A stretch of 64,000 bases of DNA from Acidobacteriota bacterium (GTDB lineage Bacteria > Acidobacteriota > Thermoanaerobaculia > UBA5066): NCBI GenBank assembly GCA_029781975.1, contig JAKOVQ010000005.1, positions 124,001-188,000 on the forward strand. The letters are read 5' to 3'. Made by a program: the position numbers and the translations under genes. The notes under the pieces were generated by a model, which saw only the letters and a program-made list of their open reading frames with translations, ran no database searches and was not told where the DNA came from. Below, piece by piece: positions 1-64,000 of this stretch; within the stretch, counting starts at the first letter, position 1; every line of letters begins with the position of its first letter.

Positions 1-69
1 CTCTTCATCGCGGCCGAAGAGGATACGCGAGGCGGGCCCGGTCCGCCTGCCCCCTTGTCACGGGCGGCG
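1..69. other. Window edge, no gene callable
   Basis: These bases lie just past the stop codon of the AI-2E-type permease gene. A short inverted repeat (CTCTTC at 1-6 with GAAGAG at 16-21) could form a weak hairpin and act as a terminator for that gene. No reading frame here can be tied to a protein family. Confidence 0.3.
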
Positions 70-1185
70 TTAGACCAGCCCGCGGTCCCTCAGCTCCCCC
101 TTGACGTAGGCGTAGACGATCGGGGCGAGGACGACACCCGGGACGCCGAAGGCCACCTCGAAGACGACGATCGCCAGGAAGATCTCCCACGCCTGCGCGC
201 CGATCCGGTTGCCGACGATCCGGGCGTTCACGACGTACTCGAGCTTGTGGACGCCGACGAGGAAGCCGAGCGAGACGAGGGCCAGCCAGGGCGCGACGCC
301 GAAGGAGATCACGACGATCACCGAGTTCGAGACGAGGTTCCCGACGACCGGGAGGAGCCCCGCGAAGAACGTCACCAGGACGAGGGTCCCCGCGAGCGGA
401 AGGCGGAAGCCGAGGGCGGGGAGGAGGGCGAAGAGGTAGAGCGCCGTCAGGACGGTGTTGACGAGCGAGATCTCGACCTGCGCGAGGACGACGCGGTCGA
501 AGGCCTCGGCGAACCGCCGCACCCGACCGGCCATCGCGGCGGCGAGGGGCCGCGGCTCGGGCGGGGCGTGCCGGAGGAAGACCAGGACCGAGGCGAGGAC
601 GCCCATCAGGACGTGGAGCGCCACCCGCCCCGCCAGGCCCCCGGCGTGCGTCAGCTCGGCGGCGTGCTCGCGGAGCCAGGTCGAGAGAGCGGTCCGGAGC
701 TGGTCGGCGTTCCCGACGGACGCGAGCGCCTGGAGCGAGAAGCCCAGGCTCTCCAGCTGGGACCGGGCGCGGTCGACGACGTCGGCCAGCTTCGCGAAGA
801 GGCCCGGCAGGTCGCCGAGGTGCCCGCGCACGAAGGCGAAGAGGCCGAGCGCCGCCGTCGCGGCGACGCCGGCCGAGAGGACGACGACGAGCGCCAGCGC
901 GACGACGCGCGCCGCGCCGTGCGAGAGACGCGGGCCCTTGAGGACGCGCGCGGTCCTCGCGAGGACGAGGTGCGTGAGGAGCCCGGCCACGAGCGCCGGG
1001 ACGAGGTGGGTGTGGAAGACGAAGAGGAGCGCGGCCCCCGCCAGGACGAAGGCGGCGGTCTCGTGTCGGCGGTCCCCTCCCGCCGGGAGGTCCCGCCGCG
1101 GATCGGGAGCAGGCGCCGGCGTCGGCCCGGCGGTCTCTTCCCCGCCGACGAGCCCCGGACCTGCCGGGGTCGCGCTCCCGGTCAC
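70..1185 (-). CDS. AI-2E family transporter (PF01594-type permease)
   Basis: A 371-residue polytopic membrane protein of the AI-2E/PerM family. The family contains putative autoinducer-2 exporters and Na+/H+ antiporters, so the substrate cannot be assigned. Paired hydrophobic segments sit near the N-terminus. A soluble central stretch (around residues 110-170) follows, then a cluster of C-terminal membrane spans with the family-typical glycine- and proline-rich loops, including LLPVVGNLVSNSVIVV. I place the start at a GTG that overlaps the stop codon of the upstream rhomboid gene (GTGA), giving the usual family length of about 350 residues. The frame stays open far upstream, but that part is antisense or out of frame to the rhomboid gene. 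The two genes are probably translationally coupled. Confidence 0.85.
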   Translation of the reverse strand: MTGSATPAGPGLVGGEETAGPTPAPAPDPRRDLPAGGDRRHETAAFVLAGAALLFVFHTHLVPALVAGLLTHLVLARTARVLKGPRLSHGAARVVALALVVVLSAGVAATAALGLFAFVRGHLGDLPGLFAKLADVVDRARSQLESLGFSLQALASVGNADQLRTALSTWLREHAAELTHAGGLAGRVALHVLMGVLASVLVFLRHAPPEPRPLAAAMAGRVRRFAEAFDRVVLAQVEISLVNTVLTALYLFALLPALGFRLPLAGTLVLVTFFAGLLPVVGNLVSNSVIVVISFGVAPWLALVSLGFLVGVHKLEYVVNARIVGNRIGAQAWEIFLAIVVFEVAFGVPGVVLAPIVYAYVKGELRDRGLV

Positions 1186-1880
1186 CGGATCCACGCCCGC
1201 GCCGCCGGTCGGCGCGCCGGCTTGAGGAGGGGGAGGAGGAGGATCCCGGTCGCGAACCCGCCGACGTGCGCCCACCAGGCGACGCCCCCTGCCGCGCCCC
1301 CCTCGGCCACCAGCGACGAGGTCCCCATCCAGAACTGAAGGAGGAACCAGAGGACGAGATAGAACGCGGCCGGGATCTCGACCAGCGGGAAGAGGAAGAA
1401 GAGGGGGACCAGCGTCAGGACGCGCGCCCGGGGGTGGAGGACGAAGTACGCCCCGAGGACCCCGGCGATGGCTCCGGAGGCCCCGACGAGCGGGATCGGA
1501 GAGGAGGCGGAGAGCGCCCCCTGCACGAGGGCGGCGGACGCCCCGCACGCCAGGTAGAAGACGAGGTAGCGGGCGTGGCCGAGGGCGTCCTCGACGTTGT
1601 CGCCGAAGATCCAGAGGTAGAGCATGTTCCCCGCGACGTGCCAGAGGCCGCCGTGGAGGAACGTCGAGCTGACCAGCGTCACCAGCTCCGTTCCCATCGT
1701 CGCGCCGAACCGGGCCGGGTGGAAAAACCGGACGGGGACGAAGCCCCAGGAGACGATGAAGGCCTGCGCGTTGGGCCCTTGCAGCACCTGGAAGAGGAAG
1801 ACGACGCTGCAGGCGACGATCAGCGCCACGTTCACGACCGGTGGCGATCGGTGCGGGATGTCGTCTCGAAGAGGGATCAA
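1182..1880 (-). CDS. Rhomboid family intramembrane serine protease
   Basis: A 232-residue rhomboid that cleaves substrates inside the inner membrane using a Ser-His dyad. The signature parts are all visible: HVAGNMLYL (HxxxN motif), GASGAIAG with catalytic Ser near residue 135, and AHVGGFATG with His near residue 205, on about six membrane spans. The frame is open up to 1976, but I start at the TTG at 1878-1880. The protein then begins with the L-I-P-L-R-D sequence typical of this subfamily. A -10-like TATCAT lies 8 nt before it (1889-1894), and the longer frame would run into the terminator hairpin of hup. The downstream permease gene overlaps by 4 bp. The substrate is unknown. Confidence 0.88.
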   Translation of the reverse strand: MIPLRDDIPHRSPPVVNVALIVACSVVFLFQVLQGPNAQAFIVSWGFVPVRFFHPARFGATMGTELVTLVSSTFLHGGLWHVAGNMLYLWIFGDNVEDALGHARYLVFYLACGASAALVQGALSASSPIPLVGASGAIAGVLGAYFVLHPRARVLTLVPLFFLFPLVEIPAAFYLVLWFLLQFWMGTSSLVAEGGAAGGVAWWAHVGGFATGILLLPLLKPARRPAARAWIR

Positions 1881-1977
1881 GCCGCCGGATGATACGGGCA
1901 GAGCCTCCGGGCGCGCGCGCCGACGCCGGCGCGATCGTGGGACGCGGCCGACGGCGGAGCGCGACGGAGACGACAAG

Positions 1978-2007
1978 AGGACGTCCCGGACCGTGCCGGG
2001 ACGTCCT
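1978..2007 (-). terminator. Perfect 12-bp hairpin downstream of hup
   Basis: AGGACGTCCCGG (1978-1989) and CCGGGACGTCCT (1996-2007) form a perfect 12-bp stem with a 6-nt loop, about 75 nt after the hup stop codon. On the minus strand it is followed by CTTGTCGTCT, not a clean T run. It is best read as the end of the hup transcript, separating it from the rhomboid gene. Confidence 0.6.
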
Positions 2008-2080
2008 CCGGGCGGCCGCCGACCGGCCGCTCATCGCTCGGGACGCAGAGGGGCGCGGGGGATTCCGGCCCCGTCCGCTC

Positions 2081-2368
2081 CTAGCGCCGCTTCTTGTTCA
2101 GAAGCTCCTTGAGGTCCTTGCCCGCCTTGAACTTGGCAGCCTTGGCCGCAGCGATCTTGATCTTCGCCTTCGTCTGCGGGTTGATGCCCGTGCGGGCCTT
2201 GCGCTCGGCGACGCTGAAGATGCCGAGGCCCGGAACCGCGACCCGCTCGCCCTTCTTCAGGGACCCGCAGATCGCATTCACGAACGCCTCGAAGGCGGCG
2301 GTCGCGTCCTTCTTCGACAGCTCGGTGTCTTCGGAGATGGCGTCGACGATTTCGGCCTTTCCAGCCAT
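2081..2368 (-). CDS. hup: HU family DNA-binding protein
   Basis: A 95-residue nucleoid protein of the HU/IHF family, which binds and bends DNA as a dimer. The order of elements is typical: an N-terminal helical dimerisation part (AEIVDAISEDTELSKKDA), then the beta-arm region with GLGIFSVAERKARTGINPQT, where R-x-G-x-NPQT is the DNA-clasping arm motif, and a Lys-rich C-terminal helix. The gene is monocistronic. It has an AGGAGG ribosome site about 8 nt before ATG, a consensus promoter at 2432-2460 and a strong hairpin downstream. This fits high, independent expression. The sequence does not let me separate HU-alpha from HU-beta types. Confidence 0.96.
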   Translation of the reverse strand: MAGKAEIVDAISEDTELSKKDATAAFEAFVNAICGSLKKGERVAVPGLGIFSVAERKARTGINPQTKAKIKIAAAKAAKFKAGKDLKELLNKKRR

Positions 2369-2431
2369 GTGGGGAACCTCCTCTACTTCTACCTGAATCT
2401 ATCTAGCGTTCGCCGTGCGCGAATCGCGGGA

Positions 2432-2460
2432 AATGTAGGCTTCGCGACCCGTCGTGTCAA
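2432..2460 (-). promoter_or_regulatory. Sigma70-type promoter of hup
   Basis: Reading the minus strand, TTGACA (2455-2460, a perfect -35) is followed after 17 bp by TACATT (2432-2437, -10). The predicted start near 2425 gives a leader of roughly 55-60 nt that includes AGGAGG. It is the best canonical promoter in the window. Confidence 0.8.
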
Positions 2461-2487
2461 CGGGAAAGAAGCGAAAAAGCCGCTTGT

Positions 2488-3828
2488 TCAGCGCGCTCCG
2501 GGCGCCCGCCGGAGGACCGAGGCGGTGAAACCGTCGTTCCACGGGCCGGGAGCCACGCGAAAAAGGCCCGTCCCGCGCTCCGCGGCGCCGAGGGGGTCCG
2601 GAAGGGACCCCGCGTCGGGACGGGCGCGGAAGGCGTCCGCGCGCCGTCCGAGGACCCGCGCCACGACCTCCTCGTTCTCCTCGGGCTCCAGCGAGCAGGT
2701 CACGTAGACGACGGTCCCTCCCGGGGCGCAGAGATCGAGCGCGGCGTCGAGGAGCCGCTCCTGCACCTCGGCGAATCCACGGAGGTCCTCGGGGCGGAGC
2801 CGCCACCGGATCTCGGGGCTCTTCCGCAGCGTCCCCGTGCCGGAGCACGGGGCGTCGAGGAGGACGCTGGCCGCCCTGCCTCGGGCGAGCGGGGGTCTCC
2901 CGGCGTCGGCGACCACCGCCAGCACCTCGTCGCGGCGGCCCGCCGAGGAGAGGTTCGACGCGAGGCGGAACGCCCGGCGCGGGTGGCGCTCGAGGGCGAC
3001 CACGCGCCGCGCCCGCCCGGTCGCCAGGAGGCAGCGGGTCTTCCCGCCGGGCGCGGCCGCGAGGTCGACGACGACGTCGGCCGGCGGCACGAGCTCGGCC
3101 ATCGCCTGCGCCGCCGAGTCGACGACGGCCACCGCGCCGGAGCGGATGGCGGGGTGCGCGCCCGCCTCCCGCCCCGCGACCCGGTAGGCGAGCGGCGCCC
3201 AGGCGACCTTCTCGAGCGGGAGGCCCTCCGCGGCGAGGCGGGCGACGACGTCCGCGGCCGGCTCCCCTCGAGGGTCGAGCAGCACCTCGACGGGGGTGTC
3301 GGCGTTGTCGGCCTCGAGCGCGGCCCGGGCCGCCGGCTCGCCGAGGAGATCCACCCAGCGCCTCACGAGCCAGAGCGGGTGCGACGTCTCCACGGACAGC
3401 CGCTCGATCGGCCCGGCCCCGGGCCCCAGGTCGACCCGGCCCGGTCGCTCCTCGGTCGCCGCCACGCGGCGGAGGACGGCGTTGGCGAGGCCCGCGGCCC
3501 GGGGAGCGGCGGCCTTCAGCGCGGCGACGGTCTCGCCGACCGCGGCGTGGGGAGGGACGCGGTCCATCAGGAGGAGCTGCGCCGCCCCGAGCCTCAGCGC
3601 CGCGCGGACGGGGGCTTCGAGCGAGGCCACCGGCCGGTCCAGGGAGCGCGCCAGGACGTGGTCGAGGCGGAGCGCGTGGCGCAGGGTGGTCCGGACGAGG
3701 GCGCGCAGGAGCGCCCCCTCGCGGGGCGGCATCCGGCGGGCGCGCGCGTCGACGAGGGGCGCGGCGTGCGCGCGGTCCCTCTCGACCCGCACGAGGACGT
3801 CCAGGGCCGCCGCCCGGGCCGGGCTCAC
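2488..3828 (-). CDS. rsmB: 16S rRNA (cytosine(967)-C5)-methyltransferase RsmB
   Basis: A 446-residue SAM-dependent RNA methyltransferase acting on C967 of 16S rRNA. The N-terminal about 140 residues form a NusB-like RNA-binding domain. The C-terminal NOP2/Sun domain carries the SAM-binding stretch VVDLAAAPGGKT, the DAPCSGTGTLRKSPEIRWR motif and the catalytic-cysteine motif YVTCSLEPEENE. The start is a GTG overlapping the fmt stop codon (GTGA); an earlier in-frame ATG would place 37 extra low-quality residues inside fmt. The fmt-rsmB order is conserved in many bacteria, usually together with def or priA. Overlap with fmt implies coupled translation. Confidence 0.95.
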   Translation of the reverse strand: MSPARAAALDVLVRVERDRAHAAPLVDARARRMPPREGALLRALVRTTLRHALRLDHVLARSLDRPVASLEAPVRAALRLGAAQLLLMDRVPPHAAVGETVAALKAAAPRAAGLANAVLRRVAATEERPGRVDLGPGAGPIERLSVETSHPLWLVRRWVDLLGEPAARAALEADNADTPVEVLLDPRGEPAADVVARLAAEGLPLEKVAWAPLAYRVAGREAGAHPAIRSGAVAVVDSAAQAMAELVPPADVVVDLAAAPGGKTRCLLATGRARRVVALERHPRRAFRLASNLSSAGRRDEVLAVVADAGRPPLARGRAASVLLDAPCSGTGTLRKSPEIRWRLRPEDLRGFAEVQERLLDAALDLCAPGGTVVYVTCSLEPEENEEVVARVLGRRADAFRARPDAGSLPDPLGAAERGTGLFRVAPGPWNDGFTASVLRRAPGAR

Positions 3829-4751
3829 GCGAGCCGCTCGCCCGGCGCGAGCCGCTCCCCGCGGCAGAACGCGGCGGCCGGGAGCGCCTTCCGCCCCTCG
3901 GCCTGCAGCTCCGAGATCGCCAGCGCCCCCGCGCCGCACGCCACGACGATAACGTCGCCGGCCTCGAGGACCTCCCCCGGCTCGCGGCCCGCGACGCCGG
4001 GGCGGCTCGCGACGCGCCCGAGCTTCAGCCGGGCGGCGCCGCGGAAGCAGAAGAGGCCGGGCCAGGGCGAGAAGGCCCGCGAGCGGCGGACCAGCTCCTC
4101 GGCCGTCCGGGTCCAGTCGACGCGGCCGTCCTCGCGACGGATCTTCGGGCAGAGCGTCGCCCGGGCGTCGTCCTGCGCGACGGCGGCGGCCGCTCCGGAG
4201 GCGATCCCGGGCAGCGTCTCGACGAGGAGCCGGGCGCCGAGCGCCGCGAGCCGGCGCGAGAGGGCGCCCGCGTCCTCGTCCTCGCCGATCGGCGTCGTCG
4301 CCGCCGCGTAGAGAGGGCCGGTATCCATCCCCGCCTCCATCCGCATGATCGAGACTCCCGACTCCGCGTCCCCCGCGAGGAGGGCCGCCTGGACGGGCGA
4401 GGCGCCGCGCCAGCGCGGGAGGACCGACCCGTGGACGTTCACGCAGCCGTGCCGCGGCAGGTCGAGGACCCGCTGGGGGAGGATCTTCCCGTACGCGGCG
4501 ACGACGAAGACGTCGGCCCGGGGCGCGGCGAGCGCGGCGAGCGCCGCGTCGTCCCTCAGGGTGGCGGGCTGGAGGAGCGCGAGGCCCCGCTCGCGCGCCG
4601 CCCGCGCTACCGGCGGGTCGGTGGGGACCGCCTTGCGACCCACCGGCCTGGCCGGCTGGGAGACGACGAGCGCCACCTCGTGCCCGGCCGAGAGGAGCGC
4701 CTCGAGCGACGGCAGGGCGAAGTCGGGCGACCCGAAGAAGACGGCCTTCAT
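3825..4751 (-). CDS. fmt: Methionyl-tRNA formyltransferase
   Basis: A 308-residue enzyme that formylates initiator Met-tRNA using 10-formyl-tetrahydrofolate. The N-terminal formyltransferase fold begins AVFFGSPDFALPSLEALL. The catalytic region holds NVHGSVLPRWRGASPVQ (Asn and His of the active site) and MDTGP (catalytic Asp). The C-terminal about 100 residues form the OB-fold tRNA-binding domain. I use the ATG at 4749-4751, which has GAGG upstream; a GTG three codons earlier is also possible. It lies between ftsK and rsmB in one minus-strand run and overlaps rsmB by 4 bp. Confidence 0.95.
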   Translation of the reverse strand: MKAVFFGSPDFALPSLEALLSAGHEVALVVSQPARPVGRKAVPTDPPVARAARERGLALLQPATLRDDAALAALAAPRADVFVVAAYGKILPQRVLDLPRHGCVNVHGSVLPRWRGASPVQAALLAGDAESGVSIMRMEAGMDTGPLYAAATTPIGEDEDAGALSRRLAALGARLLVETLPGIASGAAAAVAQDDARATLCPKIRREDGRVDWTRTAEELVRRSRAFSPWPGLFCFRGAARLKLGRVASRPGVAGREPGEVLEAGDVIVVACGAGALAISELQAEGRKALPAAAFCRGERLAPGERLA

Positions 4752-4773
4752 CGCGGGCACGCCTCGCGGCGTG

Positions 4774-7296
4774 TCACGTCCGCTTCGCCCGGTCGATCTC
4801 GTCGAAGTAATCGGGCGCCACGAGGATCTCGCGGCTCTTGGAGCCTCCGGCGGGGGGACCGACGACGCCGTCGCGCTGCATCATGTCGATCAGCTTCCCG
4901 GCGCGCGAGAAGCCGATCTCGAGCCGCCGCTGGAGGAACGAGATCGACGCCATCCGCTCGCGGACGACGAGGCGCGCCGCCTGGTCGTACATCGGGTCGG
5001 CGTCGTCGTCGCGGGCGCCCCCCTTCCCGTTCGCCTCGACGCTCGCCGCCTCGCGGTCGGCGGTGACCGAGTCGTCGTAGATCGGCCGTGCCTGCTTCTT
5101 GAGGAAGCGGCAGATCTCCTTGATCTCGTCCCCGCCGACGTAGCCGCCGTGGACGCGGGCGAGGTAGGAGGTGCCCGGGGCGAGGTAGAGCATGTCCCCC
5201 TGCCCCAGGAGCGACTCGGCGCCGACGGCGTCGAGGATGGTCCGCGAGTCGATCTTGGTCCGCGTCGTGAAGGCGACGCGGCACGGGAGGTTCGCCTTGA
5301 TCGTCCCGGTGATGACGTCGACGGAGGGGCGCTGGGTGGCCAGGATCAGGTGGATGCCGACGGCGCGCGCCTTCTGGGCGAGGCGGGCGACCGACTCCTC
5401 GATGTCGCGCGGGGCGGTCATCATCAGGTCGGCCAGCTCGTCGATGACGATGACGATGTACGGCATCGGCGAGATCGCCCCGTCCGCGCCGTTCGTCTTG
5501 AGCTTGTCCCCCAGCTTCTCCCTCACCTCGGCGACCGCCTCCGGGTCGCGGATCGCCGCGTTGTACTGCTCGATGTTGCGGACGCCGGGCCACTCGGAGA
5601 GGAGCTTGTAGCGCCCTTCCATCTCGTCGACCGCCCACTTCAGGGCGTTGGCCGCCTTCTTCGGGTCGACGACGACCGGCACGAGGAGGTGCGGGAGGTC
5701 GTCGTAGTCCTTCATGTCGTTCATCTTCGGGTCGACGAAGATGAACTTCACCTCGTCGGGGCGCGCCTTGTAGAGGATCGACGTGATCATCCCGTTCAGG
5801 CCGACGCTCTTGCCGGCGCCCGTCATCCCGGCGACCAGGAGGTGCGGCATCCGGGCGAGGTCGGCGACGATCGGCACCCCCTCGACGTCGATCCCCAGCG
5901 CGATCGTCAGGAGCGAGGGGGAGCGCTTGAACCGCTCGCTCTCGATCACCTCCCGGAGGGAGATCAGGTCGCGGCTCCGGTTCGGGACCTCGATGCCGAC
6001 GGCCGAGCGGCCCGGGATCCGCTCGATCCTCACCTTCTCGGCCGCGAGGGCGAGGGCGAGGTCGTTCTCGAGGCTCGCGATCCGCGCCACCTTCACTCCG
6101 GCGGACGGCTTGAACTCGTACGTCGTGACGACCGGGCCGGGACGGTAGGTCTCGACCAGCCCCTCGACCCCGAACTCGAGGCACTTGGCCGTGATCAGCT
6201 CCATCGTCGCGACGAACTCCTCCCGGCTCTTCTCGCGGTCGCGCTTCGGGGCGGCCCGCAGGAGGCGCTCGGGCGGGAAGATCCACCCCCCCGACTCCTT
6301 CGGCGAGGGGAACGGGAGGATCCTCTGCGGAGCGTCCTCCTTCTTCAGCTGCGCCGGGCGGGCGACGGGGACCGCGCGCGCCGGAGGCGGAGGAGGAGCG
6401 GCCGCGGCCGGGACCGTCGAGCCGAGGGCGACGCCCGGCGCGGCCTCCGCTCCCGCGGCGACCCCCGCTCCGGAGGCCGCGGCGCCGGGGCGCGGCCGCG
6501 CGCGCTCGATGGAGAAGCGTCCCGCGCCGGTCCTCTCCTCGACCCTGAGGCGCGAGAAGGTCGGGATGTAGACCACGTCCGCCTCGGGCTTGCCGCCCCC
6601 GTCCTCGGCGGGATCGGACGGGTTGGTGCGCGCCCGCTCGAGGTGCTTCTTGACGACCTCGCGGCGGAGGCGCTCCTTCTGGTCGTGCTGCTTCCTCCGC
6701 TCCCGGTCGAGGCGCCAGGCCGAGACGCTTCCGGTCACACGCGTCACGATTCCCCGCACGGCCTCCCCGAGCGAGAGCGAGGTCGCCAGGAGGAGCCCGA
6801 TCAGGAGGGCCGCCGACAGGAGGATGGCCGCGCCGGGCGGGTTGAGCGCGGCCACGAGCCCGGAGGCGATCAGGTCGCCGACGAAGCCTCCCGCGCCGAC
6901 CCCTCCTCCCAGGAGAGAGGGCCGCCCGAGCGCGAGCTGGAAGAGCGCGGCCGAGGAGAGGAGGGTGGCGACCAGCCCGAGAGCCTTCGTCCCCCAGGCG
7001 GTGACCGGCCGCCCCGACACCTTCCGTGCGCCGACGGCGAGGAGGACGAGGGGGACGAGGAAGGCCGAGCAGCCGAAGAACTGGAGGGAGCCGTCCGCGT
7101 AGGAGGCGCCGATCCGCCCCGCCCAGTTCCTGGGCCGCGCGTCGGCGTCGGCGACGGCCGAGAAGAGCGACGGGTCGGCGGGGTGGTACGAGGCGAGGGC
7201 GGCCAGGAGGACGAGCGCGGCGGCGACGAGGAGGATGCCGAGGAACTCGTCCCGGCGCTTCGCGAGCCCTTCGGGGCGTGCGGGGGCAGGGGTCAT
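4774..7296 (-). CDS. ftsK: DNA translocase FtsK/SpoIIIE
   Basis: An 840-residue septal DNA pump that moves chromosome dimer-resolution sites and clears DNA from the division plane. It has four or five N-terminal membrane spans (about residues 18-190), then an Ala/Pro-rich linker (about 230-370). The RecA-like motor follows with Walker A GMTGAGKS and Walker B IVIDELADLMM, and a C-terminal gamma winged-helix domain that reads polar DNA motifs (QRRLEIGFSRAGKLIDMM). The linker is short compared with E. coli FtsK, so the protein resembles SpoIIIE/short FtsK. The chosen ATG lies 7 bp after the uppP stop; an in-frame upstream extension overlaps uppP and is rejected. Confidence 0.95.
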   Translation of the reverse strand: MTPAPARPEGLAKRRDEFLGILLVAAALVLLAALASYHPADPSLFSAVADADARPRNWAGRIGASYADGSLQFFGCSAFLVPLVLLAVGARKVSGRPVTAWGTKALGLVATLLSSAALFQLALGRPSLLGGGVGAGGFVGDLIASGLVAALNPPGAAILLSAALLIGLLLATSLSLGEAVRGIVTRVTGSVSAWRLDRERRKQHDQKERLRREVVKKHLERARTNPSDPAEDGGGKPEADVVYIPTFSRLRVEERTGAGRFSIERARPRPGAAASGAGVAAGAEAAPGVALGSTVPAAAAPPPPPARAVPVARPAQLKKEDAPQRILPFPSPKESGGWIFPPERLLRAAPKRDREKSREEFVATMELITAKCLEFGVEGLVETYRPGPVVTTYEFKPSAGVKVARIASLENDLALALAAEKVRIERIPGRSAVGIEVPNRSRDLISLREVIESERFKRSPSLLTIALGIDVEGVPIVADLARMPHLLVAGMTGAGKSVGLNGMITSILYKARPDEVKFIFVDPKMNDMKDYDDLPHLLVPVVVDPKKAANALKWAVDEMEGRYKLLSEWPGVRNIEQYNAAIRDPEAVAEVREKLGDKLKTNGADGAISPMPYIVIVIDELADLMMTAPRDIEESVARLAQKARAVGIHLILATQRPSVDVITGTIKANLPCRVAFTTRTKIDSRTILDAVGAESLLGQGDMLYLAPGTSYLARVHGGYVGGDEIKEICRFLKKQARPIYDDSVTADREAASVEANGKGGARDDDADPMYDQAARLVVRERMASISFLQRRLEIGFSRAGKLIDMMQRDGVVGPPAGGSKSREILVAPDYFDEIDRAKRT

Positions 7297-7303
7297 CTCG
7301 GTC

Positions 7304-8140
7304 TCACCGCATCCCGGCGCCCAGCAGCGCGAGGCCGAGGACGCCACAGTAGAGGACGAAGGGCCAGAGCCTGTTCCGGACGACGAGGCCGAGGAGGAGG
7401 GCGACGGCGAGGTAGCCGACCACGCCGGCCGTCACCATCCCGACGGCGTACGAGGGGAGGCTGGCGCCGCTCGTCACGAGGACGCCGGTCTTGTGGTACT
7501 CGTGGAGGTTCTCCACGACGGCGGCGGCGAGGATCGTGGGGATCGACAGCAGGAAGGAGAACTCCGCCGCGGCCTGCCGCGAGAGCCCGGAGAAGAGGCC
7601 GACGGCGATCGTGTTCCCCGACCGCGACAGGCCCCGGAAGAGGGCGGAGAGGGACTGGCACCCCCCGACGAGCACGGCGTCGCGGAGCGAGACCTCGTCG
7701 AGGCTCCGGCCGGCGCCGCCCCGCCTCCGCCCCACCACCTGCGCGGCGAGGAGGAGGAGCGAGGTCGCGACGAGCGCGAGCCCCATCCTGGCGAGGGAGG
7801 GCTCCACGTCGAGCGCGAGCCGGCGGAGCGGGACGGTCACGGCCCCGGTCGCCGCCACCGCCGCCGCCAGGGCGATCACCAGCCGCGCCGAGCGCCGCCG
7901 GAGAGCCGGGTCCCGGCCGAGGAGGTCCCGGACGTAGGACAGGATCCGCTCCCGGAAAAAGAGGGTCACCGCCACGAGCGTCCCGAGGTGGAGCATCACG
8001 TCGAAGAGGAGGCCCGGCTGGGAGAACCCGGGCAGGAGGCGCTGCGCCAGGACGAGGTGCGCGCTCGACGAGACGGGGAGGAACTCCGTCAGACCCTGCA
8101 AGACCCCCAGCAGGACCGCCTGCCAGAGCGGAATCGACAT
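7304..8140 (-). CDS. uppP: Undecaprenyl-diphosphatase UppP (BacA)
   Basis: A 278-residue inner-membrane phosphatase that recycles undecaprenyl diphosphate to the monophosphate carrier used for peptidoglycan and other surface polymers; family members give bacitracin resistance. Both signature regions are intact: GLTEFLPVSSSAHL near the N-terminus and GLSRSGNTI mid-protein, on about eight hydrophobic helices. The ATG is only 6 nt after TAAAAT (8147-8152), which itself directly follows the TGA of rsmA. No Shine-Dalgarno sequence fits, so this gene may also be transcribed separately as a leaderless mRNA. Confidence 0.95.
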   Translation of the reverse strand: MSIPLWQAVLLGVLQGLTEFLPVSSSAHLVLAQRLLPGFSQPGLLFDVMLHLGTLVAVTLFFRERILSYVRDLLGRDPALRRRSARLVIALAAAVAATGAVTVPLRRLALDVEPSLARMGLALVATSLLLLAAQVVGRRRGGAGRSLDEVSLRDAVLVGGCQSLSALFRGLSRSGNTIAVGLFSGLSRQAAAEFSFLLSIPTILAAAVVENLHEYHKTGVLVTSGASLPSYAVGMVTAGVVGYLAVALLLGLVVRNRLWPFVLYCGVLGLALLGAGMR

Positions 8141-8146
8141 CGACCG

Positions 8147-8152
8147 ATTTTA
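8147..8152 (-). promoter_or_regulatory. -10-like TAAAAT immediately before uppP
   Basis: TGA-TAAAAT resembles an extended -10 element and ends 6 nt before the uppP ATG. A transcript from it would start at or within a few bases of the start codon. It is listed as the clearest case of a pattern described in the findings. Confidence 0.45.
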
Positions 8153-9013
8153 TCAGCCGCTGCCCGATCGTGCCGGAAGTTCGACGTCCCGGCCGCCGTC
8201 GCCGGGCGGCGGGAGCGCGGCGGCGAGCCGCTCGAACGCGTCGAGGCCGATCTCCTCCGCGCGGGTGGTCGCGGGCAGGCCGGCGGCCCGGAGCGCCCCG
8301 GCGGCGCGCTCGCGGCCCCACCGCGCGCCCAGGGCGTTGAGGAGGGTCTTCCTCCGGCTCGCGAAGCCGGCCGACGCCACGGCGAGGGCCCCCGCCGTCC
8401 CGGGCCGTGGCGGCCGCGGGACGAGCGCGACCACGGACGAGACGACCTTCGGAGGGGGCGAGAACTCGCCCGGGGCGACGTCGAAGAGGCGCGCGGCGGC
8501 GGCGTGCGCGGCGACGTCCACCGAGAGGAAGCCGTAGCCCGGCGTTCCGGGCCGTGCGGCGATCCGCTCCGCCACCTCCTTCTGGACCATCACGACGACC
8601 CTCGGGAAGAGGTCGGGCCTGCGGACGAAGCGCCGGACCATCGGCGTCGCCGACTCGTACGGGAGGTTCCCGACGAGGGGGACGGGCGGACCGCCGGCGA
8701 GGGCGACGAGGGCGTCGAGGTCGAACGTGACGGCGTCCCCCTCGACGATGGTGAGGCGCCCCGGCGGGAGGCGGCTCCGGAGGGCGGCGGCGAGCCCCCC
8801 ATCCAGCTCGAGGGCCACGACGGAGAGTCCCCGGGAGAGGAGGGGCCCGGTCAGGGCGCCGCGCCCGGGACCGACCTCCACCACGTGAACCTCGGCACCG
8901 GCAGCCGCGGTCGCGGCCACGCCCTCCGGGGCCAGGACCGCCTCGACGATCCTCTCCACCGTCCGTCCACCCCGGAGGAAGTGCTGGCCGAGCCGCCTCC
9001 TTGACGCTCTCAC
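8153..9013 (-). CDS. rsmA: 16S rRNA (adenine(1518)-N6/adenine(1519)-N6)-dimethyltransferase
   Basis: A 286-residue KsgA/RsmA enzyme that dimethylates two adjacent adenines in helix 45 of 16S rRNA during 30S maturation. It starts with the family hallmark RRRLGQHFLRG. It carries the SAM-binding VEVGPGRGALTGPLL, the catalytic GNLPYESATP (NLPY motif) and SPPPKVVSSVV. The GTG start (9011-9013) lies 7 nt after TAGTTT (9021-9026), a possible -10 for a leaderless message. The longer open frame upstream is antisense to trxA. It heads the rsmA-uppP-ftsK-fmt-rsmB run and is divergent from trxA. Confidence 0.95.
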   Translation of the reverse strand: MRASRRRLGQHFLRGGRTVERIVEAVLAPEGVAATAAAGAEVHVVEVGPGRGALTGPLLSRGLSVVALELDGGLAAALRSRLPPGRLTIVEGDAVTFDLDALVALAGGPPVPLVGNLPYESATPMVRRFVRRPDLFPRVVVMVQKEVAERIAARPGTPGYGFLSVDVAAHAAAARLFDVAPGEFSPPPKVVSSVVALVPRPPRPGTAGALAVASAGFASRRKTLLNALGARWGRERAAGALRAAGLPATTRAEEIGLDAFERLAAALPPPGDGGRDVELPARSGSG

Positions 9014-9085
9014 AAGCCCGAAACTACCATCGTCGGACGGGCGCCCCGCGCGGCGCCCCTCCAGCCCGGCTAGAAAGGAAACGCC

Positions 9086-9415
9086 ATGTCCGAGAACGTC
9101 CGCGAGCTGACCGAGAGCAGCTTCGAGGAAGCCGTCCTGAAGAGCGAGGTCCCCGTCCTCGTCGACTTCTGGGCCGTCTGGTGCGGCCCCTGCCGCATGA
9201 TCACTCCGATCGTCGAGTCGCTCGCGGCGAAGTGGGGGGAGAAGGTCAAGGTCGGCAAGGTCAACGTCGACGACCACCCGGCGATCGCCGAGCGGTTCCA
9301 GATCATGTCGATCCCCACGCTGATGCTCTTCAAGAACGGCCAGGTGGTCGAGCGGGTCGTCGGCGTCGCGCCCCAGGCCTCCCTCGAGAAGAAGTTCGAG
9401 CCTCACATCGCCTGA
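9086..9415 (+). CDS. trxA: Thioredoxin
   Basis: A 109-residue cytoplasmic thiol-disulfide reductant. The redox centre is the canonical WCGPC within FWAVWCGPCRMITPIVE, the cis-proline is in SIPTLMLF, and the length is standard for single-domain thioredoxin-1. A purine-rich AAAGGAAA lies upstream of the ATG, and TAGAAA at 9071-9076 resembles a -10. It is monocistronic, divergent from rsmA, and ends at a strong hairpin shared with the convergent gene behind it. Confidence 0.96.
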   Translation: MSENVRELTESSFEEAVLKSEVPVLVDFWAVWCGPCRMITPIVESLAAKWGEKVKVGKVNVDDHPAIAERFQIMSIPTLMLFKNGQVVERVVGVAPQASLEKKFEPHIA

Positions 9416-9424
9416 CCCGCGGCC

Positions 9425-9448
9425 GGGGAGCCCGCGTCCGGGCTCCCC
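9425..9448. terminator. Bidirectional hairpin between trxA and a convergent gene
   Basis: GGGGAGCCCG (9425-9434) and CGGGCTCCCC (9439-9448) form a perfect 10-bp stem with a CGTC loop, 10 bp after the trxA stop and 27 bp beyond the stop of the convergent small-protein gene. It has no T tract on either side. Confidence 0.5.
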
Positions 9449-9475
9449 GCGCCCCGCGGGCGCGCGGCGGCCCGC

Positions 9476-9931
9476 TCAGACCGGCCCGCGCGGCGTCGTC
9501 GACGGGGCCTTCGGGCCCTTCGGACCCGGCGGCACCGGCGTCGCGGCGATCGGCCCGGGCAGGATCCGCCGGGCGACGGGCCCCTCCGGGCCCTCGACGT
9601 AGAGGACGCGGAGCCGGATCCCCTTCCGCACCTCCGTCTCGATCTCCGTCGACCTGTCGATCCGGAACATCGTCCCCTTGGCCCCCACCTCGGCGAGCAG
9701 GAGGAAGTGGCCGGGCTCGTACTCCAGGCACGCGCCCGCCGCCCGGAGCTCCGGGACGGGCGTCGGCGCGGGAGGTCCCTGGAGGGGCGCCATCGTCGGC
9801 GTGGGCCTCGGCCCCTTTCCCTTCTTCGAGCGGTGCTTCTTCCGTGTGGCCGCCTCGAGCGGGACGACGAGCGCCAGCGAGACGAGGACGACGAGGGCGA
9901 GCCGGAGGAGCGGTCGGTCGAGTCGGCGCAT
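9476..9931 (-). CDS. Small secreted hypothetical protein
   Basis: A 151-residue protein that I do not recognise. It begins with a clear signal peptide (MRRLDRPLLRLALVVLVSLA, followed by an Ala-x-Ala-like cleavage area near residue 30). A Lys/Arg-rich patch and a Pro/Thr-rich segment follow. A compact beta-rich core then shows alternating charged and hydrophobic residues (RAAGACLEYEPGHFLLLAEV, IETEVRKGIRLRVLYVEG), and the tail is Pro-rich. The core looks like a small OB- or SH3-like barrel, but that is a guess. The gene sits alone between trxA and the Bat operon. The long open frame upstream on this strand is antisense to the Bat genes and is not part of it. Confidence 0.65.
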   Translation of the reverse strand: MRRLDRPLLRLALVVLVSLALVVPLEAATRKKHRSKKGKGPRPTPTMAPLQGPPAPTPVPELRAAGACLEYEPGHFLLLAEVGAKGTMFRIDRSTEIETEVRKGIRLRVLYVEGPEGPVARRILPGPIAATPVPPGPKGPKAPSTTPRGPV

Positions 9932-10078
9932 CGGGCGGGCGAGGATAGCCCAGCCCGGCCCCCGCGGACGGCACCCGGCTTGCTCCGTACCGGCCCGTCG
10001 CCGGGTCGTGCCAGAGAGGCACGGGCGGATGGGCGTTCGCGCGCCCTCTCCGGCCAACCTGGCACGCGGAAGGAGCGC
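9932..10078. promoter_or_regulatory. Divergent intergenic region upstream of the Bat operon
   Basis: This 147-bp gap separates the small secreted protein from moxR. It contains a short perfect inverted repeat (CGTGCC at 10007-10012, GGCACG at 10018-10023) with a further TGGCAC copy close to the moxR ribosome site GGAAGGAG. The repeat could be an operator or a small hairpin. No confident -35/-10 pair is visible. Confidence 0.3.
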
Positions 10079-11101
10079 ATGAGCACGACCGCCGAGACGA
10101 GGGGCCTCGACGCCGCGGCCCTCACCGAGAAGATCCGGGAGCACGCGCTCGCGGTATCCGCCCTCCTGACGGAGATCCGAAAGGTCATCGTCGGCCAGAG
10201 CACGCTCATCGAGCGGCTCGTCATCGGGCTCCTCTCCGACGGGCACGTCCTCCTCGAAGGAGTCCCCGGCCTGGCCAAGACGCTCGCCGTCAAGACCCTC
10301 GCGCGCGGGCTCGACGCCTCGTTCTCGCGGATCCAGTTCACCCCCGACCTCCTCCCCGCCGACGTCGTGGGGACCCTCGTCTTCAACCCGAAGACGCAGG
10401 AGTTCTTCACGCGCAAGGGCCCCGTCTTCGCCCACCTCCTCCTGGCGGACGAGGTCAACCGCGCCCCGGCGAAGGTGCAGTCGGCGCTCCTCGAGGCGAT
10501 GCAGGAGCGGCAGGTGACGATCGGCGAGGAGACCTTCGCCCTCCCCGACCCGTTCCTCGTCCTGGCGACGCAGAACCCGATCGAGCAGGAGGGGACCTAC
10601 CCCCTCCCCGAGGCCCAGGTCGACCGCTTCCTGATGAAGCTCCGGGTCGGCTACCCGACGAAGGCCGAGGAGCGGCAGCTCCTCGACCGGATGGGGGACC
10701 GGGCCGAGTCCGACGTCACGGGCACCGTCCGGCCGGTCCTCGCCCCCGCGAAGGTCCGCGAGCTCCGCGCCCTCGTGAGGAGCCTGTACGTCGACGAGCG
10801 GATCCGCGGCTACCTCGTCGAGCTGGTCGCCGCGACGCGCGACCCGAAGGCGTACGGCCTCGCCGACCTCTCCGGCTTCGTCTCCTACGGCGCGTCGCCG
10901 CGCGCGACGCTGGCGCTCCTGGCGACGGCCCGGGCCCACGCCTTCCTCCAGGGGCGCGGGTACGTGGTCCCCGAGGACGTCAAGGAGGTCGCGCCCGACG
11001 TCCTCAGGCACCGGGTCCTCCTCAGCTACGAGGCCGAGGCGGAGAACGTGTCGAGCGACCAGGTGGTCTCCCGCATCCTGGAGAGGATCGAGGTCCCCTG
11101 A
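10079..11101 (+). CDS. MoxR family AAA+ ATPase
   Basis: A 340-residue MoxR-type ATPase, the chaperone-like motor that typically works with von Willebrand A-domain proteins encoded next to it. Visible parts are Walker A GVPGLAKT, Walker B LLADEVNRAPAKVQSALLEA, sensor 1 LATQNPIEQEGTYPLPEAQ, the arginine finger region VDRFLMKL, and the AAA lid 2 domain at the C-terminus. The ATG is preceded by GGAAGGAG at good spacing. It is the first gene of a six-gene Bat operon, with DUF58 25 bp downstream. Confidence 0.93.
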   Translation: MSTTAETRGLDAAALTEKIREHALAVSALLTEIRKVIVGQSTLIERLVIGLLSDGHVLLEGVPGLAKTLAVKTLARGLDASFSRIQFTPDLLPADVVGTLVFNPKTQEFFTRKGPVFAHLLLADEVNRAPAKVQSALLEAMQERQVTIGEETFALPDPFLVLATQNPIEQEGTYPLPEAQVDRFLMKLRVGYPTKAEERQLLDRMGDRAESDVTGTVRPVLAPAKVRELRALVRSLYVDERIRGYLVELVAATRDPKAYGLADLSGFVSYGASPRATLALLATARAHAFLQGRGYVVPEDVKEVAPDVLRHRVLLSYEAEAENVSSDQVVSRILERIEVP

Positions 11102-11126
11102 GGCCGGCGAGGAGCCAGGGACGCCC

Positions 11127-12011
11127 ATGCTGCCCCGCGAGGTCCTGAAGAAGATCAACCGGATCCGGATCCGGACGAACAGGCTCGTCGACGCCGGGCT
11201 CGGGGGCGAGTACCACTCCGTCTTCCGCGGCCGCGGCATGGAGTTCTCCGAGGTCCGCGAGTACGTCCCGGGGGACGACGTCCGCTCCATCGACTGGAAC
11301 GTCACGGCGCGGACGGGCTCGCCGCACATCAAGAAGTACGTCGAGGAGCGCGACCTGACGGCCCTCCTCCTCCTCGACCTCTCCGCCTCGCAGGGCTTCG
11401 GCTCGCGCTTCCTCGCCAAGCGCGACCTCTGCGCGGAGCTGGCGGCCCTCCTCGCCTTCGCGGCCGTGAAGAACAACGACCGGGTCGGCGCCCTCCTCTT
11501 CACGGACCGGGTGGAGCGCTGGGTCCCGCCGGGCAAGGGGCTGAAGCACGCCCTCTCGATCGCGCTCGACGCGCTGAGCCACCCCCTCGAGGGACGCGGC
11601 ACCGACCTCTCCCTCGCGTTCCGGGTCGCCCACTCCCTGCTGAAGCAGCGCTCCGTCGTCTTCGTCCTCTCCGACTTCCTCGACGCCGGCTGGGAGAAGC
11701 CGCTCAAGGTCCTCCGGGGCCGGCACGACGTCGTCGCGATGCCGATCTCCGACCCCCTCGAGGCGGCGCTGCCGACGAGCGGGCTCGTGAGGCTCCGCGA
11801 CGCGGAGACCGGCCTCACCCGCGTCTTCGACGCCTCCGACCCCGGGTTCCGGAAGCTCTGGGGGCGGCGGGGACGCCCCTTCCCCGACCCGATGAGGACC
11901 TTCCGGGACGCGGGGATCGACGCGATCCCGCTCGCCACGAACGCCCCCTACGAGCACGCCCTCGTCCGCTTCTTCAAGGAGCGCGAGCGGCGGAAGGCGA
12001 TGGGACGGTGA
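11127..12011 (+). CDS. DUF58 domain protein with VWA-like fold
   Basis: A 294-residue DUF58 protein, usual second gene of MoxR/Bat operons. The signature GGEYHSVFRGRGMEFSEVRE is near residue 30, followed by VPGDDVRSIDWNVTAR. A VWA-like core with a metal-site motif DLSAS lies near residue 90. It is predicted cytoplasmic and probably a MoxR partner, but its biochemical role is not established for the family. Its stop codon overlaps the GTG start of the next gene (GTGA). Confidence 0.9.
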   Translation: MLPREVLKKINRIRIRTNRLVDAGLGGEYHSVFRGRGMEFSEVREYVPGDDVRSIDWNVTARTGSPHIKKYVEERDLTALLLLDLSASQGFGSRFLAKRDLCAELAALLAFAAVKNNDRVGALLFTDRVERWVPPGKGLKHALSIALDALSHPLEGRGTDLSLAFRVAHSLLKQRSVVFVLSDFLDAGWEKPLKVLRGRHDVVAMPISDPLEAALPTSGLVRLRDAETGLTRVFDASDPGFRKLWGRRGRPFPDPMRTFRDAGIDAIPLATNAPYEHALVRFFKERERRKAMGR

Positions 12012-13039
12012 GCCGGGCGGCCGGCGTCCTCCCCCTCCTCGCCCTCGCCGCGGCGGGGCTCGCGCCGGCGGGCGCGGCGGCACCGGCCGCTCCCCCGTCC
12101 TTCACCGTCTCGGTCGACCGGACGAAGCTCGGCGTCGGGGACCGGGCCCGGGTCACCTACGAGGCGCGGATCCCGGAGGGGGCGCGCGTCGAGGTCGAGG
12201 CGTACGTCTCGCCGCGGCTCCCGGGGCCCCAGGAGGGGAGCGGGCCGGTCCTCGGCTTCTCGGTGGAAGGGCCGGCGACCCTCGAGAAGGCCGGCGCCGG
12301 GTCGGCCGTCTGGCGGCAGACGGTCGACGTGGTCCCCTTCGCGTCCGGAGACGTGCCGCTCCCCGGGCCGCACCTCGTCTTCGTGGCGCCGGACGGAAGC
12401 CGCACCGCGGTCCGGCCGCCGGCGGCGCTCCTCCAGGTCTCCTCCCGCCTGCCGAGCGACAAGAAGCCGGAGGAGCTCGCGCCGCGCGACGACCGCGACG
12501 TCCGGATCCCGGCCCGCCCCTGGTGGTTCTGGGCGCTCCTCGCCCTGGCGGCCCTGGCCGCGGGCCTCGTCGTCCTCTGGCTCGTCCGCAGGAGGCGGCG
12601 GAGCTCGGGGGCCGGCGCGCTCGCCGCGGCGCCCGAGGTCCCCCTCGAGGTCGAGTTCGGCGCCGCCCTCGACCGGCTGGCCGCGTCGGCCGGCACGCTG
12701 GAGGGCGACCCACGCCCCTTCTACACGGACCTGACCCACGCCACGAAGCGATTCCTCGAGCGCCACCTCTCGCTCCCCGTCCTCGAGTGGACGACGTTCG
12801 AGACCGTGAAGCGCCTCCGCGAGGCGGGGTGGGAGGCGCCGCGGGAGGTCGGCCTCGCGGAGATCCTCGGCTCGGCCGACCGGGTGAAGTTCGGCCGCGG
12901 CGCGGCCACGCGCGCCGACGCCCTCGAGCACGTCGAGAGGGCGCGCCGGCTCCTCTCGTACGTCGAGGCCGAGCGGGCCGCCGCCGCGGCCCGGGCCGAG
13001 AAGGCCGAGAAGGCCGGGAAGCGGGAGGCCGCGCGGTGA
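12008..13039 (+). CDS. Bat-operon membrane protein, DUF4381-like
   Basis: A 343-residue protein with an N-terminal signal peptide (about 1-25), a beta-rich periplasmic domain to about residue 165, one membrane span (WWFWALLALAALAAGLVVLW), and a cytoplasmic helical domain. The last contains YTDLTHATKRFLERHL and TTFETVKRLREAGW, features seen in DUF4381 or BatD-C-terminal-like proteins of Bat operons. The GTG start overlaps the DUF58 stop, and its own stop overlaps the batA start. By position it should be a structural partner of BatA/BatB. The family assignment is by resemblance and context. Confidence 0.8.
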   Translation: MSRAAGVLPLLALAAAGLAPAGAAAPAAPPSFTVSVDRTKLGVGDRARVTYEARIPEGARVEVEAYVSPRLPGPQEGSGPVLGFSVEGPATLEKAGAGSAVWRQTVDVVPFASGDVPLPGPHLVFVAPDGSRTAVRPPAALLQVSSRLPSDKKPEELAPRDDRDVRIPARPWWFWALLALAALAAGLVVLWLVRRRRRSSGAGALAAAPEVPLEVEFGAALDRLAASAGTLEGDPRPFYTDLTHATKRFLERHLSLPVLEWTTFETVKRLREAGWEAPREVGLAEILGSADRVKFGRGAATRADALEHVERARRLLSYVEAERAAAAARAEKAEKAGKREAAR

Positions 13040-14091
13040 GCTCCCTCCCGGCCTCGATCGCCTCCCTCTTCCCGCCCGGCCTCTCGTTCCGGGACCCGGA
13101 GCTCCTCTGGCTCCTCCTCGTCCTGCCGCTGGCGATCGCCCTGAAGGCCTTCCGCGAGCGGCGGGGGGACGGCGCGCTCGCGGTCCCCACGCTGGCGTTC
13201 GTGGCGAACGCGCGGCCCACCTGGCGCGTCCGCCTCCGCCACCTCCCGTTCGCCCTCGCGTGCCTCGGCACCGCCGGGCTCGTGGTGGCCCTGGCCCGCC
13301 CCCGCGTCGGCCTCGAGCGGACCGAGTCGTGGACGGAGGGGATCGACATCGTCATCGCCCTCGACGCGTCCGGCTCCATGGCCGCCGAGGACTTCAAGCC
13401 GAAGAACCGCTTCTTCGTCGCGCGCACGGAGGCCCGGCGGTTCGTCGAGGGACGGCCGAACGACCGGCTGGCCCTCCTGACGTTCGCGGGGCGCTCCAGG
13501 ACCGTCGTCCCGCTGACGACCGACCGGGCGATGCTCCTCGAGAGGATGGCGGACCTGAAGCTGGGCGAGCAGGGCGACGGGACGGCCATCGGCATGGCTC
13601 TCGGGAACGCCCTGGCCCGGCTCAAGCCGTCGCAGGCGAAGTCGAAGGTCGTCGTCCTCGTGACGGACGGAGCGAACAACGCCGGCGAGATCGACCCCGA
13701 CACCGCCGCCTCGATCGCCCGGGCGCTCGGCGTCCGCGTCTACACCGTCGGCGTCGGGACGGACCGGGGTCCCGTGGAGATCCCGGTCCAGATGCGGGAC
13801 CCCGACACGGGCCGGGTCACCGAGCGGCGCGTCCTCGCGAACGTCGACGTCGACGACAAGCTCCTCCAGAGGATCGCCGACACCACGGGAGGCCGCTTCT
13901 TCCGCGCCACCGACCCGAAGGGGCTCTCGGAGACGTTCCAGGCGATCGACCGCCTCGAGAAGAGCCGGATCCAGACGACGACCTACACCCGCTGGAGGGA
14001 GATCTACCACGAGGCGCTCCTTCCCTCCGGCGTCGTCCTCGCGGTGGCGGGGATCCTCGCCGCCTTCGCCTTCCCGGTGACGCCGCGATGA
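13036..14091 (+). CDS. batA: BatA-like VWA domain protein
   Basis: A 351-residue inner-membrane protein with two N-terminal hydrophobic segments (aerotolerance-regulator N-terminal type), a periplasm- or cytoplasm-facing VWA domain and a C-terminal membrane span. The metal-ion-dependent adhesion site is intact: DASGSM near residue 115, a Thr in GDGTAIG, and LVTDGANN. It starts at GTG overlapping the previous stop and ends in ATGA shared with the next gene. Bat proteins affect aerotolerance and stress survival in Bacteroides and Leptospira; the role here is inferred from that. Confidence 0.9.
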   Translation: MSSLPASIASLFPPGLSFRDPELLWLLLVLPLAIALKAFRERRGDGALAVPTLAFVANARPTWRVRLRHLPFALACLGTAGLVVALARPRVGLERTESWTEGIDIVIALDASGSMAAEDFKPKNRFFVARTEARRFVEGRPNDRLALLTFAGRSRTVVPLTTDRAMLLERMADLKLGEQGDGTAIGMALGNALARLKPSQAKSKVVVLVTDGANNAGEIDPDTAASIARALGVRVYTVGVGTDRGPVEIPVQMRDPDTGRVTERRVLANVDVDDKLLQRIADTTGGRFFRATDPKGLSETFQAIDRLEKSRIQTTTYTRWREIYHEALLPSGVVLAVAGILAAFAFPVTPR

Positions 14092-15974
14092 CCGCCTCCC
14101 TCTCCGCCCCGTCGGCGCTCGCCACCCTCTTCGCCGCTCCCGCCTGGCTCGCGGCGACGGCAGCGGGCGTGGCGCTCGCGGCCGGGCTCTGGGCCCTCTG
14201 GAGCCGGCTCGAGGGGCGGAGGGCAAACGCCCTCGTCTCGCCGGCCCTCGCCGCGCGGAGCGGAATCCCCGGGCCCCGGAGGACGCTCCCCGCCCTCCTC
14301 GCCCTCCTCGTCCTCGCCGGCGTCGGGCTCGCCGAGGCTCGCCCGCGCTGGGGGAGGACGACCGAGACGATCGAGCGGCGCGGCGCCGACGTCGTGGTGG
14401 TCCTCGACACCTCGGCGTCGATGGGGGCGACGGACGTCTCCCCGTCGCGCTTCGTCCTCGCCCGGCAGGCGACGATGTCGCTCCTGGAAAGGCTCGGAGG
14501 CGACCGCGTCGCCCTGATCGGCTGCGAGGGCGAGGCCCAGGTCCTCGTCCCCCTGACCCTCGACACGGCGGCCGTCGGCCTCTTCCTCGACGCCCTCGAG
14601 CCCGGGATCGGAGCCCTGCCGGGGACGTCGCTCGCCGCGGGCCTCACGGCGGCGGCCGAGCTCCTGCCGCCGGGCGGGCCCGGAGGGTCGCAGGTCGTCG
14701 TCGTCTCGGACGGCGAGGACCTCGACGGCGGGGTCGAGGCGGCCGTCGAGAAGGCGAAGGCGGAGAAGATCACCGTCCACACCGTCTTCGTCGGCAACAC
14801 CGCCGGCCGCGGCGCCCCGGTTCCCCAGTTCGACGCGGCCGGCCGGCCGCAGGGGTTCAGGACGACGGAGGGGGGCGCCCCCGTCCTCTCGAGGCCCGAC
14901 CCGGCGCTCCTCCGCAGGCTGGCCGCCGAGACGGGCGGGACCTTCTCGATCGTCTCGCCCGGACGCACCGACCTCGACGGGGTCGCCCGCGCGATCGACC
15001 TGGCCGCCCGCAATCCCCTCTCGGGGACGGTCGCCACCAACCTCGAGGAGCGGTTCCAGATCCCGCTCGCCGTCGCCGTCGGCGCTGCGGCCCTCCTCCT
15101 CCTCGGTCCCCTCCGCCGCCCCCGGTCAGCGGGGGTCCCCTCCGCCGCGCTCCTCGCGACCCTCGCCGCGGCGGTCGCTGCGACGGTCGCCGCGGGGGTC
15201 GCCCCGGAGGCGCGCGCCGCGCAGCCGGTCGCCGCGGGTCAGCCCGCGACCGCCCCGGCCCCGGCCGCGCCCGGGCCGGCGGTCCCTCCGAGCCCGACTC
15301 CCCCGCCGGGCCTCGTCGGGAGGATCCTCTCGCGCCCGCCGTTCACGAGCTCGCGCGCCGAGGCCCTCGCCGGGAGGAAGGCCCTGGCGGAGAAGAAGGA
15401 GGCCGACGCCCTCGCGCGGTTCTCCCGGCAGGCCGCGCTCGACCCGCGGGACCCGGCAGGCCCCTACAACGTCGGGTCCGCGCTGGCGCGGGCCGGACGT
15501 TCCGAGGAGGCCCTCGCGGCGCTCGACGCCGCCCGCCGCGGCCCCGACCGGAGCGTCGCGGCGGACGCGGCCTACGAGGCGGGACTCGTCCGTTACCGGG
15601 AGGGGCGTTACGGCGAGGCCGCCGGCGCCTTCCGCGATGCCCTCCGGCTCGCCCCCGGCGCCGCGGACGCCGCGTACAACTACGAGCTCTCCCTGCGACG
15701 CGCCGAGGAGGAGAAGAAGAAGCAGCAGGAGCAGCAGCAGAAGCAACAGCAGCAGCAACAACAACAGCAGAAGCAGCAGCAGCCGAAGAAGAGCCCCGAG
15801 GAGGAGAAGAAGGAGCAGCAGGAGAAGGCCGACCGCGACTTCGAGCAGAAGGCGAAGATGTCGCGCGAGAAGGCCGAGCAGCTCCTCTCGGCCATCGCAC
15901 GGGCCGACCTCGACGAGCAGAAGAAGCGGATCGCCGAGCAGAAAGTCCGGCGCCGTCCGGGGAAGGACTGGTGA
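14088..15974 (+). CDS. batB: BatB-BatC fusion: VWA domain plus TPR with poly-Gln tract
   Basis: A 628-residue protein combining what are usually two genes. Residues about 1-345 form a BatB-like half: two N-terminal spans, VWA with DTSASMG, VVVSDGED, and a C-terminal span. A Pro/Ala linker leads to a BatC-like half with TPR repeats (about 440-540; NVGSALARAGRSEEALAAL, RYREGRYGEAAGAFRDALRL). A striking Gln/Lys run, encoded by 15717-15790 with mixed CAG and CAA codons, and a charged coiled-coil-like tail finish the protein. The Gln tract departs from the local Ala/Arg/Gly codon bias. Overlaps on both sides (ATGA, GTGA) indicate coupling. Confidence 0.88.
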   Translation: MTASLSAPSALATLFAAPAWLAATAAGVALAAGLWALWSRLEGRRANALVSPALAARSGIPGPRRTLPALLALLVLAGVGLAEARPRWGRTTETIERRGADVVVVLDTSASMGATDVSPSRFVLARQATMSLLERLGGDRVALIGCEGEAQVLVPLTLDTAAVGLFLDALEPGIGALPGTSLAAGLTAAAELLPPGGPGGSQVVVVSDGEDLDGGVEAAVEKAKAEKITVHTVFVGNTAGRGAPVPQFDAAGRPQGFRTTEGGAPVLSRPDPALLRRLAAETGGTFSIVSPGRTDLDGVARAIDLAARNPLSGTVATNLEERFQIPLAVAVGAAALLLLGPLRRPRSAGVPSAALLATLAAAVAATVAAGVAPEARAAQPVAAGQPATAPAPAAPGPAVPPSPTPPPGLVGRILSRPPFTSSRAEALAGRKALAEKKEADALARFSRQAALDPRDPAGPYNVGSALARAGRSEEALAALDAARRGPDRSVAADAAYEAGLVRYREGRYGEAAGAFRDALRLAPGAADAAYNYELSLRRAEEEKKKQQEQQQKQQQQQQQQQKQQQPKKSPEEEKKEQQEKADRDFEQKAKMSREKAEQLLSAIARADLDEQKKRIAEQKVRRRPGKDW

Positions 15975-17893
15975 GACCGCTCCCCGTCCTCGCGCGCGCC
16001 GTCGCGGCGCGGGCCCTCGCGGCGGCCGCGGCGGCGGCGCTCGTCGCCGCGCTCCTCCCAGCCGTCCCCCTCGCGGCGCAGCCGGAGGGGCCCGGGCCCG
16101 CCGTGGAGGTCCACGTCGACCGGCCGCGGCCGGCCTCGGACGACCTCGTGCGGCTCACCTACGTCTTCAGCGGCTCCACGGCGGGAGGGAACCTCCGCGC
16201 TCCCGCCCAGCTGCCGCTCAAGAACCTCCGCGTCGTCGGGGGCCCCAACACCTCCACGCAGATCTCGTTCATCAACGGGGAGGTGAGCCGCACCTCGAGC
16301 CTCACCTATTTCCTCAAGCCGCTCGGGCCGGGCCCCGCCGAGGTGGGAGAGACCGCCTGGAAGGTGGGCGACTTCGACGTGAAGGCTCCGGCGTACGCGC
16401 TCGAGGTGGGCCCCCCGCGACGCGGCGCCGGCACCGCCGCGGCCGGGCCTGGCGGAGGGGACGCCGGCGCGGACGACGACCCGTTCGAGGCGTTCTTCGG
16501 CCGCCGCTCCCCTTCCCGCCCGGCCGCCCCGCGCGCAGACCCGCTCGTCCTCTACACCGCCACCGCCGACAAGCTCAGCGCCTACGTCGGCGAGGAGGTG
16601 GTCATCCACTACGAGCTCGTCACCCAGGCCGACGTCCAGGGGATCGAGTACGTGGAGCCGCCGAAGTTCCCGGGCGTCTGGGCCGAGGACCTCGAGAGGC
16701 CCGACCGCCCGACCGGCAGGAGCGACACCATCGGGGGGCACCCCGTCGCGCGGTTCACGCTCCTGAAGAAGGTGATCTCAGGGCTGGCGCCCGGGACGGT
16801 GACGATCCCTCCCGCCCGGATCCGGATCGGCGTGAGGACCGCGTTCGACCCGTTCGGCGACCCGTTCGGGGGCCTGCGGCCCCAGGTGCTCGAGCGCGAG
16901 ACGAAGCCGATCACCATCCGGATCCTCCCGATCCCCGGGCACCCCGACTTCAAGGGGCCCGTCGGGCGGTTCGACGTGACGGCGAGCCTCGACCGGTCGG
17001 CCGTCCCGGTCGGCGAGGCGGTGACGCTGCGGCTGAAGGTGTCGGGCCAGGGCAACCTACGGACGGCGGGCGAGGCCCCGCCCCTCTCTCTCGCCGGCGT
17101 CCGGGTCTACCCGCCCCAGGCGAAGTCCAGCCCCACGCGGAGCGGGCCGAAGGCGACCGCCTCCGTCGAGTGGGACTACGTCCTCGTCCCGTCCCGTCCC
17201 GGGCCGCTCGAGATCCCGCCGGTGCCGCTCGAGGTCTTCGACCCCGCCCTCCGCAAGGTCGTGACGAGGGCGAGCGCCCCGCTGCACGTCTCCGTGGAGG
17301 GGGACGCGGCGGCGGCCGCCGCCGCCGCTGCCGCCGCGCCGACCGCCCCGGCTGCGACGGCCGCGACGGCTGCGACAGTGGCCGAGGCGGTGACCGTCCC
17401 GGCGTCCGAGACGGCGGGGAGCGCGCCGGCCCGGGCCGGAAGGCGAGCCGCCGCCGACCCGCCTCCTCCGGCGGTCAGCCTGGCCACCCGGACCGTCTCG
17501 ATCCCGCTCTGGCTCCTCGTGACGATCCCGGCGGCCCTCCTCGCCGCCGGCGGCGCGACGCTAGCCCTGCGCGGCCGGATGAGGAGCCGCGGCGCGGCCC
17601 GCGCGCGCCTCGCGGCCGAGCCGGGAGAGACGAAGGAGCGGGCGGCCGCGCGGATCGAGGAGGCTCTCCGGCAGGCGATCGCCCGGCGCTGCGGCCTCGC
17701 GGAGACCGCCCCCGAGGCCGAGCTCCTCGCCGCCCTCGAGCGCGCGGGCCTTCCGGCGCCGCTCCGGAAGGAGGCGAAGGAGGTCCTCGACGAGGCCGAG
17801 TTCCTCCGCTTCGCCCCGCAGCTCGGCGACTACGAGGCCGAGATCGCCCGGGCGCGGGAGCGCGCCGTCGCCCTCCTCGCCCGCCTGTCGTGA
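15971..17893 (+). CDS. batD: BatD-like protein (BatD family)
   Basis: A 640-residue exported membrane protein that closes the Bat operon. It has a signal peptide (about 1-36), BatD beta-sandwich repeats with the family-like openings VEVHVDRPRPASDDLVRL and FDVTASLDRSAVPVGEAV, and an Ala-rich linker. A single span near residue 515 (LWLLVTIPAALLAAGGATLAL) and a cytoplasmic helical tail complete it. The GTG start overlaps the BatB-C stop. An Ala-rich low-complexity run lies around 17306-17385. It likely forms a membrane complex with the VWA proteins. The substrate and signal are unknown. Confidence 0.88.
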   Translation: MRPLPVLARAVAARALAAAAAAALVAALLPAVPLAAQPEGPGPAVEVHVDRPRPASDDLVRLTYVFSGSTAGGNLRAPAQLPLKNLRVVGGPNTSTQISFINGEVSRTSSLTYFLKPLGPGPAEVGETAWKVGDFDVKAPAYALEVGPPRRGAGTAAAGPGGGDAGADDDPFEAFFGRRSPSRPAAPRADPLVLYTATADKLSAYVGEEVVIHYELVTQADVQGIEYVEPPKFPGVWAEDLERPDRPTGRSDTIGGHPVARFTLLKKVISGLAPGTVTIPPARIRIGVRTAFDPFGDPFGGLRPQVLERETKPITIRILPIPGHPDFKGPVGRFDVTASLDRSAVPVGEAVTLRLKVSGQGNLRTAGEAPPLSLAGVRVYPPQAKSSPTRSGPKATASVEWDYVLVPSRPGPLEIPPVPLEVFDPALRKVVTRASAPLHVSVEGDAAAAAAAAAAAPTAPAATAATAATVAEAVTVPASETAGSAPARAGRRAAADPPPPAVSLATRTVSIPLWLLVTIPAALLAAGGATLALRGRMRSRGAARARLAAEPGETKERAAARIEEALRQAIARRCGLAETAPEAELLAALERAGLPAPLRKEAKEVLDEAEFLRFAPQLGDYEAEIARARERAVALLARLS

Positions 17894-17939
17894 AGGCCCG
17901 TCGCCGGGCGCCGTCCGGGCGGACGACTAGAATCGTCCG

Positions 17940-19091
17940 GTGACCACCTCGTCGCGGGTGCTGCCCCCGAAGCAGCTCGCGCGCTTCCTGGAGCGCCACA
18001 GGCTCCTGGACGAGACGAGCGGGACGTCCCCCGAGCGCTTCCTCGTCACCCTCGTGAAGAAGGCGCTCGACTTCGTCCCGGCGGAGGCCGCGATCCTCCT
18101 GCTGGACGACCCGGTCGCGAAGGAGGACGACCGCTCCCGCAACGACCTCACCGTCGTGGCCACCGCCGGCGAGTTCGCCGAGCCGGCGACGGGGCGCAAG
18201 GTCCGCCCGGTGGACGGCATCGCGGGCTTCGTCTACGCCCGCGGGGAGAAGACGTGCGTCAACGAGGTCCAGGGGGCGCGGGCGCTGTCGCAGGAGCTCG
18301 ACCCCGCCCTCGGGACGCCGGTCCGCAACGTCCTCGGCGTCCCCGTCGTCATCGAGACGCACGTCTGCGGCTCGCTCGTCCTGGCGAACCGCCGCGACGA
18401 GCCGTTCGGAACGCGCGACGAGCGGCTGATGGAGCTCTTCGGCGACACCCTGTCGCTGGCGCTCCAGAACCTCCTCGACGAGCGCCGGGCCCGCGAGGTG
18501 GCGCGCCGCGACTCGCTCACCGCCCTCTACAACGACCGGTACTTCCACAAGAAGCTGAGCCAGGAGGTGGAGCGCCTGCGCCACGTGCGGGAGGGGGACA
18601 TGGCCCTCCTCTTCCTCGACTGCGACCACCTGAAGACCGTCAACGACGTGCACGGGCACCTGGCGGGGAGCCAGATCCTGCGCGAGGTGGCCTACATCCT
18701 CCAGAGGCAGCTCGCGCAGACGGTCTCCCTGGCCTGCCGCTACGGCGGGGACGAGTTCACGGTGATCCTCCTCGACGCGGACGTCCCGAAGGGGGTCGAG
18801 GTCGCCGAAAGGATCCGCCAGGCGATCTCCGACTGGACCTTCCTCCCGATGGCGGTCGGACCGGGCGAGCCGGCCCTCTGCCTGAAGGGGGTGATCACGA
18901 TGTCGGTCGGGGTCGCCTCCTTCCGCTCGCACTGCACGGAAGGGAAGAGCACCTCGGAGCAGAAGAACGAGCTCCTCAGGCACGCGGACGCCGCGCTCTA
19001 CCGGGCCAAGACGCTCGGGAAGAACTGCGTCGTCGCCGCCCCGCTGTCGGGCCCCGCGGCCGACGGTCCCGCGGTCATCCTGAAGAGCTGA
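17940..19091 (+). CDS. GAF-GGDEF diguanylate cyclase
   Basis: A 383-residue predicted cytoplasmic diguanylate cyclase that would make cyclic di-GMP from two GTP. A GAF-like sensor occupies about residues 20-180 (VDGIAGFVYARGEKTCVNEV, GVPVVIETHVCGSLVLAN). The GGDEF domain follows, with DSLTALYNDRYFHKKL at its start and an intact RYGGDEF active site near residue 275. No RxxD inhibitory site is obvious upstream. The GTG start is 6 nt after TAGAAT (17928-17933), so a leaderless transcript is plausible. No EAL or HD-GYP gene lies nearby. Confidence 0.92.
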   Translation: MTTSSRVLPPKQLARFLERHRLLDETSGTSPERFLVTLVKKALDFVPAEAAILLLDDPVAKEDDRSRNDLTVVATAGEFAEPATGRKVRPVDGIAGFVYARGEKTCVNEVQGARALSQELDPALGTPVRNVLGVPVVIETHVCGSLVLANRRDEPFGTRDERLMELFGDTLSLALQNLLDERRAREVARRDSLTALYNDRYFHKKLSQEVERLRHVREGDMALLFLDCDHLKTVNDVHGHLAGSQILREVAYILQRQLAQTVSLACRYGGDEFTVILLDADVPKGVEVAERIRQAISDWTFLPMAVGPGEPALCLKGVITMSVGVASFRSHCTEGKSTSEQKNELLRHADAALYRAKTLGKNCVVAAPLSGPAADGPAVILKS

Positions 19092-19118
19092 GCTCCGGCC
19101 GAGGGGACGGGACCCCCT

Positions 19119-19126
19119 GCTAGAAT
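19119..19126 (+). promoter_or_regulatory. Extended -10 element upstream of lat
   Basis: TGC followed by TAGAAT (19121-19126) resembles an extended -10, and the same CTAGAATC octamer occurs before the diguanylate cyclase. The lat ATG is 44 nt downstream with GGAGGGACC as ribosome site, so this transcript would have a short leader. Confidence 0.4.
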
Positions 19127-19170
19127 CCCCGGCCGGCCGCGACCTCAGGCCTCCGGCCGGCGGAGGGACC

Positions 19171-20517
19171 ATGCCGACTGTCACCCAGCACATCGACCCG
19201 AAGGACGTCCTGCGATCGCTCGGGCACCACATGCTCGTCGACGGCTACCACGTGGTGATGGACCTCGCCCGCTCGAAGGGCAGCTTCGTCCGCGACGCCC
19301 TCCACGACGTCGACGTGCTCGACTTCTTCTCCCATTTCGCCACCTGCCCCATCGGCTACAACCACCCGAAGCTCCAGGACCCGGACTTCCTCGACGAGCT
19401 CCACCGCGCGGCGATCACCAAGCCCGCGAACAGCGACATCTACACCGAGGAGATGGCCCGCTTCGTCGCGACGTTCGCCCGGATCGCCGTCCCCGCATCC
19501 CACGCCCGCCACCTCTTCTTCGTCGAGGGGGGCGCCCTCGCCAACGAGAACCAGCTCAAGGCCGCCTTCGACTGGAAGGTCCGCCGCAACTTCCGGAAGG
19601 GCTACCGCCGGGAGGTGGGCCACCAGGTCATCCACTTCGAGCAGGCCTTCCACGGCCGCTCCGGATACACGCTGTCGCTGACGAACACGGCCGACCCGCG
19701 GAAGACGATGTACTTCCCCAGGTTCCCCTGGCCGCGCATCGTCAACCCCAAGCTCTCGTTCCCCGTCACGGACGAGGTGCTGGCCCGCGTGAAGGCCGCC
19801 GAGGAGCTCGCCGTCGCGCAGATCAAGCAGGCCCTCGCCGACAACAGGGACGACGTGGCGGCCCTCATCATCGAGCCGATCCAGGGCGAGGGGGGAGACA
19901 ACCACTTCCGCCCCGAGTTCTTCCAGACGCTCCGCCACCTCTGCGACGAGAACGAGATGCTCTTCCTCTGCGACGAGGTGCAGACGGGGGTCGGCCTCAC
20001 CGGACGGATGTGGGGCTTCGAGACCCTCGGCTTCGTCCCGGACATGTTCTCTTTCGGGAAGAAGATGCAGGTCTGCGGCTTCGCGTCGAACGACAGGGTC
20101 CTCGAGGAGCCCGACAACGTCTTCGTCGTCTCGTCCCGGATCAACTCGACGTGGGGCGGCGCCCTCGTCGACATGGTGCGCGCGCGGAAGTACCTCGAGA
20201 TCGTCGAGGAGGAGAACCTCGTGGAGAACGCCCGCGTCGTGGGAGAGTTCCTCCTCGGGAAGCTCCACGAGCTCGCGGCCGAGTTCCCGGGGCGCGTGAC
20301 GAACGTCCGCGGCCGGGGCCTCTTCATCGCGTTCGACCTCGCGGACCACGCCACGCGCAACAAGGTCCTCTCCTGCTGGCTCCAGAAGCACAACGTCATG
20401 GGCCTCGCCTCCGGCGAGAGGGCCATCCGCCTCCGGCCTCCGCTGACCCTCTCCAGGGACGAGGCGCTCCTCGGCGTCCAGCGGCTGCGGGCCGCCCTCG
20501 CCGAGGTCGTCGGCTGA
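19171..20517 (+). CDS. lat: L-lysine 6-transaminase
   Basis: A 448-residue class III PLP aminotransferase. The whole-length pattern matches lysine epsilon-aminotransferase: the N-terminal HHMLVDGYHVVMDLARSKG, the EGGALANENQLKAAFDWKVR segment, the PLP Asp in LFLCDEVQTGVGLTG, and the Schiff-base Lys in FSFGKKMQVCG. It transfers the epsilon-amino group of lysine to 2-oxoglutarate, giving alpha-aminoadipate semialdehyde (cyclised to piperideine-6-carboxylate). This serves lysine catabolism or specialised metabolism. No semialdehyde dehydrogenase or Lrp regulator is adjacent. A GGAGG ribosome site precedes the ATG. Confidence 0.93.
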   Translation: MPTVTQHIDPKDVLRSLGHHMLVDGYHVVMDLARSKGSFVRDALHDVDVLDFFSHFATCPIGYNHPKLQDPDFLDELHRAAITKPANSDIYTEEMARFVATFARIAVPASHARHLFFVEGGALANENQLKAAFDWKVRRNFRKGYRREVGHQVIHFEQAFHGRSGYTLSLTNTADPRKTMYFPRFPWPRIVNPKLSFPVTDEVLARVKAAEELAVAQIKQALADNRDDVAALIIEPIQGEGGDNHFRPEFFQTLRHLCDENEMLFLCDEVQTGVGLTGRMWGFETLGFVPDMFSFGKKMQVCGFASNDRVLEEPDNVFVVSSRINSTWGGALVDMVRARKYLEIVEEENLVENARVVGEFLLGKLHELAAEFPGRVTNVRGRGLFIAFDLADHATRNKVLSCWLQKHNVMGLASGERAIRLRPPLTLSRDEALLGVQRLRAALAEVVG

Positions 20518-20518
20518 G

Positions 20519-21322
20519 GTGCCCGGCGGCGAGGAGCCGCCGCCCGGCTCCCCCTCGCGGCTCCGGGCGCCGCGAAGGCCGGGGGGAGGGGCCCCGCCCC
20601 GCACGGGGCTCCTCGTCGCCCTCGGCGCGGGCGCCCTCCTCGCCGCTCTCACCCTCGTCTGGGTCCCGCTTCCGAGGATCGTCCTGCTGCGGTTCCGGGA
20701 CCCGTCCTCGACGGCCTTCATCGACGCGCGGAGGGCGCGCCTTTCGCGGGAGGGAAAGGACGACCGGATCGACCGGAGGCCCGTTCCCCTCGAGAGGGTC
20801 TCCCCGAACCTCGTCCGCGCCGTGATCGCCGCCGAGGACGCGCGGTTCTTCGACCACCACGGGATCGACTGGGAGGCGATCCGCTGGGCGCGCCAGCGGA
20901 ACCGCCGCTACCCGCGCCGTCCGCCCCTGGGCGCATCGACCATCACGCAGCAGCTCGCGAAGAACCTCTACCTCTCGCCCGAGAGGAGCCTCGCGAGGAA
21001 GGTGCGGGAGGCCGCCATCGCCCTCGCCCTCGAGGCGTTCCTCCCCAAGCGGCGGATCCTCGAGCTCTACCTCTCGTCGATCGAGTGGGGCGACCGCGTC
21101 TACGGGTGCGAGGCCGCGGCGCGACGGACGTTCGGCGTCCCGGCCGCCGCGCTCTCGCGCTCCCAGGCCGCGTGGCTCGCGGCGATGATCCCGGGCCCGC
21201 GGCTCTACCTCGCGCACCCCGGCCGCCTCGCTCGCCGCGCGGCGCGGATCGAGCGGCGCATGGCGGCCAGCGTCCCCGCGGCCGGCCTCCTCGACGCCGC
21301 CGACGACGACGCGCCGCGCTAA
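20519..21322 (+). CDS. mtgA: Monofunctional peptidoglycan glycosyltransferase
   Basis: A 267-residue GT51 transglycosylase that polymerises lipid II without a transpeptidase domain. One N-terminal membrane span (about 40-60) anchors it facing the periplasm. The catalytic Glu is in VIAAEDARFFDHHGIDW, and GASTITQQLAKNLYLSPERS, ILELYLSSIEWG and AWLAAMIPGP are the standard motifs. The GTG start lies one base after the lat stop, following GAGG within the lat end. The first 40 residues are basic and Pro-rich and might be partly untranslated if a later start is used. Confidence 0.92.
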   Translation: MPGGEEPPPGSPSRLRAPRRPGGGAPPRTGLLVALGAGALLAALTLVWVPLPRIVLLRFRDPSSTAFIDARRARLSREGKDDRIDRRPVPLERVSPNLVRAVIAAEDARFFDHHGIDWEAIRWARQRNRRYPRRPPLGASTITQQLAKNLYLSPERSLARKVREAAIALALEAFLPKRRILELYLSSIEWGDRVYGCEAAARRTFGVPAAALSRSQAAWLAAMIPGPRLYLAHPGRLARRAARIERRMAASVPAAGLLDAADDDAPR

Positions 21323-21334
21323 ACTGGCGCGACC

Positions 21335-22198
21335 ATGCGACAGCATCGTTCCGTCCCCCACCGCCGGGCGCGAGCCCTCGCCGGGGCGCTCGCGGCGGCC
21401 CTCGCCGGGGCGCTCGCCCTGGCCGCCTGCAAGGCCAAGCCCGCCGAGGTCCGCGTCACCCCGAAGAAGGTGACCCTGTACGGGCTCGGGAGGACGAGCT
21501 CCCTCGCCTGGGAGGTCGTCGACGCGAAGGGGAACCCGGTCGAAGGGGCGTCCGTCTCGTGGCAGTCGTCGAATCCCAAGGTGGCCACGATCGAGGCCGG
21601 CGTCCTGACCTCGGTCGCTGCCGGAAAGGCGACCGTGACGGCGAGCCTCGCGGGAAGCCCGCTGACCGGGACGGCCGTCGTCGACGTCGTGGACATCGCC
21701 TCCGTCTCGGTCTTCCCCGTCCGGACCACCCTGGCGGGGCCGGCGGGGACCTCGTTCCACTTCGAGCTGAGCCAGAAGGACAGCGCGGGCAAGCCGCTCG
21801 ACCTTCCGGTCGCCTGGGCCTCGTCGAGCCCGAAGGTCGCGACCGTCGACGCGAACGGGACCGTGACCTCCGTCGCGGAGGGGCGGACGACGGTGACCGC
21901 GACGGTCGGCGACGTCTCGGCCTCGGCGGACGTCCGCGTGATCTTCCAGGAGATCGCCTCCCTCGACGTGGCGCCCACGACGCTCCTCCTCAGGCCGGGA
22001 GACCGCGGCACGCTCGTCGTGACGGCGCGGGACTCCGCCGGGAACGCGATCCCCGAGGTCGCCGCCACCTGGAGCAGCAGCAACCCGGTGGTGGCGACGT
22101 GCTCGGGCGGCGTCGTCCTGGCGCACGCTCCCGGCACCGCCTCCATCCGGGTCGTCTGCGGCACGAAGTCCGTCGAGGTCACGGTGATCGTCACTTGA
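21335..22198 (+). CDS. Lipoprotein with bacterial Ig-like (Big_2) repeats
   Basis: A 287-residue envelope lipoprotein. The signal peptide ends in a lipobox-like LAAC with Cys at about residue 32. Three Big_2-type beta-sandwich repeats of about 80-85 residues follow, each containing the characteristic W-x-S-S-N/S-P-x-V-A-T core (WQSSNPKVATIEAGVLTSVA, WASSSPKVATVDANGTVTSV, WSSSNPVVATCSGGVVL). Such domains usually act in adhesion or as structural modules of surface proteins. A TAAACT hexamer ends 9 nt before the ATG. Its stop overlaps a TTG start for the next gene. Confidence 0.88.
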   Translation: MRQHRSVPHRRARALAGALAAALAGALALAACKAKPAEVRVTPKKVTLYGLGRTSSLAWEVVDAKGNPVEGASVSWQSSNPKVATIEAGVLTSVAAGKATVTASLAGSPLTGTAVVDVVDIASVSVFPVRTTLAGPAGTSFHFELSQKDSAGKPLDLPVAWASSSPKVATVDANGTVTSVAEGRTTVTATVGDVSASADVRVIFQEIASLDVAPTTLLLRPGDRGTLVVTARDSAGNAIPEVAATWSSSNPVVATCSGGVVLAHAPGTASIRVVCGTKSVEVTVIVT

Positions 22199-23067
22199 TC
22201 GAGGGCGTCCGGCCCCCCGCGGTCTCGGGCGTCTTCTACGAGGGAGACGCCCGGTCCCTCCGGGGCGACGTGGACGCGTACCTCGCAGGGGCGGGCACCC
22301 CGCGCCTCCCGGCGGAGTCGTGGCGCGCGCTCCTCCTCCCGCACGCGGGTCACGTCTACTCCGGTCGGATCGCCGGCCACGGCGTCGGCGCCGTGGAGTG
22401 GCCCGGCCTCGCCCTCCTCCTCGGTCCGAACCACCACGGCGAAGGGGCCTCCGTCGCCCTCTCCCCGGAGGCCGCGTGGCGGACCCCGCTCGGGGACGTC
22501 GGCGTCTCGTCGGAGCTCGCCGAGGCGCTCCTGAGCGCGTGCCCCGACCTCCGCCCCGACCCACGGGCGCATCGCAGGGAGCACGCGCTCGAGGTCCTCG
22601 TCCCCTTCCTCCAGGTGGCCCGGCCCGGGATCGAGATCGCCTGCGTCTCCCTCGGCGAGCCGGACTTCGCCCTGTGCGCCTCCGTCGGCGCTGGTCTGGC
22701 CCGCGTGGTCCGCGCCTTCGAGGAGCGCGGCCGGAGGGTCGCGCTCGTGGTCTCCTCCGACCTCAACCACTACCTCCCGCGCCCGAGGAACCGGGAGCGG
22801 GACCTCCGGGCGGTCGACGCCCTGCTCCAGGGAGACCCTCGCGAGCTCTTCGAGCGCGTCCTGGTCCGCGAGCGGATCTCCATGTGCGGCGTCCTCCCCG
22901 CCACAGCCCTCCTCGAGGCGCTCAAGCACCTCCCGCCCACCCGCGCGCGGCTCCTCGCGCAGGGCGACTCGGGCGACGCCTTCGGGGAGACGAGCCGCGT
23001 CGTGGGCTACGCCGCCGTCCTCTGGGAGACGCTCCCGGAGACGCCCGGCACCGGGAGGACCCGATGA
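22195..23067 (+). CDS. Memo-like protein (AmmeMemoRadiSam system protein B)
   Basis: A 290-residue Memo/MEMO1 family protein, a relative of ring-cleaving dioxygenases of unsettled function. Family signatures are present: AVSGVFYEGDARSL at the N-terminus, LLPHAGHVYSGRIAG, LLLGPNHHGEG and VVSSDLNHYLP, which contribute the conserved metal-site histidines. The start is inferred as TTG at 22195, giving a TTGA overlap with the lipoprotein stop, in line with the coupled junctions around it. The usual partners (AMMECR1 protein and radical SAM protein) are not in the window. Its stop overlaps the glgA start. Confidence 0.85.
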   Translation: MIEGVRPPAVSGVFYEGDARSLRGDVDAYLAGAGTPRLPAESWRALLLPHAGHVYSGRIAGHGVGAVEWPGLALLLGPNHHGEGASVALSPEAAWRTPLGDVGVSSELAEALLSACPDLRPDPRAHRREHALEVLVPFLQVARPGIEIACVSLGEPDFALCASVGAGLARVVRAFEERGRRVALVVSSDLNHYLPRPRNRERDLRAVDALLQGDPRELFERVLVRERISMCGVLPATALLEALKHLPPTRARLLAQGDSGDAFGETSRVVGYAAVLWETLPETPGTGRTR

Positions 23068-24542
23068 GGATCTCGCACCTGTCGTCGGAAGTCTCCCCGT
23101 TCGCCAAGACGGGGGGCCTGGGCGACGTCGCCGCCGCGCTCCCGAAGGCCCTGGCGGCCTCGGGGCACGAGGTCGACGTCTGGATGCCCTTCCACCTCGA
23201 CGCCGCCCGCTGGTTCCGCAAGCGGGCCGCCTGGCCCGACACGCTCCTCTCGCCCTTCCGCGTCTCGATCCTCGGCGCCGAGCACGAGGTCGGGCTGCTC
23301 CGGGCGACGCTGCCGGGCACGACGGTCGCGGTCACCTTCGTGGCGCACGACCCGCTCTTCCACCGGCCGACGATCTACTCGCCCAACGAGCGGGGACAGG
23401 ACGACGACCTGTGGCGCTTCTGCCTCTTCGTGAGGGCCGCGGTCGAGGCGATGAAGCGGCTCGGACGGAGGCCCCAGATCCTCCACACGCACGACTGGCA
23501 CCCGGCCCTCGCCCCGATGCTCGGCGCCTGGAGCAGCTACCGCGACCCGTGGTTCGACGACGTCGCGTCGGTGCTGACGATCCACAACGTCGGCTACCAG
23601 GGGGTCTACGGCCTCGACCAGTTCGGCGTCCTGGGCCTCCCTCCCGAGACGCTCACCGGCGGGGTCGTCGAGCACGCGGGCGCGCTGAACATGCTGAAGG
23701 GCGCCCTCGTCGCCGCCGACATGATCACGACGGTGTCGCCCACGTACGCCTGGGAGATCACGACGCCCGAGGGGGGCGCGGGCCTCGACGGCGTGCTGAG
23801 GATGCGGGCCGGCCGGCTCACCGGGATCCTCAACGGGATCGACACGCACGAGTGGGACCCGACCCACGACCGCTACCTCCCCGCCCACTACTCGCGCGAG
23901 AACCTCCGCGGGAAGAGGGAGTGCCGCGCCGAGCTCTGCCGCGTCGCCGGCTTCGAGCCGGGCGACCCCTCGATGATCGTCGGGGCGGTGGGGCGGCTCG
24001 TCCCCCAGAAGGGGTTCGACGTCCTCTTCGAGGCGGCCCCCGAGCTGATCCGCCGGGGCGTCCGCATCGTCGTCCTCGGGAGCGGCGAGCCCGCGCTGGA
24101 GGGGAGCATGCGCCTCCTCGAGGCCCACGCTCCCCGGGGCTTCCGCGCGTTCCTCGGCTACGACGACCGGCTCTCGCACCTCATCCAGGCCGGGGCCGAC
24201 GCGTTCGTGATGCCGTCGCGCTACGAGCCGTGCGGCCTGACGCAGATGTACGCGATGCGCTACGGGACCGTGCCGGTCGTGAGGAAGACGGGCGGGCTGT
24301 CGGACTCCGTCATCGGCTTCACCGGCCAGAACGCCGAGTGGGCCACGGGCTTCCACTTCGAGGACCCGTCGCCGCACGCGCTGGCGGCCGAGCTCCTGAG
24401 GGCGCAGAACGTCTTCTTCCACCGCGACCTCTGGCACCGGCTCGTCGCCAACGGGATGCGCGCCGACTTCTCGTGGGGACGGTCGGCGGCGGCGTACGAG
24501 CTGGTCTACCGGAGGGCCCGGGAGGTCCGCGGGCTGCCGTGA
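23064..24542 (+). CDS. glgA: Glycogen (starch) synthase
   Basis: A 492-residue GT5 glycosyltransferase extending alpha-1,4-glucan chains from ADP-glucose. The N-terminal KTGGLGDVAAALPKAL holds the nucleotide-sugar-binding Lys and Gly-Gly. The middle part has HTHDWHPALAP and LTIHNVGYQG, and the C-terminal half has AVGRLVPQKGFDVL and EPCGLTQMYAMRYGTVPVVR with the catalytic Glu region. It starts with ATG overlapping the Memo-like stop (ATGA). Its TGA is the first element of a 79-bp tandem repeat. No other glycogen gene is nearby. Confidence 0.95.
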   Translation: MRISHLSSEVSPFAKTGGLGDVAAALPKALAASGHEVDVWMPFHLDAARWFRKRAAWPDTLLSPFRVSILGAEHEVGLLRATLPGTTVAVTFVAHDPLFHRPTIYSPNERGQDDDLWRFCLFVRAAVEAMKRLGRRPQILHTHDWHPALAPMLGAWSSYRDPWFDDVASVLTIHNVGYQGVYGLDQFGVLGLPPETLTGGVVEHAGALNMLKGALVAADMITTVSPTYAWEITTPEGGAGLDGVLRMRAGRLTGILNGIDTHEWDPTHDRYLPAHYSRENLRGKRECRAELCRVAGFEPGDPSMIVGAVGRLVPQKGFDVLFEAAPELIRRGVRIVVLGSGEPALEGSMRLLEAHAPRGFRAFLGYDDRLSHLIQAGADAFVMPSRYEPCGLTQMYAMRYGTVPVVRKTGGLSDSVIGFTGQNAEWATGFHFEDPSPHALAAELLRAQNVFFHRDLWHRLVANGMRADFSWGRSAAAYELVYRRAREVRGLP

Positions 24543-24739
24543 ATCAGGGGGAACCGCGGCCCTGCGGGCCTGCCGCCGGTTCCCCCCGAACCCCCCTCCG
24601 CGCGAGCGGGCCGAGGAGTGAATCAGGGGGATCCGCGGCCCTGCGGGCCTGCCGCAGGTTCCCCCCGAACCCCCCTCCGCGCGAGCGGGCCGAGGAGTGA
24701 ATCAGGGGGATCCGCGGCCCTGCGGGCCTGCCGCCGGCC
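24540..24739. repeat. 79-bp tandem repeat, 2.5 copies, hairpin-forming
   Basis: Copies begin at 24540, 24619 and 24698 (period 79 bp); the third is cut after about 42 bp. Each starts TGAATCAGGGGGA. Copy 1 folds into a long hairpin, with GGGGGAACC pairing to GGTTCCCCC around a GC-rich core. Copy 2 has the change to GGGGGATCC, which weakens the stem, and copy 3 lacks the right arm. The TGA of copy 1 is the glgA stop codon, and copy 3 runs to the 3' end of the convergent phosphatase gene. It probably acts as a bidirectional terminator or is a REP-like element. Confidence 0.85.
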
Positions 24740-24743
24740 GGCT

Positions 24744-25559
24744 TCAGCGCGCCGCTTCCCCGGCCCCGGCGCGCGAGGCCAGCTCGACCAGCGCGCCGTG
24801 GACGCCGGGCACGCCCGCCAGGACGTTCCCGCTCGTCCTCCAGAGCCCCCCGCCCGCGAAGTCGGTCACGACGCCCCCCGCCTCCTCCACCAGGAGGGCG
24901 CCGGCAGCCGTGTCCCACGGCGCGAGACCCAGCTCGAAGAAGCCGTCGAAGACGCCGCCGGCGACGTAGGCGAGGTCGAGCGCGGCGCTCCCGGCGCGGC
25001 GCAGCGACCGGACGGAGAGGAAGACCTCGCGGAAGAGGCGCAGGTACGGGTCGATGGCTCCGGCCTGCCGGAACGGGAAGCCGGTCGCGAGCGAGGCCCC
25101 GTCGAGGCCCGGCCGGGCCGCGACCCGGAGCCTTCGCCCGTTCCGGAACGCGCCGCCCCCGGCTTCCCCCGCGAAGAGGTCTCCCTTGAGCGGGTCCCAC
25201 ACGACGCCGACCGTGAGCTTCCCGAGAGGACCCTGCTCGGTCCGCGCCACCGAGACGGACCAGTGCGGGAAGCCGCGCACGAAGTTGGCCGTCCCGTCGA
25301 GGGGGTCGACGACCCAGCACGGGGCGTCGGCGGAGGGACCGGAGAGCCCCGCTTCCTCTCCCAGGAAGACGTCCCCGGGGAAGGCGCCCAGGAGGATGCG
25401 CCGGCAGACGTCCTCGCTCTCGCGGTCCGCCCTGGAGACGACGTCGTTCTTCGCCTTCTCCTCGACGTCCTCCGGGGCGAGCCGGCCGGACCAGCCGAGG
25501 AGGACCTCGCCGGCGGCGCGGGCGGCCTCGAGGGCGACGTCGAGAGGGGAGCGGCTCAC
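24744..25559 (-). CDS. suhB: Inositol monophosphatase family protein
   Basis: A 271-residue Mg-dependent phosphatase of the IMPase/SuhB/CysQ superfamily. The metal-binding motifs are present: LGEEAG (Glu), WVVDPLDGTANFVRGFP (Asp-x-Leu-Asp-Gly-Thr) and LAPWDTAAGALLVEEAGG near the C-terminus. It could act on inositol phosphate, another sugar phosphate or 3'-phosphoadenosine nucleotides; the sequence does not decide. The GTG start (25557-25559) gives the usual length. It is the last gene of the minus-strand pyrR-pyrB-pyrC-receiver run, 47 bp after the receiver gene. Confidence 0.88.
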   Translation of the reverse strand: MSRSPLDVALEAARAAGEVLLGWSGRLAPEDVEEKAKNDVVSRADRESEDVCRRILLGAFPGDVFLGEEAGLSGPSADAPCWVVDPLDGTANFVRGFPHWSVSVARTEQGPLGKLTVGVVWDPLKGDLFAGEAGGGAFRNGRRLRVAARPGLDGASLATGFPFRQAGAIDPYLRLFREVFLSVRSLRRAGSAALDLAYVAGGVFDGFFELGLAPWDTAAGALLVEEAGGVVTDFAGGGLWRTSGNVLAGVPGVHGALVELASRAGAGEAAR

Positions 25560-25606
25560 GGGACGGCAGGATATCCGACGCCCCGGTCCCGGGGAGAGGA
25601 CGCCGC

Positions 25607-26044
25607 TCAGTGCCTCGTGACGAGGCTGTCGAGGATCATCAGGAAGGCGCTCTGCTGCTGCGCCTCGCTCTTGTTGATGACGGCCAGGCAGTCGCCCGGC
25701 GCGAAGAGGCGGTGGAGCTCGTCCGCGTCGTGGCCCGATACGATCACGATCCGCTTCCTCGGGACGCCCCTCTCCTGGGCGATCTTGGCGACCTTGCGGC
25801 CGTCGAGGACCGGCATCTCGAGGTCGACGAGGAGGAGGTCGACGTCCGGTCCGAGGGCGCGGAGCGCCGCCACGGGGTCCTGGTAGGCCTCGAAGCGGAC
25901 CCGATCGCCGTAGCGGCAGGCGAAGATCGCGCGCCACGACTCGGCGTAGAGGGGCGAGTCGTCGACCAGGACGACGCGCTTGGGGGAGGGGGGCTCCGCG
26001 GCGGGGGGGGGCGGCGGGTCCGTCACGGGAAGCGGGACGTTCAC
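25607..26044 (-). CDS. Stand-alone response-regulator receiver protein
   Basis: A 145-residue CheY-like protein without an output domain. After a Pro-rich N-terminus of about 20 residues it shows the acidic pair in VVLVDDSPLYAESW, the phosphoacceptor Asp in LLLVDLEMPVLDG, a Ser in IVIVSGHDADEL at the usual Thr/Ser position and the conserved Lys in AVINKSEAQ. All key residues of a working receiver are therefore present. It lies 9 bp after pyrC on the same strand. No kinase gene is adjacent; the nearest in the window is about 30 kb away. The partner is unknown. Confidence 0.85.
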   Translation of the reverse strand: MNVPLPVTDPPPPPAAEPPSPKRVVLVDDSPLYAESWRAIFACRYGDRVRFEAYQDPVAALRALGPDVDLLLVDLEMPVLDGRKVAKIAQERGVPRKRIVIVSGHDADELHRLFAPGDCLAVINKSEAQQQSAFLMILDSLVTRH

Positions 26045-26053
26045 CGGCGGCGC

Positions 26054-27373
26054 TCAGGCGGACGCCGGGGTCACGACCCCGGGGCCGCCCGCCGCGTAGA
26101 CCTCCCGCCCTCGGACGAAGGTCCGCTCGACGCGCCCCCGGAGGGTCCGGTCCGCCCAGGGAGAGTTCCGCGACCGCGAGCGGAACGACGAGAACGTCGT
26201 CCACCGGTCCGTGGAGAAGAGGACGACGTCCCCGGCCGCTCCCTCGGCCAGGGTCCCGTACGGGAGGCCGAAGAGCCGGGCGGGGGCCGTGGAGAGGACC
26301 TCCACGAGGCGCGTCAGGGGGAGGAGGCGCGTGGCGACGAACGAATCGACCAGGACGGCGAGGGCGGTCTCGAGGCCCGTCACGCCGAACGGCGCGGCGG
26401 CGAACTCCATCGCCTTCTCGTCGTCGTGGTGCGGGGCGTGGTCGGTGGCGACGCAGTCGATCGTGCCGTCCGCGAGCGCCTCGACGAGGGCGGCCCGGTC
26501 CGCTTCGTCCCGCAGCGGCGGGTTCATCTTGAACCGGGTGTCGTAAGCCGAGCGGGCGACGTCCTCGTCCGTCAGGGTCAGGTGGTGGGGCGTCACCTCG
26601 CAGGAGACCCGGACGCCCTCGGCCCGCGCCCGCCGCACGGCCGCGAGGGAGCCCCGCGTCGAGACGTGGGCCACGTGGAGGCGGGCGCCGGTCAGGGCGG
26701 CCAGCTCGACGTCGCGCGCCACCATCGACGACTCCGCCACGGCGGGCCAGCCCGGCAGCCCGAGCCGCGTCGACGCCCAGCCCTCGTTCATCACCCCGCC
26801 GGCGACGAGGCTCGGGTCCTCCTCGTGGACGACGACGGGGAGGTCGAACATCGAGGCGTACTCGAGCGCGCGCCGCATCAGGAGGCCGCTGGCGATCGGG
26901 CGGCCGTCGTCCGAGACGGCGACGATCCCCTCGGCCTTCATCAGGCCGATCTCGGCGAGCTCCTTCCCCTCGAGCCCCTTCGAGACGGCGCCGATCGGGA
27001 AGACCCGCACGAGGGCGGTCTCGCGGATCCGCCGGACGACGAAGGAGGCGGTGGCCGCGTCGTCCACCACCGGGCTCGTGTTCGCCATGGAGCAGACGGT
27101 CGTGAAGCCCCCGGCCGCGGCCGCCGCGGTCCCGGTGGCGATCGTCTCCTTGTACTCGTACCCCGGCTCGCGCAGGTGGACGTGGAGGTCGACGAAGCCG
27201 GGCGCCACGACGAGCCCCTCGGCGTCGACGACCGTCGCCCCCTTGGGCGCCGCGATCCTCTCGTCGACGCGGGCGACCACGCCGTCCCGGAGGAGGACGT
27301 CGAGCCCCTGGTCGAGCCCCCGCGACGGGTCGACGACCCGGCCGCCGGTGATCAGGACGGGAGCGTCATTCAT
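26054..27373 (-). CDS. pyrC: Dihydroorotase
   Basis: A 439-residue class I dihydroorotase, the third step of de novo pyrimidine synthesis (carbamoyl aspartate to dihydroorotate). The metal site begins with [12 protein letters not shown]. Other motifs are [31 protein letters not shown] and the catalytic Asp in [17 protein letters not shown] at 27371-27373 is preferred to an adjacent GTG, and it overlaps the pyrB end by 8 bp. It sits between pyrB and a receiver gene. Direct pyrB-pyrC linkage suggests coordinated production, as in species where the two proteins form a complex. Confidence 0.95.
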
Positions 27374-28331
27374 CACCGCTGGCTCCGATCAGGAGGTAGA
27401 GCACCGCCATCCGGACCGCGACGCCGGCCTCGACCTGGTCGAGGATCACGGAATCGGGGCCGTCGGCGACCGAGGAGTCGATCTCGACGCCGCGGTTCAT
27501 GGGGCCGGGGTGCATCACGATGGCGTCCTTCTTGGCCAGGCGGCGCCGCTCGGGCGTCAGTCCGAAGAGCTCGAAGTACTCGCGGTCGTTCGGGAAGCCG
27601 AGGCCCCCCCCGCGCTCCTTCTGCACCCGCAGCATCATCACCACGTCCGCCCCGTCGACGGCGTCCTCGATCCTGGTGACGACGCGCGCGCCGGTCCGTT
27701 CCACCGCCACCGGCAGGAGCGTCCGCGGGCCGGCGAGCGTGACCTCGGCGCCGACCTTCGTCAGGAGCTCGACGTTCGAGCGGGCGACGCGGCTGTGGAG
27801 GACGTCGCCGCAGATGGCGACCCGCAGCCCCTCGAGCCGCCCCTTGGCGCGCCTCATGGTGAACGCGTCGAGGAGCGCCTGGGTCGGGTGCGCGTGCGTC
27901 CCGTCCCCCGCGTTCACCACCGCGCACGGGAGGTTCCGCGCGAGGAAGTGCGGCGCGCCGGAGGCCTGGTGCCGGATGACGATGGCGTCGGGCTTCATCG
28001 CCATCAGGTTCCTCGCCGTGTCGAGGAGGGTCTCGCCCTTCGAGACGGAGGAGCCGGCGGCCGAGAACGAGATGGAGTCGGCCGACAGCCGCCGCTCGGC
28101 GATCTCGAAGGAGAAGCGGGTCCGGGTCGACGCCTCGAAGAAGAGGTTCGCGACCAGCTTGCCCCGGAGGGTCGGCACCTTCTTGATCGTCCGCTGGTTG
28201 ATCTCGCGCATCGACTCCGCCGTGTCGAGGACCAGCTGGATCTCGGGCCGGGTCAGCGATCCGATGTCGACGAGGTCCTTCTTCGCGAAGGAGGCGAGGG
28301 GCTCGGACGGGGCGTCGGGTCTTCGGGTCAC
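27366..28331 (-). CDS. pyrB: Aspartate carbamoyltransferase catalytic subunit
   Basis: A 321-residue ATCase catalytic chain that condenses carbamoyl phosphate and aspartate. Carbamoyl-phosphate contacts are in [15 protein letters not shown] and [16 protein letters not shown]. The aspartate-binding end carries [10 protein letters not shown] and [14 protein letters not shown]. There is no pyrI regulatory subunit gene. It follows pyrR by 15 bp and overlaps pyrC, so pyrR-pyrB-pyrC form one transcription unit. Confidence 0.95.
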
Positions 28332-28346
28332 CGGGGAGGACGCTCC

Positions 28347-29075
28347 CTAGCTCCGGCGTTTCGGCCCGGATCGCGGGGCCTTCCGCCGGGGCGCCCCGGC
28401 GGCGGCCTTGCGGCGGGGAGCCGGGCTCGCCTCGGGGCCCGCCGCGCGCCGCGCGGGGGCGCCCTTCCGGGGTCCGTCGCCCTTCGGCGCCGCCTTCCGC
28501 TTGCGGACGGGACGGGCGGCCTCGCGGTCCAGCAGCCAGACGTCGTCGTGGCCGTCGGTCTCGCGGAAGGTGACCGAGACGATCTCGGTCGCGGAGGTGG
28601 AGACCCTCTTCCCGACGAACTGGGCCTCGATCGGCAGCTCGCGGCGGCCCCGGTCGACGAGGACGGCGAGGAGGATCCGGCGCGGCCGCCCGAAGTCGAG
28701 GATGGCGTCGATGGCGGCGCGGACCGTCCGGCCCGTGAAGAGGACGTCGTCGCAGAGGACGATCGTCTTGGCCTCGACGGGGAACGAGATCTCCGTCCGC
28801 TTCAGGACCGGCGACGAGGCCACCGTGGAGAGGTCGTCCCGGTAGAGCGTGATGTCGAGGAGGCCGACGGGGGGGCGGGTCCCGTCCGCGCGCTCCACCT
28901 CGAGGGCGAGGCGCTGCGCGAGGGGGACGCCGCGGGTCCGGATGCCGACCAGGGCGAAGGTCTCGGCGCCGCCGACCGTCTCGACGAGCTCGCGGGCCAT
29001 CCGGGCGAAGATCCGCTGCATGCCGGTGGCGTCGATCAGCCGGACCTTCTTGTAGGTGCCTGCAGCTTCTCCCAT
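28347..29075 (-). CDS. pyrR: PyrR-like bifunctional regulator/uracil phosphoribosyltransferase with basic tail
   Basis: A 242-residue PyrR-type phosphoribosyltransferase. The PRPP-binding motif is intact in TIVLCDDVLFTGRTVRAAID, and other family blocks are VGIRTRGVPLAQRL and ITLYRDDL. Normal PyrR is about 180 residues. Here about 60 more residues follow, made almost only of Ala, Pro, Lys, Arg and Gly, and resembling the basic tails of nucleic-acid-binding proteins. The ATG is about 16 nt after a TAGTGT -10-like element. The 75-bp gap to queA leaves no room for a classical PyrR attenuator leader. It heads the pyr operon. Confidence 0.9.
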   Translation of the reverse strand: MGEAAGTYKKVRLIDATGMQRIFARMARELVETVGGAETFALVGIRTRGVPLAQRLALEVERADGTRPPVGLLDITLYRDDLSTVASSPVLKRTEISFPVEAKTIVLCDDVLFTGRTVRAAIDAILDFGRPRRILLAVLVDRGRRELPIEAQFVGKRVSTSATEIVSVTFRETDGHDDVWLLDREAARPVRKRKAAPKGDGPRKGAPARRAAGPEASPAPRRKAAAGAPRRKAPRSGPKRRS

Positions 29076-29150
29076 CTCGGACCGGGCGGGAACACTACAC
29101 GCGGGGGGCGGCGGCGTCAACGCGCGCCCCGAGGCGCCACAATCGGGGCG

Positions 29151-30185
29151 ATGGACGTCTCCGACTTCGAGTTCGACCTCCCCCCCGACGCGATCGCGCA
29201 GCGCCCCGCCCCGCGCGGCACCTCGCGGCTGATGACGCTCGACCGCCGGACGGGCGCCGTGGGCCACCGCCGGGTCGCCGACCTCCCGGACCTCCTCCGC
29301 GACGGGGACGTCGTGGTCGTGAACGACACCCGGGTCATCCCCGCGCGCCTCTTCGGCACCGACGCGGCGGGGCGCCGCACCGAGCTCCTCCTCGTGGAGC
29401 GGGCGCCTCACGACGAGAGCTGGTGGTGCCTCGCCCGCCCCGGCCGCCGCGCGAAGCCGGGGCGCTCGTTCGACGTGGGAGCCGGCGTCGTCGCGACGGT
29501 GCGCGAGACCGACGGCCACGGCCGCTACCTGGTGACGTTCTCCGGCGTCCCCCTGGCCGAGGCCCTCCCGCGGATCGGCTCCACCCCCCTCCCGCCGTAC
29601 ATCCACCGCCCCGACGGCATCGCCGACGCCCGCGACGCGGTCGACTACCAGACGGTCTACGCGCGCGAGCCCGGGGCGGTCGCCGCGCCGACGGCCGGGC
29701 TCCACTTCACCCCCGAGCTCCTCGACGCCGTGAAGGGCCGGGGAGCGGCCCTCGCCCGCCTGACCCTCCACGTCGGGATCGGGACGTTCAAGCCGGTGAA
29801 GGTCGACCGCGTGGAGGACCACCGGATGGAGCCGGAGCGGGGGGAGATCCCCGAGGAGACGGCCCGGCTCGTCAACGCGGCCCGGGACGAGGGACGGCGC
29901 GTCGTGGCCGTCGGGACGACCTCCGTCAGGACGCTCGAGGCCTCCGCGCGCTCGAACGGCGGCCGCGTCGCCCCCGGCCCCGTCGAGACCGCGCTCTTCC
30001 TCTACCCGGGCGCCGAGTTCCTCGCCGTCGACGCCCTCCTGACGAACTTCCACCTCCCGAGGTCGACGCTCCTGATGCTCGTCTCGGCCTTCGCCGGGCG
30101 CGAGCGCGTCCTCGCGGCGTACCGCGAGGCGGTCGCGGAGGGCTACCGGTTCTTCTCCTTCGGGGACGCGATGCTCGTCGCCTGA
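29151..30185 (+). CDS. queA: tRNA preQ1(34) S-adenosylmethionine ribosyltransferase-isomerase
   Basis: A 344-residue QueA that transfers and isomerises the ribosyl part of SAM to preQ1-tRNA, giving epoxyqueuosine. Recognisable blocks are FDLPPDAIAQRPAPRGTSRL at the N-terminus, VVVNDTRVIPARLFG, GSTPLPPYIHR, DYQTVYAREPGAVAAPTAGL, LTLHVGIGTFKPVK and TNFHLPRSTLLMLVSAFAG. The ATG is 7 nt after CACAAT (29138-29143), with no ribosome site. It is divergent from pyrR and convergent with htrA across a strong hairpin. No tgt gene is in the window. Confidence 0.95.
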   Translation: MDVSDFEFDLPPDAIAQRPAPRGTSRLMTLDRRTGAVGHRRVADLPDLLRDGDVVVVNDTRVIPARLFGTDAAGRRTELLLVERAPHDESWWCLARPGRRAKPGRSFDVGAGVVATVRETDGHGRYLVTFSGVPLAEALPRIGSTPLPPYIHRPDGIADARDAVDYQTVYAREPGAVAAPTAGLHFTPELLDAVKGRGAALARLTLHVGIGTFKPVKVDRVEDHRMEPERGEIPEETARLVNAARDEGRRVVAVGTTSVRTLEASARSNGGRVAPGPVETALFLYPGAEFLAVDALLTNFHLPRSTLLMLVSAFAGRERVLAAYREAVAEGYRFFSFGDAMLVA

Positions 30186-30223
30186 GGCGGCGGGGCGAGC
30201 GGCCCGCCTCGCCGCGACGGGCG

Positions 30224-30275
30224 GGAGCCCCGGAAAGGGAGACGCCCCGCTCGCGCGGGGCGTTCCCGGGGCTCC
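30224..30275. terminator. Long bidirectional hairpin between queA and htrA
   Basis: GGAGCCCCGG (30224-30233) pairs with CCGGGGCTCC (30266-30275), and nested inside is ACGCCCCGC with GCGGGGCGT around a TCGC loop. The hairpin lies between the two convergent stop codons (30185 and 30292) and can end both transcripts. No T tract is present. Confidence 0.65.
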
Positions 30276-30291
30276 GTGCGGCCGGGGGCCG

Positions 30292-31815
30292 CTACTCGGT
30301 CAGCTCGACCGCCGCGATGAAGTTCGTCGGCCGCGGGATGGAGCGGAGGACGTAGAACCTCACGAACTTCCCCTTGGCCTTCTTCATCTCGGCCTGGAAC
30401 GCCTCCACGGAGGCGACCGCCTTGCCGTTGACCTCCTGGATGACGTCGCCTTCCGACAGGCCCGCGTCGGCCGCGGCCGACACCGGCTTGACGTGGGTGA
30501 GGACGACGCCCTGGGCGTCGGCGGCGATCCGGTACGCGCGCCGGCTGGCGGACGTGAGGTTGTCGATGGAGATGCCGATCTTCTCGCGCGACTCCTGGCT
30601 CTCGTCCTCGGCGGCGGGGGCCTCCCCCTCCTCCTGCCTCTCCTCGAGGGTGGCGACGGTGGTCTTCTCCTTCCCGTCGCGGATCAGGGTGATCGCCACC
30701 TTGGTCCCCGGCGTCTTCCCGGAGACGTAGTCGATCAGGTCGCGGTTCGTCACCACCTTCACGTCGTCGACGCGCGTGATCACGTCGCCGTGGCGGATGC
30801 CCGCCTTGTCGCCCGGCATCCCCTTCTCGACCGACTGCACGAGGGCCCCTTCCGGCTTCGGGAGCTCGAACGCCTCCTGGATCTTCCGGTCGACCGAGGT
30901 GATCTGGATCCCCAGGAAGCCGCGGACGACCTTCCCCTTCTTCAGCTGCGGGAGCAGGCTCTTGGCGACGTTGATCGGGACGGCGAAGCCGATGTTCTGG
31001 GCGAACCGCGAGATCGCCGTGTTGATGCCGATCACCTCGCCGTGGACGTTGACGAGCGGCCCCCCGGAGTTGCCGAAGTTGATCGCCGCGTCGGTCTGGA
31101 TGAGGTTCTCGAACGAGCGCGTCGCGCTCGACAGGCCGGGCGCGCGGCCCTTGCCCGAGACGACGCCGACCGTGACGGTCTTCTCGAACTGGAGCGGGTC
31201 GCCGACGGCCATCACCCACTCGCCCACCCTCAGGCGGCTCGAGTCGCCGAGCGTCAGGGTGGGGAACGGCTTCTTGCCGTCGATCTTCAGGAGCGCCAGG
31301 TCCGTCGCCGGGTCGCGCCCGACCACCCGGGCCTTGTACTCGTCGACCTCGCCGACGGTCACGTCGACCCGCTCCGCCCCCTCGATGACGTGGTTGTTCG
31401 TCAGGATGAAGCCGTCGGGCTCGATCAGGAACCCGGTGCCGCCCGAGAGCTCCTTCTGGTCCTCGTCGTCGCCCTGCCCCTTGCGGTCGGGGCCGAAGAA
31501 CTGGTCGAAGGGGCTCTGCCCTCCCCAGTTGTGGAAGGGGGCGGGGCGCTTGTCGGCCTTGATGATCTCGGTCGACCGGATCGAGACCACGGCCGGGACG
31601 ACGCGCTCGGCGATGTCGGCGAACGACGGCAGCCCTTCCGGCGCCGTCGCCCGGACCGCCGGGGCCGGGCTGCTCGCCGCGTCGGCCGACGAGGACGCCA
31701 TCCGGTCCGCCGAGGCGTGGCGGGTGAAGTCGAGGCTCCCGGCCAGGATCATCCCGAAGACGACCGCGGCGGCGACGAGAGCCGTGAGGGAGAGGACCTT
31801 CGTTTTCGTCTGCAT
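30292..31815 (-). CDS. degP: Do/DegP (HtrA) family serine endoprotease
   Basis: A 507-residue periplasmic trypsin-like protease and chaperone for misfolded envelope proteins. It has an N-terminal membrane anchor or signal (VLSLTALVAAAVVFGMILAG) and an acidic linker. The catalytic triad is in ILTNNHVIEG (His), DPATDLALLKI (Asp) and NFGNSGGPLV (Ser), with two PDZ domains (about 265-360 and 405-500). The upstream in-frame ATGs are rejected because AAGGA sits just before the ATG at 31813-31815. TATGAT ends 10 nt upstream. The TonB-like gene on the same strand is 111 bp upstream. Confidence 0.94.
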   Translation of the reverse strand: MQTKTKVLSLTALVAAAVVFGMILAGSLDFTRHASADRMASSSADAASSPAPAVRATAPEGLPSFADIAERVVPAVVSIRSTEIIKADKRPAPFHNWGGQSPFDQFFGPDRKGQGDDEDQKELSGGTGFLIEPDGFILTNNHVIEGAERVDVTVGEVDEYKARVVGRDPATDLALLKIDGKKPFPTLTLGDSSRLRVGEWVMAVGDPLQFEKTVTVGVVSGKGRAPGLSSATRSFENLIQTDAAINFGNSGGPLVNVHGEVIGINTAISRFAQNIGFAVPINVAKSLLPQLKKGKVVRGFLGIQITSVDRKIQEAFELPKPEGALVQSVEKGMPGDKAGIRHGDVITRVDDVKVVTNRDLIDYVSGKTPGTKVAITLIRDGKEKTTVATLEERQEEGEAPAAEDESQESREKIGISIDNLTSASRRAYRIAADAQGVVLTHVKPVSAAADAGLSEGDVIQEVNGKAVASVEAFQAEMKKAKGKFVRFYVLRSIPRPTNFIAAVELTE

Positions 31816-31926
31816 CGCGTCCTTCATCATAGCGGCGCCGGCCCGTGCAACGGTCGTGCCCGCCATCGTCTCCTTACGGAAGGGTCCCTCCGGGGTTTCG
31901 GACCGCCCCGCGGCTTTCTCCCCGGC

Positions 31927-33135
31927 CTATCTCCCGGACCCGCCCGGCGCCGTCCGGTCGAGGTCCTCCGGGCGGATGTTGTAGAGGAACGTCACCGTCA
32001 CCCCCTCGCGGTCGTGGCCCAGGTCCGCCGGGAGCGGCCGGAAGGGGCTCGCGTTCCGGATCGCCTGCATCGCGGCGTTGTCGTAGGGAGGGATCCCGGA
32101 GGAGACGAGGAGCGTCACCCCCTCCACGTGCCCGTCCTTCATGATGTAGAAGCGGATGCGGCACCACCCCTTGATGCCGTAGTACGCCAGCTTCGGGACG
32201 TCCCAGTTCTGCTTGATCTTCCGGATCATCGCGGCCGCGTACGAGCCCCAGTCGTAGCCGGCGGTGTCGAAGGTGAGCGGCCCCGAGTCGACGAATCCGC
32301 CGTCGCGCTCGAAGCCGGCGCCCCCCTCACCCCCGGCCGCCTCGGCCCGGGCGGCCTGGGCGACCTGCGCCGCCGTCAGCCCCTGGAGGATGCTGGGCGA
32401 GAGCCCCTTGAGCCCCTTGAGGGCTTCCCCCGGCCCGGCCTGCTCCGGCTTCTTCTTCGCCGCCGATCCGCCGTCTCCGGCCGGCTCCTGCGCGGCGGCC
32501 TGCGCCACGGCCGGAGGGGCCTTGGCCGTCTCGGCCCCCTTCTTTCCCTCCTCGAGGTCCTGGATTCCGGACTTGGCGACGGACCGTGGCTGGACCGCCT
32601 TCGGGAGCTTCGGGTCTCCCCCGTGCGCCTGGCGGTCCAGGTCCGACGGGCGGGGCCTCGGCCCCGGGGCGGGGGCCCTGGGACCGGGCGACGGGAAGAG
32701 GTCCACGGGGATCGGCGGCTCGGGAGGGGGCACGGTCATCAGCTTGACGATCCCGAGCGGGTCGGGGAGCTGGTCGGGAGGGACCTCCGGAAGCTTCTTC
32801 GGCGGGGGCGCGAGGATCACGGCGAGCGCGATGAGGAGGTGGAGGATGACGGACAGGGCCACCGCGCGCTCGCGGTCGATCCCCCAGAGCGGACGATCCT
32901 CGGCGACGTCGTCCTTCGGCGGAGGAGCTGCACCCACGATCCGGTCCAGGTGGACCTCCACCTCGACCGGTTCCGGCCGGGCGAAGGGGTCGTGCTCGCG
33001 CTGAAGGCCGCCCGGAGGCGGCCACGGGGCGGGAACGGCGTCGTCGTCCCGCGAGGGGTCGAGACCGAGAAGAGAGTCGTCGAGAATGCGCTCCTCGCAA
33101 GGGGACGCCAGGATCGTCCCTCGAGCGGCTCGCAT
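31927..33135 (-). CDS. TonB-like energy transducer
   Basis: A 402-residue protein with an acidic N-terminal cytoplasmic part (about 90 residues), one membrane span (AVALSVILHLLIALAVILAP), and a long Pro/Ala/Lys-rich periplasmic region. It ends with a TonB C-terminal domain (about 300-390, WGSYAAAMIRKIKQNWDVP, IRFYIMKDGHVEGV, AAMQAIRNASPFRPLP). This architecture couples inner-membrane energy to outer-membrane receptors, or serves as a TonB/TolA-like linker. No exbB, exbD or tolQR is adjacent. The N-terminal cytoplasmic extension is longer than in enteric TonB. Its ATG lies inside a 7-bp inverted repeat. Confidence 0.85.
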   Translation of the reverse strand: MRAARGTILASPCEERILDDSLLGLDPSRDDDAVPAPWPPPGGLQREHDPFARPEPVEVEVHLDRIVGAAPPPKDDVAEDRPLWGIDRERAVALSVILHLLIALAVILAPPPKKLPEVPPDQLPDPLGIVKLMTVPPPEPPIPVDLFPSPGPRAPAPGPRPRPSDLDRQAHGGDPKLPKAVQPRSVAKSGIQDLEEGKKGAETAKAPPAVAQAAAQEPAGDGGSAAKKKPEQAGPGEALKGLKGLSPSILQGLTAAQVAQAARAEAAGGEGGAGFERDGGFVDSGPLTFDTAGYDWGSYAAAMIRKIKQNWDVPKLAYYGIKGWCRIRFYIMKDGHVEGVTLLVSSGIPPYDNAAMQAIRNASPFRPLPADLGHDREGVTVTFLYNIRPEDLDRTAPGGSGR

Positions 33136-33148
33136 GGGAAACCCATGC
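33132..33148. promoter_or_regulatory. Inverted repeat over the tonB-like start codon
   Basis: GCATGGG (33132-33138) and CCCATGC (33142-33148) are a perfect 7-bp inverted repeat separated by AAA. One arm contains the ATG of the TonB-like gene. It may be an operator in the divergent tonB/rimP region or an RNA hairpin hiding the start codon. It could also be chance. Confidence 0.35.
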
Positions 33149-33209
33149 CAATCACCCGGGCGCCGGCGGCCGATGGATGATAGGGCAGCCCGCTCGGGCG
33201 CGGGTCTCC

Positions 33210-33239
33210 TTGAAGGGACGCGGGATCGTCTGATATAAG
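33210..33239 (+). promoter_or_regulatory. Promoter of the rimP-nusA-infB operon
   Basis: TTGAAG (33210-33215) is followed after 18 bp by TATAAG (33234-33239); GATATA two bases earlier is an alternative -10 at 16 bp. The stretch is unusually AT-rich for this genome. The predicted start near 33246 lies upstream of the leader hairpins and about 85 nt before rimP. Confidence 0.65.
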
Positions 33240-33245
33240 AAGAGC

Positions 33246-33297
33246 TGGGCTGACTTTCAAAGTCCTTGAGGGTGGGCTTCGAGCCCGCCTTTTTTTT
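33246..33297 (+). ncRNA. rimP operon leader with intrinsic terminator (attenuator)
   Basis: Downstream of the promoter, GACTTT-C-AAAGTC (33252-33264) forms one small perfect hairpin. GGTGGGCT-TCG-AGCCCGCC (33271-33289, one G-U pair) forms a second that is followed by eight T residues (33290-33297). It is the only textbook rho-independent terminator in the window. There is no plus-strand gene before it, so it must stop transcription before rimP unless antitermination occurs. Leader attenuators in front of rimP-nusA operons are known in other bacteria; what controls this one is unknown. Confidence 0.7.
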
Positions 33298-33329
33298 CGG
33301 TGGCCCCCGGGGAGGACCTCACGGAGAGC

Positions 33330-33854
33330 GTGACGAATCGCAGCACCCCGCTGAGCGAGGCGACGCAGGACGGCCTACGGGCGGCGCTCGGGTCGCTCGG
33401 GCTGGAGCTGTGCCACGTCGACTGGCGTCCCGGGGCTCGCCGCGGCGTCCTCACGCTCTTCATCGACCGCCCGGGCGGCGTCTCGCTCGAGGACTGCGAG
33501 GCGGCCAGCCGCGCCGCTTCGGACCTCCTCGAGGCGGCGGACCCCATACCGGGCGCCTGGGTCCTCGAGGTCTCCTCGCCGGGCCTCGACCGGCCGCTCT
33601 GGTCCCTCGACGACGCCCGGAGGTTCGTGGGCCGCAGGGTCCGCGTGACGACGACCGCTCCCGTCGACGGCGCCCGACACATGAAGGGACCGCTCGAGGG
33701 AGTCGACGGCGGCGCCCTGGTGGTCGTAGACGAGGACCGGCGGCATCGTTACACTGTGCAGTTCGGCGACGTCAAGGTCGTCCGCTTGATCCCGGAGTTC
33801 GAAGCCCCCCCGACCCCGTCGTCCCCAGCCCGAAGGGAGAGACCCGCGAGATGA
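33330..33854 (+). CDS. rimP: Ribosome maturation factor RimP
   Basis: A 174-residue factor for 30S subunit assembly. The N-terminal domain shows LGLELCHVDWRPGARRGVLTLFIDRPGGVSLEDCEAASR (two alternating strands and the ED-C-E-x-x-S-R segment), then VLEVSSPGLDRPL, the family hallmark. The C-terminal SH3-like domain follows. GTG at 33330 with GGAGA just upstream is chosen. An earlier GTG at 33300 abuts the terminator T run and has no ribosome site. The stop overlaps nusA (ATGA). Its place at the head of the nusA-infB operon is conserved widely. Confidence 0.92.
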   Translation: MTNRSTPLSEATQDGLRAALGSLGLELCHVDWRPGARRGVLTLFIDRPGGVSLEDCEAASRAASDLLEAADPIPGAWVLEVSSPGLDRPLWSLDDARRFVGRRVRVTTTAPVDGARHMKGPLEGVDGGALVVVDEDRRHRYTVQFGDVKVVRLIPEFEAPPTPSSPARRERPAR

Positions 33855-35644
33855 CTTCCACTGAGGCCCCGACCACCGCCGCCCGGCCCAAGACGGCGCG
33901 CAGCGCCAAGGCCGCGAAGGCGGCCAAGGCGCCGCCGCCGACGAAGGCCTTCGAGATCCTCGACGCGCTCAAGGCCGCCTCGCGCGACAAGGAGATCGAG
34001 CTGGACCGCCTCGTCGCAGCCCTCGAGGAGGCGATCGCCACCGCGGCGCGCAAGGTCTACAAGGTCCGCGAGATCACGGCCCGGTTCGACCCGCTGACCG
34101 GCGAGCTGACCGCCTGGACTCCCTACCGGATCGTCGAGCAGAAGACGAAGCCCGAGGTCCCCGTGACCCCGGTCGACGAGGACGACATCCCGCTCGGGCA
34201 GCTCGCGGCGCGCCCGCAGGCCCCCGCGGTCGAGCCGGAGCGCGAGGTCCGCCTTCCCTGGATCGAGCTCCTCCCCGAGGAGGTCCCCGCCCTCCTTTCG
34301 GGCGAGCTCGCCGGCAAGAGCTGGATCGTCGTCCGCGACCCGGACGGCGCCGCCGAGGCGATCTCCGCTGCCGAGGCGGTCCCGGGCGACGAGATCCGCC
34401 TCTTCAGGTCCACGGAGGGGCTCGGCCGGATCGCCGCCCAGAGCGCCAAGCAGGTCCTCTACCAGAAGGTCCGCGAGGCCGAGCGCGACAACATCTACAA
34501 CGAGTACCTCCCCAAGGTGGGCGAGCTCATCACCGGGACGGTGAAGCGGTTCGAGCGGGGCGACATGATCGTCGACCTCGGGCGGACCGAGGCGGTGATC
34601 CCGCGCGAGCACCAGTCCCGCGCCGAGCGCTACACCCAGGGGGAGCGGGTCCGCGGCGTCCTCTTCGAGGTCCACCGCAACCCGAAGGGCTCCCAGCTCA
34701 TCCTCTCGCGCACCGCCCCCGAGCTCCTGATCCGCCTCATGGAGCGGGACGTCCCCGAGATCGCCGACGGGACCGTGATCATCCGCGGCTGCGTCCGGCA
34801 GCCGGGGGACCGCGCCAAGGTGGCCGTGTCGTCGCGCGACCGGGACGTCGACCCCGTCGGCGCCTGCGTCGGCATGCGCGGCAGCCGCGTCCAGAACATC
34901 ATGCGCGAGCTGCGCGGCGAGCGGATCGACATCATCCAGTTCTCCGAGGACCTGATCTCCTTCGCCCAGAACGCCCTCTCCCCCGCGAAGATCACCCGCG
35001 TCTCGCTCATGCCCGCGGACGAGGACGAGCCTGTCGAGGAGGGGTACGAGCCGGAGCAGACCCTCGAGTGCATCGTCGAGGAGGACCAGCTCTCGCTCGC
35101 CATCGGCAAGCGCGGGCAGAACGTCCGGCTCGCGTCGGCCCTCATCGGCGCCAAGATCGAGATCAAGAGCGAGCAGGCCGTCAAGGCCGAGGTGGCCGAG
35201 GCCCTCCAGCGGATGCTCGTCGCCTCGCAGCGGCGCGCCACGCCGCTCACCGACCTCGTCGAGGTCCCCGAGGAGACCGCCGAGGCCCTCGCCGCCTCCG
35301 GCATCGCCACGGTGGGCGACCTCCTCGACGCGGCCGCGGAGGAAGCCGAGGCCGAGGGTCCCGGCGCGCTCGAGACCGCCCTCCCCGACGAGGAGACCCG
35401 CGCGGCGGCGATCGAGGCGGCGCGACGCTTCGAGGACGCGCCTCTCGAGGACGAGTACGAGGAAGAGGCCGAGGGCGACGAGGCGCTGGGCTTCGCCGAC
35501 GACGCCGAGTCGGGCGACCAGGCGGACGAGGACGCAGAGGCAGACGAGCCGGGCGAGGAAGGCGAGGCTGGCGAGAGCGAGCCCGCCGAGGACGGGGCGG
35601 AGGGCGAGACCCCCGCGGCCGAGACGGAGACCCCCGAGAAGTGA
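33851..35644 (+). CDS. nusA: Transcription termination/antitermination protein NusA
   Basis: A 597-residue RNA polymerase-associated factor. A basic Ala/Lys N-terminal extension of about 30 residues precedes the NusA N-terminal domain (ILDALKAASRDKEIELDRLV). The S1 domain follows (GELITGTVKRFERGDMIVDL, RTEAVIPREHQ), then two KH domains (GACVGMRGSRVQNIMRELRG, LAIGKRGQNVRLAS) and a very acidic tail after about residue 490. The central NusA N-domain has an inserted segment compared with shorter homologues (about 90-130). It overlaps rimP by ATGA and may autoregulate the operon through the leader terminator. Confidence 0.95.
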   Translation: MTSTEAPTTAARPKTARSAKAAKAAKAPPPTKAFEILDALKAASRDKEIELDRLVAALEEAIATAARKVYKVREITARFDPLTGELTAWTPYRIVEQKTKPEVPVTPVDEDDIPLGQLAARPQAPAVEPEREVRLPWIELLPEEVPALLSGELAGKSWIVVRDPDGAAEAISAAEAVPGDEIRLFRSTEGLGRIAAQSAKQVLYQKVREAERDNIYNEYLPKVGELITGTVKRFERGDMIVDLGRTEAVIPREHQSRAERYTQGERVRGVLFEVHRNPKGSQLILSRTAPELLIRLMERDVPEIADGTVIIRGCVRQPGDRAKVAVSSRDRDVDPVGACVGMRGSRVQNIMRELRGERIDIIQFSEDLISFAQNALSPAKITRVSLMPADEDEPVEEGYEPEQTLECIVEEDQLSLAIGKRGQNVRLASALIGAKIEIKSEQAVKAEVAEALQRMLVASQRRATPLTDLVEVPEETAEALAASGIATVGDLLDAAAEEAEAEGPGALETALPDEETRAAAIEAARRFEDAPLEDEYEEEAEGDEALGFADDAESGDQADEDAEADEPGEEGEAGESEPAEDGAEGETPAAETETPEK

Positions 35645-35652
35645 AGACGACC

Positions 35653-38600
35653 ATGGCCGCGAAGTTCACGGTTTCCGAGCTGGCCCGGATGATGAACAAG
35701 CCCCCGAAGGAGGTCCTCTTCCTCCTCCAGGGGATCGGCGTCGACGTGAAGTCGGTCGAATCCGTCCTCGACCCGGGGACGGCCCAGGCGATCCTCACGG
35801 GCAAGACCCAGGCGCCGAAGACGCTGATCGTCCGCCAGACGCCGGCCGCCCCGCCTCCCGTGGCCACGCGCGCCAAGACGGAGCGGGCCGCCCTCAAGCG
35901 GATCAAGATCGTCGAGAAGCCGGCCGAGGCGGTCGGCGAGGCCATCGCGGGGGAGGCCGCCCCCGAGGTCGCCGAGACGGTGGTCGCCGCGGCCGAGACC
36001 GCAGCGGCTCCCGCCGCGGCGGCCGAGACCGAAGCGGCGATCGAGGAGGCTTCCGCCGCGGCGGAAGCCCCGGCGCGCGAGCCGGTGGCCGCCGCGCCCG
36101 CCGAGGAGCCGGTCCCGCCCGCGCCCGTCAGCGAGCCGCAGCCCGAGCGCCCCCGCCCCGCGGCAGCCGCTGCCAGGCCGGCTCCCCCTCCCTCCCCGGT
36201 CGAAACGGCCGAGGTCACCGAGGTCGCCGAGGTCGCCGAGGTGGCCGAGCCCCCCAAGGAGGCGCCGTCCCCGGCGGCTCCCGCGGCCGCGGAGACCCAG
36301 CAGGTCCCGCCCGCCGCGCCGGAGCCGGCTGCCGCAGCCGCCGCGGCCCCGGCCCGACATCCGGCCACGCACCCTCCCAGGGCCGTCTCCCCGAGGACCC
36401 CGGCCGTCCCGTCGACGCGCCGTCCCGGCGGGGTGACGGTGGCGTCCCCCGCCACCCTTCGGGCCTCCGCCGCCCGCCCGACCTCCGCCGCGGGCGCCCC
36501 CGCCCGGCCGGCGGCCCCGGGCGGAGCCCTCGGCAGGCTCCTGCGGCGCGGCGCCGAGCTGCCTCCCCGCCCCAGCGCGATGGCTCCCGCCTCCGCGGCG
36601 CCCGCTCCCCCGGCGGCCGCGCCGCCGGCCCCGCCGGCCTCCTCCGTCTCGCCGGCGCCGGGCACGTCCCCGGTGCCGTCGCCGGCCCCGAGACCCGCCC
36701 CGACGATGCCGGCCGGCGCGCCGCCGTCCCCCACCCGGGGGGTGGCCGGGCTCGGCCGCGCGGTCATCGCGCCTCCCAGCGCCGCCACGACGCGGGCGGT
36801 GGTCCGCCCGTCGGCCCCTCCCACCCGCCCGCCGATCCCCGCCCGACCCGGAATGCCGGCGCGGCCCGGCCTCGCGCCCCGGCCCGGGATGCCGGTGCGG
36901 CCCGGCGGACCCGGCTCCCGGCCGGACGGCGTGATGCGCCCCGGGTTCGGGCGCGGGCCGCTCGCGCCGACCATGCCGCCCCCTGCGGGGGCGCCTGGTG
37001 AGAAGCGCCGGAAGGACGCGACCAAGCCGGCGGCGGCCAAGAAGGAAGACGCCAAGAAGGCAGCCGCCAAGAAGCCGCGGACCAAGGAGGTCTCGGCCCT
37101 CGAGGAGAACGTCCGCGAGTACCTGGGGACCTACCAGGAGGACACCTACGAGGACGTCTCGGCCCTCGCCGAGACCGGCGAGGACGGGCACCCGGTCTCC
37201 AAGTCCGCCCAGCGGCGGGCCGGCAAGAAGACGATCGCCAGCGACAGCGGGACCGTCGTCGAGGTGAAGAAGAACGCGCCGACCGGCCCGGTCTTCCTCT
37301 CCGAAGGCGTCACCGTGAAGGAGCTCTCCGAGAAGACGGGGATCCTCGCGAAGGACCTGATGAAGTCCTTCCTCTCGCGCGGCATCCTCGCCACCATCAA
37401 CCACCCGGTCGAGCCGGCGCTGGCCGTCGAGATCGCCAAGGAGTTCGGGATCGACGCGGCGGTCGTCTCCTTCGAGGAGGACCTCGAGCTGACCCGCCAG
37501 CAGGCGCTCGCCGACCAGGCCGCGGCCGGAACGCAGGCGACCGTCTCGGGCGAGCTGACGCCCCGCGCCCCGGTCGTCACCGTCATGGGCCACGTCGACC
37601 ACGGCAAGACCTCGCTCCTCGACGCGATCCGCCACGCCAACGTCGCGGCGGGCGAGGCCGGCGGGATCACCCAGCACATCGGCGCCTACCGCGTCGAGGC
37701 CAAGGGCCGCCCCATCGTCTTCCTCGACACGCCGGGCCACGAGGCCTTCACGATGATGCGGGCGCGCGGCGCGAAGGCGACGGACATCGTCGTCCTCGTC
37801 GTCGCCGCCGACGACGGCGTCATGCCCCAGACCGTCGAGGCGATCGACCACGCCCGCGCGGCCAAGGTCCCGATCGTCGTCGCCGTCAACAAGATCGACA
37901 AGCCCGAGGCGAACCCGGGCCGCGTCAAGCAGGCGCTCGCCGAGAGGGGCGTCGTCATCGAGGAGTTCGGAGGCGAGGTCGTCGCGTGCGAGATCTCGGC
38001 CAAGAAGCGGATCGGGATCGAGAGCCTCCTCGAGATGATCCTCCTGCAGGCCGAGCTCCTCGAGCTGAAGGCGGTCGCCACCGGCCCCGCCAAGGCCGTC
38101 GTCCTCGAGGCCCGCCGCGAGGTGGGCAAGGGGACGCTCGCCACCGTCCTCGTGCAGCAGGGGACGCTCCGCGTCGGCGACTTCTTCTTCGCCGGCGCGG
38201 CCGTCGGCCGCGTCCGCGCGATGCTCGACGACCGGGCCCGCCGGATCACCGAGGCCGGCCCCGCGACGCCGGTCGAGGTGATGGGCTTCGAGGACATCCC
38301 GAACGCGGGCGACACGCTCCAGGTCGTCCTGGACGAGGCGGACGCCCGCCGCGTCCAGACCTTCCGCGTCCAGAAGGAGCGCGACGAGAAGCTCGCGAAG
38401 ACCACGCGCCTCTCGCTCGACTCGCTCTTCAACCGGATCGAGAAGGGGGAGACGAAGGAGCTCGCGCTCATCGTCAAGGCCGACGTCCACGGGTCCGAGG
38501 AGGTCCTCGTCCAGACCCTGAACCGGCTCTCCACCGACAAGGTCAAGGTCACCGTCGTCCACTCGGGCGTCGGCGCCATCTCGCTCAACGACGTCCACCT

Positions 38601-39069
38601 CGCGCAGGCTTCCGAGGCGATCGTCATCGGCTTCAACGTCCGTCCGGAGAAGAAGGCCGAGGAGCTCGCCGAGAAGGAAGGGGTCGACATCCGCCTCTAC
38701 TCGGTCATCTACACGGTGACCGACGAGATCAAGAAGGCGATGATGGGCCTCCTCGACACGGTCAAGAAGGAGATCGGCCGGGGGAAGGCCGAGGTCCGGA
38801 ACACGTTCCGGATCCCGAAGATCGGTGTCGTCGCCGGCTGCATGGTCGTCGAGGGGGTCGTGCCGAGGAACGCCTCGGCCCGCCTCGTCCGCGACGGCCG
38901 CGTGATCTTCGAAGGGAAGATCGGGTCGCTCCGCCGCTTCAAGGAGGACACCTCCGAGGTCAAGAGCGGCTTCGAGTGCGGCATCGGGATCGCGGGCTAC
39001 CAGGACATCAAGGTCGGCGACGTCATCGAGGCGTTCGTCACCGAGGAGGTGGCTCCCTCGCTGACCTGA
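35653..39069 (+). CDS. infB: Translation initiation factor IF-2
   Basis: A 1138-residue GTPase that brings fMet-tRNA to the 30S subunit. It begins with the IF2_N fold ([20 protein letters not shown]). About 470 residues of Ala/Pro/Glu- and then Pro/Gly/Arg-rich linker follow. A second IF2_N motif precedes the G domain ([26 protein letters not shown]) and domains II-IV to the end. The linker is long even for GC-rich species. ATG at 35653 is used; a GTG at 35641 overlapping the nusA stop is in frame and would add four residues. Confidence 0.95.
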
Positions 39070-39081
39070 CGCGAGCGCCCA

Positions 39082-39103
39082 GCCCCCCGCTTCGGCGGGG
39101 GGC
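39082..39103 (+). terminator. UUCG-loop hairpin after infB
   Basis: GCCCCCCGC (39082-39090) and GCGGGGGGC (39095-39103) form a perfect 9-bp stem closed by TTCG, just after the infB stop. There is no T run, so it may be a 3'-end stabiliser or processing/pausing site within the operon and not a full terminator. Confidence 0.45.
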
Positions 39104-39155
39104 CCCGTCCCCCCACCGCCCCCGTCCGGGCGCGCCGCGCCCCCCCTCGCACGCC

Positions 39156-39503
39156 ATGGTCGTCGCCCTCGCCGTCTTCGACTTCCACCTCCCGGCCTGC
39201 CGCGGCCTGAAGGAGAAGCGTTCCTTCCTCCGGCCGCTCAAGTCGCGCCTGAGGGGGTCCTTCGAGATCTCGGCCGCCGAGGTCGCCCACCACGACCTCC
39301 TCCAGCGGGCCGCGATCGGCGTGGCCGCGGTGGGACCCGACCGAGAGGCCCTCGAGCCGCTGCTGGCGAGGGTGGTCGACTTCGTCGAGAGCTACGCCGA
39401 GCAGGAGGGGGCCGAGGTGACGGACGTGCGGTCCGAGCTGATGGAGCTCGGGGACGTCGGGGCGCCCGGGAGCCGGTTCGGAGCCGACACGGAGGAGCCA
39501 TGA
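39156..39503 (+). CDS. ylxP: DUF503 family protein (YlxP-like)
   Basis: A 115-residue member of the YlxP/DUF503 family, a small alpha-beta protein commonly encoded between infB and rbfA. The family opening is seen as VVALAVFDFHLPACRGLKEKRSFLRPLKSRLR, and AAEVAHHDLLQRAAIGVAAV follows. The function is not settled; the operon position suggests a ribosome-assembly role. The stop overlaps rbfA (ATGA). The last 20 residues are not conserved in appearance. Confidence 0.85.
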   Translation: MVVALAVFDFHLPACRGLKEKRSFLRPLKSRLRGSFEISAAEVAHHDLLQRAAIGVAAVGPDREALEPLLARVVDFVESYAEQEGAEVTDVRSELMELGDVGAPGSRFGADTEEP

Positions 39504-39874
39504 AGCAGCAGCAGCGACGACGCCCCAGGCAGGTGGGCGACGTGATGCGGACCGAGCTCGCGCGGCTCCTCCGCGAGGAGCTGCGCGACCCGGAGATCGG
39601 GTTCGCGACGATCACGGAGGTGGTCCCCTCGGCCGACCTCAAGAACGCCCGCGTCTACGTCTCGGTCCTGGGCGGCGCGGACCAGTTCCAGCGGTCGGTC
39701 GCCGCCCTCAACCGCGCCGCGTCGCACCTGCGGGGCCTGGTGGGCCGCAACTGCGGCCTGAGGTTCGCGCCCGAGCTCCGGTTCCTCGAGGACCACAGCC
39801 TCGAGAGGGGAGCGCGGATCGAGGAGATCCTCCGGGGGATCCCGGAGGGCGGGGACGGGGAGGAGAAGGGGTGA
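39500..39874 (+). CDS. rbfA: 30S ribosome-binding factor A
   Basis: A 124-residue KH-fold protein needed for late 30S maturation and cold adaptation. The helix VGDVMRTELARLLREELRD, the strand region IGFATITEVVPSADLKNARVYVSVLG and the C-terminal ELRFLEDHSLERGARIEEIL match the family. It overlaps ylxP before it and the DHH-family nanoRNase behind it by 4 bp each, so translation is coupled along the operon. Confidence 0.95.
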   Translation: MKQQQRRRPRQVGDVMRTELARLLREELRDPEIGFATITEVVPSADLKNARVYVSVLGGADQFQRSVAALNRAASHLRGLVGRNCGLRFAPELRFLEDHSLERGARIEEILRGIPEGGDGEEKG

Positions 39875-40866
39875 CCCCCGACGCGGACTACGCCGAGGTC
39901 GCCCGCGCCCTGACCGGGGGGCGACGCTTCCTCCTGACCGGCCACCGGAACCCCGACGGGGACTCGCTCGGCTCGGCGCTCGCCCTGGCCGAGGCGCTCC
40001 GGAACTCCGGCAGGGAGGCCCGCGTCGTCATGCGCGACCGCTGGTCGTCCGCCTACGACGGGATGCCCGGGATCGAGGGGGTCGTCGTCGCGGACGCCCT
40101 CCCGCCGGACTGGCCCGGGGGGTGGGACGCCGCCGTCGCCCTGGAGTGTCCCGAGGCCGAGCGCCCCGGCTTCCCGGAGCTCCTCTCGGGCCGCGTCGTG
40201 AACGTCGACCACCACCCGGGGAACACGCGGTGGGGAGCGGTGAACCTCGTCGACCTCCCCGCTGCCGCGGTAGGCGAGATGGTCGTCGACCTCCTGGACC
40301 GGATGGGCTGGCCGCTCACGCCGACGATCGCCACGAACGCCTGGGTCTCGCTCGTCTCCGACACCGGGTCGTTTCGCTACTCGAACACCACGCCGAAGGC
40401 GCTGGCCCTCGGCGCGCGTCTCGTCGCGGAAGGGGCCCGCCCCGCGGAGGTCAACGAGTTCCTCTTCGAGGCGCGGCCGCTCTCGGCCCTCCGCCTCGAG
40501 GCCCTCGTCCTCGGCACCCTCGAGCTCCACGACGGGGGGCGGGTCGCCCTCGTGTCGCTCCCGGCGCGGTTCCTCGCCGAGAGCGGGGCCGCCGACGCCG
40601 ACGGGGAGGGGCTGGTGAACCGGGCCCGGGGGATCGACGGCGTCCGCGCCGCGGCCCTCGTCCGCGAGGGGGAGGCCCCCGGCCTGTTCCGCTGCTCGCT
40701 CCGCTCGAAGGGAGTCGTCGACGTCCGCGCGGTGGCCGCCGCCCACGGCGGGGGCGGACACCGGAACGCGGCCGGCTGCCGCATCCAGGGGACCTGGGAG
40801 TCGGTGAAGGCCGTGCTCGTCGCCGGGCTCTCCCGCAGCGTCCAGGAGGAGCCCGGACAGCCATGA
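39871..40866 (+). CDS. nrnA: DHH-family nanoRNase/pAp phosphatase
   Basis: A 331-residue DHH/DHHA1 phosphoesterase that degrades very short RNA, and in some species 3'-phosphoadenosine-5'-phosphate. The motifs are TGHRNPDGDSLGSALAL (motif I), VVNVDHHPGNT (DHH motif), SDTGSFRYSNTTP and the substrate-binding GGGGHRNAAG in the DHHA1 domain. Motif II reads ALECPEAERPG, with Glu where many family members have Asp. The GTG start overlaps rbfA and the stop overlaps truB. This rbfA-nrnA-truB order is typical of many phyla. Confidence 0.93.
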   Translation: MTPDADYAEVARALTGGRRFLLTGHRNPDGDSLGSALALAEALRNSGREARVVMRDRWSSAYDGMPGIEGVVVADALPPDWPGGWDAAVALECPEAERPGFPELLSGRVVNVDHHPGNTRWGAVNLVDLPAAAVGEMVVDLLDRMGWPLTPTIATNAWVSLVSDTGSFRYSNTTPKALALGARLVAEGARPAEVNEFLFEARPLSALRLEALVLGTLELHDGGRVALVSLPARFLAESGAADADGEGLVNRARGIDGVRAAALVREGEAPGLFRCSLRSKGVVDVRAVAAAHGGGGHRNAAGCRIQGTWESVKAVLVAGLSRSVQEEPGQP

Positions 40867-41819
40867 CAGCCCCGCCGCCGCCTCGCTCCAGGGACCGGAG
40901 CCCCGGGACCGGCCCGTCCGGCCTCCTCCTCGTCGACAAGCCGGAGGGGATGACCTCGCACGACGTCGTGGACGCCGTCCGGCGCCTCCTCGGCACGCGC
41001 CGCGTCGGGCACACCGGGACGCTCGACCCGGCCGCGACCGGGCTCCTGGTCCTCTGCGTCGGCCGCGCCGGCCGGCTCCAGTCGTTCCTGACCTGCTTCG
41101 ACAAGAGCTACGAGGGGACGATGCGCTTCGGGGTCGAGACCGACACCTACGACCGGGAGGGGACCCCCGTCGGGGAGCCCCACCCCGACCCGCGCCCCAC
41201 CGAGGAGGCCGTCGCCGCCGCCTGTCGTCCCTACGTCGGCGAGCTCGAGCAGGCTCCCCCTCCCTTCTCCGCGAAGAAGTTCGCCGGCCGGAAGTTCTAC
41301 GAGATGGCCCGGAAGGGGGAGGCGGTCCCGCACCTTCCGAAGAAGGTCCGCGTCTCCCGCTTCTCCGTCGAGGGGATCGACGGCGCGCTGGGGCGCTTCG
41401 TCGTCGACTGCTCGTCCGGGACGTACATCCGCTCGCTGGTCCACGACGTCGGGAAGGACCTGGGGCTCGGCGCGCACCTCGTCCAGCTCCGCCGGACCTC
41501 CATCGGCCCCTTCTCCATCGGCTCCGCCCGCACCCTCGAAGAGCTCGACGCGCTCGATCCGGACGCCAGGACGACCGGCCCGAGCTGGATCGCCCTCGCG
41601 GACGTCCCCCTCCCCTTCCCCGCGGTCCCGCTCCTCCCGGGCGAGGCGGCCAAGGTCCGGCGCGGCCACGCCGTCCCGGTCCGGGCCGACAGCGGGGCCG
41701 TCTCCGCCCCCTGGGTGAAGCTCCTCGCGGCCGGGGAGCTCCTCGCCCTGGGCCAGCTCGAGCCCCTCGGCCGGGGCGCCCTCTCCCTGGCCAAGCCAAA
41801 GATCGTCCTGACGGACTAG
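40863..41819 (+). CDS. truB: tRNA pseudouridine(55) synthase
   Basis: A 318-residue enzyme making pseudouridine 55 in the T-loop of tRNAs. After a Pro-rich N-terminal 20 residues it has [15 protein letters not shown] and the catalytic Asp in [50 protein letters not shown] and a C-terminal PUA-like end follow. The ATG overlaps the nrnA stop. It is the last coupled gene before a 235-bp gap that holds a hairpin and the rpsO promoter. Confidence 0.95.
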
Positions 41820-41827
41820 AATCCGCT

Positions 41828-41872
41828 GCGGAGCCCTCCGGGCGCCTTCGCGCTCCGGCCTCCGGGCTCCGC
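41828..41872 (+). terminator. Hairpin after truB
   Basis: GCGGAGCCC (41828-41836) pairs with GGGCTCCGC (41864-41872), with a second inner stem CCGG-GCGC/GCGC-CCGG around CTTC. It begins 9 nt after the truB stop and lacks a T tract. It probably marks the end, or partial end, of the rimP-truB transcript before the separate rpsO promoter. Confidence 0.5.
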
Positions 41873-41985
41873 TCGTCCAGCAACCCGTGACCCCCTTCGC
41901 GGGGCTCACGAAACCCGGCGCGAGGGCCTTCGCCCCCTTCCGAGGACGCTCGCGACCGGTCGACCTTCACCGGCCCGGGGGCCGA

Positions 41986-42014
41986 TTGACCCGTCCGGCC
42001 CCAGGACCTATCCT
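41986..42014 (+). promoter_or_regulatory. Sigma70-type promoter of rpsO
   Basis: TTGACC (41986-41991) and TATCCT (42009-42014) are separated by 17 bp. The start near 42021 would give a leader of about 34 nt containing AAGGAAAG before the rpsO GTG. Confidence 0.75.
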
Positions 42015-42054
42015 CCGACGTTCGAGAGAGAAGCAGGGAAAAGGAAAGACGAAC

Positions 42055-42324
42055 GTGCCCCAGCCCACGACCGAAAAGACCGAGACGATCAACGCCTTCA
42101 AGCGGCACGATGTGGACACCGGCTCCCCCGAGGTTCAGGTGGCGCTCCTGTCCAAGCGGATCACCGCGCTGACGGAGCACTTCAAGACCCACGCCAAGGA
42201 CCACCACTCGCGCAGGGGCCTTCTCCAGATGGTCGGCCGCCGCCGGCGGCTCCTCGACTACCTCAAGCGCAGCGACGCGCAGCGGTACAAGGCCCTCATC
42301 GACCGCCTCGGGCTCCGCAAGTAG
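42055..42324 (+). CDS. rpsO: 30S ribosomal protein S15
   Basis: An 89-residue primary 16S rRNA-binding protein of the 30S platform, also involved in the bridge to 50S. The family pattern is full length: [60 protein letters not shown]. The start is GTG with AAGGAAAG about 9 nt upstream; a longer open frame has no support. It has its own promoter and lies 50 bp before pnp, the usual rpsO-pnp pair. Confidence 0.96.
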
Positions 42325-42374
42325 GGGCCCCGCGGGGGCCGCTCCGTGCCCCCGCCTTCCGAAAGAAGGACACG

Positions 42375-44672
<2,298 letters not shown>

Positions 44673-44719
44673 CGTTCGAACCCGCCGGGGGCGGGAGGAG
44701 AGGTTCCGTTCGTTTTCCA

Positions 44720-44758
44720 GGGCCGGGACGCCGAGAGGCTCCCGGCCCCTTCCCTTTT
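44720..44758 (+). terminator. Terminator after pnp
   Basis: GGGCCGGGA (44720-44728) and TCCCGGCCC (44740-44748) form a perfect 9-bp stem with an 11-nt loop, followed by CTTCCCTTTT. It lies 48 bp after the pnp stop and before the convergent membrane protein gene. Confidence 0.7.
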
Positions 44759-44786
44759 CAGGCGGGGCCTTCGGTCCGCCCCGCCG

Positions 44787-46448
44787 TCAGCCCGGACGGG
44801 GGGTGCGCCGGAGCGGCGGGGGGACGAAGCGGCGCTCCGGGGGAGCGAGACCCCGGGGCTCCATCCTGACGAGCGTCCTCGCGCCCGCGAGCCACGCCTT
44901 CGCGTAGACCTCCCCCGCCGCGCGCCCCCGGTCGCTCCCCCCCTCGCGAAGGTACCGGATCACCTCCCGAGCCCCCGCGTCCGGGTCGCCCCGCGCCTCT
45001 GCGAGCGTCGCGTAGACGACGGAGTCCACCCAGCGGGTATCCGCGACGGGAACGGGCGGCGGGAGGAGCGTCTGAAGGGAGAGCGCGAGGCCGGCGGCCC
45101 AGGCCCGGACCACCGTCGCGGGCCTTCTCTCGCGTCCCGCCTCCACGGTCGCAGCCACGAGGAAGCCCGCACCGAGGGCCAGCGGCGGCACCGCCGAGGC
45201 GCGGTAGCGCGACGTGACGGAGACGAGGAGGCACGACGCGATCGGCACCGCGAGCGCCAGGGTGACGAGCGCCGCCTCCCCGCGCGGGAGCCACCGGCGT
45301 CGCCAGGCGACGAGCAGCCCCGGCAGTCCGGTGCCCAGAACGCAGGCGAAGACAGGAAGCGGACGGACCGGCGGGAGGTGCTCCGTGAAGAAGCGGACGT
45401 TCACGTTGTCCGCGATCTCGACGCCGTTGAAGAACGACGCGAGCTTGCGCGCCTCCAGCGCCAGGAACCCCGCGACGTCCCCGTGCCAGCTCTCGGCGAC
45501 GAGGCGGACGGTCGCGAGGGTCGAGCCCCCGGAACGGCGAAGGATCTCCACGTAGTGGGGCGAGATGTCGGGGCTGCCGTCCGCCCCTTGGGCGAGGGCC
45601 CACGCGAGCCCCGCCTGCAGCCGCGTGTCGTAGGCGAGCGCCGGCGCCCCGGCCGCGACGTTCCGGGCCACGAGCGGGAGGAGGGCGAGCGCGAGAGCGC
45701 CGCCGGCCCAGGCCGCGCCCCGGACCCGCGCCTTCCTCCCGTCGAGCCGCGCGACGAGGAGCGCCAGCGCTCCGAGGACGAGCGGCAGGGCCGTCTGCTT
45801 CAGGAGGACGGCGACACCGCCTCCCAGCCCGAGGAGGACGAGGGTCCGTCGACGGGGCGGCCCTCCGAGGACGAGGGGGACGGCGAGGACGAGCGCGGAG
45901 AGATGCGCGAACGGCCCGTCCCGGTAGAGAGTCCCGTCGAGGACGACGAGCGGCCCGTAGAGCCCGTGGAAGAGCCCCCCGGCCACCGACCCCGCCCGCC
46001 GCGACACCTCCGAGACGCCGGCGCGGGTCAGGACGGCGGCCGTCGCCGCCGCAACGGCGGCCGCGGCCCCGCACGCCAGGAGGAGCTGCGCCAGCCGGAC
46101 GGGCACGACCGGGTCGCCGGCCGTCCGCCGGACGGCCGCGAGGAGGTAGGGGTAGAGCGCCCCCTGGTAGGAGACGTTCGCGGGGTAGAGGCGGTCCCAC
46201 TCGGCCGGGGTCGCGAGGGGCGCCATCCAGCTGAACCACGGGCGGTAGGCGGGGACGTCGAGCCAGTTCCCCGCCGCGATCCGGCTCGACCAGTCGAGCG
46301 CCGCCCACTCGTCCGTCTCCTTCCACAGGTGCCAGTCGGCGAGCGGCGACCCCTCGAGCGCCGCCCACGCCGCGGCCCGCCAGGCGAGGACGACGAGGAA
46401 GACCAGCAGCGGCGCCGGGACGAGGAGCCGCGGCGCCCTCACGCGCAT
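44787..46448 (-). CDS. Multi-span membrane protein, GT-C glycosyltransferase-like
   Basis: A 553-residue inner-membrane protein with about ten hydrophobic segments and a soluble C-terminal part. An acidic/aromatic first periplasmic loop (ADWHLWKETDEWAALDWSSR) contains the Asp/Glu-rich site expected in GT-C enzymes that use polyprenyl-phosphate sugars (GT39/GT83 and ArnT-like). LYDGTLYRDGPF-like text in the middle (VVLDGTLYRDGPFAHL) is also typical. The donor and acceptor cannot be predicted. ATG overlaps the zincin gene stop (ATGA). An upstream extension into that gene is rejected. Confidence 0.75.
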   Translation of the reverse strand: MRVRAPRLLVPAPLLVFLVVLAWRAAAWAALEGSPLADWHLWKETDEWAALDWSSRIAAGNWLDVPAYRPWFSWMAPLATPAEWDRLYPANVSYQGALYPYLLAAVRRTAGDPVVPVRLAQLLLACGAAAAVAAATAAVLTRAGVSEVSRRAGSVAGGLFHGLYGPLVVLDGTLYRDGPFAHLSALVLAVPLVLGGPPRRRTLVLLGLGGGVAVLLKQTALPLVLGALALLVARLDGRKARVRGAAWAGGALALALLPLVARNVAAGAPALAYDTRLQAGLAWALAQGADGSPDISPHYVEILRRSGGSTLATVRLVAESWHGDVAGFLALEARKLASFFNGVEIADNVNVRFFTEHLPPVRPLPVFACVLGTGLPGLLVAWRRRWLPRGEAALVTLALAVPIASCLLVSVTSRYRASAVPPLALGAGFLVAATVEAGRERRPATVVRAWAAGLALSLQTLLPPPVPVADTRWVDSVVYATLAEARGDPDAGAREVIRYLREGGSDRGRAAGEVYAKAWLAGARTLVRMEPRGLAPPERRFVPPPLRRTPRPG

Positions 46449-46834
46449 CAGTACGGCATCTCCCCGTCCTCGAGGCCGAAGAAGTGCCCCAGCTCGTGGC
46501 GCACCGTGTCCTGGATCTCGCGCACGGCCTCCCGGTTGGTCGACGTGCACCTGAGGATCGGCCCGCGGAAGACGACGACCTGGGGAGGGAGCCCGGCGAG
46601 ACCGTCGAACGACAGCTCCGTCCGCATCGGGCCGCGGAAGATCCCGAGGAGCTCCTCGTCGTCCGGAGTCCCGGTCTCCTCGTAGTCCTCCTCCTCCGGC
46701 TCCTCCTCGACCGCGACGACGACGTTCTCGAGCATCTCGCGGAACTCCGCGGGGAGCTCCTCGACGGCCTGCCTGACGAGCCGCTCGAACTCGGCCATCG
46801 AGAGCCGCGGAGGTCGGGCGCCCCTCTTCCTCAC
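46448..46834 (-). CDS. Small zincin-like metallopeptidase family protein
   Basis: A 128-residue protein of the possibly-metallopeptidase family (zincin_1, PF06262-type). The Zn motif is in TVRHELGHFFGLED (HExxH plus a third ligand region) near the C-terminus. The N-terminal part MAEFERLVRQAVEELPAEFR and the acidic middle match the family. No signal peptide is seen, so it is probably cytoplasmic. Substrates are unknown for the family. It is coupled to tatD before it and to the membrane protein after it by 4-bp overlaps. Confidence 0.88.
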   Translation of the reverse strand: MRKRGARPPRLSMAEFERLVRQAVEELPAEFREMLENVVVAVEEEPEEEDYEETGTPDDEELLGIFRGPMRTELSFDGLAGLPPQVVVFRGPILRCTSTNREAVREIQDTVRHELGHFFGLEDGEMPY

Positions 46835-47649
46835 GGCGTCCCGAAGAGGCGGACGAAGCCGGCCGTCGTCTCGCGCGCCGCCTCCTCGAGCGAGACGCCC
46901 TTGACCTCCGCGAGCATCGCGGCCGTCCGCCTCACGTAGGCGGGCTCGTTCGGCTTCCCGCGGAACGGGACGGGCGCCAGGTACGGCGCGTCCGTCTCGA
47001 CGAGCATCGACCCGAGCGGGAGCGCCCGGGCAGCCGCCCGCACGTTCTCGGCCATCCGGAAGGTGATCATCCCCGAGAAGGAGACGAGGAACCCGAGCGA
47101 GAGGGCCCGTTCCCCGGTGGCCACGTCGGCGCAGAAGGAGTGGAGGACGCCGCGCGGCTTCCCGTCGCCGGGCCCGTACGCCTCCTCGAGGAGGGCGAGG
47201 AGGTCGGCCTCCGACTCCCGGTTGTGGAGGAGGACGGGGAGGGAGCGCTCCCGCGCGAAGGCGACCTGCGCCTTCAGCGCCCGCTTCTGGGCGTCTCGCG
47301 GGGCCAGGTCGTAGTGGTAGTCGAGCCCGATCTCCCCCACCGCGACGACCCTGGACGAGCGCGCCAGCTCCTCGAACAGGCGCAGGTCGCGGTCCTCGTC
47401 GAAGCCCCCCGCCTCGTGCGGGTGGATCCCCACGCCCGCGAAGACCCCCTCGAACCGCTCGGCCACCTCGACGCAGCGCGGGGCGTCGTCGCGCGTCGTC
47501 GCCGGGACGAGGATCCGCGTCACCCCCGCGTCGCGCGCCCTCGCCACCTGCGCGGCCACCTCGGCGTCGGTGGCGGCCCGCGTCGGGAAGCGGGCCTCGG
47601 GCCCCGGGAAGACCATCGTCAGGTGCCCGTGCGAGTCGGCGAGCTCCAT
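46831..47649 (-). CDS. tatD: TatD family hydrolase (metal-dependent DNase)
   Basis: A 272-residue TIM-barrel hydrolase. It starts MELADSHGHL where the two metal-binding His are usual. GVGIHPHEAG, VAVGEIGLDYHYDLAP (Glu ligand), LPVLLHNRESEADLL, GVLHSFCADV and LVETDAPYLAPVPFRGKPNEP (final Asp) follow. TatD enzymes act as 3'-5' exonucleases or related deoxyribonucleases. The ATG is 7 nt after TATCCT (47657-47662) with no ribosome site. It heads the tatD-zincin-membrane protein run. metG, a frequent neighbour of tatD elsewhere, is about 3 kb away. Confidence 0.94.
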   Translation of the reverse strand: MELADSHGHLTMVFPGPEARFPTRAATDAEVAAQVARARDAGVTRILVPATTRDDAPRCVEVAERFEGVFAGVGIHPHEAGGFDEDRDLRLFEELARSSRVVAVGEIGLDYHYDLAPRDAQKRALKAQVAFARERSLPVLLHNRESEADLLALLEEAYGPGDGKPRGVLHSFCADVATGERALSLGFLVSFSGMITFRMAENVRAAARALPLGSMLVETDAPYLAPVPFRGKPNEPAYVRRTAAMLAEVKGVSLEEAARETTAGFVRLFGTP

Positions 47650-47711
47650 CCGCGGAAGGATAGCGGAAGCGGCGGGAGGCCCGGTCCGCGCGCCGTACAA
47701 TCCGCGGTCCG

Positions 47712-49715
47712 ATGCGGCTCCTCCGCGACAGGGCCCGCGCGCCGCTCGCCGCCGCGCTCCTCGTCCTCGCCGTTCTCCTCGCGACGACCGACGAGAGGTC
47801 GTTCGGGGCGATCCCCGACGGGCGCGAGATGCTGTCGGCCGCGGCCGGCCTGGCGACGGGAGAGGGATTCGGGGTCTCGCGCGAGTTCGCGAACGCCGTC
47901 CCGCGGCCGGGCGGCGACGCCTCGTCGCGCTACGGCGCGGGCCAGAGCCTCGTCGAGGTGCCGTTCGTCCTGGCGGCCCGGCTCCTCGGGGCGATCGCCC
48001 CGGCAGCCTCCTCCGCGCCCGTCCTCGTCCTCCTACCCGTCGGCCTCCTCGCCGTCGCCGCGGCGGCGCTCGCGCGCGCGGCGGCGGACCTGGGCGCGTC
48101 GGCTCCGGTCGCGGCGGCCTCCGGCGCCGGGCTCGTCCTCGCCTCGCCTCTCTGGGGCTATGCGGGGAGCGACTTCTCCGAGCCTCTCCAGGCGACCGCG
48201 CTCGCGCTCGCCCTCGCGGGGGCGGTCCGCCTCCGCCGCGCCGGCGGAGGGGGGCGGCGATCCGGGGCGGCGACGGGCGCGGGCCTCGCGCTGGCCGGGC
48301 TCGCGAAATCCCTCCTCTGGCTCCCGGCGGCACCCGTCGCCCTCCTGGCGCTGAGGCCCCCGCCCGAGGCCCGATCGGGCGGGACGGAGGAGGAGGAGAG
48401 AGCGAAGCGGAAGGAGCGAAAGCGCCTCCGCAGGACGACGGGGCGCGCCGCGGAGCCGGCGTCCCTCCCGTTCCGGCCCGGCGTGGCCGCCTCTCTCGCA
48501 CTCGGGGCCGCCGTCTGGGCGCTCCTCGAGCTCCTCCGCTTCGGGAAGCTCCTCGGAGGGTACGGGGGAGAGGACTTCGCCTACCCTCCGCTGACCGGCC
48601 TCCTCCGCCTCACGCTCCTGCCGAACAAGGGTCTCCTCTGGTACGCGCCGTTCGTCGCCCTCGCCCCGCTGGGGCTCGTCCGGCTCTGGCGCGAGGCACG
48701 CGACGTCGCCCTGGTCCTCCTCGCCGCAACCCTCGCCGTCCTCCTCCCCGTCTCGGCGTGGTGGGCCTGGGACGGACAGGCCGGCTGGGGACCCCGGCTC
48801 CTCGTCCCCGCGCTCCCCTTCCTCTTCCTGGCCGCGGCGGCCGCCTGGAGGGGCGAGGTCGAGGCGGCGAGCGGGGAGCCGAGGGCTCCCTCCCGCTCCG
48901 TCCGCGCCGCGGCCCCGGCGCTCCTCGCCGCCGGGGTGGGCGTCAACCTCGTCGGCGCGCTCGTCCCCTTCCCCGGGGTCTACTCGCTCACATCGGGAGT
49001 CGCGCCCCAGCCGATCTCCGCCGCGCGCGCGGCGGGGACGCCGTACGAGATCGAGCGCCGGCCGGACGGCGTCCTCCTGGCGTCGGCCGCGCACCACCTC
49101 TCCCTCACCCCGGCCTGGAGCCCGATCCGGGTCCACGCGGCGCTCCTCGCCGAGCGGCTGCGCGGAGGCGACGTGGCGGCTCGGCTCGAGACGGGCGGCC
49201 TCGACTCCCTCGAGCCCCGCTTCGCCCCGGTCCTTCCGAGGGTCCCGGCCCCCGCGCTCGTCGCCGCGACGACGCCGTTCCGGTGGCCCTTCTGGGGGCG
49301 CTCGTGGCTCGCCCCGCAGCCCGGGCTCGACGACCCGCTCGCGCTGGCGCTCCGCGACCAGGCGATCCGCGCCGCCGACCGCGGCCGGACCGCCACGGCG
49401 CTCCGCCTCGCCGTCGCCGCCCTCGCGCGAACGCCGGCGAAACCCGATCCGGCGGGCGTCGCCGTGGCCGCCGACGCCGCCCTCAGGCTGGGGAGGGCCG
49501 ACGAGGCCCGCGCCCTCCTCTCGCGGGCCGGCGCGGCGTGCCATCCCTGGATCCTCTTCGTGAAGGTCGGCCTCGGCGACCCGCCCGACGGCTGCGTCCC
49601 CCCGGGGCTCGAGAGGAGCTTCACGGAGGGAGCGCTCGCCGCACGGGCGGCCGGTCTTCCCGTCGCCGCGTGGGACCGGGACGTTCGTCGGGGGGCCGCC
49701 GCGGAGCCGCGTTAG
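47712..49715 (+). CDS. Large membrane protein, GT-C/dolichyl-mannosyltransferase-like
   Basis: A 667-residue protein with about ten to twelve hydrophobic segments up to residue about 430 and a large soluble C-terminal domain. The first loop has IPDGREMLSAAAGLATGEG, resembling GT-C proteins of the GT39/ArnT group. A basic cytoplasmic loop (EEEERAKRKERKRLRR) follows the middle spans, and WWAWDGQAGWGPRLLVPALP is the kind of Trp/Gly/Arg loop seen in these enzymes. The C-terminus carries helical pairs resembling TPR units (residues 555-610). The ATG is 10 nt after TACAAT (47696-47701). It is divergent from tatD. Confidence 0.72.
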   Translation: MRLLRDRARAPLAAALLVLAVLLATTDERSFGAIPDGREMLSAAAGLATGEGFGVSREFANAVPRPGGDASSRYGAGQSLVEVPFVLAARLLGAIAPAASSAPVLVLLPVGLLAVAAAALARAAADLGASAPVAAASGAGLVLASPLWGYAGSDFSEPLQATALALALAGAVRLRRAGGGGRRSGAATGAGLALAGLAKSLLWLPAAPVALLALRPPPEARSGGTEEEERAKRKERKRLRRTTGRAAEPASLPFRPGVAASLALGAAVWALLELLRFGKLLGGYGGEDFAYPPLTGLLRLTLLPNKGLLWYAPFVALAPLGLVRLWREARDVALVLLAATLAVLLPVSAWWAWDGQAGWGPRLLVPALPFLFLAAAAAWRGEVEAASGEPRAPSRSVRAAAPALLAAGVGVNLVGALVPFPGVYSLTSGVAPQPISAARAAGTPYEIERRPDGVLLASAAHHLSLTPAWSPIRVHAALLAERLRGGDVAARLETGGLDSLEPRFAPVLPRVPAPALVAATTPFRWPFWGRSWLAPQPGLDDPLALALRDQAIRAADRGRTATALRLAVAALARTPAKPDPAGVAVAADAALRLGRADEARALLSRAGAACHPWILFVKVGLGDPPDGCVPPGLERSFTEGALAARAAGLPVAAWDRDVRRGAAAEPR

Positions 49716-49757
49716 GGGTCCGCACCGGGGAAGCTGCGGAAGGCGCGGCCGGCGCCG

Positions 49758-50654
49758 TCAGCCCGAGGGGGGGCGTCCGTAGAAGTCGACGATCGCCTTC
49801 CACGCCTCCGCGGCGGTCTCGGCGTAGGTCACGAGGCGGATGTCGTCCGCGGAGATCGTCCCTTCTTCGACGAGGAACTGGAAGTCGACGAGCCGTTCCC
49901 AGAACGACCTCCCGAAGAGGACGACGGGGACCGGGGGCATCTTCCCGGTCTGGATCAGGGTCAGCGTCTCGAAGAGCTCGTCGAGCGTCCCGAAGCCGCC
50001 GGGGAAGGCGACCAGCGCCTTGGCCCTCATCAGGAAGTGCATCTTCCGGATCGCGAAGTAGTGGAAGTGGATGCAGAGCCCCGGCGTCACGTACGGGTTC
50101 GGGGCCTGCTCGTGCGGGAGGACGATGTTGAAGCCCGCGCTCTTGGCCCCGACGTCGAAGGCGCCGCGGTTCGCCGCCTCCATGACGCCGGGACCGCCTC
50201 CGGTGACGATGACGAAGTCGCAGAACCCGCCCCGCTGGCACGTGGAGGAGACGATCCTCGAGAACTCGCGCGCCTCGTCGTAGTAGGGCGCCTTCTCGAG
50301 GACGCGGCGCGCCACCTCCACGGCGCGGGAGGCGCCGGGGTCTCCCGGGCTCGCGGCGGCCCGCTCCTCGGCCGCGCGGAGGCGCTCCTCCGCCACGCCC
50401 CGCTCGACGACGCGCGTCCCGCCGAAGACGACGATCGTCGACCGGACCTCGTGCTCGGTCAGGAACCGCTCGGCCCGGGTGAGCTCCAGCTGGAGCCTGA
50501 GGCCGCGCTGCTCCGGAAGGGCGAGGAAGCCCAGGTCTTCCTGGGCGCTCCGGCTCGCCGGAGAGGCGAGGATCCTCTCGAGGTTCTCCCGCACCGCCCC
50601 GTCCTCGGGGAGGGGAACCCCCTCGGGGAGCGCCGGTCGCCTCTCCTCGCTCAC
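49758..50654 (-). CDS. LOG family protein (TIGR00730-like)
   Basis: A 298-residue Rossmann-fold protein of the LOG/lysine-decarboxylase-like family. The signatures are VTGGGPGVMEAANRGA and VAFPGGFGTLDELFETLTL (the PGGxGTxxE motif). Characterised members release cytokinin bases from nucleotide monophosphates (phosphoribohydrolases). This is a longer form with an N-terminal extension of about 75 residues, whose natural substrate is not known. It lies 16 bp after metG on the same strand and may be co-transcribed. There is no lysine decarboxylase activity in such proteins, despite older labels. Confidence 0.88.
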   Translation of the reverse strand: MSEERRPALPEGVPLPEDGAVRENLERILASPASRSAQEDLGFLALPEQRGLRLQLELTRAERFLTEHEVRSTIVVFGGTRVVERGVAEERLRAAEERAAASPGDPGASRAVEVARRVLEKAPYYDEAREFSRIVSSTCQRGGFCDFVIVTGGGPGVMEAANRGAFDVGAKSAGFNIVLPHEQAPNPYVTPGLCIHFHYFAIRKMHFLMRAKALVAFPGGFGTLDELFETLTLIQTGKMPPVPVVLFGRSFWERLVDFQFLVEEGTISADDIRLVTYAETAAEAWKAIVDFYGRPPSG

Positions 50655-50670
50655 CGCCGGCCGCCCCGGC

Positions 50671-52815
50671 CTACTTGACCTTCGTCCCCGAAGGGACCGA
50701 CGGGTCGACCGCGAGGAGCGACGGCTCCCCCGTCCCGGGGAGCGAGGCCGCGAGGACCATGCCGTTCGATTCGATCCCCATCAGCCTTGCGGGAGCGAGG
50801 TTCGCCACGACGACGACCTTCCGCCCCACGAGCTGCTCCGGGGAATACGCCGTGGCGATCCCGGCCACGAGGGTCCTCTCCTCCTCGCCGATCCTCACCC
50901 GGAGCTTCATCAGCTTCTTCGACCTCTCGACCTTCTCGGCCGCGATCACCTCGGCGACCCTCAGGTCCGTCCGGAAGAACTCCTCGATGGTGATCCGGGC
51001 GCCTCCCTCGGCGGACGTGGCCGCGGGAGCGGAAGGGGAGGTCGACGGGGTCTCGGAGGGTGCGGAGGGTGGAGCCGCGGCGGCCGCCGCCGCGGGCACG
51101 CCGGCGGCGGGAGCCGCCGGTGCGGCACCGGCCGGGCTGTTGGCGCTCTGGGCGCTCGGGGCGCTCGGGGCGCTCGGGGCAACGCCGTCGGGCGTGGCGC
51201 CAGGCTTGGGCTGGTCGGTCACGGGAGTCTCCTTGTGAGCGTCGTGCGCGGCGAAGTAGGCCTTCGCGTCCGCGCGGGGAAAGAGCGGGGGGGCCGGGAC
51301 GAGCGGCGCTCCGAGGGGGATCCGGCCCCATTCGAGGTCCCCCTCGCGCGGCCCCGCCTCGGGCGCGGCGCAGCCGATCCGCCGCAGCACCTCGGCCGAC
51401 GCGGCGGGGGCGATCGGCCAGAGGAGGACGGCCGCCACGCGGAGCCCCTCGAGGGCGTTGTGGTGGATCCGGTGGAGGGCCGGCGTCGCCCCTTCCGCCT
51501 TCACCAGCTTCCACGGCTCGCGCGCCGTCAGGTAGCCGTCGATGGCGGTGACGAGGGCCCGGATGGCGTCGGCTGCCTCCTGCAGGCGGTACGACTCGAA
51601 GGCCCGCCGCCAGTCGGAGGCGGCCTTCGCCGCGGCGCGCATCACCTCGTTGTCGTCGCACCGCTCGGACGGGGTCTTCCCGCCGAAGGCGTCGGCCGCC
51701 ATCCTGACCACGCGCGAGAGGGTGTTGCCGAGGCCGTTCGCGAGGTCGGCGTTGTATCGGGCCAGGAACGACTCGTCGGAGAACGACGCGTCCTGCCCGA
51801 AGGCCATCTCGGCCAGGAGGTGCCAGCGGAGCGCGTCGACGCCGAACGACTCGACGAGGTCGTCGGGGCGGACGACGTTCCCGACCGACTTCGACATCTT
51901 CATCTGGTCCCTGAGCCACCAGCCGTGGCTGACGACCTGGGAGGGGACGGGGACTCCCGCGGACATCAGGAACGCGGGCCAGTAGACGGCGTGGAACCGC
52001 AGGATGTCCTTCCCGACGAGGTGGACCGCCCGGACGTCTCCCCTGCCGTCGCCCGAGGGCCAGTAGCGGGCCACGAGCCCCTCGTCGCCGCTCCCGAAGC
52101 CGAGGGCGGTGAGGTAGTTCGTGAGCGCGTCGAGCCAGACGTAGACGACGTGCCCGGGGCGAGAGGGGAACGGGATCCCCCACTGGATCGACGTCCGCGA
52201 GACCGAGAGGTCCTTCAGGCCGGAGGCGACGAAGGAGCGGACCTCGTTGAGCCGCGTCTCGGGGTAGACGAAGGGGCGCCCGTCGACCCCCTTCTCGTAG
52301 AGCGAGAGGAGGCGGTCCGCGTACCTCGAGAGGCGGAAGAAGACGTTCTCCTCCTTCTGCCACTCGGCGGCGGTGCCGTGCGTGGGGCACCTCCCGTCGA
52401 GGAGGTCCTTCTCGGGGTAGAACGCCTCGCAGCCGACGCAGTACCACCCCTCGTGCGAGGCGACGTAGAGGTCGCCCGCCGCGTCGAGCCGGGCGATCAG
52501 CGCCTCGACGCCGCGGCGGTGCCGCGCCTCGGTCGTCCGGATGAAGTCGTCGTTCCCCACCTCGAACCGCTTCCAGAGCCTCTGGAAGGTCGGGGCGTTC
52601 CGGTCGGCCACCGCCTGCGGCGTCGTCCCTTCGGCCCTCGCCACCTTCTCGATCTTCTGGCCGTGCTCGTCCGTCCCGGTGAGGAACCGCACGTCCTCGC
52701 CCAGGAAGCGGTGGAAGCGCGCGAGGGCGTCGGCGACGACGGTCGTGTAGAGGTGGCCGATGTGCGGCCGGTCGTTGACGTAGTAGATCGGGGTGGTGAG
52801 GTACCGGCGGGGCAT
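50671..52815 (-). CDS. metG: Methionine--tRNA ligase
   Basis: A 714-residue class I aminoacyl-tRNA synthetase. HIGH appears as DRPHIGHLYTT and KMSKS as QMKMSKSVGNV. The single zinc knuckle is CVGC with CPTH, like the Thermus-type enzyme. An anticodon-binding helical domain follows. A Pro/Ala/Ser linker (about 530-595, with 9-bp nucleotide repeats at 51143-51180) leads to a C-terminal OB-fold tRNA-binding domain (ITIEEFFRTDLRVAEVIAAE) used for dimerisation. The ATG lies 9 nt after TATTCT (52825-52830) with no ribosome site, suggesting its own leaderless promoter. Confidence 0.96.
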   Translation of the reverse strand: MPRRYLTTPIYYVNDRPHIGHLYTTVVADALARFHRFLGEDVRFLTGTDEHGQKIEKVARAEGTTPQAVADRNAPTFQRLWKRFEVGNDDFIRTTEARHRRGVEALIARLDAAGDLYVASHEGWYCVGCEAFYPEKDLLDGRCPTHGTAAEWQKEENVFFRLSRYADRLLSLYEKGVDGRPFVYPETRLNEVRSFVASGLKDLSVSRTSIQWGIPFPSRPGHVVYVWLDALTNYLTALGFGSGDEGLVARYWPSGDGRGDVRAVHLVGKDILRFHAVYWPAFLMSAGVPVPSQVVSHGWWLRDQMKMSKSVGNVVRPDDLVESFGVDALRWHLLAEMAFGQDASFSDESFLARYNADLANGLGNTLSRVVRMAADAFGGKTPSERCDDNEVMRAAAKAASDWRRAFESYRLQEAADAIRALVTAIDGYLTAREPWKLVKAEGATPALHRIHHNALEGLRVAAVLLWPIAPAASAEVLRRIGCAAPEAGPREGDLEWGRIPLGAPLVPAPPLFPRADAKAYFAAHDAHKETPVTDQPKPGATPDGVAPSAPSAPSAQSANSPAGAAPAAPAAGVPAAAAAAAPPSAPSETPSTSPSAPAATSAEGGARITIEEFFRTDLRVAEVIAAEKVERSKKLMKLRVRIGEEERTLVAGIATAYSPEQLVGRKVVVVANLAPARLMGIESNGMVLAASLPGTGEPSLLAVDPSVPSGTKVK

Positions 52816-52856
52816 GGGCGGCCGAGAATATCAGCCCCGGGGCGCCGGCCCGCGGT

Positions 52857-53588
52857 TCAGAGGAGCCCTTCCCGCCGGAACGAGAACCAGCGCCCCCTGC
52901 CGACCACGACGTGGTCCCTCACCTCGATCCCGAGGTCGCGGCCCACCCGGACGAACCGGTCCGTCGTGGCACGGTCCTCCGGCGACGGGCTCGGGTCGCC
53001 CGAGGGGTGGTTGTGGTAGAGGACGATCCCCACCGCTCCGCGCAGGACCGCCATCCGGAAGAGGGGCTGCGGCGAGACCGCCGCGAACGTCGCCGAGCCC
53101 CGGAAGACCACGGCGTCGTGGACGACCCGGTTCCGCGCGTCGAGGAGGAGCCCCCCCATGACCTCCCGCGTCTCGGCGGCGAGGGCGTTCGTCAGGTAGT
53201 CCCCGGCGGCCTCCGGGCCCGAGACGACCGGCCGCGCGTCGAGCTCCGCGCGCGCGAGCCTCCGGGCGATCTCGGCCGCGGCGACGAGCCGCGCCGCCTT
53301 CGCGGCCCCGACGCCCCGGCTCCCGAAGAGGTGGATCGCCGGGTCGTCGCCGAGGAGCCCGTGGAGAGAGGTCCCCCGGAGGAGGTCGCGGGCGGTCTCG
53401 AGGACGGGCTGCCCGGCGCGCCCCGTCCCGAGGAGGACGGCGACGAGCTCCTCGTCGCTCAGGGCGGCGGCGCCACGGCCGATGAGCTTCTCGCGCGGGC
53501 GGTCCTCCGGCGCGAGCTCGGCGAGGCGGCCGACGGCCGGACCGCGACGGCGCTTCCGCGGGCTCTCCCCGTCCGCTCCGCCGTTCAC
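52857..53588 (-). CDS. radC: RadC family JAB-domain protein
   Basis: A 243-residue RadC homologue. The N-terminal part holds a helix-hairpin-helix-like region (LFGSRGVGAAKAARLVAAAE). The C-terminal JAB1/MPN domain has an intact metalloprotease-type metal site in YHNHPSGDPSPSPEDRATTD. Despite the old name, RadC has no proven DNA-repair role; the fold suggests a Zn-dependent hydrolase. The GTG start overlaps the sirtuin stop (GTGA), and the longer frame upstream is out of frame with that gene. Confidence 0.92.
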   Translation of the reverse strand: MNGGADGESPRKRRRGPAVGRLAELAPEDRPREKLIGRGAAALSDEELVAVLLGTGRAGQPVLETARDLLRGTSLHGLLGDDPAIHLFGSRGVGAAKAARLVAAAEIARRLARAELDARPVVSGPEAAGDYLTNALAAETREVMGGLLLDARNRVVHDAVVFRGSATFAAVSPQPLFRMAVLRGAVGIVLYHNHPSGDPSPSPEDRATTDRFVRVGRDLGIEVRDHVVVGRGRWFSFRREGLL

Positions 53589-54340
53589 CCGGGCGCCCTC
53601 TCGGCGAGGTCGGCGATCCGCGGCAGCACCTTCGCGGCCGGTGCGCGGAGGACCCGGTGGGCCAGGGGCGTCGCCTCGGTCTCGTCCGGGTTCACCTCCA
53701 CGACGAACGCGCCGGCGCGCGCGGCGATCACGACGAGGCCGGCGGCCGGCGTGACGAGCGCGGAGGTCCCGACGACGAGGAGCAGCGCGCTCTGGCGCGC
53801 GGCCTCCACCGCCCGCCTCCACGCCGCCTCCGGGAGGGGCTCGCCGAACCAGACGACGTCGGGACGGAGGACCGCCCCGCAGCCGGGACAGCGGGGCGGC
53901 AGCTCCGAGAACGCCGCCCCGAGGGCGGGCCGGACGGTCCCCTCGCGCGTGCAGCGGACGCGGCGGATCGAGCCGTGGAGCTCCACGACGTCCGTCGACC
54001 CGGCCTCCTGGTGGAGGCCGTCGACGTTCTGCGTCACGACGGCCACGCGCGGGAGGGCGTGCTGGAGCCGGGCGACCGCCCTGTGGCCCGCGTTCGGCGT
54101 CGCGGCGAGGACGAGGCCCCGCCTCCACTCGTAGAACCGCCAGACCTTCACAGGGTCGCGGGCGAACGCCTCGGGGGTGGCGAGCTCCTCGGCGTGGTGC
54201 CCCTCCCAGAGGCCGTCCTCGCCCCGGAACGTGGGGAGGCCGCTCTCCGCCGAGATGCCCGCCCCGGTCAGGATCGTCAGCAGGCGCCCGGCCCGCAGGG
54301 AGTCGAACGCCTCGCCGAGCCCGTCGGCCGCGTCCGTCAC
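53585..54340 (-). CDS. cobB: Sirtuin, NAD-dependent protein deacylase
   Basis: A 251-residue Sir2-family enzyme that removes acyl groups from lysine using NAD. NAD-binding motifs are ILTGAGISAESGLPTFRG and VVTQNVDGLHQEAG, with the catalytic His in VELHGSI. The Zn region has RCTREG and CPGC, as in E. coli CobB where the first cysteine pair is also incomplete. FYEWRRG provides the Tyr-x-x-Arg pair found in class III sirtuins with desuccinylase activity. It overlaps the genes on both sides (ATGA before, GTGA after). Confidence 0.93.
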   Translation of the reverse strand: MTDAADGLGEAFDSLRAGRLLTILTGAGISAESGLPTFRGEDGLWEGHHAEELATPEAFARDPVKVWRFYEWRRGLVLAATPNAGHRAVARLQHALPRVAVVTQNVDGLHQEAGSTDVVELHGSIRRVRCTREGTVRPALGAAFSELPPRCPGCGAVLRPDVVWFGEPLPEAAWRRAVEAARQSALLLVVGTSALVTPAAGLVVIAARAGAFVVEVNPDETEATPLAHRVLRAPAAKVLPRIADLAERAPG

Positions 54341-55248
54341 CGCGGCACCTCGTCGTCGCGCACGAGCCGCTCCCAGGCGACCGACCTGACCGCATCTCCC
54401 GCCTCGAAGAGCGACCGGTCGGCCGGGGTCGACGCCCGCCTCACGAGGCCTGTGACGTGCCGCTCGACGGTCGTCGTCGTGGGCCTCGGGGGGACGAGCG
54501 ACTCCGCCTCCCCACCGCCGGGCCCGACCCCCTCCACCAGCCGCCGCGCCTCCGTCTCGAGCGCCACCGCGACCGGGAGGCCGTCCACCTTCGCGAGGCG
54601 GGGGGCCAGCTCCTCGGCCACCTCCGGCGGGACGTCGAAGAGACGCCCGAGGTCGTCGAGCGGCGAGGCCGCGCCGTCGCCCGCGGCCAGCGTCTCGATC
54701 GATCCCGTCGTCCGGCAGACGACGTGGAGCATCTGGCCCGGGATGGATGTGACGACCGAGTAGCCGACCGAGACGCGGAACCGCCGCGTCGGCTCGCCCT
54801 GGAAGGGAGCGCCGGCTCCGGCGGGCGAGACGACGACCTCGACGTCCGCCACGCGGGACGCGGAGAGGCCCGATTCCGCCCCCCCGGCCTCGCGGAAGAG
54901 GCCGGCGAAGGCCTCGGGGCCCGCCGTCGCCTCGACGGCCTCGTCGGGAGCGACGAGCGTGCTGCTCCTCGGGCCGACCAGCGCGACGCGCGCCCGGGTG
55001 CGGGGGAAGGCCCCGCGCGCGAGCTCCCAGCGCGCCGACCCCGCGAGGACGTGGACGACGCCCCGGAGCGACCGCGCCGTCTCCCCGACCGGCGTCCGGG
55101 AGAGGCGGCTCTCGGCGAGCTCGTAGGTCACGAGCGGAGGGGGGGGCGGGGTGGGGGTTGGTGGAGGGGCGGCGCCGTCCGCGCCCGCGCCGAGGAGCGC
55201 CATCCCGAGGACGAGGGGAGCGATCACGAGGCCGATCTTACGCGGCAC
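54337..55248 (-). CDS. Secreted hypothetical protein
   Basis: A 303-residue exported protein that I do not recognise. It begins at a GTG (55246-55248) that gives a good signal peptide (KIGLVIAPLVLGMALLGAGADG), followed by a Pro/Thr-rich spacer. The mature part starts with LVTYELAESRLSRTPVGETARSL and continues with beta-strand-like text (RGVVHVLAGSARWELARGAF), later with a helical C-terminal half. DUF4412-like or other small envelope folds are possible but not shown. Its stop overlaps the sirtuin start. It is divergent from the histidine kinase, with 40 bp between starts. Confidence 0.65.
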   Translation of the reverse strand: MPRKIGLVIAPLVLGMALLGAGADGAAPPPTPTPPPPPLVTYELAESRLSRTPVGETARSLRGVVHVLAGSARWELARGAFPRTRARVALVGPRSSTLVAPDEAVEATAGPEAFAGLFREAGGAESGLSASRVADVEVVVSPAGAGAPFQGEPTRRFRVSVGYSVVTSIPGQMLHVVCRTTGSIETLAAGDGAASPLDDLGRLFDVPPEVAEELAPRLAKVDGLPVAVALETEARRLVEGVGPGGGEAESLVPPRPTTTTVERHVTGLVRRASTPADRSLFEAGDAVRSVAWERLVRDDEVPR

Positions 55249-55288
55249 GCGGTTGCTGCCCCGGCGACTCCGGGCGGAGAATCGGGGG

Positions 55289-57316
55289 GTGAGGCCCTCG
55301 AGCGACGAGCTCCTGCCGGTGCTGGCGCGCCGTGAGGGTGTCTCCGCGATCCGGCTCGTCGGCGACGCGGACGCCGTCGAGTGGGTCGCCGAGAACCTCG
55401 AGAGCTCGGGCCTCGCCGTCGAGGCGCTCACGGTGGCGGGACCCGCCGACGGCGCGCCGGGCGGATCGGTCGTCTGGATCGCCCGCCCCGGCCCCTCGGA
55501 CGGGGGAGGGGCCGCCTCCGTGGACCCCGCCGTCTGGACCTTCCCGTGCCTGATCGTCGTCCCGCCCGGCGGCGAGCTCCCCTCGATCGCCGGCGGCAAC
55601 GCCTCGGTCGAGTCGTTCGACGTCGTCCGCCAGCCGGAGGACGGACCGACCCTCAGGATCCGCCTCGAGCGCCTCCTCCACCTCCACCGGCGGAGGTCGC
55701 AGACCGAGGTCCTGCTCCAGAACCTTCGCGACGCCGTCTACACGCGGCGGCTCGACGGGACGGTGACCAGCGTCAACGCGGCCGCCGAGAGGCTGATCGG
55801 CCGTTCGCGCGGGGAGATCGTCGGGCACTCGATCGACGGGCTCCTCCCGGCGACGATGGCTCCCGGCGGGACGATCGAGGAGACGAACGCGATCCTCGAG
55901 ACCGGGGAGCGGTACAGGAGCCGCCTCGACCTGCCGGGGAGGGACGGCCGGCGCCTGGTCTTCGACGCCGAGGCCGCGCTGCTGCGGGACGGGCGGGACC
56001 TGCCCTGGGGGGTCCAGATCGTCCTCCACGACGTGACCGAGCAGCTCGAGGCGGAAGAGAGGCTCCGGCGCGAGGCGACCCGGCACGAGATCCTCGCCGA
56101 GATCGCGACGGTGACGCGCGACGAGCGCGACCTCGACCGGATCCTCGCCACGGCGGCGGAGATCCTCGGGAGCCGCCTCGGGGCCCGCACGGCGGACCTC
56201 TGGCTGGTGGAGGAAGACCGCTCGTCGTACCGGCTCCGGACCCAGTGGGCCGCCTCGCCGGAGATCCCCGACATCCGAGGGACCGTCCGGACGGTCGCCG
56301 AGAGCACGCTCTTCGCCACGATCTCGCGGGCGCGGCAGCCCTACCCCGTCACCGACCGGAGCGAGATCGACCCGCCGGACTGGGCGGTGCGGACGATGGA
56401 GCGGCTCGGCGCCCGCTCCTGGATCGCGGTTCCCATCCAGCGCGAGGGGCAGATCGCGGGCGTCCTCGGCCTCACGTTCGCCGACCCGCGCCCGTTCCCT
56501 CCCGACCTCGTCGTCTTCCTGCAGCGGGCCGCCGACCAGGTCGCCCTCGCGCTCCATTCCGCCCGCCTCCACCGGGAGCTCCAGGACAAGCTGGCCGCCC
56601 TGGCCGAGGCGCAGAGGCGCCGCGACGAGGCCGACCAGCAGCGCCGGAACCTCACCAGCATGCTCGTGCACGACCTGAAGAACCCGCTGTCGGCGGTGAT
56701 CGCCTCGCTCGACATCGCGCTGGACAAGCTGCCGGCCGACGACCGCCTCGGCAGGATGCTCCGGAACTCGCTGGCGTCCGCCCAGCGCCTGCAGGGGCTG
56801 ATCGAGGACGCCCTCCTCGTCTATCGCCCGGACGACGCCCCCGGCACCGGGCTGGCGCCGGCGGCCCCGGCCGAGGTCCTCTCGACGCCGCTCGAGGAGG
56901 CCCGCTGGCTCGCGGAGTTCCGCCAGGTGAGCCTCTCGGTCGAGATCCCGCCCGACCTCCCCCGCGTCCCCCTCGACGTGACGCGCTACCGGCGCGCCGC
57001 GTCGAACCTCCTCTCCAACGCGATCAAGTTCAGCCCGCGCGGAGGGGCCGTCGCGGTCTCGGCGGCCCTCCGGCCCGACGGGGACGGGCGCGCCCTGGTC
57101 CTCTCCGTCTTCGACACCGGGCCCGGGCTTCCCGGGGAGGCGCTCCCCGACCTCGCCACGCCGTGGCGCCGGTTCGCCGGCTCGGAGGCGGTCCCGGGGA
57201 CGGGCCTCGGCCTCGCCGTGGTGCAGAAGGTCGCCCAGCTCCACCGCGGCCGCCTCGAGGCGCGCCCCCGCCCCGACGCCACGGGCTCCGTCTTCTCCCT
57301 CTGGGTGCCGGCGTGA
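55289..57316 (+). CDS. Sensor histidine kinase with receiver-like, PAS and GAF domains
   Basis: A 675-residue soluble histidine kinase; no membrane span is visible. Residues about 1-130 look like a degenerate receiver fold (AIRLVGDADAVEWVAENLES, CLIVVPPGG, FDVVRQPEDGPTLRIRLERLL) without the acidic pocket. PAS (about 140-250), GAF (about 265-430), HisKA with phospho-acceptor His461 in LVHDLKNPLSAV, and a complete HATPase domain (NLLSNAIKFSP, FDTGPGLPG, GTGLGLAVV) follow. The GTG start gives the expected boundaries. The stop overlaps a Nudix gene (GTGA). No response-regulator gene is adjacent, so it is an orphan kinase. Confidence 0.88.
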   Translation: MRPSSDELLPVLARREGVSAIRLVGDADAVEWVAENLESSGLAVEALTVAGPADGAPGGSVVWIARPGPSDGGGAASVDPAVWTFPCLIVVPPGGELPSIAGGNASVESFDVVRQPEDGPTLRIRLERLLHLHRRRSQTEVLLQNLRDAVYTRRLDGTVTSVNAAAERLIGRSRGEIVGHSIDGLLPATMAPGGTIEETNAILETGERYRSRLDLPGRDGRRLVFDAEAALLRDGRDLPWGVQIVLHDVTEQLEAEERLRREATRHEILAEIATVTRDERDLDRILATAAEILGSRLGARTADLWLVEEDRSSYRLRTQWAASPEIPDIRGTVRTVAESTLFATISRARQPYPVTDRSEIDPPDWAVRTMERLGARSWIAVPIQREGQIAGVLGLTFADPRPFPPDLVVFLQRAADQVALALHSARLHRELQDKLAALAEAQRRRDEADQQRRNLTSMLVHDLKNPLSAVIASLDIALDKLPADDRLGRMLRNSLASAQRLQGLIEDALLVYRPDDAPGTGLAPAAPAEVLSTPLEEARWLAEFRQVSLSVEIPPDLPRVPLDVTRYRRAASNLLSNAIKFSPRGGAVAVSAALRPDGDGRALVLSVFDTGPGLPGEALPDLATPWRRFAGSEAVPGTGLGLAVVQKVAQLHRGRLEARPRPDATGSVFSLWVPA

Positions 57317-57837
57317 AGGTCCTGGGGGACGGCCGGCACGTGCGCCTCGTCGTCCGCGACGGCTGGGAGTGGGCCGAGCGCGTCGGGAGCACGGGGGTGG
57401 TCGTCCTCGTGGCCGTGACGCCGGGGAGGGAGCTCGTCCTCGTCGAGCAGCTCCGGATCCCGGTCGGCAGGAGGGTCCTCGAGCTCCCGGCGGGGCTCGT
57501 CGGGGACGAGGACGGCGGCGAGGGCGAGGAGATGGCGGAGGCGGCCCGACGCGAGCTCGTCGAGGAGACCGGCTGGGACGCCACGTCGCTCGTCCGCCTC
57601 ACCGAGGGCCCCTCGTCGGCCGGCCTCACGAACGAGGTGATCACCTTCTTCCGCGCCGACGGGCTCGTCCGGCGCGGCGCCGGAGGCGGCGTCCCCGGAG
57701 AGGAGATCACCGTCCACGAGGTCCCGCTCGCCGAGGCGGTTCGCTTCGTGAGGGCGCGCGAGCGCGAGGGCGTCGTCGTCGACCCGAAGGTCTGGACCGG
57801 GCTCTTCTTCGCCGGCGTCTCCCCCGATCCGGCCTAG
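57313..57837 (+). CDS. Nudix hydrolase, ADP-ribose pyrophosphatase-like
   Basis: A 174-residue Nudix protein. The Nudix helix reads EMAEAARRELVEETGW, within a box whose upstream glycine region (AGLVGDEDGGEGEE) carries a few extra acidic residues. LVEQLRIPVGRRVLELPAGL before it is typical of ADP-ribose/NDP-sugar pyrophosphatases. The GTG start overlaps the histidine kinase stop, so the two are made together. The substrate is inferred from family resemblance only. A convergent dehydrogenase gene ends 24 bp downstream. Confidence 0.87.
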   Translation: MKVLGDGRHVRLVVRDGWEWAERVGSTGVVVLVAVTPGRELVLVEQLRIPVGRRVLELPAGLVGDEDGGEGEEMAEAARRELVEETGWDATSLVRLTEGPSSAGLTNEVITFFRADGLVRRGAGGGVPGEEITVHEVPLAEAVRFVRAREREGVVVDPKVWTGLFFAGVSPDPA

Positions 57838-57861
57838 GCGCGGCCCTTCCCGCGGCGGCCG

Positions 57862-58899
57862 TCAGCCGCCGACGGTCAGGACGATCTTCCCGAACGTCTC
57901 GCTCCCCTCGAGCCGCTCGTAGGCCGCCCGGACGTCCCCGAGCGGGAACGTCGAGTCGACGACGGGCCTGACCCTCCCGCCGCCCACGGCCGTGACGAGC
58001 GCGGCGAACTCGTGGTCGTTCCCCATGGTCGAGCCGAGGATGGAGAGCTGCTTCCAGAAGATGTGGCGGATCTCCTCCTCGGGGTTCGGGCCGGTCGTGG
58101 CGCCGCAGGTGACGATCCGGCCCCGCTTGGCCGCCGCGACGAGGGAGGCGCGCCACGTGGCCGCCCCGACCGAGTCGACGACCACGTCGACGCCGCGCTT
58201 GCCCGTCAGCTCGCGCACCTTCTTCCCGACGTCGACCTGCCGGTAGTTCAGCCCGACGTCCGCCCCGAGCTCGCGCGCCCGCGCGAGCTTCCCGTCGCTC
58301 CCGGACGTCACGATCACGAGCCCCGCGCCGGCGAGGCGCGCGATCTGGAGGGCGAAGACCGAGACGCCCCCGCCGATCCCGTGGATCAGGACCGACTCCC
58401 CCGGCCTCAGCGCCGCGCGGGTCACGAGCATCCTCCAGGCGGTCATCGCGGCGAGCGGGAACGCGGCCGCCTCCTCGGACGACAGGCCCGCCGGCGCGCG
58501 GAAGACGTTCACCCGGGGGACGGCGATCCGCTCGGCGAGCGTGCCGTCGACGTGCTCCCCGAGGATCCGGTACGAGACGCAGAGGCTCCGTTCCCCGTCC
58601 AGGCAGAACTCGCACCGGCCGCAGCCGAGCCCGGGCTGGAGGACGACCTTCTCGCCGGCCGCCAGGTCGGAGACCCCCTCGCCCACGGACTCCACGACGC
58701 CGGCGCCGTCGGCGCCCGGGACGTGCGGGAGGGCGATCGGCACGCCGGGGATCCCGTTCCTGACGAAGACGTCCAGGCGGTTGAGGGCCGCGGCCTCGAG
58801 CCGGACGACGACCTCGCCCGGCCCGGCGACGGGGTCGGGCCTCTCGCCCGTCGTCAGGACCTCGTTCCCCCCGTGCCGCTCGAAGAAGACCGATCGCAT
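57862..58899 (-). CDS. Zinc-type alcohol dehydrogenase/quinone oxidoreductase (MDR family)
   Basis: A 345-residue medium-chain dehydrogenase/reductase. It has the GroES-like N-terminal domain with LPHVPGADGAGVVESVGEGV and a four-cysteine structural zinc lobe (GCGRCEFCLDGERSLC). The NAD(P)-binding Rossmann part reads VLIHGIGGGVSVFALQIARL, and VDVVVDSVGAATW is family-typical. The usual catalytic Cys of zinc ADHs (GxCGxD) is replaced by LNRLDVFVRNG, so quinone reductase or enoyl reductase activity is as likely as alcohol oxidation. A strong GGGAGGTGA ribosome site precedes the ATG. It is divergent from the cysteine-cluster gene. Confidence 0.85.
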   Translation of the reverse strand: MRSVFFERHGGNEVLTTGERPDPVAGPGEVVVRLEAAALNRLDVFVRNGIPGVPIALPHVPGADGAGVVESVGEGVSDLAAGEKVVLQPGLGCGRCEFCLDGERSLCVSYRILGEHVDGTLAERIAVPRVNVFRAPAGLSSEEAAAFPLAAMTAWRMLVTRAALRPGESVLIHGIGGGVSVFALQIARLAGAGLVIVTSGSDGKLARARELGADVGLNYRQVDVGKKVRELTGKRGVDVVVDSVGAATWRASLVAAAKRGRIVTCGATTGPNPEEEIRHIFWKQLSILGSTMGNDHEFAALVTAVGGGRVRPVVDSTFPLGDVRAAYERLEGSETFGKIVLTVGG

Positions 58900-58934
58900 C
58901 TCGTCACCTCCCGTGTAAATTGTCGCCCGATCCG

Positions 58935-59387
58935 ATGAAGACCAACCTGCCGACCCTCCCCGCCGCGCCCCCCGTGGCGCTTGACCCCTCGGTCGTCTGC
59001 CCGCCCTGCGGCCTCTGCTGCAAGCACGTGGCCGTCGACATCGGCGCGCCGACGAGCGTCCAGGGCGTCTCGACCGCCCTCTGGCTCGTCTACCACCGCG
59101 GCGTCTCGATCTACCAGGACCACGACGGCGACTGGTTCCTGCTGGTCCCGACCGACTGCGGCAACCTCCTGCCGGACGGCCTCTGCGCGGTCTACCACGA
59201 CCGCCCCCTCGTCTGCCGCGACTACGACGTCGACGGGTGCGAAGGGACGAGCGCCGAGCCGGCCGAGAAGGTCCGCTTCGACGATGCCGCCAGCCTCGTG
59301 GCGTGGCTGGCCCGGAAGCGGCCGGCGCTCTACCGGCGCTGCGTGGAGAAGGGGGTCGTGCCGGAGGCCCTCCGGCCGCGCCCGTAG
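58935..59387 (+). CDS. YkgJ family cysteine-cluster protein
   Basis: A 150-residue protein with the CxxCxxCC pattern (CPPCGLCCKHVAVDIG) and later cysteines in TDCGNLLPDGLCAVYHDRPLVCRDY and GCEG, the set typical of UPF0153/YkgJ proteins that bind Zn or an Fe-S centre. The function is unknown; some relatives are thought to be protein-modifying. ATG at 58935 is used; a TTG at 58920 would add five residues. TAAATT at 58916-58921 lies 13 nt upstream. Downstream a dehydrogenase gene is convergent. Confidence 0.85.
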   Translation: MKTNLPTLPAAPPVALDPSVVCPPCGLCCKHVAVDIGAPTSVQGVSTALWLVYHRGVSIYQDHDGDWFLLVPTDCGNLLPDGLCAVYHDRPLVCRDYDVDGCEGTSAEPAEKVRFDDAASLVAWLARKRPALYRRCVEKGVVPEALRPRP

Positions 59388-59421
59388 GGTCCGGCGAGGA
59401 GCCCGGAGCCGTCCCCGGGGG

Positions 59422-60537
59422 TCAGGCGCCCCCTCCCGCTTCGAGCCGGGCGAGGACCGCGTCCCCGGCGCCGCGGGTGCCGAGGCTCCCGCCGAGGTCC
59501 CGCGTCGTCTCGCCCGCCCTCACGCAGGAGGCGACTGCCTCCGTGACGGCCCGGGAGGCCTCGGGGGCCCCGAGGAAGCGGAGGAGGAGCGCGGACGTCA
59601 GGATCGCCCCGAACGGGTTCGCGACGCCCTGGCCGGCCAGGTCGGGCGCGGAGCCGTGCACCGGCTCGAAGAGAGACGTCCGGCCCGGGTGGAGGTTGGC
59701 GGACGGGGCCATCCCGAGCCCCCCCTGGAGGGCCGCGCCCACGTCGCTCAGGAGGTCGCCGAAGAGGTTGTTCGTGGCCACGACGTCGAGCGAGCCGGGG
59801 TCGAGGACCATCCGGTGCGCCAGCGCGTCGGCGAACTGGTGCCCGGCCTCGCAGGCGGGGTGCTCCTTCGCCACCTCGAGGAAGACGCGGTGCCAGAGGC
59901 CCCCGCCGAAGCGCTGGGCGTTGTGCTTGTCCGCCAGGACGACGCGGGGCCTCCGTCCGCGGCGGCGGGGGCCCTCGAGCGTCCCGGCCAGCTCGAAGGC
60001 GAAGCGGCAGAGCCGCTCGACGCCGCGCCGCGTCGAGACGTCCTCCTCGATCGCCGTCTCCTCGGGGGTGCCGGGGCGAAGGAGCCCGCCGATGCCGCAA
60101 TACGCCCCTTCGGTGTTCTCGCGGACGACGACGAAGTCGATCTCGGCGGCTCCGACCCCCTTGAGAGGCGAGAGGCGGTCGTCCAGGCAGCGGACCGGCC
60201 GGACGTTCGCGTAGAGGTCGAGCCGGCGCCTCAGGCCCAGGAGGATCTCCTCGGCGTGCCGGTTGTCCGGGACCCGCGGGTCGCCGAAGGCACCGGCGAG
60301 GACGGCGTCGAACTCTCGCGCCAGCCGCTCCGGCGCGTCCTCGGGGAGCGTCTCCCCCGTCGCGAGGAAATGGTCCGCAGACCACGGGAACGACTCGAGC
60401 TCGAGAGCGAGGCCGGAACGCCCGGAGGCGGCCGCGAGGACCCGGCCGGCCTCGGCGAGGACCTCGGGCCCGATCCCGTCTCCCGGCACGAGCGCGACGC
60501 GCCGCGCCGCGCGGGCGCGAGCCTCCGGCGCAGCCAC
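59422..60537 (-). CDS. Isocitrate/isopropylmalate dehydrogenase family protein
   Basis: A 371-residue NAD(P)-dependent beta-decarboxylating dehydrogenase. The fold signatures are VALVPGDGIGPEV, VVRENTEGAYCGIGG, ADKHNAQRF (Lys of the active site), DVVATNNLFGDLLSDVGAAL (metal-binding Asp) and LFEPVHGSAPDLAGQG. The TRRGVERLCRFAF segment and RENTEG are closer to tartrate/homoisocitrate/isocitrate-type members than to classical LeuB, so 3-isopropylmalate is only one candidate substrate. No leuA, leuC or leuD is adjacent. The GTG start sits one base after the stop of the kinase gene. Confidence 0.85.
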   Translation of the reverse strand: MAAPEARARAARRVALVPGDGIGPEVLAEAGRVLAAASGRSGLALELESFPWSADHFLATGETLPEDAPERLAREFDAVLAGAFGDPRVPDNRHAEEILLGLRRRLDLYANVRPVRCLDDRLSPLKGVGAAEIDFVVVRENTEGAYCGIGGLLRPGTPEETAIEEDVSTRRGVERLCRFAFELAGTLEGPRRRGRRPRVVLADKHNAQRFGGGLWHRVFLEVAKEHPACEAGHQFADALAHRMVLDPGSLDVVATNNLFGDLLSDVGAALQGGLGMAPSANLHPGRTSLFEPVHGSAPDLAGQGVANPFGAILTSALLLRFLGAPEASRAVTEAVASCVRAGETTRDLGGSLGTRGAGDAVLARLEAGGGA

Positions 60538-60538
60538 C

Positions 60539-63334
60539 TCAGGCCTCGAGCGAGAGGAGCGCCTGGAGGAGCTCGCCGCCGTCCTGGTACCGCTCCGGCC
60601 GGTGGCGCGCGATCGACTTCAGGAGGACGAAGACCTCGTCGTCCGTGAGGAAGGGCGCGTACGGCCGCGGGTCGTCCGGGTCTCTCTCGAGGCGGGCCAC
60701 CAGGACGTCGTCCCCGACGTAGGGCCAGCGCCCGGCCGCCAGCGTGTAGAACGTGGCGCCGAGCGAGTAGACGTCGGACGCCGCCGTGGGCGGCTCGCCG
60801 CGGAGGAGCTCCGGGGGGAAGAACGCGGGGGTCCCGATCAGCTTCGACGTCAGCCCCGTGTCCGCCACCGGGCGGGCGAGGCCGAAGTCGAGGATCCGGA
60901 TCGTCCCGTTCTCGTCCAGGACGAGGTTCGCGGGCTTGATGTCCCGGTGGAGGATCCCCTTCGAGTGCGCCGCCGCCACGCCCCGCGTCGCCTGGACGAA
61001 CCACTCGCGCCAGTTCCGCTTCACCCTGTCGTGGTCGGACTTCAGGAGGGACTGGAGGTTCGCCCCTTCCAGATACTCCATCGCGAGGTAGGCGCTTCCG
61101 AACCCCTCGCCGAAGTCGTAGAGCGAGACGACGTTCGGGTGGTTCAGCGCCGCGATCGCCCTCGCTTCCCTCGTGAAGTAGCGCATGGCGGTCTCGTCGC
61201 CCCAGAGCTGGGCCGGGAGGATCTTCAGCGCGACGAACCGCTCCAGCTTGTGGTCGCGCGCCTTGTGGACGATCCCCATCCCGCCGCGCCCCAGCTCCGC
61301 GACGATCTCGAAGCGCCGTTCGGGGGAGTCGGGCGACGGGACGGCCACCGTCGTTCCGGGGAGGGGGAACGACCCCGAGGGGGCGGGCCGCGAGGTGGAG
61401 CCCGAGCGGAAGAGGGTCGGGACCGCCGCCTGGCCGGGCGCCCCGTCCCCCTCTCCCCTCGGCGGGAGGAACGCCTTCTTCGCGGCCAGCATCTCGGCGC
61501 GGCGGGCCGCGCCCCGGAACTCCGGGTCCAGCGCGGCGATCGCCGCCATCCGGTCCGCGGCCTCGGCGACGTCACCCGTCGCCTCGAGGGCCCGCACCAG
61601 CGCGTCGTGCGCGGGGAGCGAGCGCGGCTCGGGAGGGAGGGTCCCGAGGAGCTCCCTGAGGACGTGGACGGCGTCCTTCGGCTCGTCGTGCGAAAGGTGC
61701 GCCTCGGCCAGGTCGAGGAAGAGGTCGCCGACCCCGGCGTCGTTCCGCCTCACGCCCGAAAGGAGCTCCCAGGTCCTCTCCCGCTGGCCCGCCTTCAGCG
61801 CGCTCCGGGCGGCGTCGAGCCCCCGTCCCGCCCGGACGAAGAGCGAGACCGCCTCCTCGAACTCCCCGCGGTCCTGGAGGACCTGCGCCGCCTCCGCCCA
61901 CCGCCCGGCCGAGCGGTAGAGGTTGGCGGCCCGCTCGAGCTCTCCGAGCTGGCGGTAGTGGACGGCCGCGACCGCCGGCTGGCCGGAGGCTTCGTAGGCG
62001 GCGGCAGCCGCCGCCACGTCCCCCACCTTCAGGAAGAGCGGAGCGGCCCGGTCGGGCTTGCCGGCCTGGAGCCAGGCGGCGGCGGCCCGGTCGGACTGTC
62101 CGCGCCGCTCGAAGAGCGTGGCGGCCCGGTCGGCCTTCCCCGCCCTCAGCCACGCCTCGCCCGCGCCGACGAGGTCCCCCTTCGCCTCCTTGTCGCGCGC
62201 CGCGTGCTCGGCGGCGACCTGCTCCTGCCCGGCCGCCGCGGCCGCCTCGGCCGCCCGCGCCAGGTCCCCCGTCTTCTCGAACTCGCGCAGGGCGTCGACG
62301 GGCCGCCCGCACTCCATGAAGAGAGGTCCCGCGACGGCCGCGTCTCCCGCCGACCTGTAGCACTCCGCCGCGTCGAGCTTCCGGCCCGCCGCGAGGGCGG
62401 TCTCGGCCGCGCGCTTCCAGGCCCCCGCGCGCCCGACCCCGTGCGGCACGCCCTCCGCGAGCTTGCGCGTCGCGTCGGCGAGGGCGTCCGCGTCCCTCAC
62501 GACCTCGGCCACCTCCGCGAGCCGGTCGAAGCGACCCGACGAGCGCGCCTCGACGAGGGCACGGAGAGCCGCCTCGCGGGCCTGGGCGGGGTCGCCCGCG
62601 GCCTCCCAGGCCTTCGAGGCCTCCCACGCGAAGGCGTCGCCCGCCTTCTCGTAGAGCTCGGCCGCGCCCCGCGGGTTCCCGGTCCTGAGCTCCAGCGGCG
62701 CGACGCGCTGGGGGAGCCCCGCCTTCCGGAAGGCCTTCTTCGCGGCTTCCACGTCGCCGGCCTTCAGGTAGAGCTCTCCCGCGCGGGTGTTGTCGCCCGC
62801 CTTCTGCGCCTCCCGCGCCGCGACGCGGTCGGGGTTCGGGGGGCTCTTCCTCCGGAACGCCAGGAAGGCCACCGCGACCGCGACGACGTCGAGGGCGAGG
62901 CGCGCCATCGAGGCGCGGGAGAGGAAGACGTAGAGCTCCGCCTTGGCGAGCTGGTCCCGGGCGGTCCCGAGACCCTTCCCCACCTCCTGGCCGGCGAGGA
63001 GACGCGCCAGGAGCGCGACCACCTGGTCGAGGTGCGCCGCGAGGGCGACGACGACGCCGAGGAAGAGGAAGACGACGGAGGACCTCAGGAACTCCCCGAC
63101 CCGGATCCCGCTCTCGGCGAGGAACGTCCGGAAGACGCGCAGGAGGAGGACGAGGATGACGAGGCCGATCAGCTCCGGCGCCAGGAAGAACCGGTTGTCG
63201 ACGAGGGTCCTGGCCAGCGGCTGGCTCTCCACGTTGCCGCGGGCCCAGTCGACCCCCCTCAGGACGACGAACTGGACGAGCGTCGCGACGAAGAGCGGGA
63301 CGAGGTCGTCCTTCCATGTCCTGCGCCGAGACAC
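60539..63334 (-). CDS. Membrane Ser/Thr protein kinase with TPR-like repeats
   Basis: A 931-residue protein. Four predicted N-terminal spans (about 15-155) are followed by about 420 residues of short helical repeats of the A-G-x-x-x-x-A-A-x-L-Y-x-x-A-G type (170-590). A linker leads to a C-terminal Hanks-type kinase (about 670-931). The kinase is complete: GRGGMGIV, VALKIL (Lys), GILHRDIKPANLVL, ILDFGLA and GTPAFFPPELL. The usual bacterial layout has the kinase first and the sensor after the membrane. GTG at 63332-63334 is chosen (another at 63335-63337), shortly after CATAAT (63345-63350). Confidence 0.88.
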   Translation of the reverse strand: MSRRRTWKDDLVPLFVATLVQFVVLRGVDWARGNVESQPLARTLVDNRFFLAPELIGLVILVLLLRVFRTFLAESGIRVGEFLRSSVVFLFLGVVVALAAHLDQVVALLARLLAGQEVGKGLGTARDQLAKAELYVFLSRASMARLALDVVAVAVAFLAFRRKSPPNPDRVAAREAQKAGDNTRAGELYLKAGDVEAAKKAFRKAGLPQRVAPLELRTGNPRGAAELYEKAGDAFAWEASKAWEAAGDPAQAREAALRALVEARSSGRFDRLAEVAEVVRDADALADATRKLAEGVPHGVGRAGAWKRAAETALAAGRKLDAAECYRSAGDAAVAGPLFMECGRPVDALREFEKTGDLARAAEAAAAAGQEQVAAEHAARDKEAKGDLVGAGEAWLRAGKADRAATLFERRGQSDRAAAAWLQAGKPDRAAPLFLKVGDVAAAAAAYEASGQPAVAAVHYRQLGELERAANLYRSAGRWAEAAQVLQDRGEFEEAVSLFVRAGRGLDAARSALKAGQRERTWELLSGVRRNDAGVGDLFLDLAEAHLSHDEPKDAVHVLRELLGTLPPEPRSLPAHDALVRALEATGDVAEAADRMAAIAALDPEFRGAARRAEMLAAKKAFLPPRGEGDGAPGQAAVPTLFRSGSTSRPAPSGSFPLPGTTVAVPSPDSPERRFEIVAELGRGGMGIVHKARDHKLERFVALKILPAQLWGDETAMRYFTREARAIAALNHPNVVSLYDFGEGFGSAYLAMEYLEGANLQSLLKSDHDRVKRNWREWFVQATRGVAAAHSKGILHRDIKPANLVLDENGTIRILDFGLARPVADTGLTSKLIGTPAFFPPELLRGEPPTAASDVYSLGATFYTLAAGRWPYVGDDVLVARLERDPDDPRPYAPFLTDDEVFVLLKSIARHRPERYQDGGELLQALLSLEA

Positions 63335-63405
63335 CACGAGCCGGATTATGTCGCGAACGCCTCCCGCGCGCCCTTCGTTCGAACCGGATACGATCGCGGG
63401 CGCCC

Positions 63406-63999
63406 ATGCGCGATCGCGGCGTCCCCCTCGCGGTCCTCCTCCTCGCGTCGGCCTGCCTGGCCCCCCGCGTCCGGGCGCAGGCATGGTCCGACCCGGGGCT
63501 CCAGGCGGGGGTCTTCGTCGCAGCCGGGAGCGCCCCGGACTCCGGGAAGGCGAGGCCCTGGGCCGGAGCGACCCTTCGTTACCGCCTCACGGGAGGGGTG
63601 GCGCTCGAGGGCTCGGCCGGCTACCGGCAGGACGTCCTCGTGGCGCGAGGGGTCGAGGTCGTGCGGCTGAGCATGGTCCCGGTGACGGGCTCCGTCGACG
63701 TCTACGTCCTGTCCCGCGGACGGGTCCAGCCCTTCCTCGAGGGCGGGGCCGGCTATTACTACGTCCGCGTGACCGGGGTCGGCGCCGGGGAGGCGCTCGG
63801 GTCGTCGTCGCAGCACCTCTTCGGCTTCCACGCCGGCGCCGCCGCCGACCTCCGTCTCACCCGCCGCAGCTCCCTCGTCCTCGGGGGGCGGTACACCTGG
63901 CTCGACGTCGCCGGTCTCACCCCGCTCGAGCCAGAGGTCGGCGAGATCCCGTCGGGCAGCTACTGGGAGGCTCGCGCCTCGTTCGCCCTGTCGTTCTGA
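63406..63999 (+). CDS. Outer-membrane beta-barrel protein
   Basis: A 197-residue secreted protein with a signal peptide ending at APRVRAQ (about residue 24). Alternating-hydrophobic strands spaced at 10-12 residues follow (ATLRYRLTGGVALEGSAGYR, VQPFLEGGAGYYYVRVTGVG, SLVLGGRYTWLDV), and the protein ends SYWEARASFALSF with a terminal Phe. This is the pattern of 8-stranded outer-membrane barrels recognised by BamA. No ligand can be named. TACGAT ends 11 nt before the ATG. It is divergent from the TPR kinase. The stop is complete inside the window. Confidence 0.82.
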   Translation: MRDRGVPLAVLLLASACLAPRVRAQAWSDPGLQAGVFVAAGSAPDSGKARPWAGATLRYRLTGGVALEGSAGYRQDVLVARGVEVVRLSMVPVTGSVDVYVLSRGRVQPFLEGGAGYYYVRVTGVGAGEALGSSSQHLFGFHAGAAADLRLTRRSSLVLGGRYTWLDVAGLTPLEPEVGEIPSGSYWEARASFALSF

Positions 64000-64000
64000 G

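Follow-up and report, generated by a model that had tools for sequence, protein, structure and literature searches.

A dispersed REP-like hairpin repeat at stop codons in one family of Acidobacteriota

A tandem array between glgA and a phosphatase gene

The window, by which we refer to the whole analysed stretch of 64,000 nt, is part of contig C14 of a genome (G000, here termed the source genome) that comprises 5.37 Mb in 54 contigs. The closest named relatives of its glgA are found in metagenome genomes labelled as Acidobacteria or Acidobacteriota, Thermoanaerobaculia and Holophagales. Between glgA and a convergent gene of the inositol monophosphatase family, whose stop codon is located at positions 24744–24746 of the reverse strand, lies a gap of 201 nt that is covered, except for a few bases, by a tandem array with the following organization:

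23064..24542, + strand: glgA, glycogen/starch synthase, the upstream gene (Pfam PF08323, PF00534)
24539..24617, + strand: repeat unit 1, 79 nt, consisting of a core of about 62 nt and a 17-nt locus-specific spacer
24540..24542, + strand: TGA stop codon of glgA, inside the 5' end of unit 1 (GTGAATC)
24547..24555, + strand: left arm GGGGGAACC of unit 1
24578..24586, + strand: right arm GGTTCCCCC of unit 1
24590..24600, + strand: C-rich tail ACCCCCCTCCG, which recurs across loci and genomes
24601..24617, + strand: spacer CGCGAGCGGGCCGAGGA, the same in units 1 and 2 and not seen at other arrays of the source genome
24618..24696, + strand: repeat unit 2, 97% identical to unit 1, with one arm mismatch
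24697..~24737, + strand: repeat unit 3, truncated, ending before the right arm
24744..25607, − strand: inositol monophosphatase family gene, the convergent neighbour (Pfam PF00459; start approximate)

Tandem Repeats Finder recognizes the array with a period of 79, 2.5 copies and 98% matches, and its score of 378 is the highest among the 32 rows obtained for the window. Positions 44528–44648 contain another good tandem array, with a period of 51, 2.4 copies and a score of 200. An initial annotation of this DNA had described two full copies and one truncated copy of a 79-bp repeat, extending from the glgA TGA to the 3' end of the phosphatase gene, which is in agreement with our coordinates. It had also attributed a long stem to the first copy and decayed arms to the other two, as is borne out by folding predictions. 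As RNA, unit 1 forms a long hairpin with a predicted energy of –32.6 kcal/mol (z –2.5, with 4 of 200 shuffled sequences folding as well), whereas the fold of unit 2, with its mismatched arm (GGATCC), is weaker and not a simple hairpin (z –1.7, 10 of 200 shuffles as good) and unit 3, where the right arm is missing, folds worse than its shuffles. In a search of window positions 20000–30000 against Rfam 15 at E ≤ 1, the array had no match and a single chance match was found elsewhere.

Distribution, architecture and placement of the element

A search of the source genome with the 200-nt array returned eight further matches, one of which (L009) is a chance match and another a second stretch of an array at L002. 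A covariance model built from 15 units identified 16 matches at E ≤ 2.3e-6 and one at 0.015, and thus 17 units at nine places, while weaker matches, which include opposite-strand echoes of the palindrome, were left out. The additional genomic copies that the initial annotation had proposed to look for are therefore present. A second model detected the element in six of seven genera and in 12 of the 14 genomes that represent the family of the source genome, all of them draft and mostly fragmented assemblies. The number of matches amounts to at least 16 in the source genome and, in the other positive genomes, to at least 2 (in each of four), 3, 4, 6, 10, 15, 30 and 46, with no match to the second model among the candidates scored in G003 and G010 (up to 150 per genome). 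After removal of six opposite-strand echoes from 159 model matches, 153 copies remained, of which 123 are the first of their array. The model matches include L013, which lies on a named contig that shares its length and glgA position with a contig of G001. In a class-wide search of 148 genomes at E ≤ 1e-4 with stricter filters, 11 genomes matched, all belonging to this family, with none among the 134 genomes outside of it. An earlier search of 60 genomes with a looser threshold (E ≤ 0.01) had returned one borderline outsider (G051, E 0.0059). Finally, a stem pattern devoid of 5' motif and tail occurs at 123 places, which are spread over 12 of the 14 genomes and include a single place in G003, and its backwards control at none.

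The copies share a core of about 60 nt, which contains a 5' motif such as GAAGTG, a stem resembling GGGGGAACC...GGTTCCCCC and a C-rich tail ACCCCCTCCG. The 5' motif ends in GTG, and in 90 anchored copies the tetranucleotide preceding the TG is GAAG in 20, GTAG in 13, GACG in 11 and a different one in 46. The interior of the hairpin differs between genomes and loci, ranging from a bare loop to a version with three hairpins (L291). Compound copies with a longer apical part, extra hairpins and a preserved outer stem are found at L291:1631–1732, which was folded, and at L280, L300, L204, L216, L220 and L222, which were read by eye. A related hairpin, GGGGGTTTCTCGATCCCCCC, with a similar tail CCCCCCACCGAG at L115:1501–1546 (contig C24 of the source genome) matches weakly (E 0.08) and is perhaps a diverged sister family.

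The stem was characterized in the 132 of 153 copies whose arms are recognizable and distinct. In counts that do not rely on the model, covariation is seen for the two base pairs outside the G-run, with Watson-Crick pairs in 95 and 78 of the 132 copies compared to 37 and 48 in shuffles, whereas the third to fifth pairs show none (32, 18 and 61 compared to 29, 33 and 65). The two outermost stem pairs are thus kept by compensating changes. In the model alignment, which had been fitted to the covariance model, 97.8% of cells pair and double-change cells number 14 (3.5 in shuffles), with no excess in the pairs that carry double changes (2 compared to 2.2) or in further pair types (8 compared to 8.2).

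Most arrays are short: 99 of the 123 contain a single unit by the model, 21 are double and three consist of three to five units. Neighbouring copies no more than 130 nt apart have the same orientation in 30 of 32 pairs and opposite orientation in two (L202, L204). Four arrays of the source genome (L001–L004) contain at least two spacers. In L001, L002 and L004, these are the same or nearly so within the array and unlike those of other loci, and L003 has two different ones, so that local duplication seems to account for most of these arrays, but not for all.

Flanking genes were assigned with a caller based on codon usage that was trained on 35 reading frames, after a crude GC3 caller, which found no sense gene for 72 of the 153 copies, had been dropped. 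An upstream gene is readable for 113 of the 123 array-first copies, of which 111 are located in sense orientation at its 3' side and two are opposed. In 102 of those in sense, the called stop ends between –19 and +12 nt from the first base of the element, and the remaining nine comprise seven with a stop 30–296 nt upstream, some of which may reflect frame errors, and two inside open genes. The distance to the stem was measured for the 98 of these 102 near-stop copies that have a GGGG stem start, and 90 of them (90 of all 111 sense copies) have a stem that begins no more than 15 nt from the stop. The stop is TGA in 66 and TAG in 29 of these 98, and both show a sharp phase, TGA preceding the stem by 8–9 nt in 31 of 66 and TAG by 6 nt in 17 of 29 cases. 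Since the covariance models contain the 5' motif, the position test was repeated with the stem pattern only. This test covered 107 distinct stem sites, rather than all 123 places, at loci that had partly been obtained via the models. With 27 sites that lack a one-sided tail set aside, 71 array-first sites could be oriented by their tail. Among the 63 of these with a readable upstream gene, 55 have a stop between –30 and +3, compared to 2 of 37 on the opposite side.

As background we used 392 element-free gene ends from the same loci. Here, NGTG follows TGA in 4 of 230 cases, and the GTG thus belongs to the element. The base preceding an in-phase TGA is C in 38 of 42 copies, compared to 61% of the 230 background TGA codons. 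TAG stops are preceded by G in 14 of 29 (81% in the background), a deficit that is at odds with a fixed GTAG, and by C in 9 of 29 (12% in the background). Both excesses of C are modest, and a CT that precedes the 5' motif in 47 of 90 copies had looked stronger before the gene-end background was counted. The element often seems to supply the stop codon of the upstream gene itself. Convergent downstream genes account for 59 and same-strand ones for 26 of 85 clear calls, with 28 of the 123 copies being unclear and 10 on stretches that are too short. The initial proposal that copies are spread through the genome at convergent gene ends consequently holds for their dispersal over nine places, whereas the convergent arrangement is common but not exclusive.

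Inheritance and gain at orthologous gene ends

In the window, GlgA ends with ...GLP and its stop is contained within the element. Elsewhere in the family, the end of GlgA could be resolved in 11 genomes and always continues for one more residue (W in ten, L in one) with no element match at this position; in another two genomes the end is truncated. The distance from glgA to the phosphatase gene is apparently only 9 nt in G004. As judged from these protein ends, the tryptophan codon and stop of the relatives are replaced at the glgA of the window by a TGA inside the element.

Within one genus (g5), we searched 16 element-bearing gene ends in four congeners. At 12 of the 16 sites, a match (E ≤ 0.01) is found in at least two congeners, and at 9 of the 15 sites for which an ortholog was found a match (E ≤ 0.1) is missing in at least one congener, although at two of these nine (L299 and L280) an altered copy is visible by eye. 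The cleanest junction is L230, where the stop of G004 is separated from a conserved flank by an insert of about 53–55 nt that G009 and G013 do not have. At a junction that we take to be atpG–atpD in G009, G011 and G004, the element is located at the stop in G009, lies about 18 nt beyond this position in G011 and is absent in G004. The gene end preceding what is presumably a pilT-like gene is filled in G004 and G009, where the stop is TGA, and empty in G011, where it is TAG. At the end of a gene that we assume to be of the LuxR family, G009 contains a possible remnant of the element, and the copy of the source genome shows a likeness of 0.85 to other copies of the same genome, compared to 0.42 to the orthologous copies in G004 and G011.

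Two copies are part of open reading frames. At L180:1501–1551 (contig C14 of G005), a copy lies in frame within a gene for an error-prone DNA polymerase, at the site of a variable loop; the best family for this gene is NF004225 with 388 bits for a 300-residue part (the cutoff for the whole protein being 939). Among ten other genomes with an ortholog, this loop is 22 residues shorter in G001, G002, G003, G008 and G012 and unrelated in sequence in G000, G004, G006, G009 and G011. A second in-frame copy is found at L137:1501–1551 (contig C404 of G012), where the open gene continues on both sides.

The nearest neighbour of an array-first copy belongs to the same genome in 81 of 123 cases (25 expected) and to the same genus in 101 (30 expected). 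Own-genome neighbours prevail in G005 (41 of 45), G006 (29 of 29) and the source genome (8 of 9), together accounting for 78 of 83 copies, and in genus g5 their number is only 2 of 27. In g5, the 12 of 16 shared sites and the small number of own-genome neighbours indicate that inheritance accounts for much of today's distribution. Conversely, the empty orthologous sites, the in-frame copy in the polymerase gene and the likeness within some genomes argue that the element spreads.

Relation to known repeats, mobilization and function

The described features place the element close to known REPs. In the account of PMC3733652, the GTAG-tagged REPs of E. coli and Stenotrophomonas are multi-copy short hairpins with an unpaired 5' tetranucleotide, which are located downstream of genes between convergent or co-directional open reading frames, where GTAG often provides a stop codon, and which also occur inside replication and repair genes. 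Our element is equally short, palindromic, extragenic and present in multiple copies, it resides downstream of genes, often seems to supply stop codons and has a copy in a polymerase gene. It differs in its tetranucleotide, where GAAG (20 of 90) and GACG (11) accompany GTAG (13), and since GTAG is in the minority, its stop is more often TGA (66 of 98) than TAG (29 of 98). Further differences concern the long C-rich tail, the lack of a cognate RAYT among the genes found and the arrangement of neighbours, which in 30 of 32 pairs show the same orientation instead of the alternation of BIMEs that is common, though not universal, in REPs. With at least 2 to at least 46 matches per positive genome, the element also remains below the more than 100 copies stated for REPs in PMC2817692. 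TnpA-REP (RAYT) is described in PMC8266576 to cut at a CT beside the REP, a property mirrored by the CT before the motif in 47 of 90 copies and by C-TGA at 38 of 42 in-phase sites (61% in the background). For REPs of E. coli located within 15 nt of stop codons, which account for 446 of 4072 predicted REPs in PMC12306157, ribosome stalling has been reported, as cited in the same source; 90 of our 111 sense copies have a stem at this distance and agree with them in position. The RPE palindromes of Rickettsia, which are found within proteins and carry a CGTC tag according to PMC3733652, resemble the in-frame copies at L180 and L137, but these constitute just 2 of 123 array-first copies. In the copies examined by eye, we find neither a terminal inverted repeat nor a constant target duplication. 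Of the initial designation as REP/MITE-like mobile or amplified element, the comparison to REPs is thus supported by the dispersal at gene 3' ends, whereas the comparison to MITEs is not. At the level of titles and abstracts, the literature searched contained no published description of the element. Its behaviour is known, since GTAG REPs were already reported in PMC3733652 to supply stops downstream of genes, while the family itself, with its TGA-type tag, direct arrays and missing RAYT, is a variant and not a plain GTAG REP.

The source genome contains a single Y1 transposase gene (Y1_Tnp, PF01797) at L096:4767–5776 (contig C37), whose RAYT-like product reaches 79.7 bits for NF047646 (REP-associated tyrosine transposase), just under the NCBI cutoff of 80. 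In contrast to TnpA-REP and its REPs, this gene is not flanked by the stop-codon element but by different, inverted GGATCACAGACCTGACCCC (GGATCACGGATCACAGACCTGACCCC) repeats. The GGATCACGGATCACAGACCTGACCCC repeat is also present at positions 3348 and 8057 of L096 and, next to the L002 array, at L002:1810 and L002:2121, as a second, separate repeat system. Y1_Tnp genes are found in 8 of the 14 family genomes and their number shows no correlation with that of the element across the 14, with ten genes and no element by the model in G003, two genes and at least 46 copies in G005, and at least 30 copies in G006, where no Y1 gene was found in an assembly that is 83% complete. None of 25 Y1_Tnp loci searched in these incomplete assemblies is directly flanked by the element, although one locus contains an element 1.35 kb away from its Y1 match (E 7.8e-4) and another shows a match at chance level at a distance of 275 nt (E 0.18). 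The search for a RAYT gene suggested by the initial annotation has thus not led to a cognate enzyme.

The same annotation had assumed a use as terminator, which for an intrinsic terminator is not supported. In none of the 121 copies with a recognizable right arm is the stem followed by TTT within 12 nt, with four or more T in 4 of 121, which makes this role unlikely. A strict scan for a hairpin followed by a T-run is passed by 1 of 123 copies, and a general terminator scan of window positions 20000–39000 identified 8 sites (3.7 by chance), none of them at the array. The counts also do not support an arrangement in which the element would as a rule be followed by a canonical terminator, as a separate T-run hairpin is present within 220 nt after just 7 of 118 arrays (0.1 expected from shuffles). 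Rho-dependent termination may take place at the C-rich tail. REPs have been linked to mRNA stability. The role that we tentatively favour for the hairpin, at somewhat less than even odds, is perhaps a protection of the mRNA 3' end, and an effect on translation termination comes next.

In the interpretation that we favour, with a probability of about 0.7, the repeat is a dispersed REP-like hairpin element positioned in sense orientation at stop codons, which would spread in the form of single-stranded hairpins by the action of a nuclease of the Y1/HUH type. Copies would mainly survive at the 3' ends of genes, where a sense insertion presumably costs little because the 5' motif tends to close the frame, with TAG contained in GTAG and TGA in CTGAAG or GTGA. 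Once transcribed, the stable hairpin, typically located 6–9 nt after the stop, would act in the mRNA, not as intrinsic terminator but most likely by shielding its 3' end from exonucleases and perhaps by slowing terminating ribosomes. A more far-reaching version, where a process independent of a RAYT homes to the stop and a mobile hairpin rewrites stop codons genome-wide and controls termination or the protection of mRNA ends, appears to us improbable. The favoured interpretation overlaps with a scenario in which the element is a classical REP of a lost or missed RAYT, whose spread has ended and which now, as a relic, just decays and duplicates in place. We regard this as a serious contender that falls somewhat short of an even chance, since REP-like anatomy, the GTAG in 13 of 90 copies, the Y1_Tnp genes in 8 of 14 family genomes and the low element counts in most genomes speak for it, whereas the likeness of copies within G005, G006 and G000 suggests more recent spread or homogenization and the one RAYT inspected in detail carries another repeat.

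The copies could also be ordinary, immobile transcription terminators, which descended vertically at their present sites and owe their likeness to selection or gene conversion, as might be concluded from their sense orientation at gene ends, including many convergent pairs, from the 12 of 16 sites in g5 that are common to at least two congeners and from a different perfect hairpin that occupies the same glgA–phosphatase junction in two relatives (L010 and L011). Such an origin is unlikely in light of the missing TTT (0 of 121) and the scarcity of T-run hairpins after the arrays (7 of 118), the in-frame copy inside the polymerase gene and the LuxR-family gene end, where the copy of G000 is closer to other copies of this genome (0.85) than to the orthologous ones (0.42). 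Finally, draft and fragmented genomes and the ease with which GC-rich palindromes can arise by chance would be compatible with an artefact of assembly or chance, consisting of a local tandem duplication in GC-rich DNA and unrelated look-alikes elsewhere, but this view is refuted by the controls and hardly credible, given 0 places for the backwards pattern compared to 123, the lack of matches in 134 other genomes of the class and the recurrence of the same sites in separate congeneric assemblies.

The element opens two questions about REPs to testing, namely whether their placement at stop codons is due to a preference during insertion or to selection, and whether a RAYT is needed for the spread of REP-like hairpins. 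It is also a warning that in these genomes a repeat can determine where a gene ends and which C-terminus its protein has. Other repeats were also observed. The hairpin found at L010 after position 3080, GGGGAGGCTCGTGACGAGCCTCCCC, has a close variant at L011 after position 5476 and possibly represents another dispersed family. At L298 and L235, a long inverted repeat, CCAGGCGTGAAATCGTGTATTG...CAATACACGATTTCACGCCTGG, is located 3' of the element between gene ends of G011 and G009.
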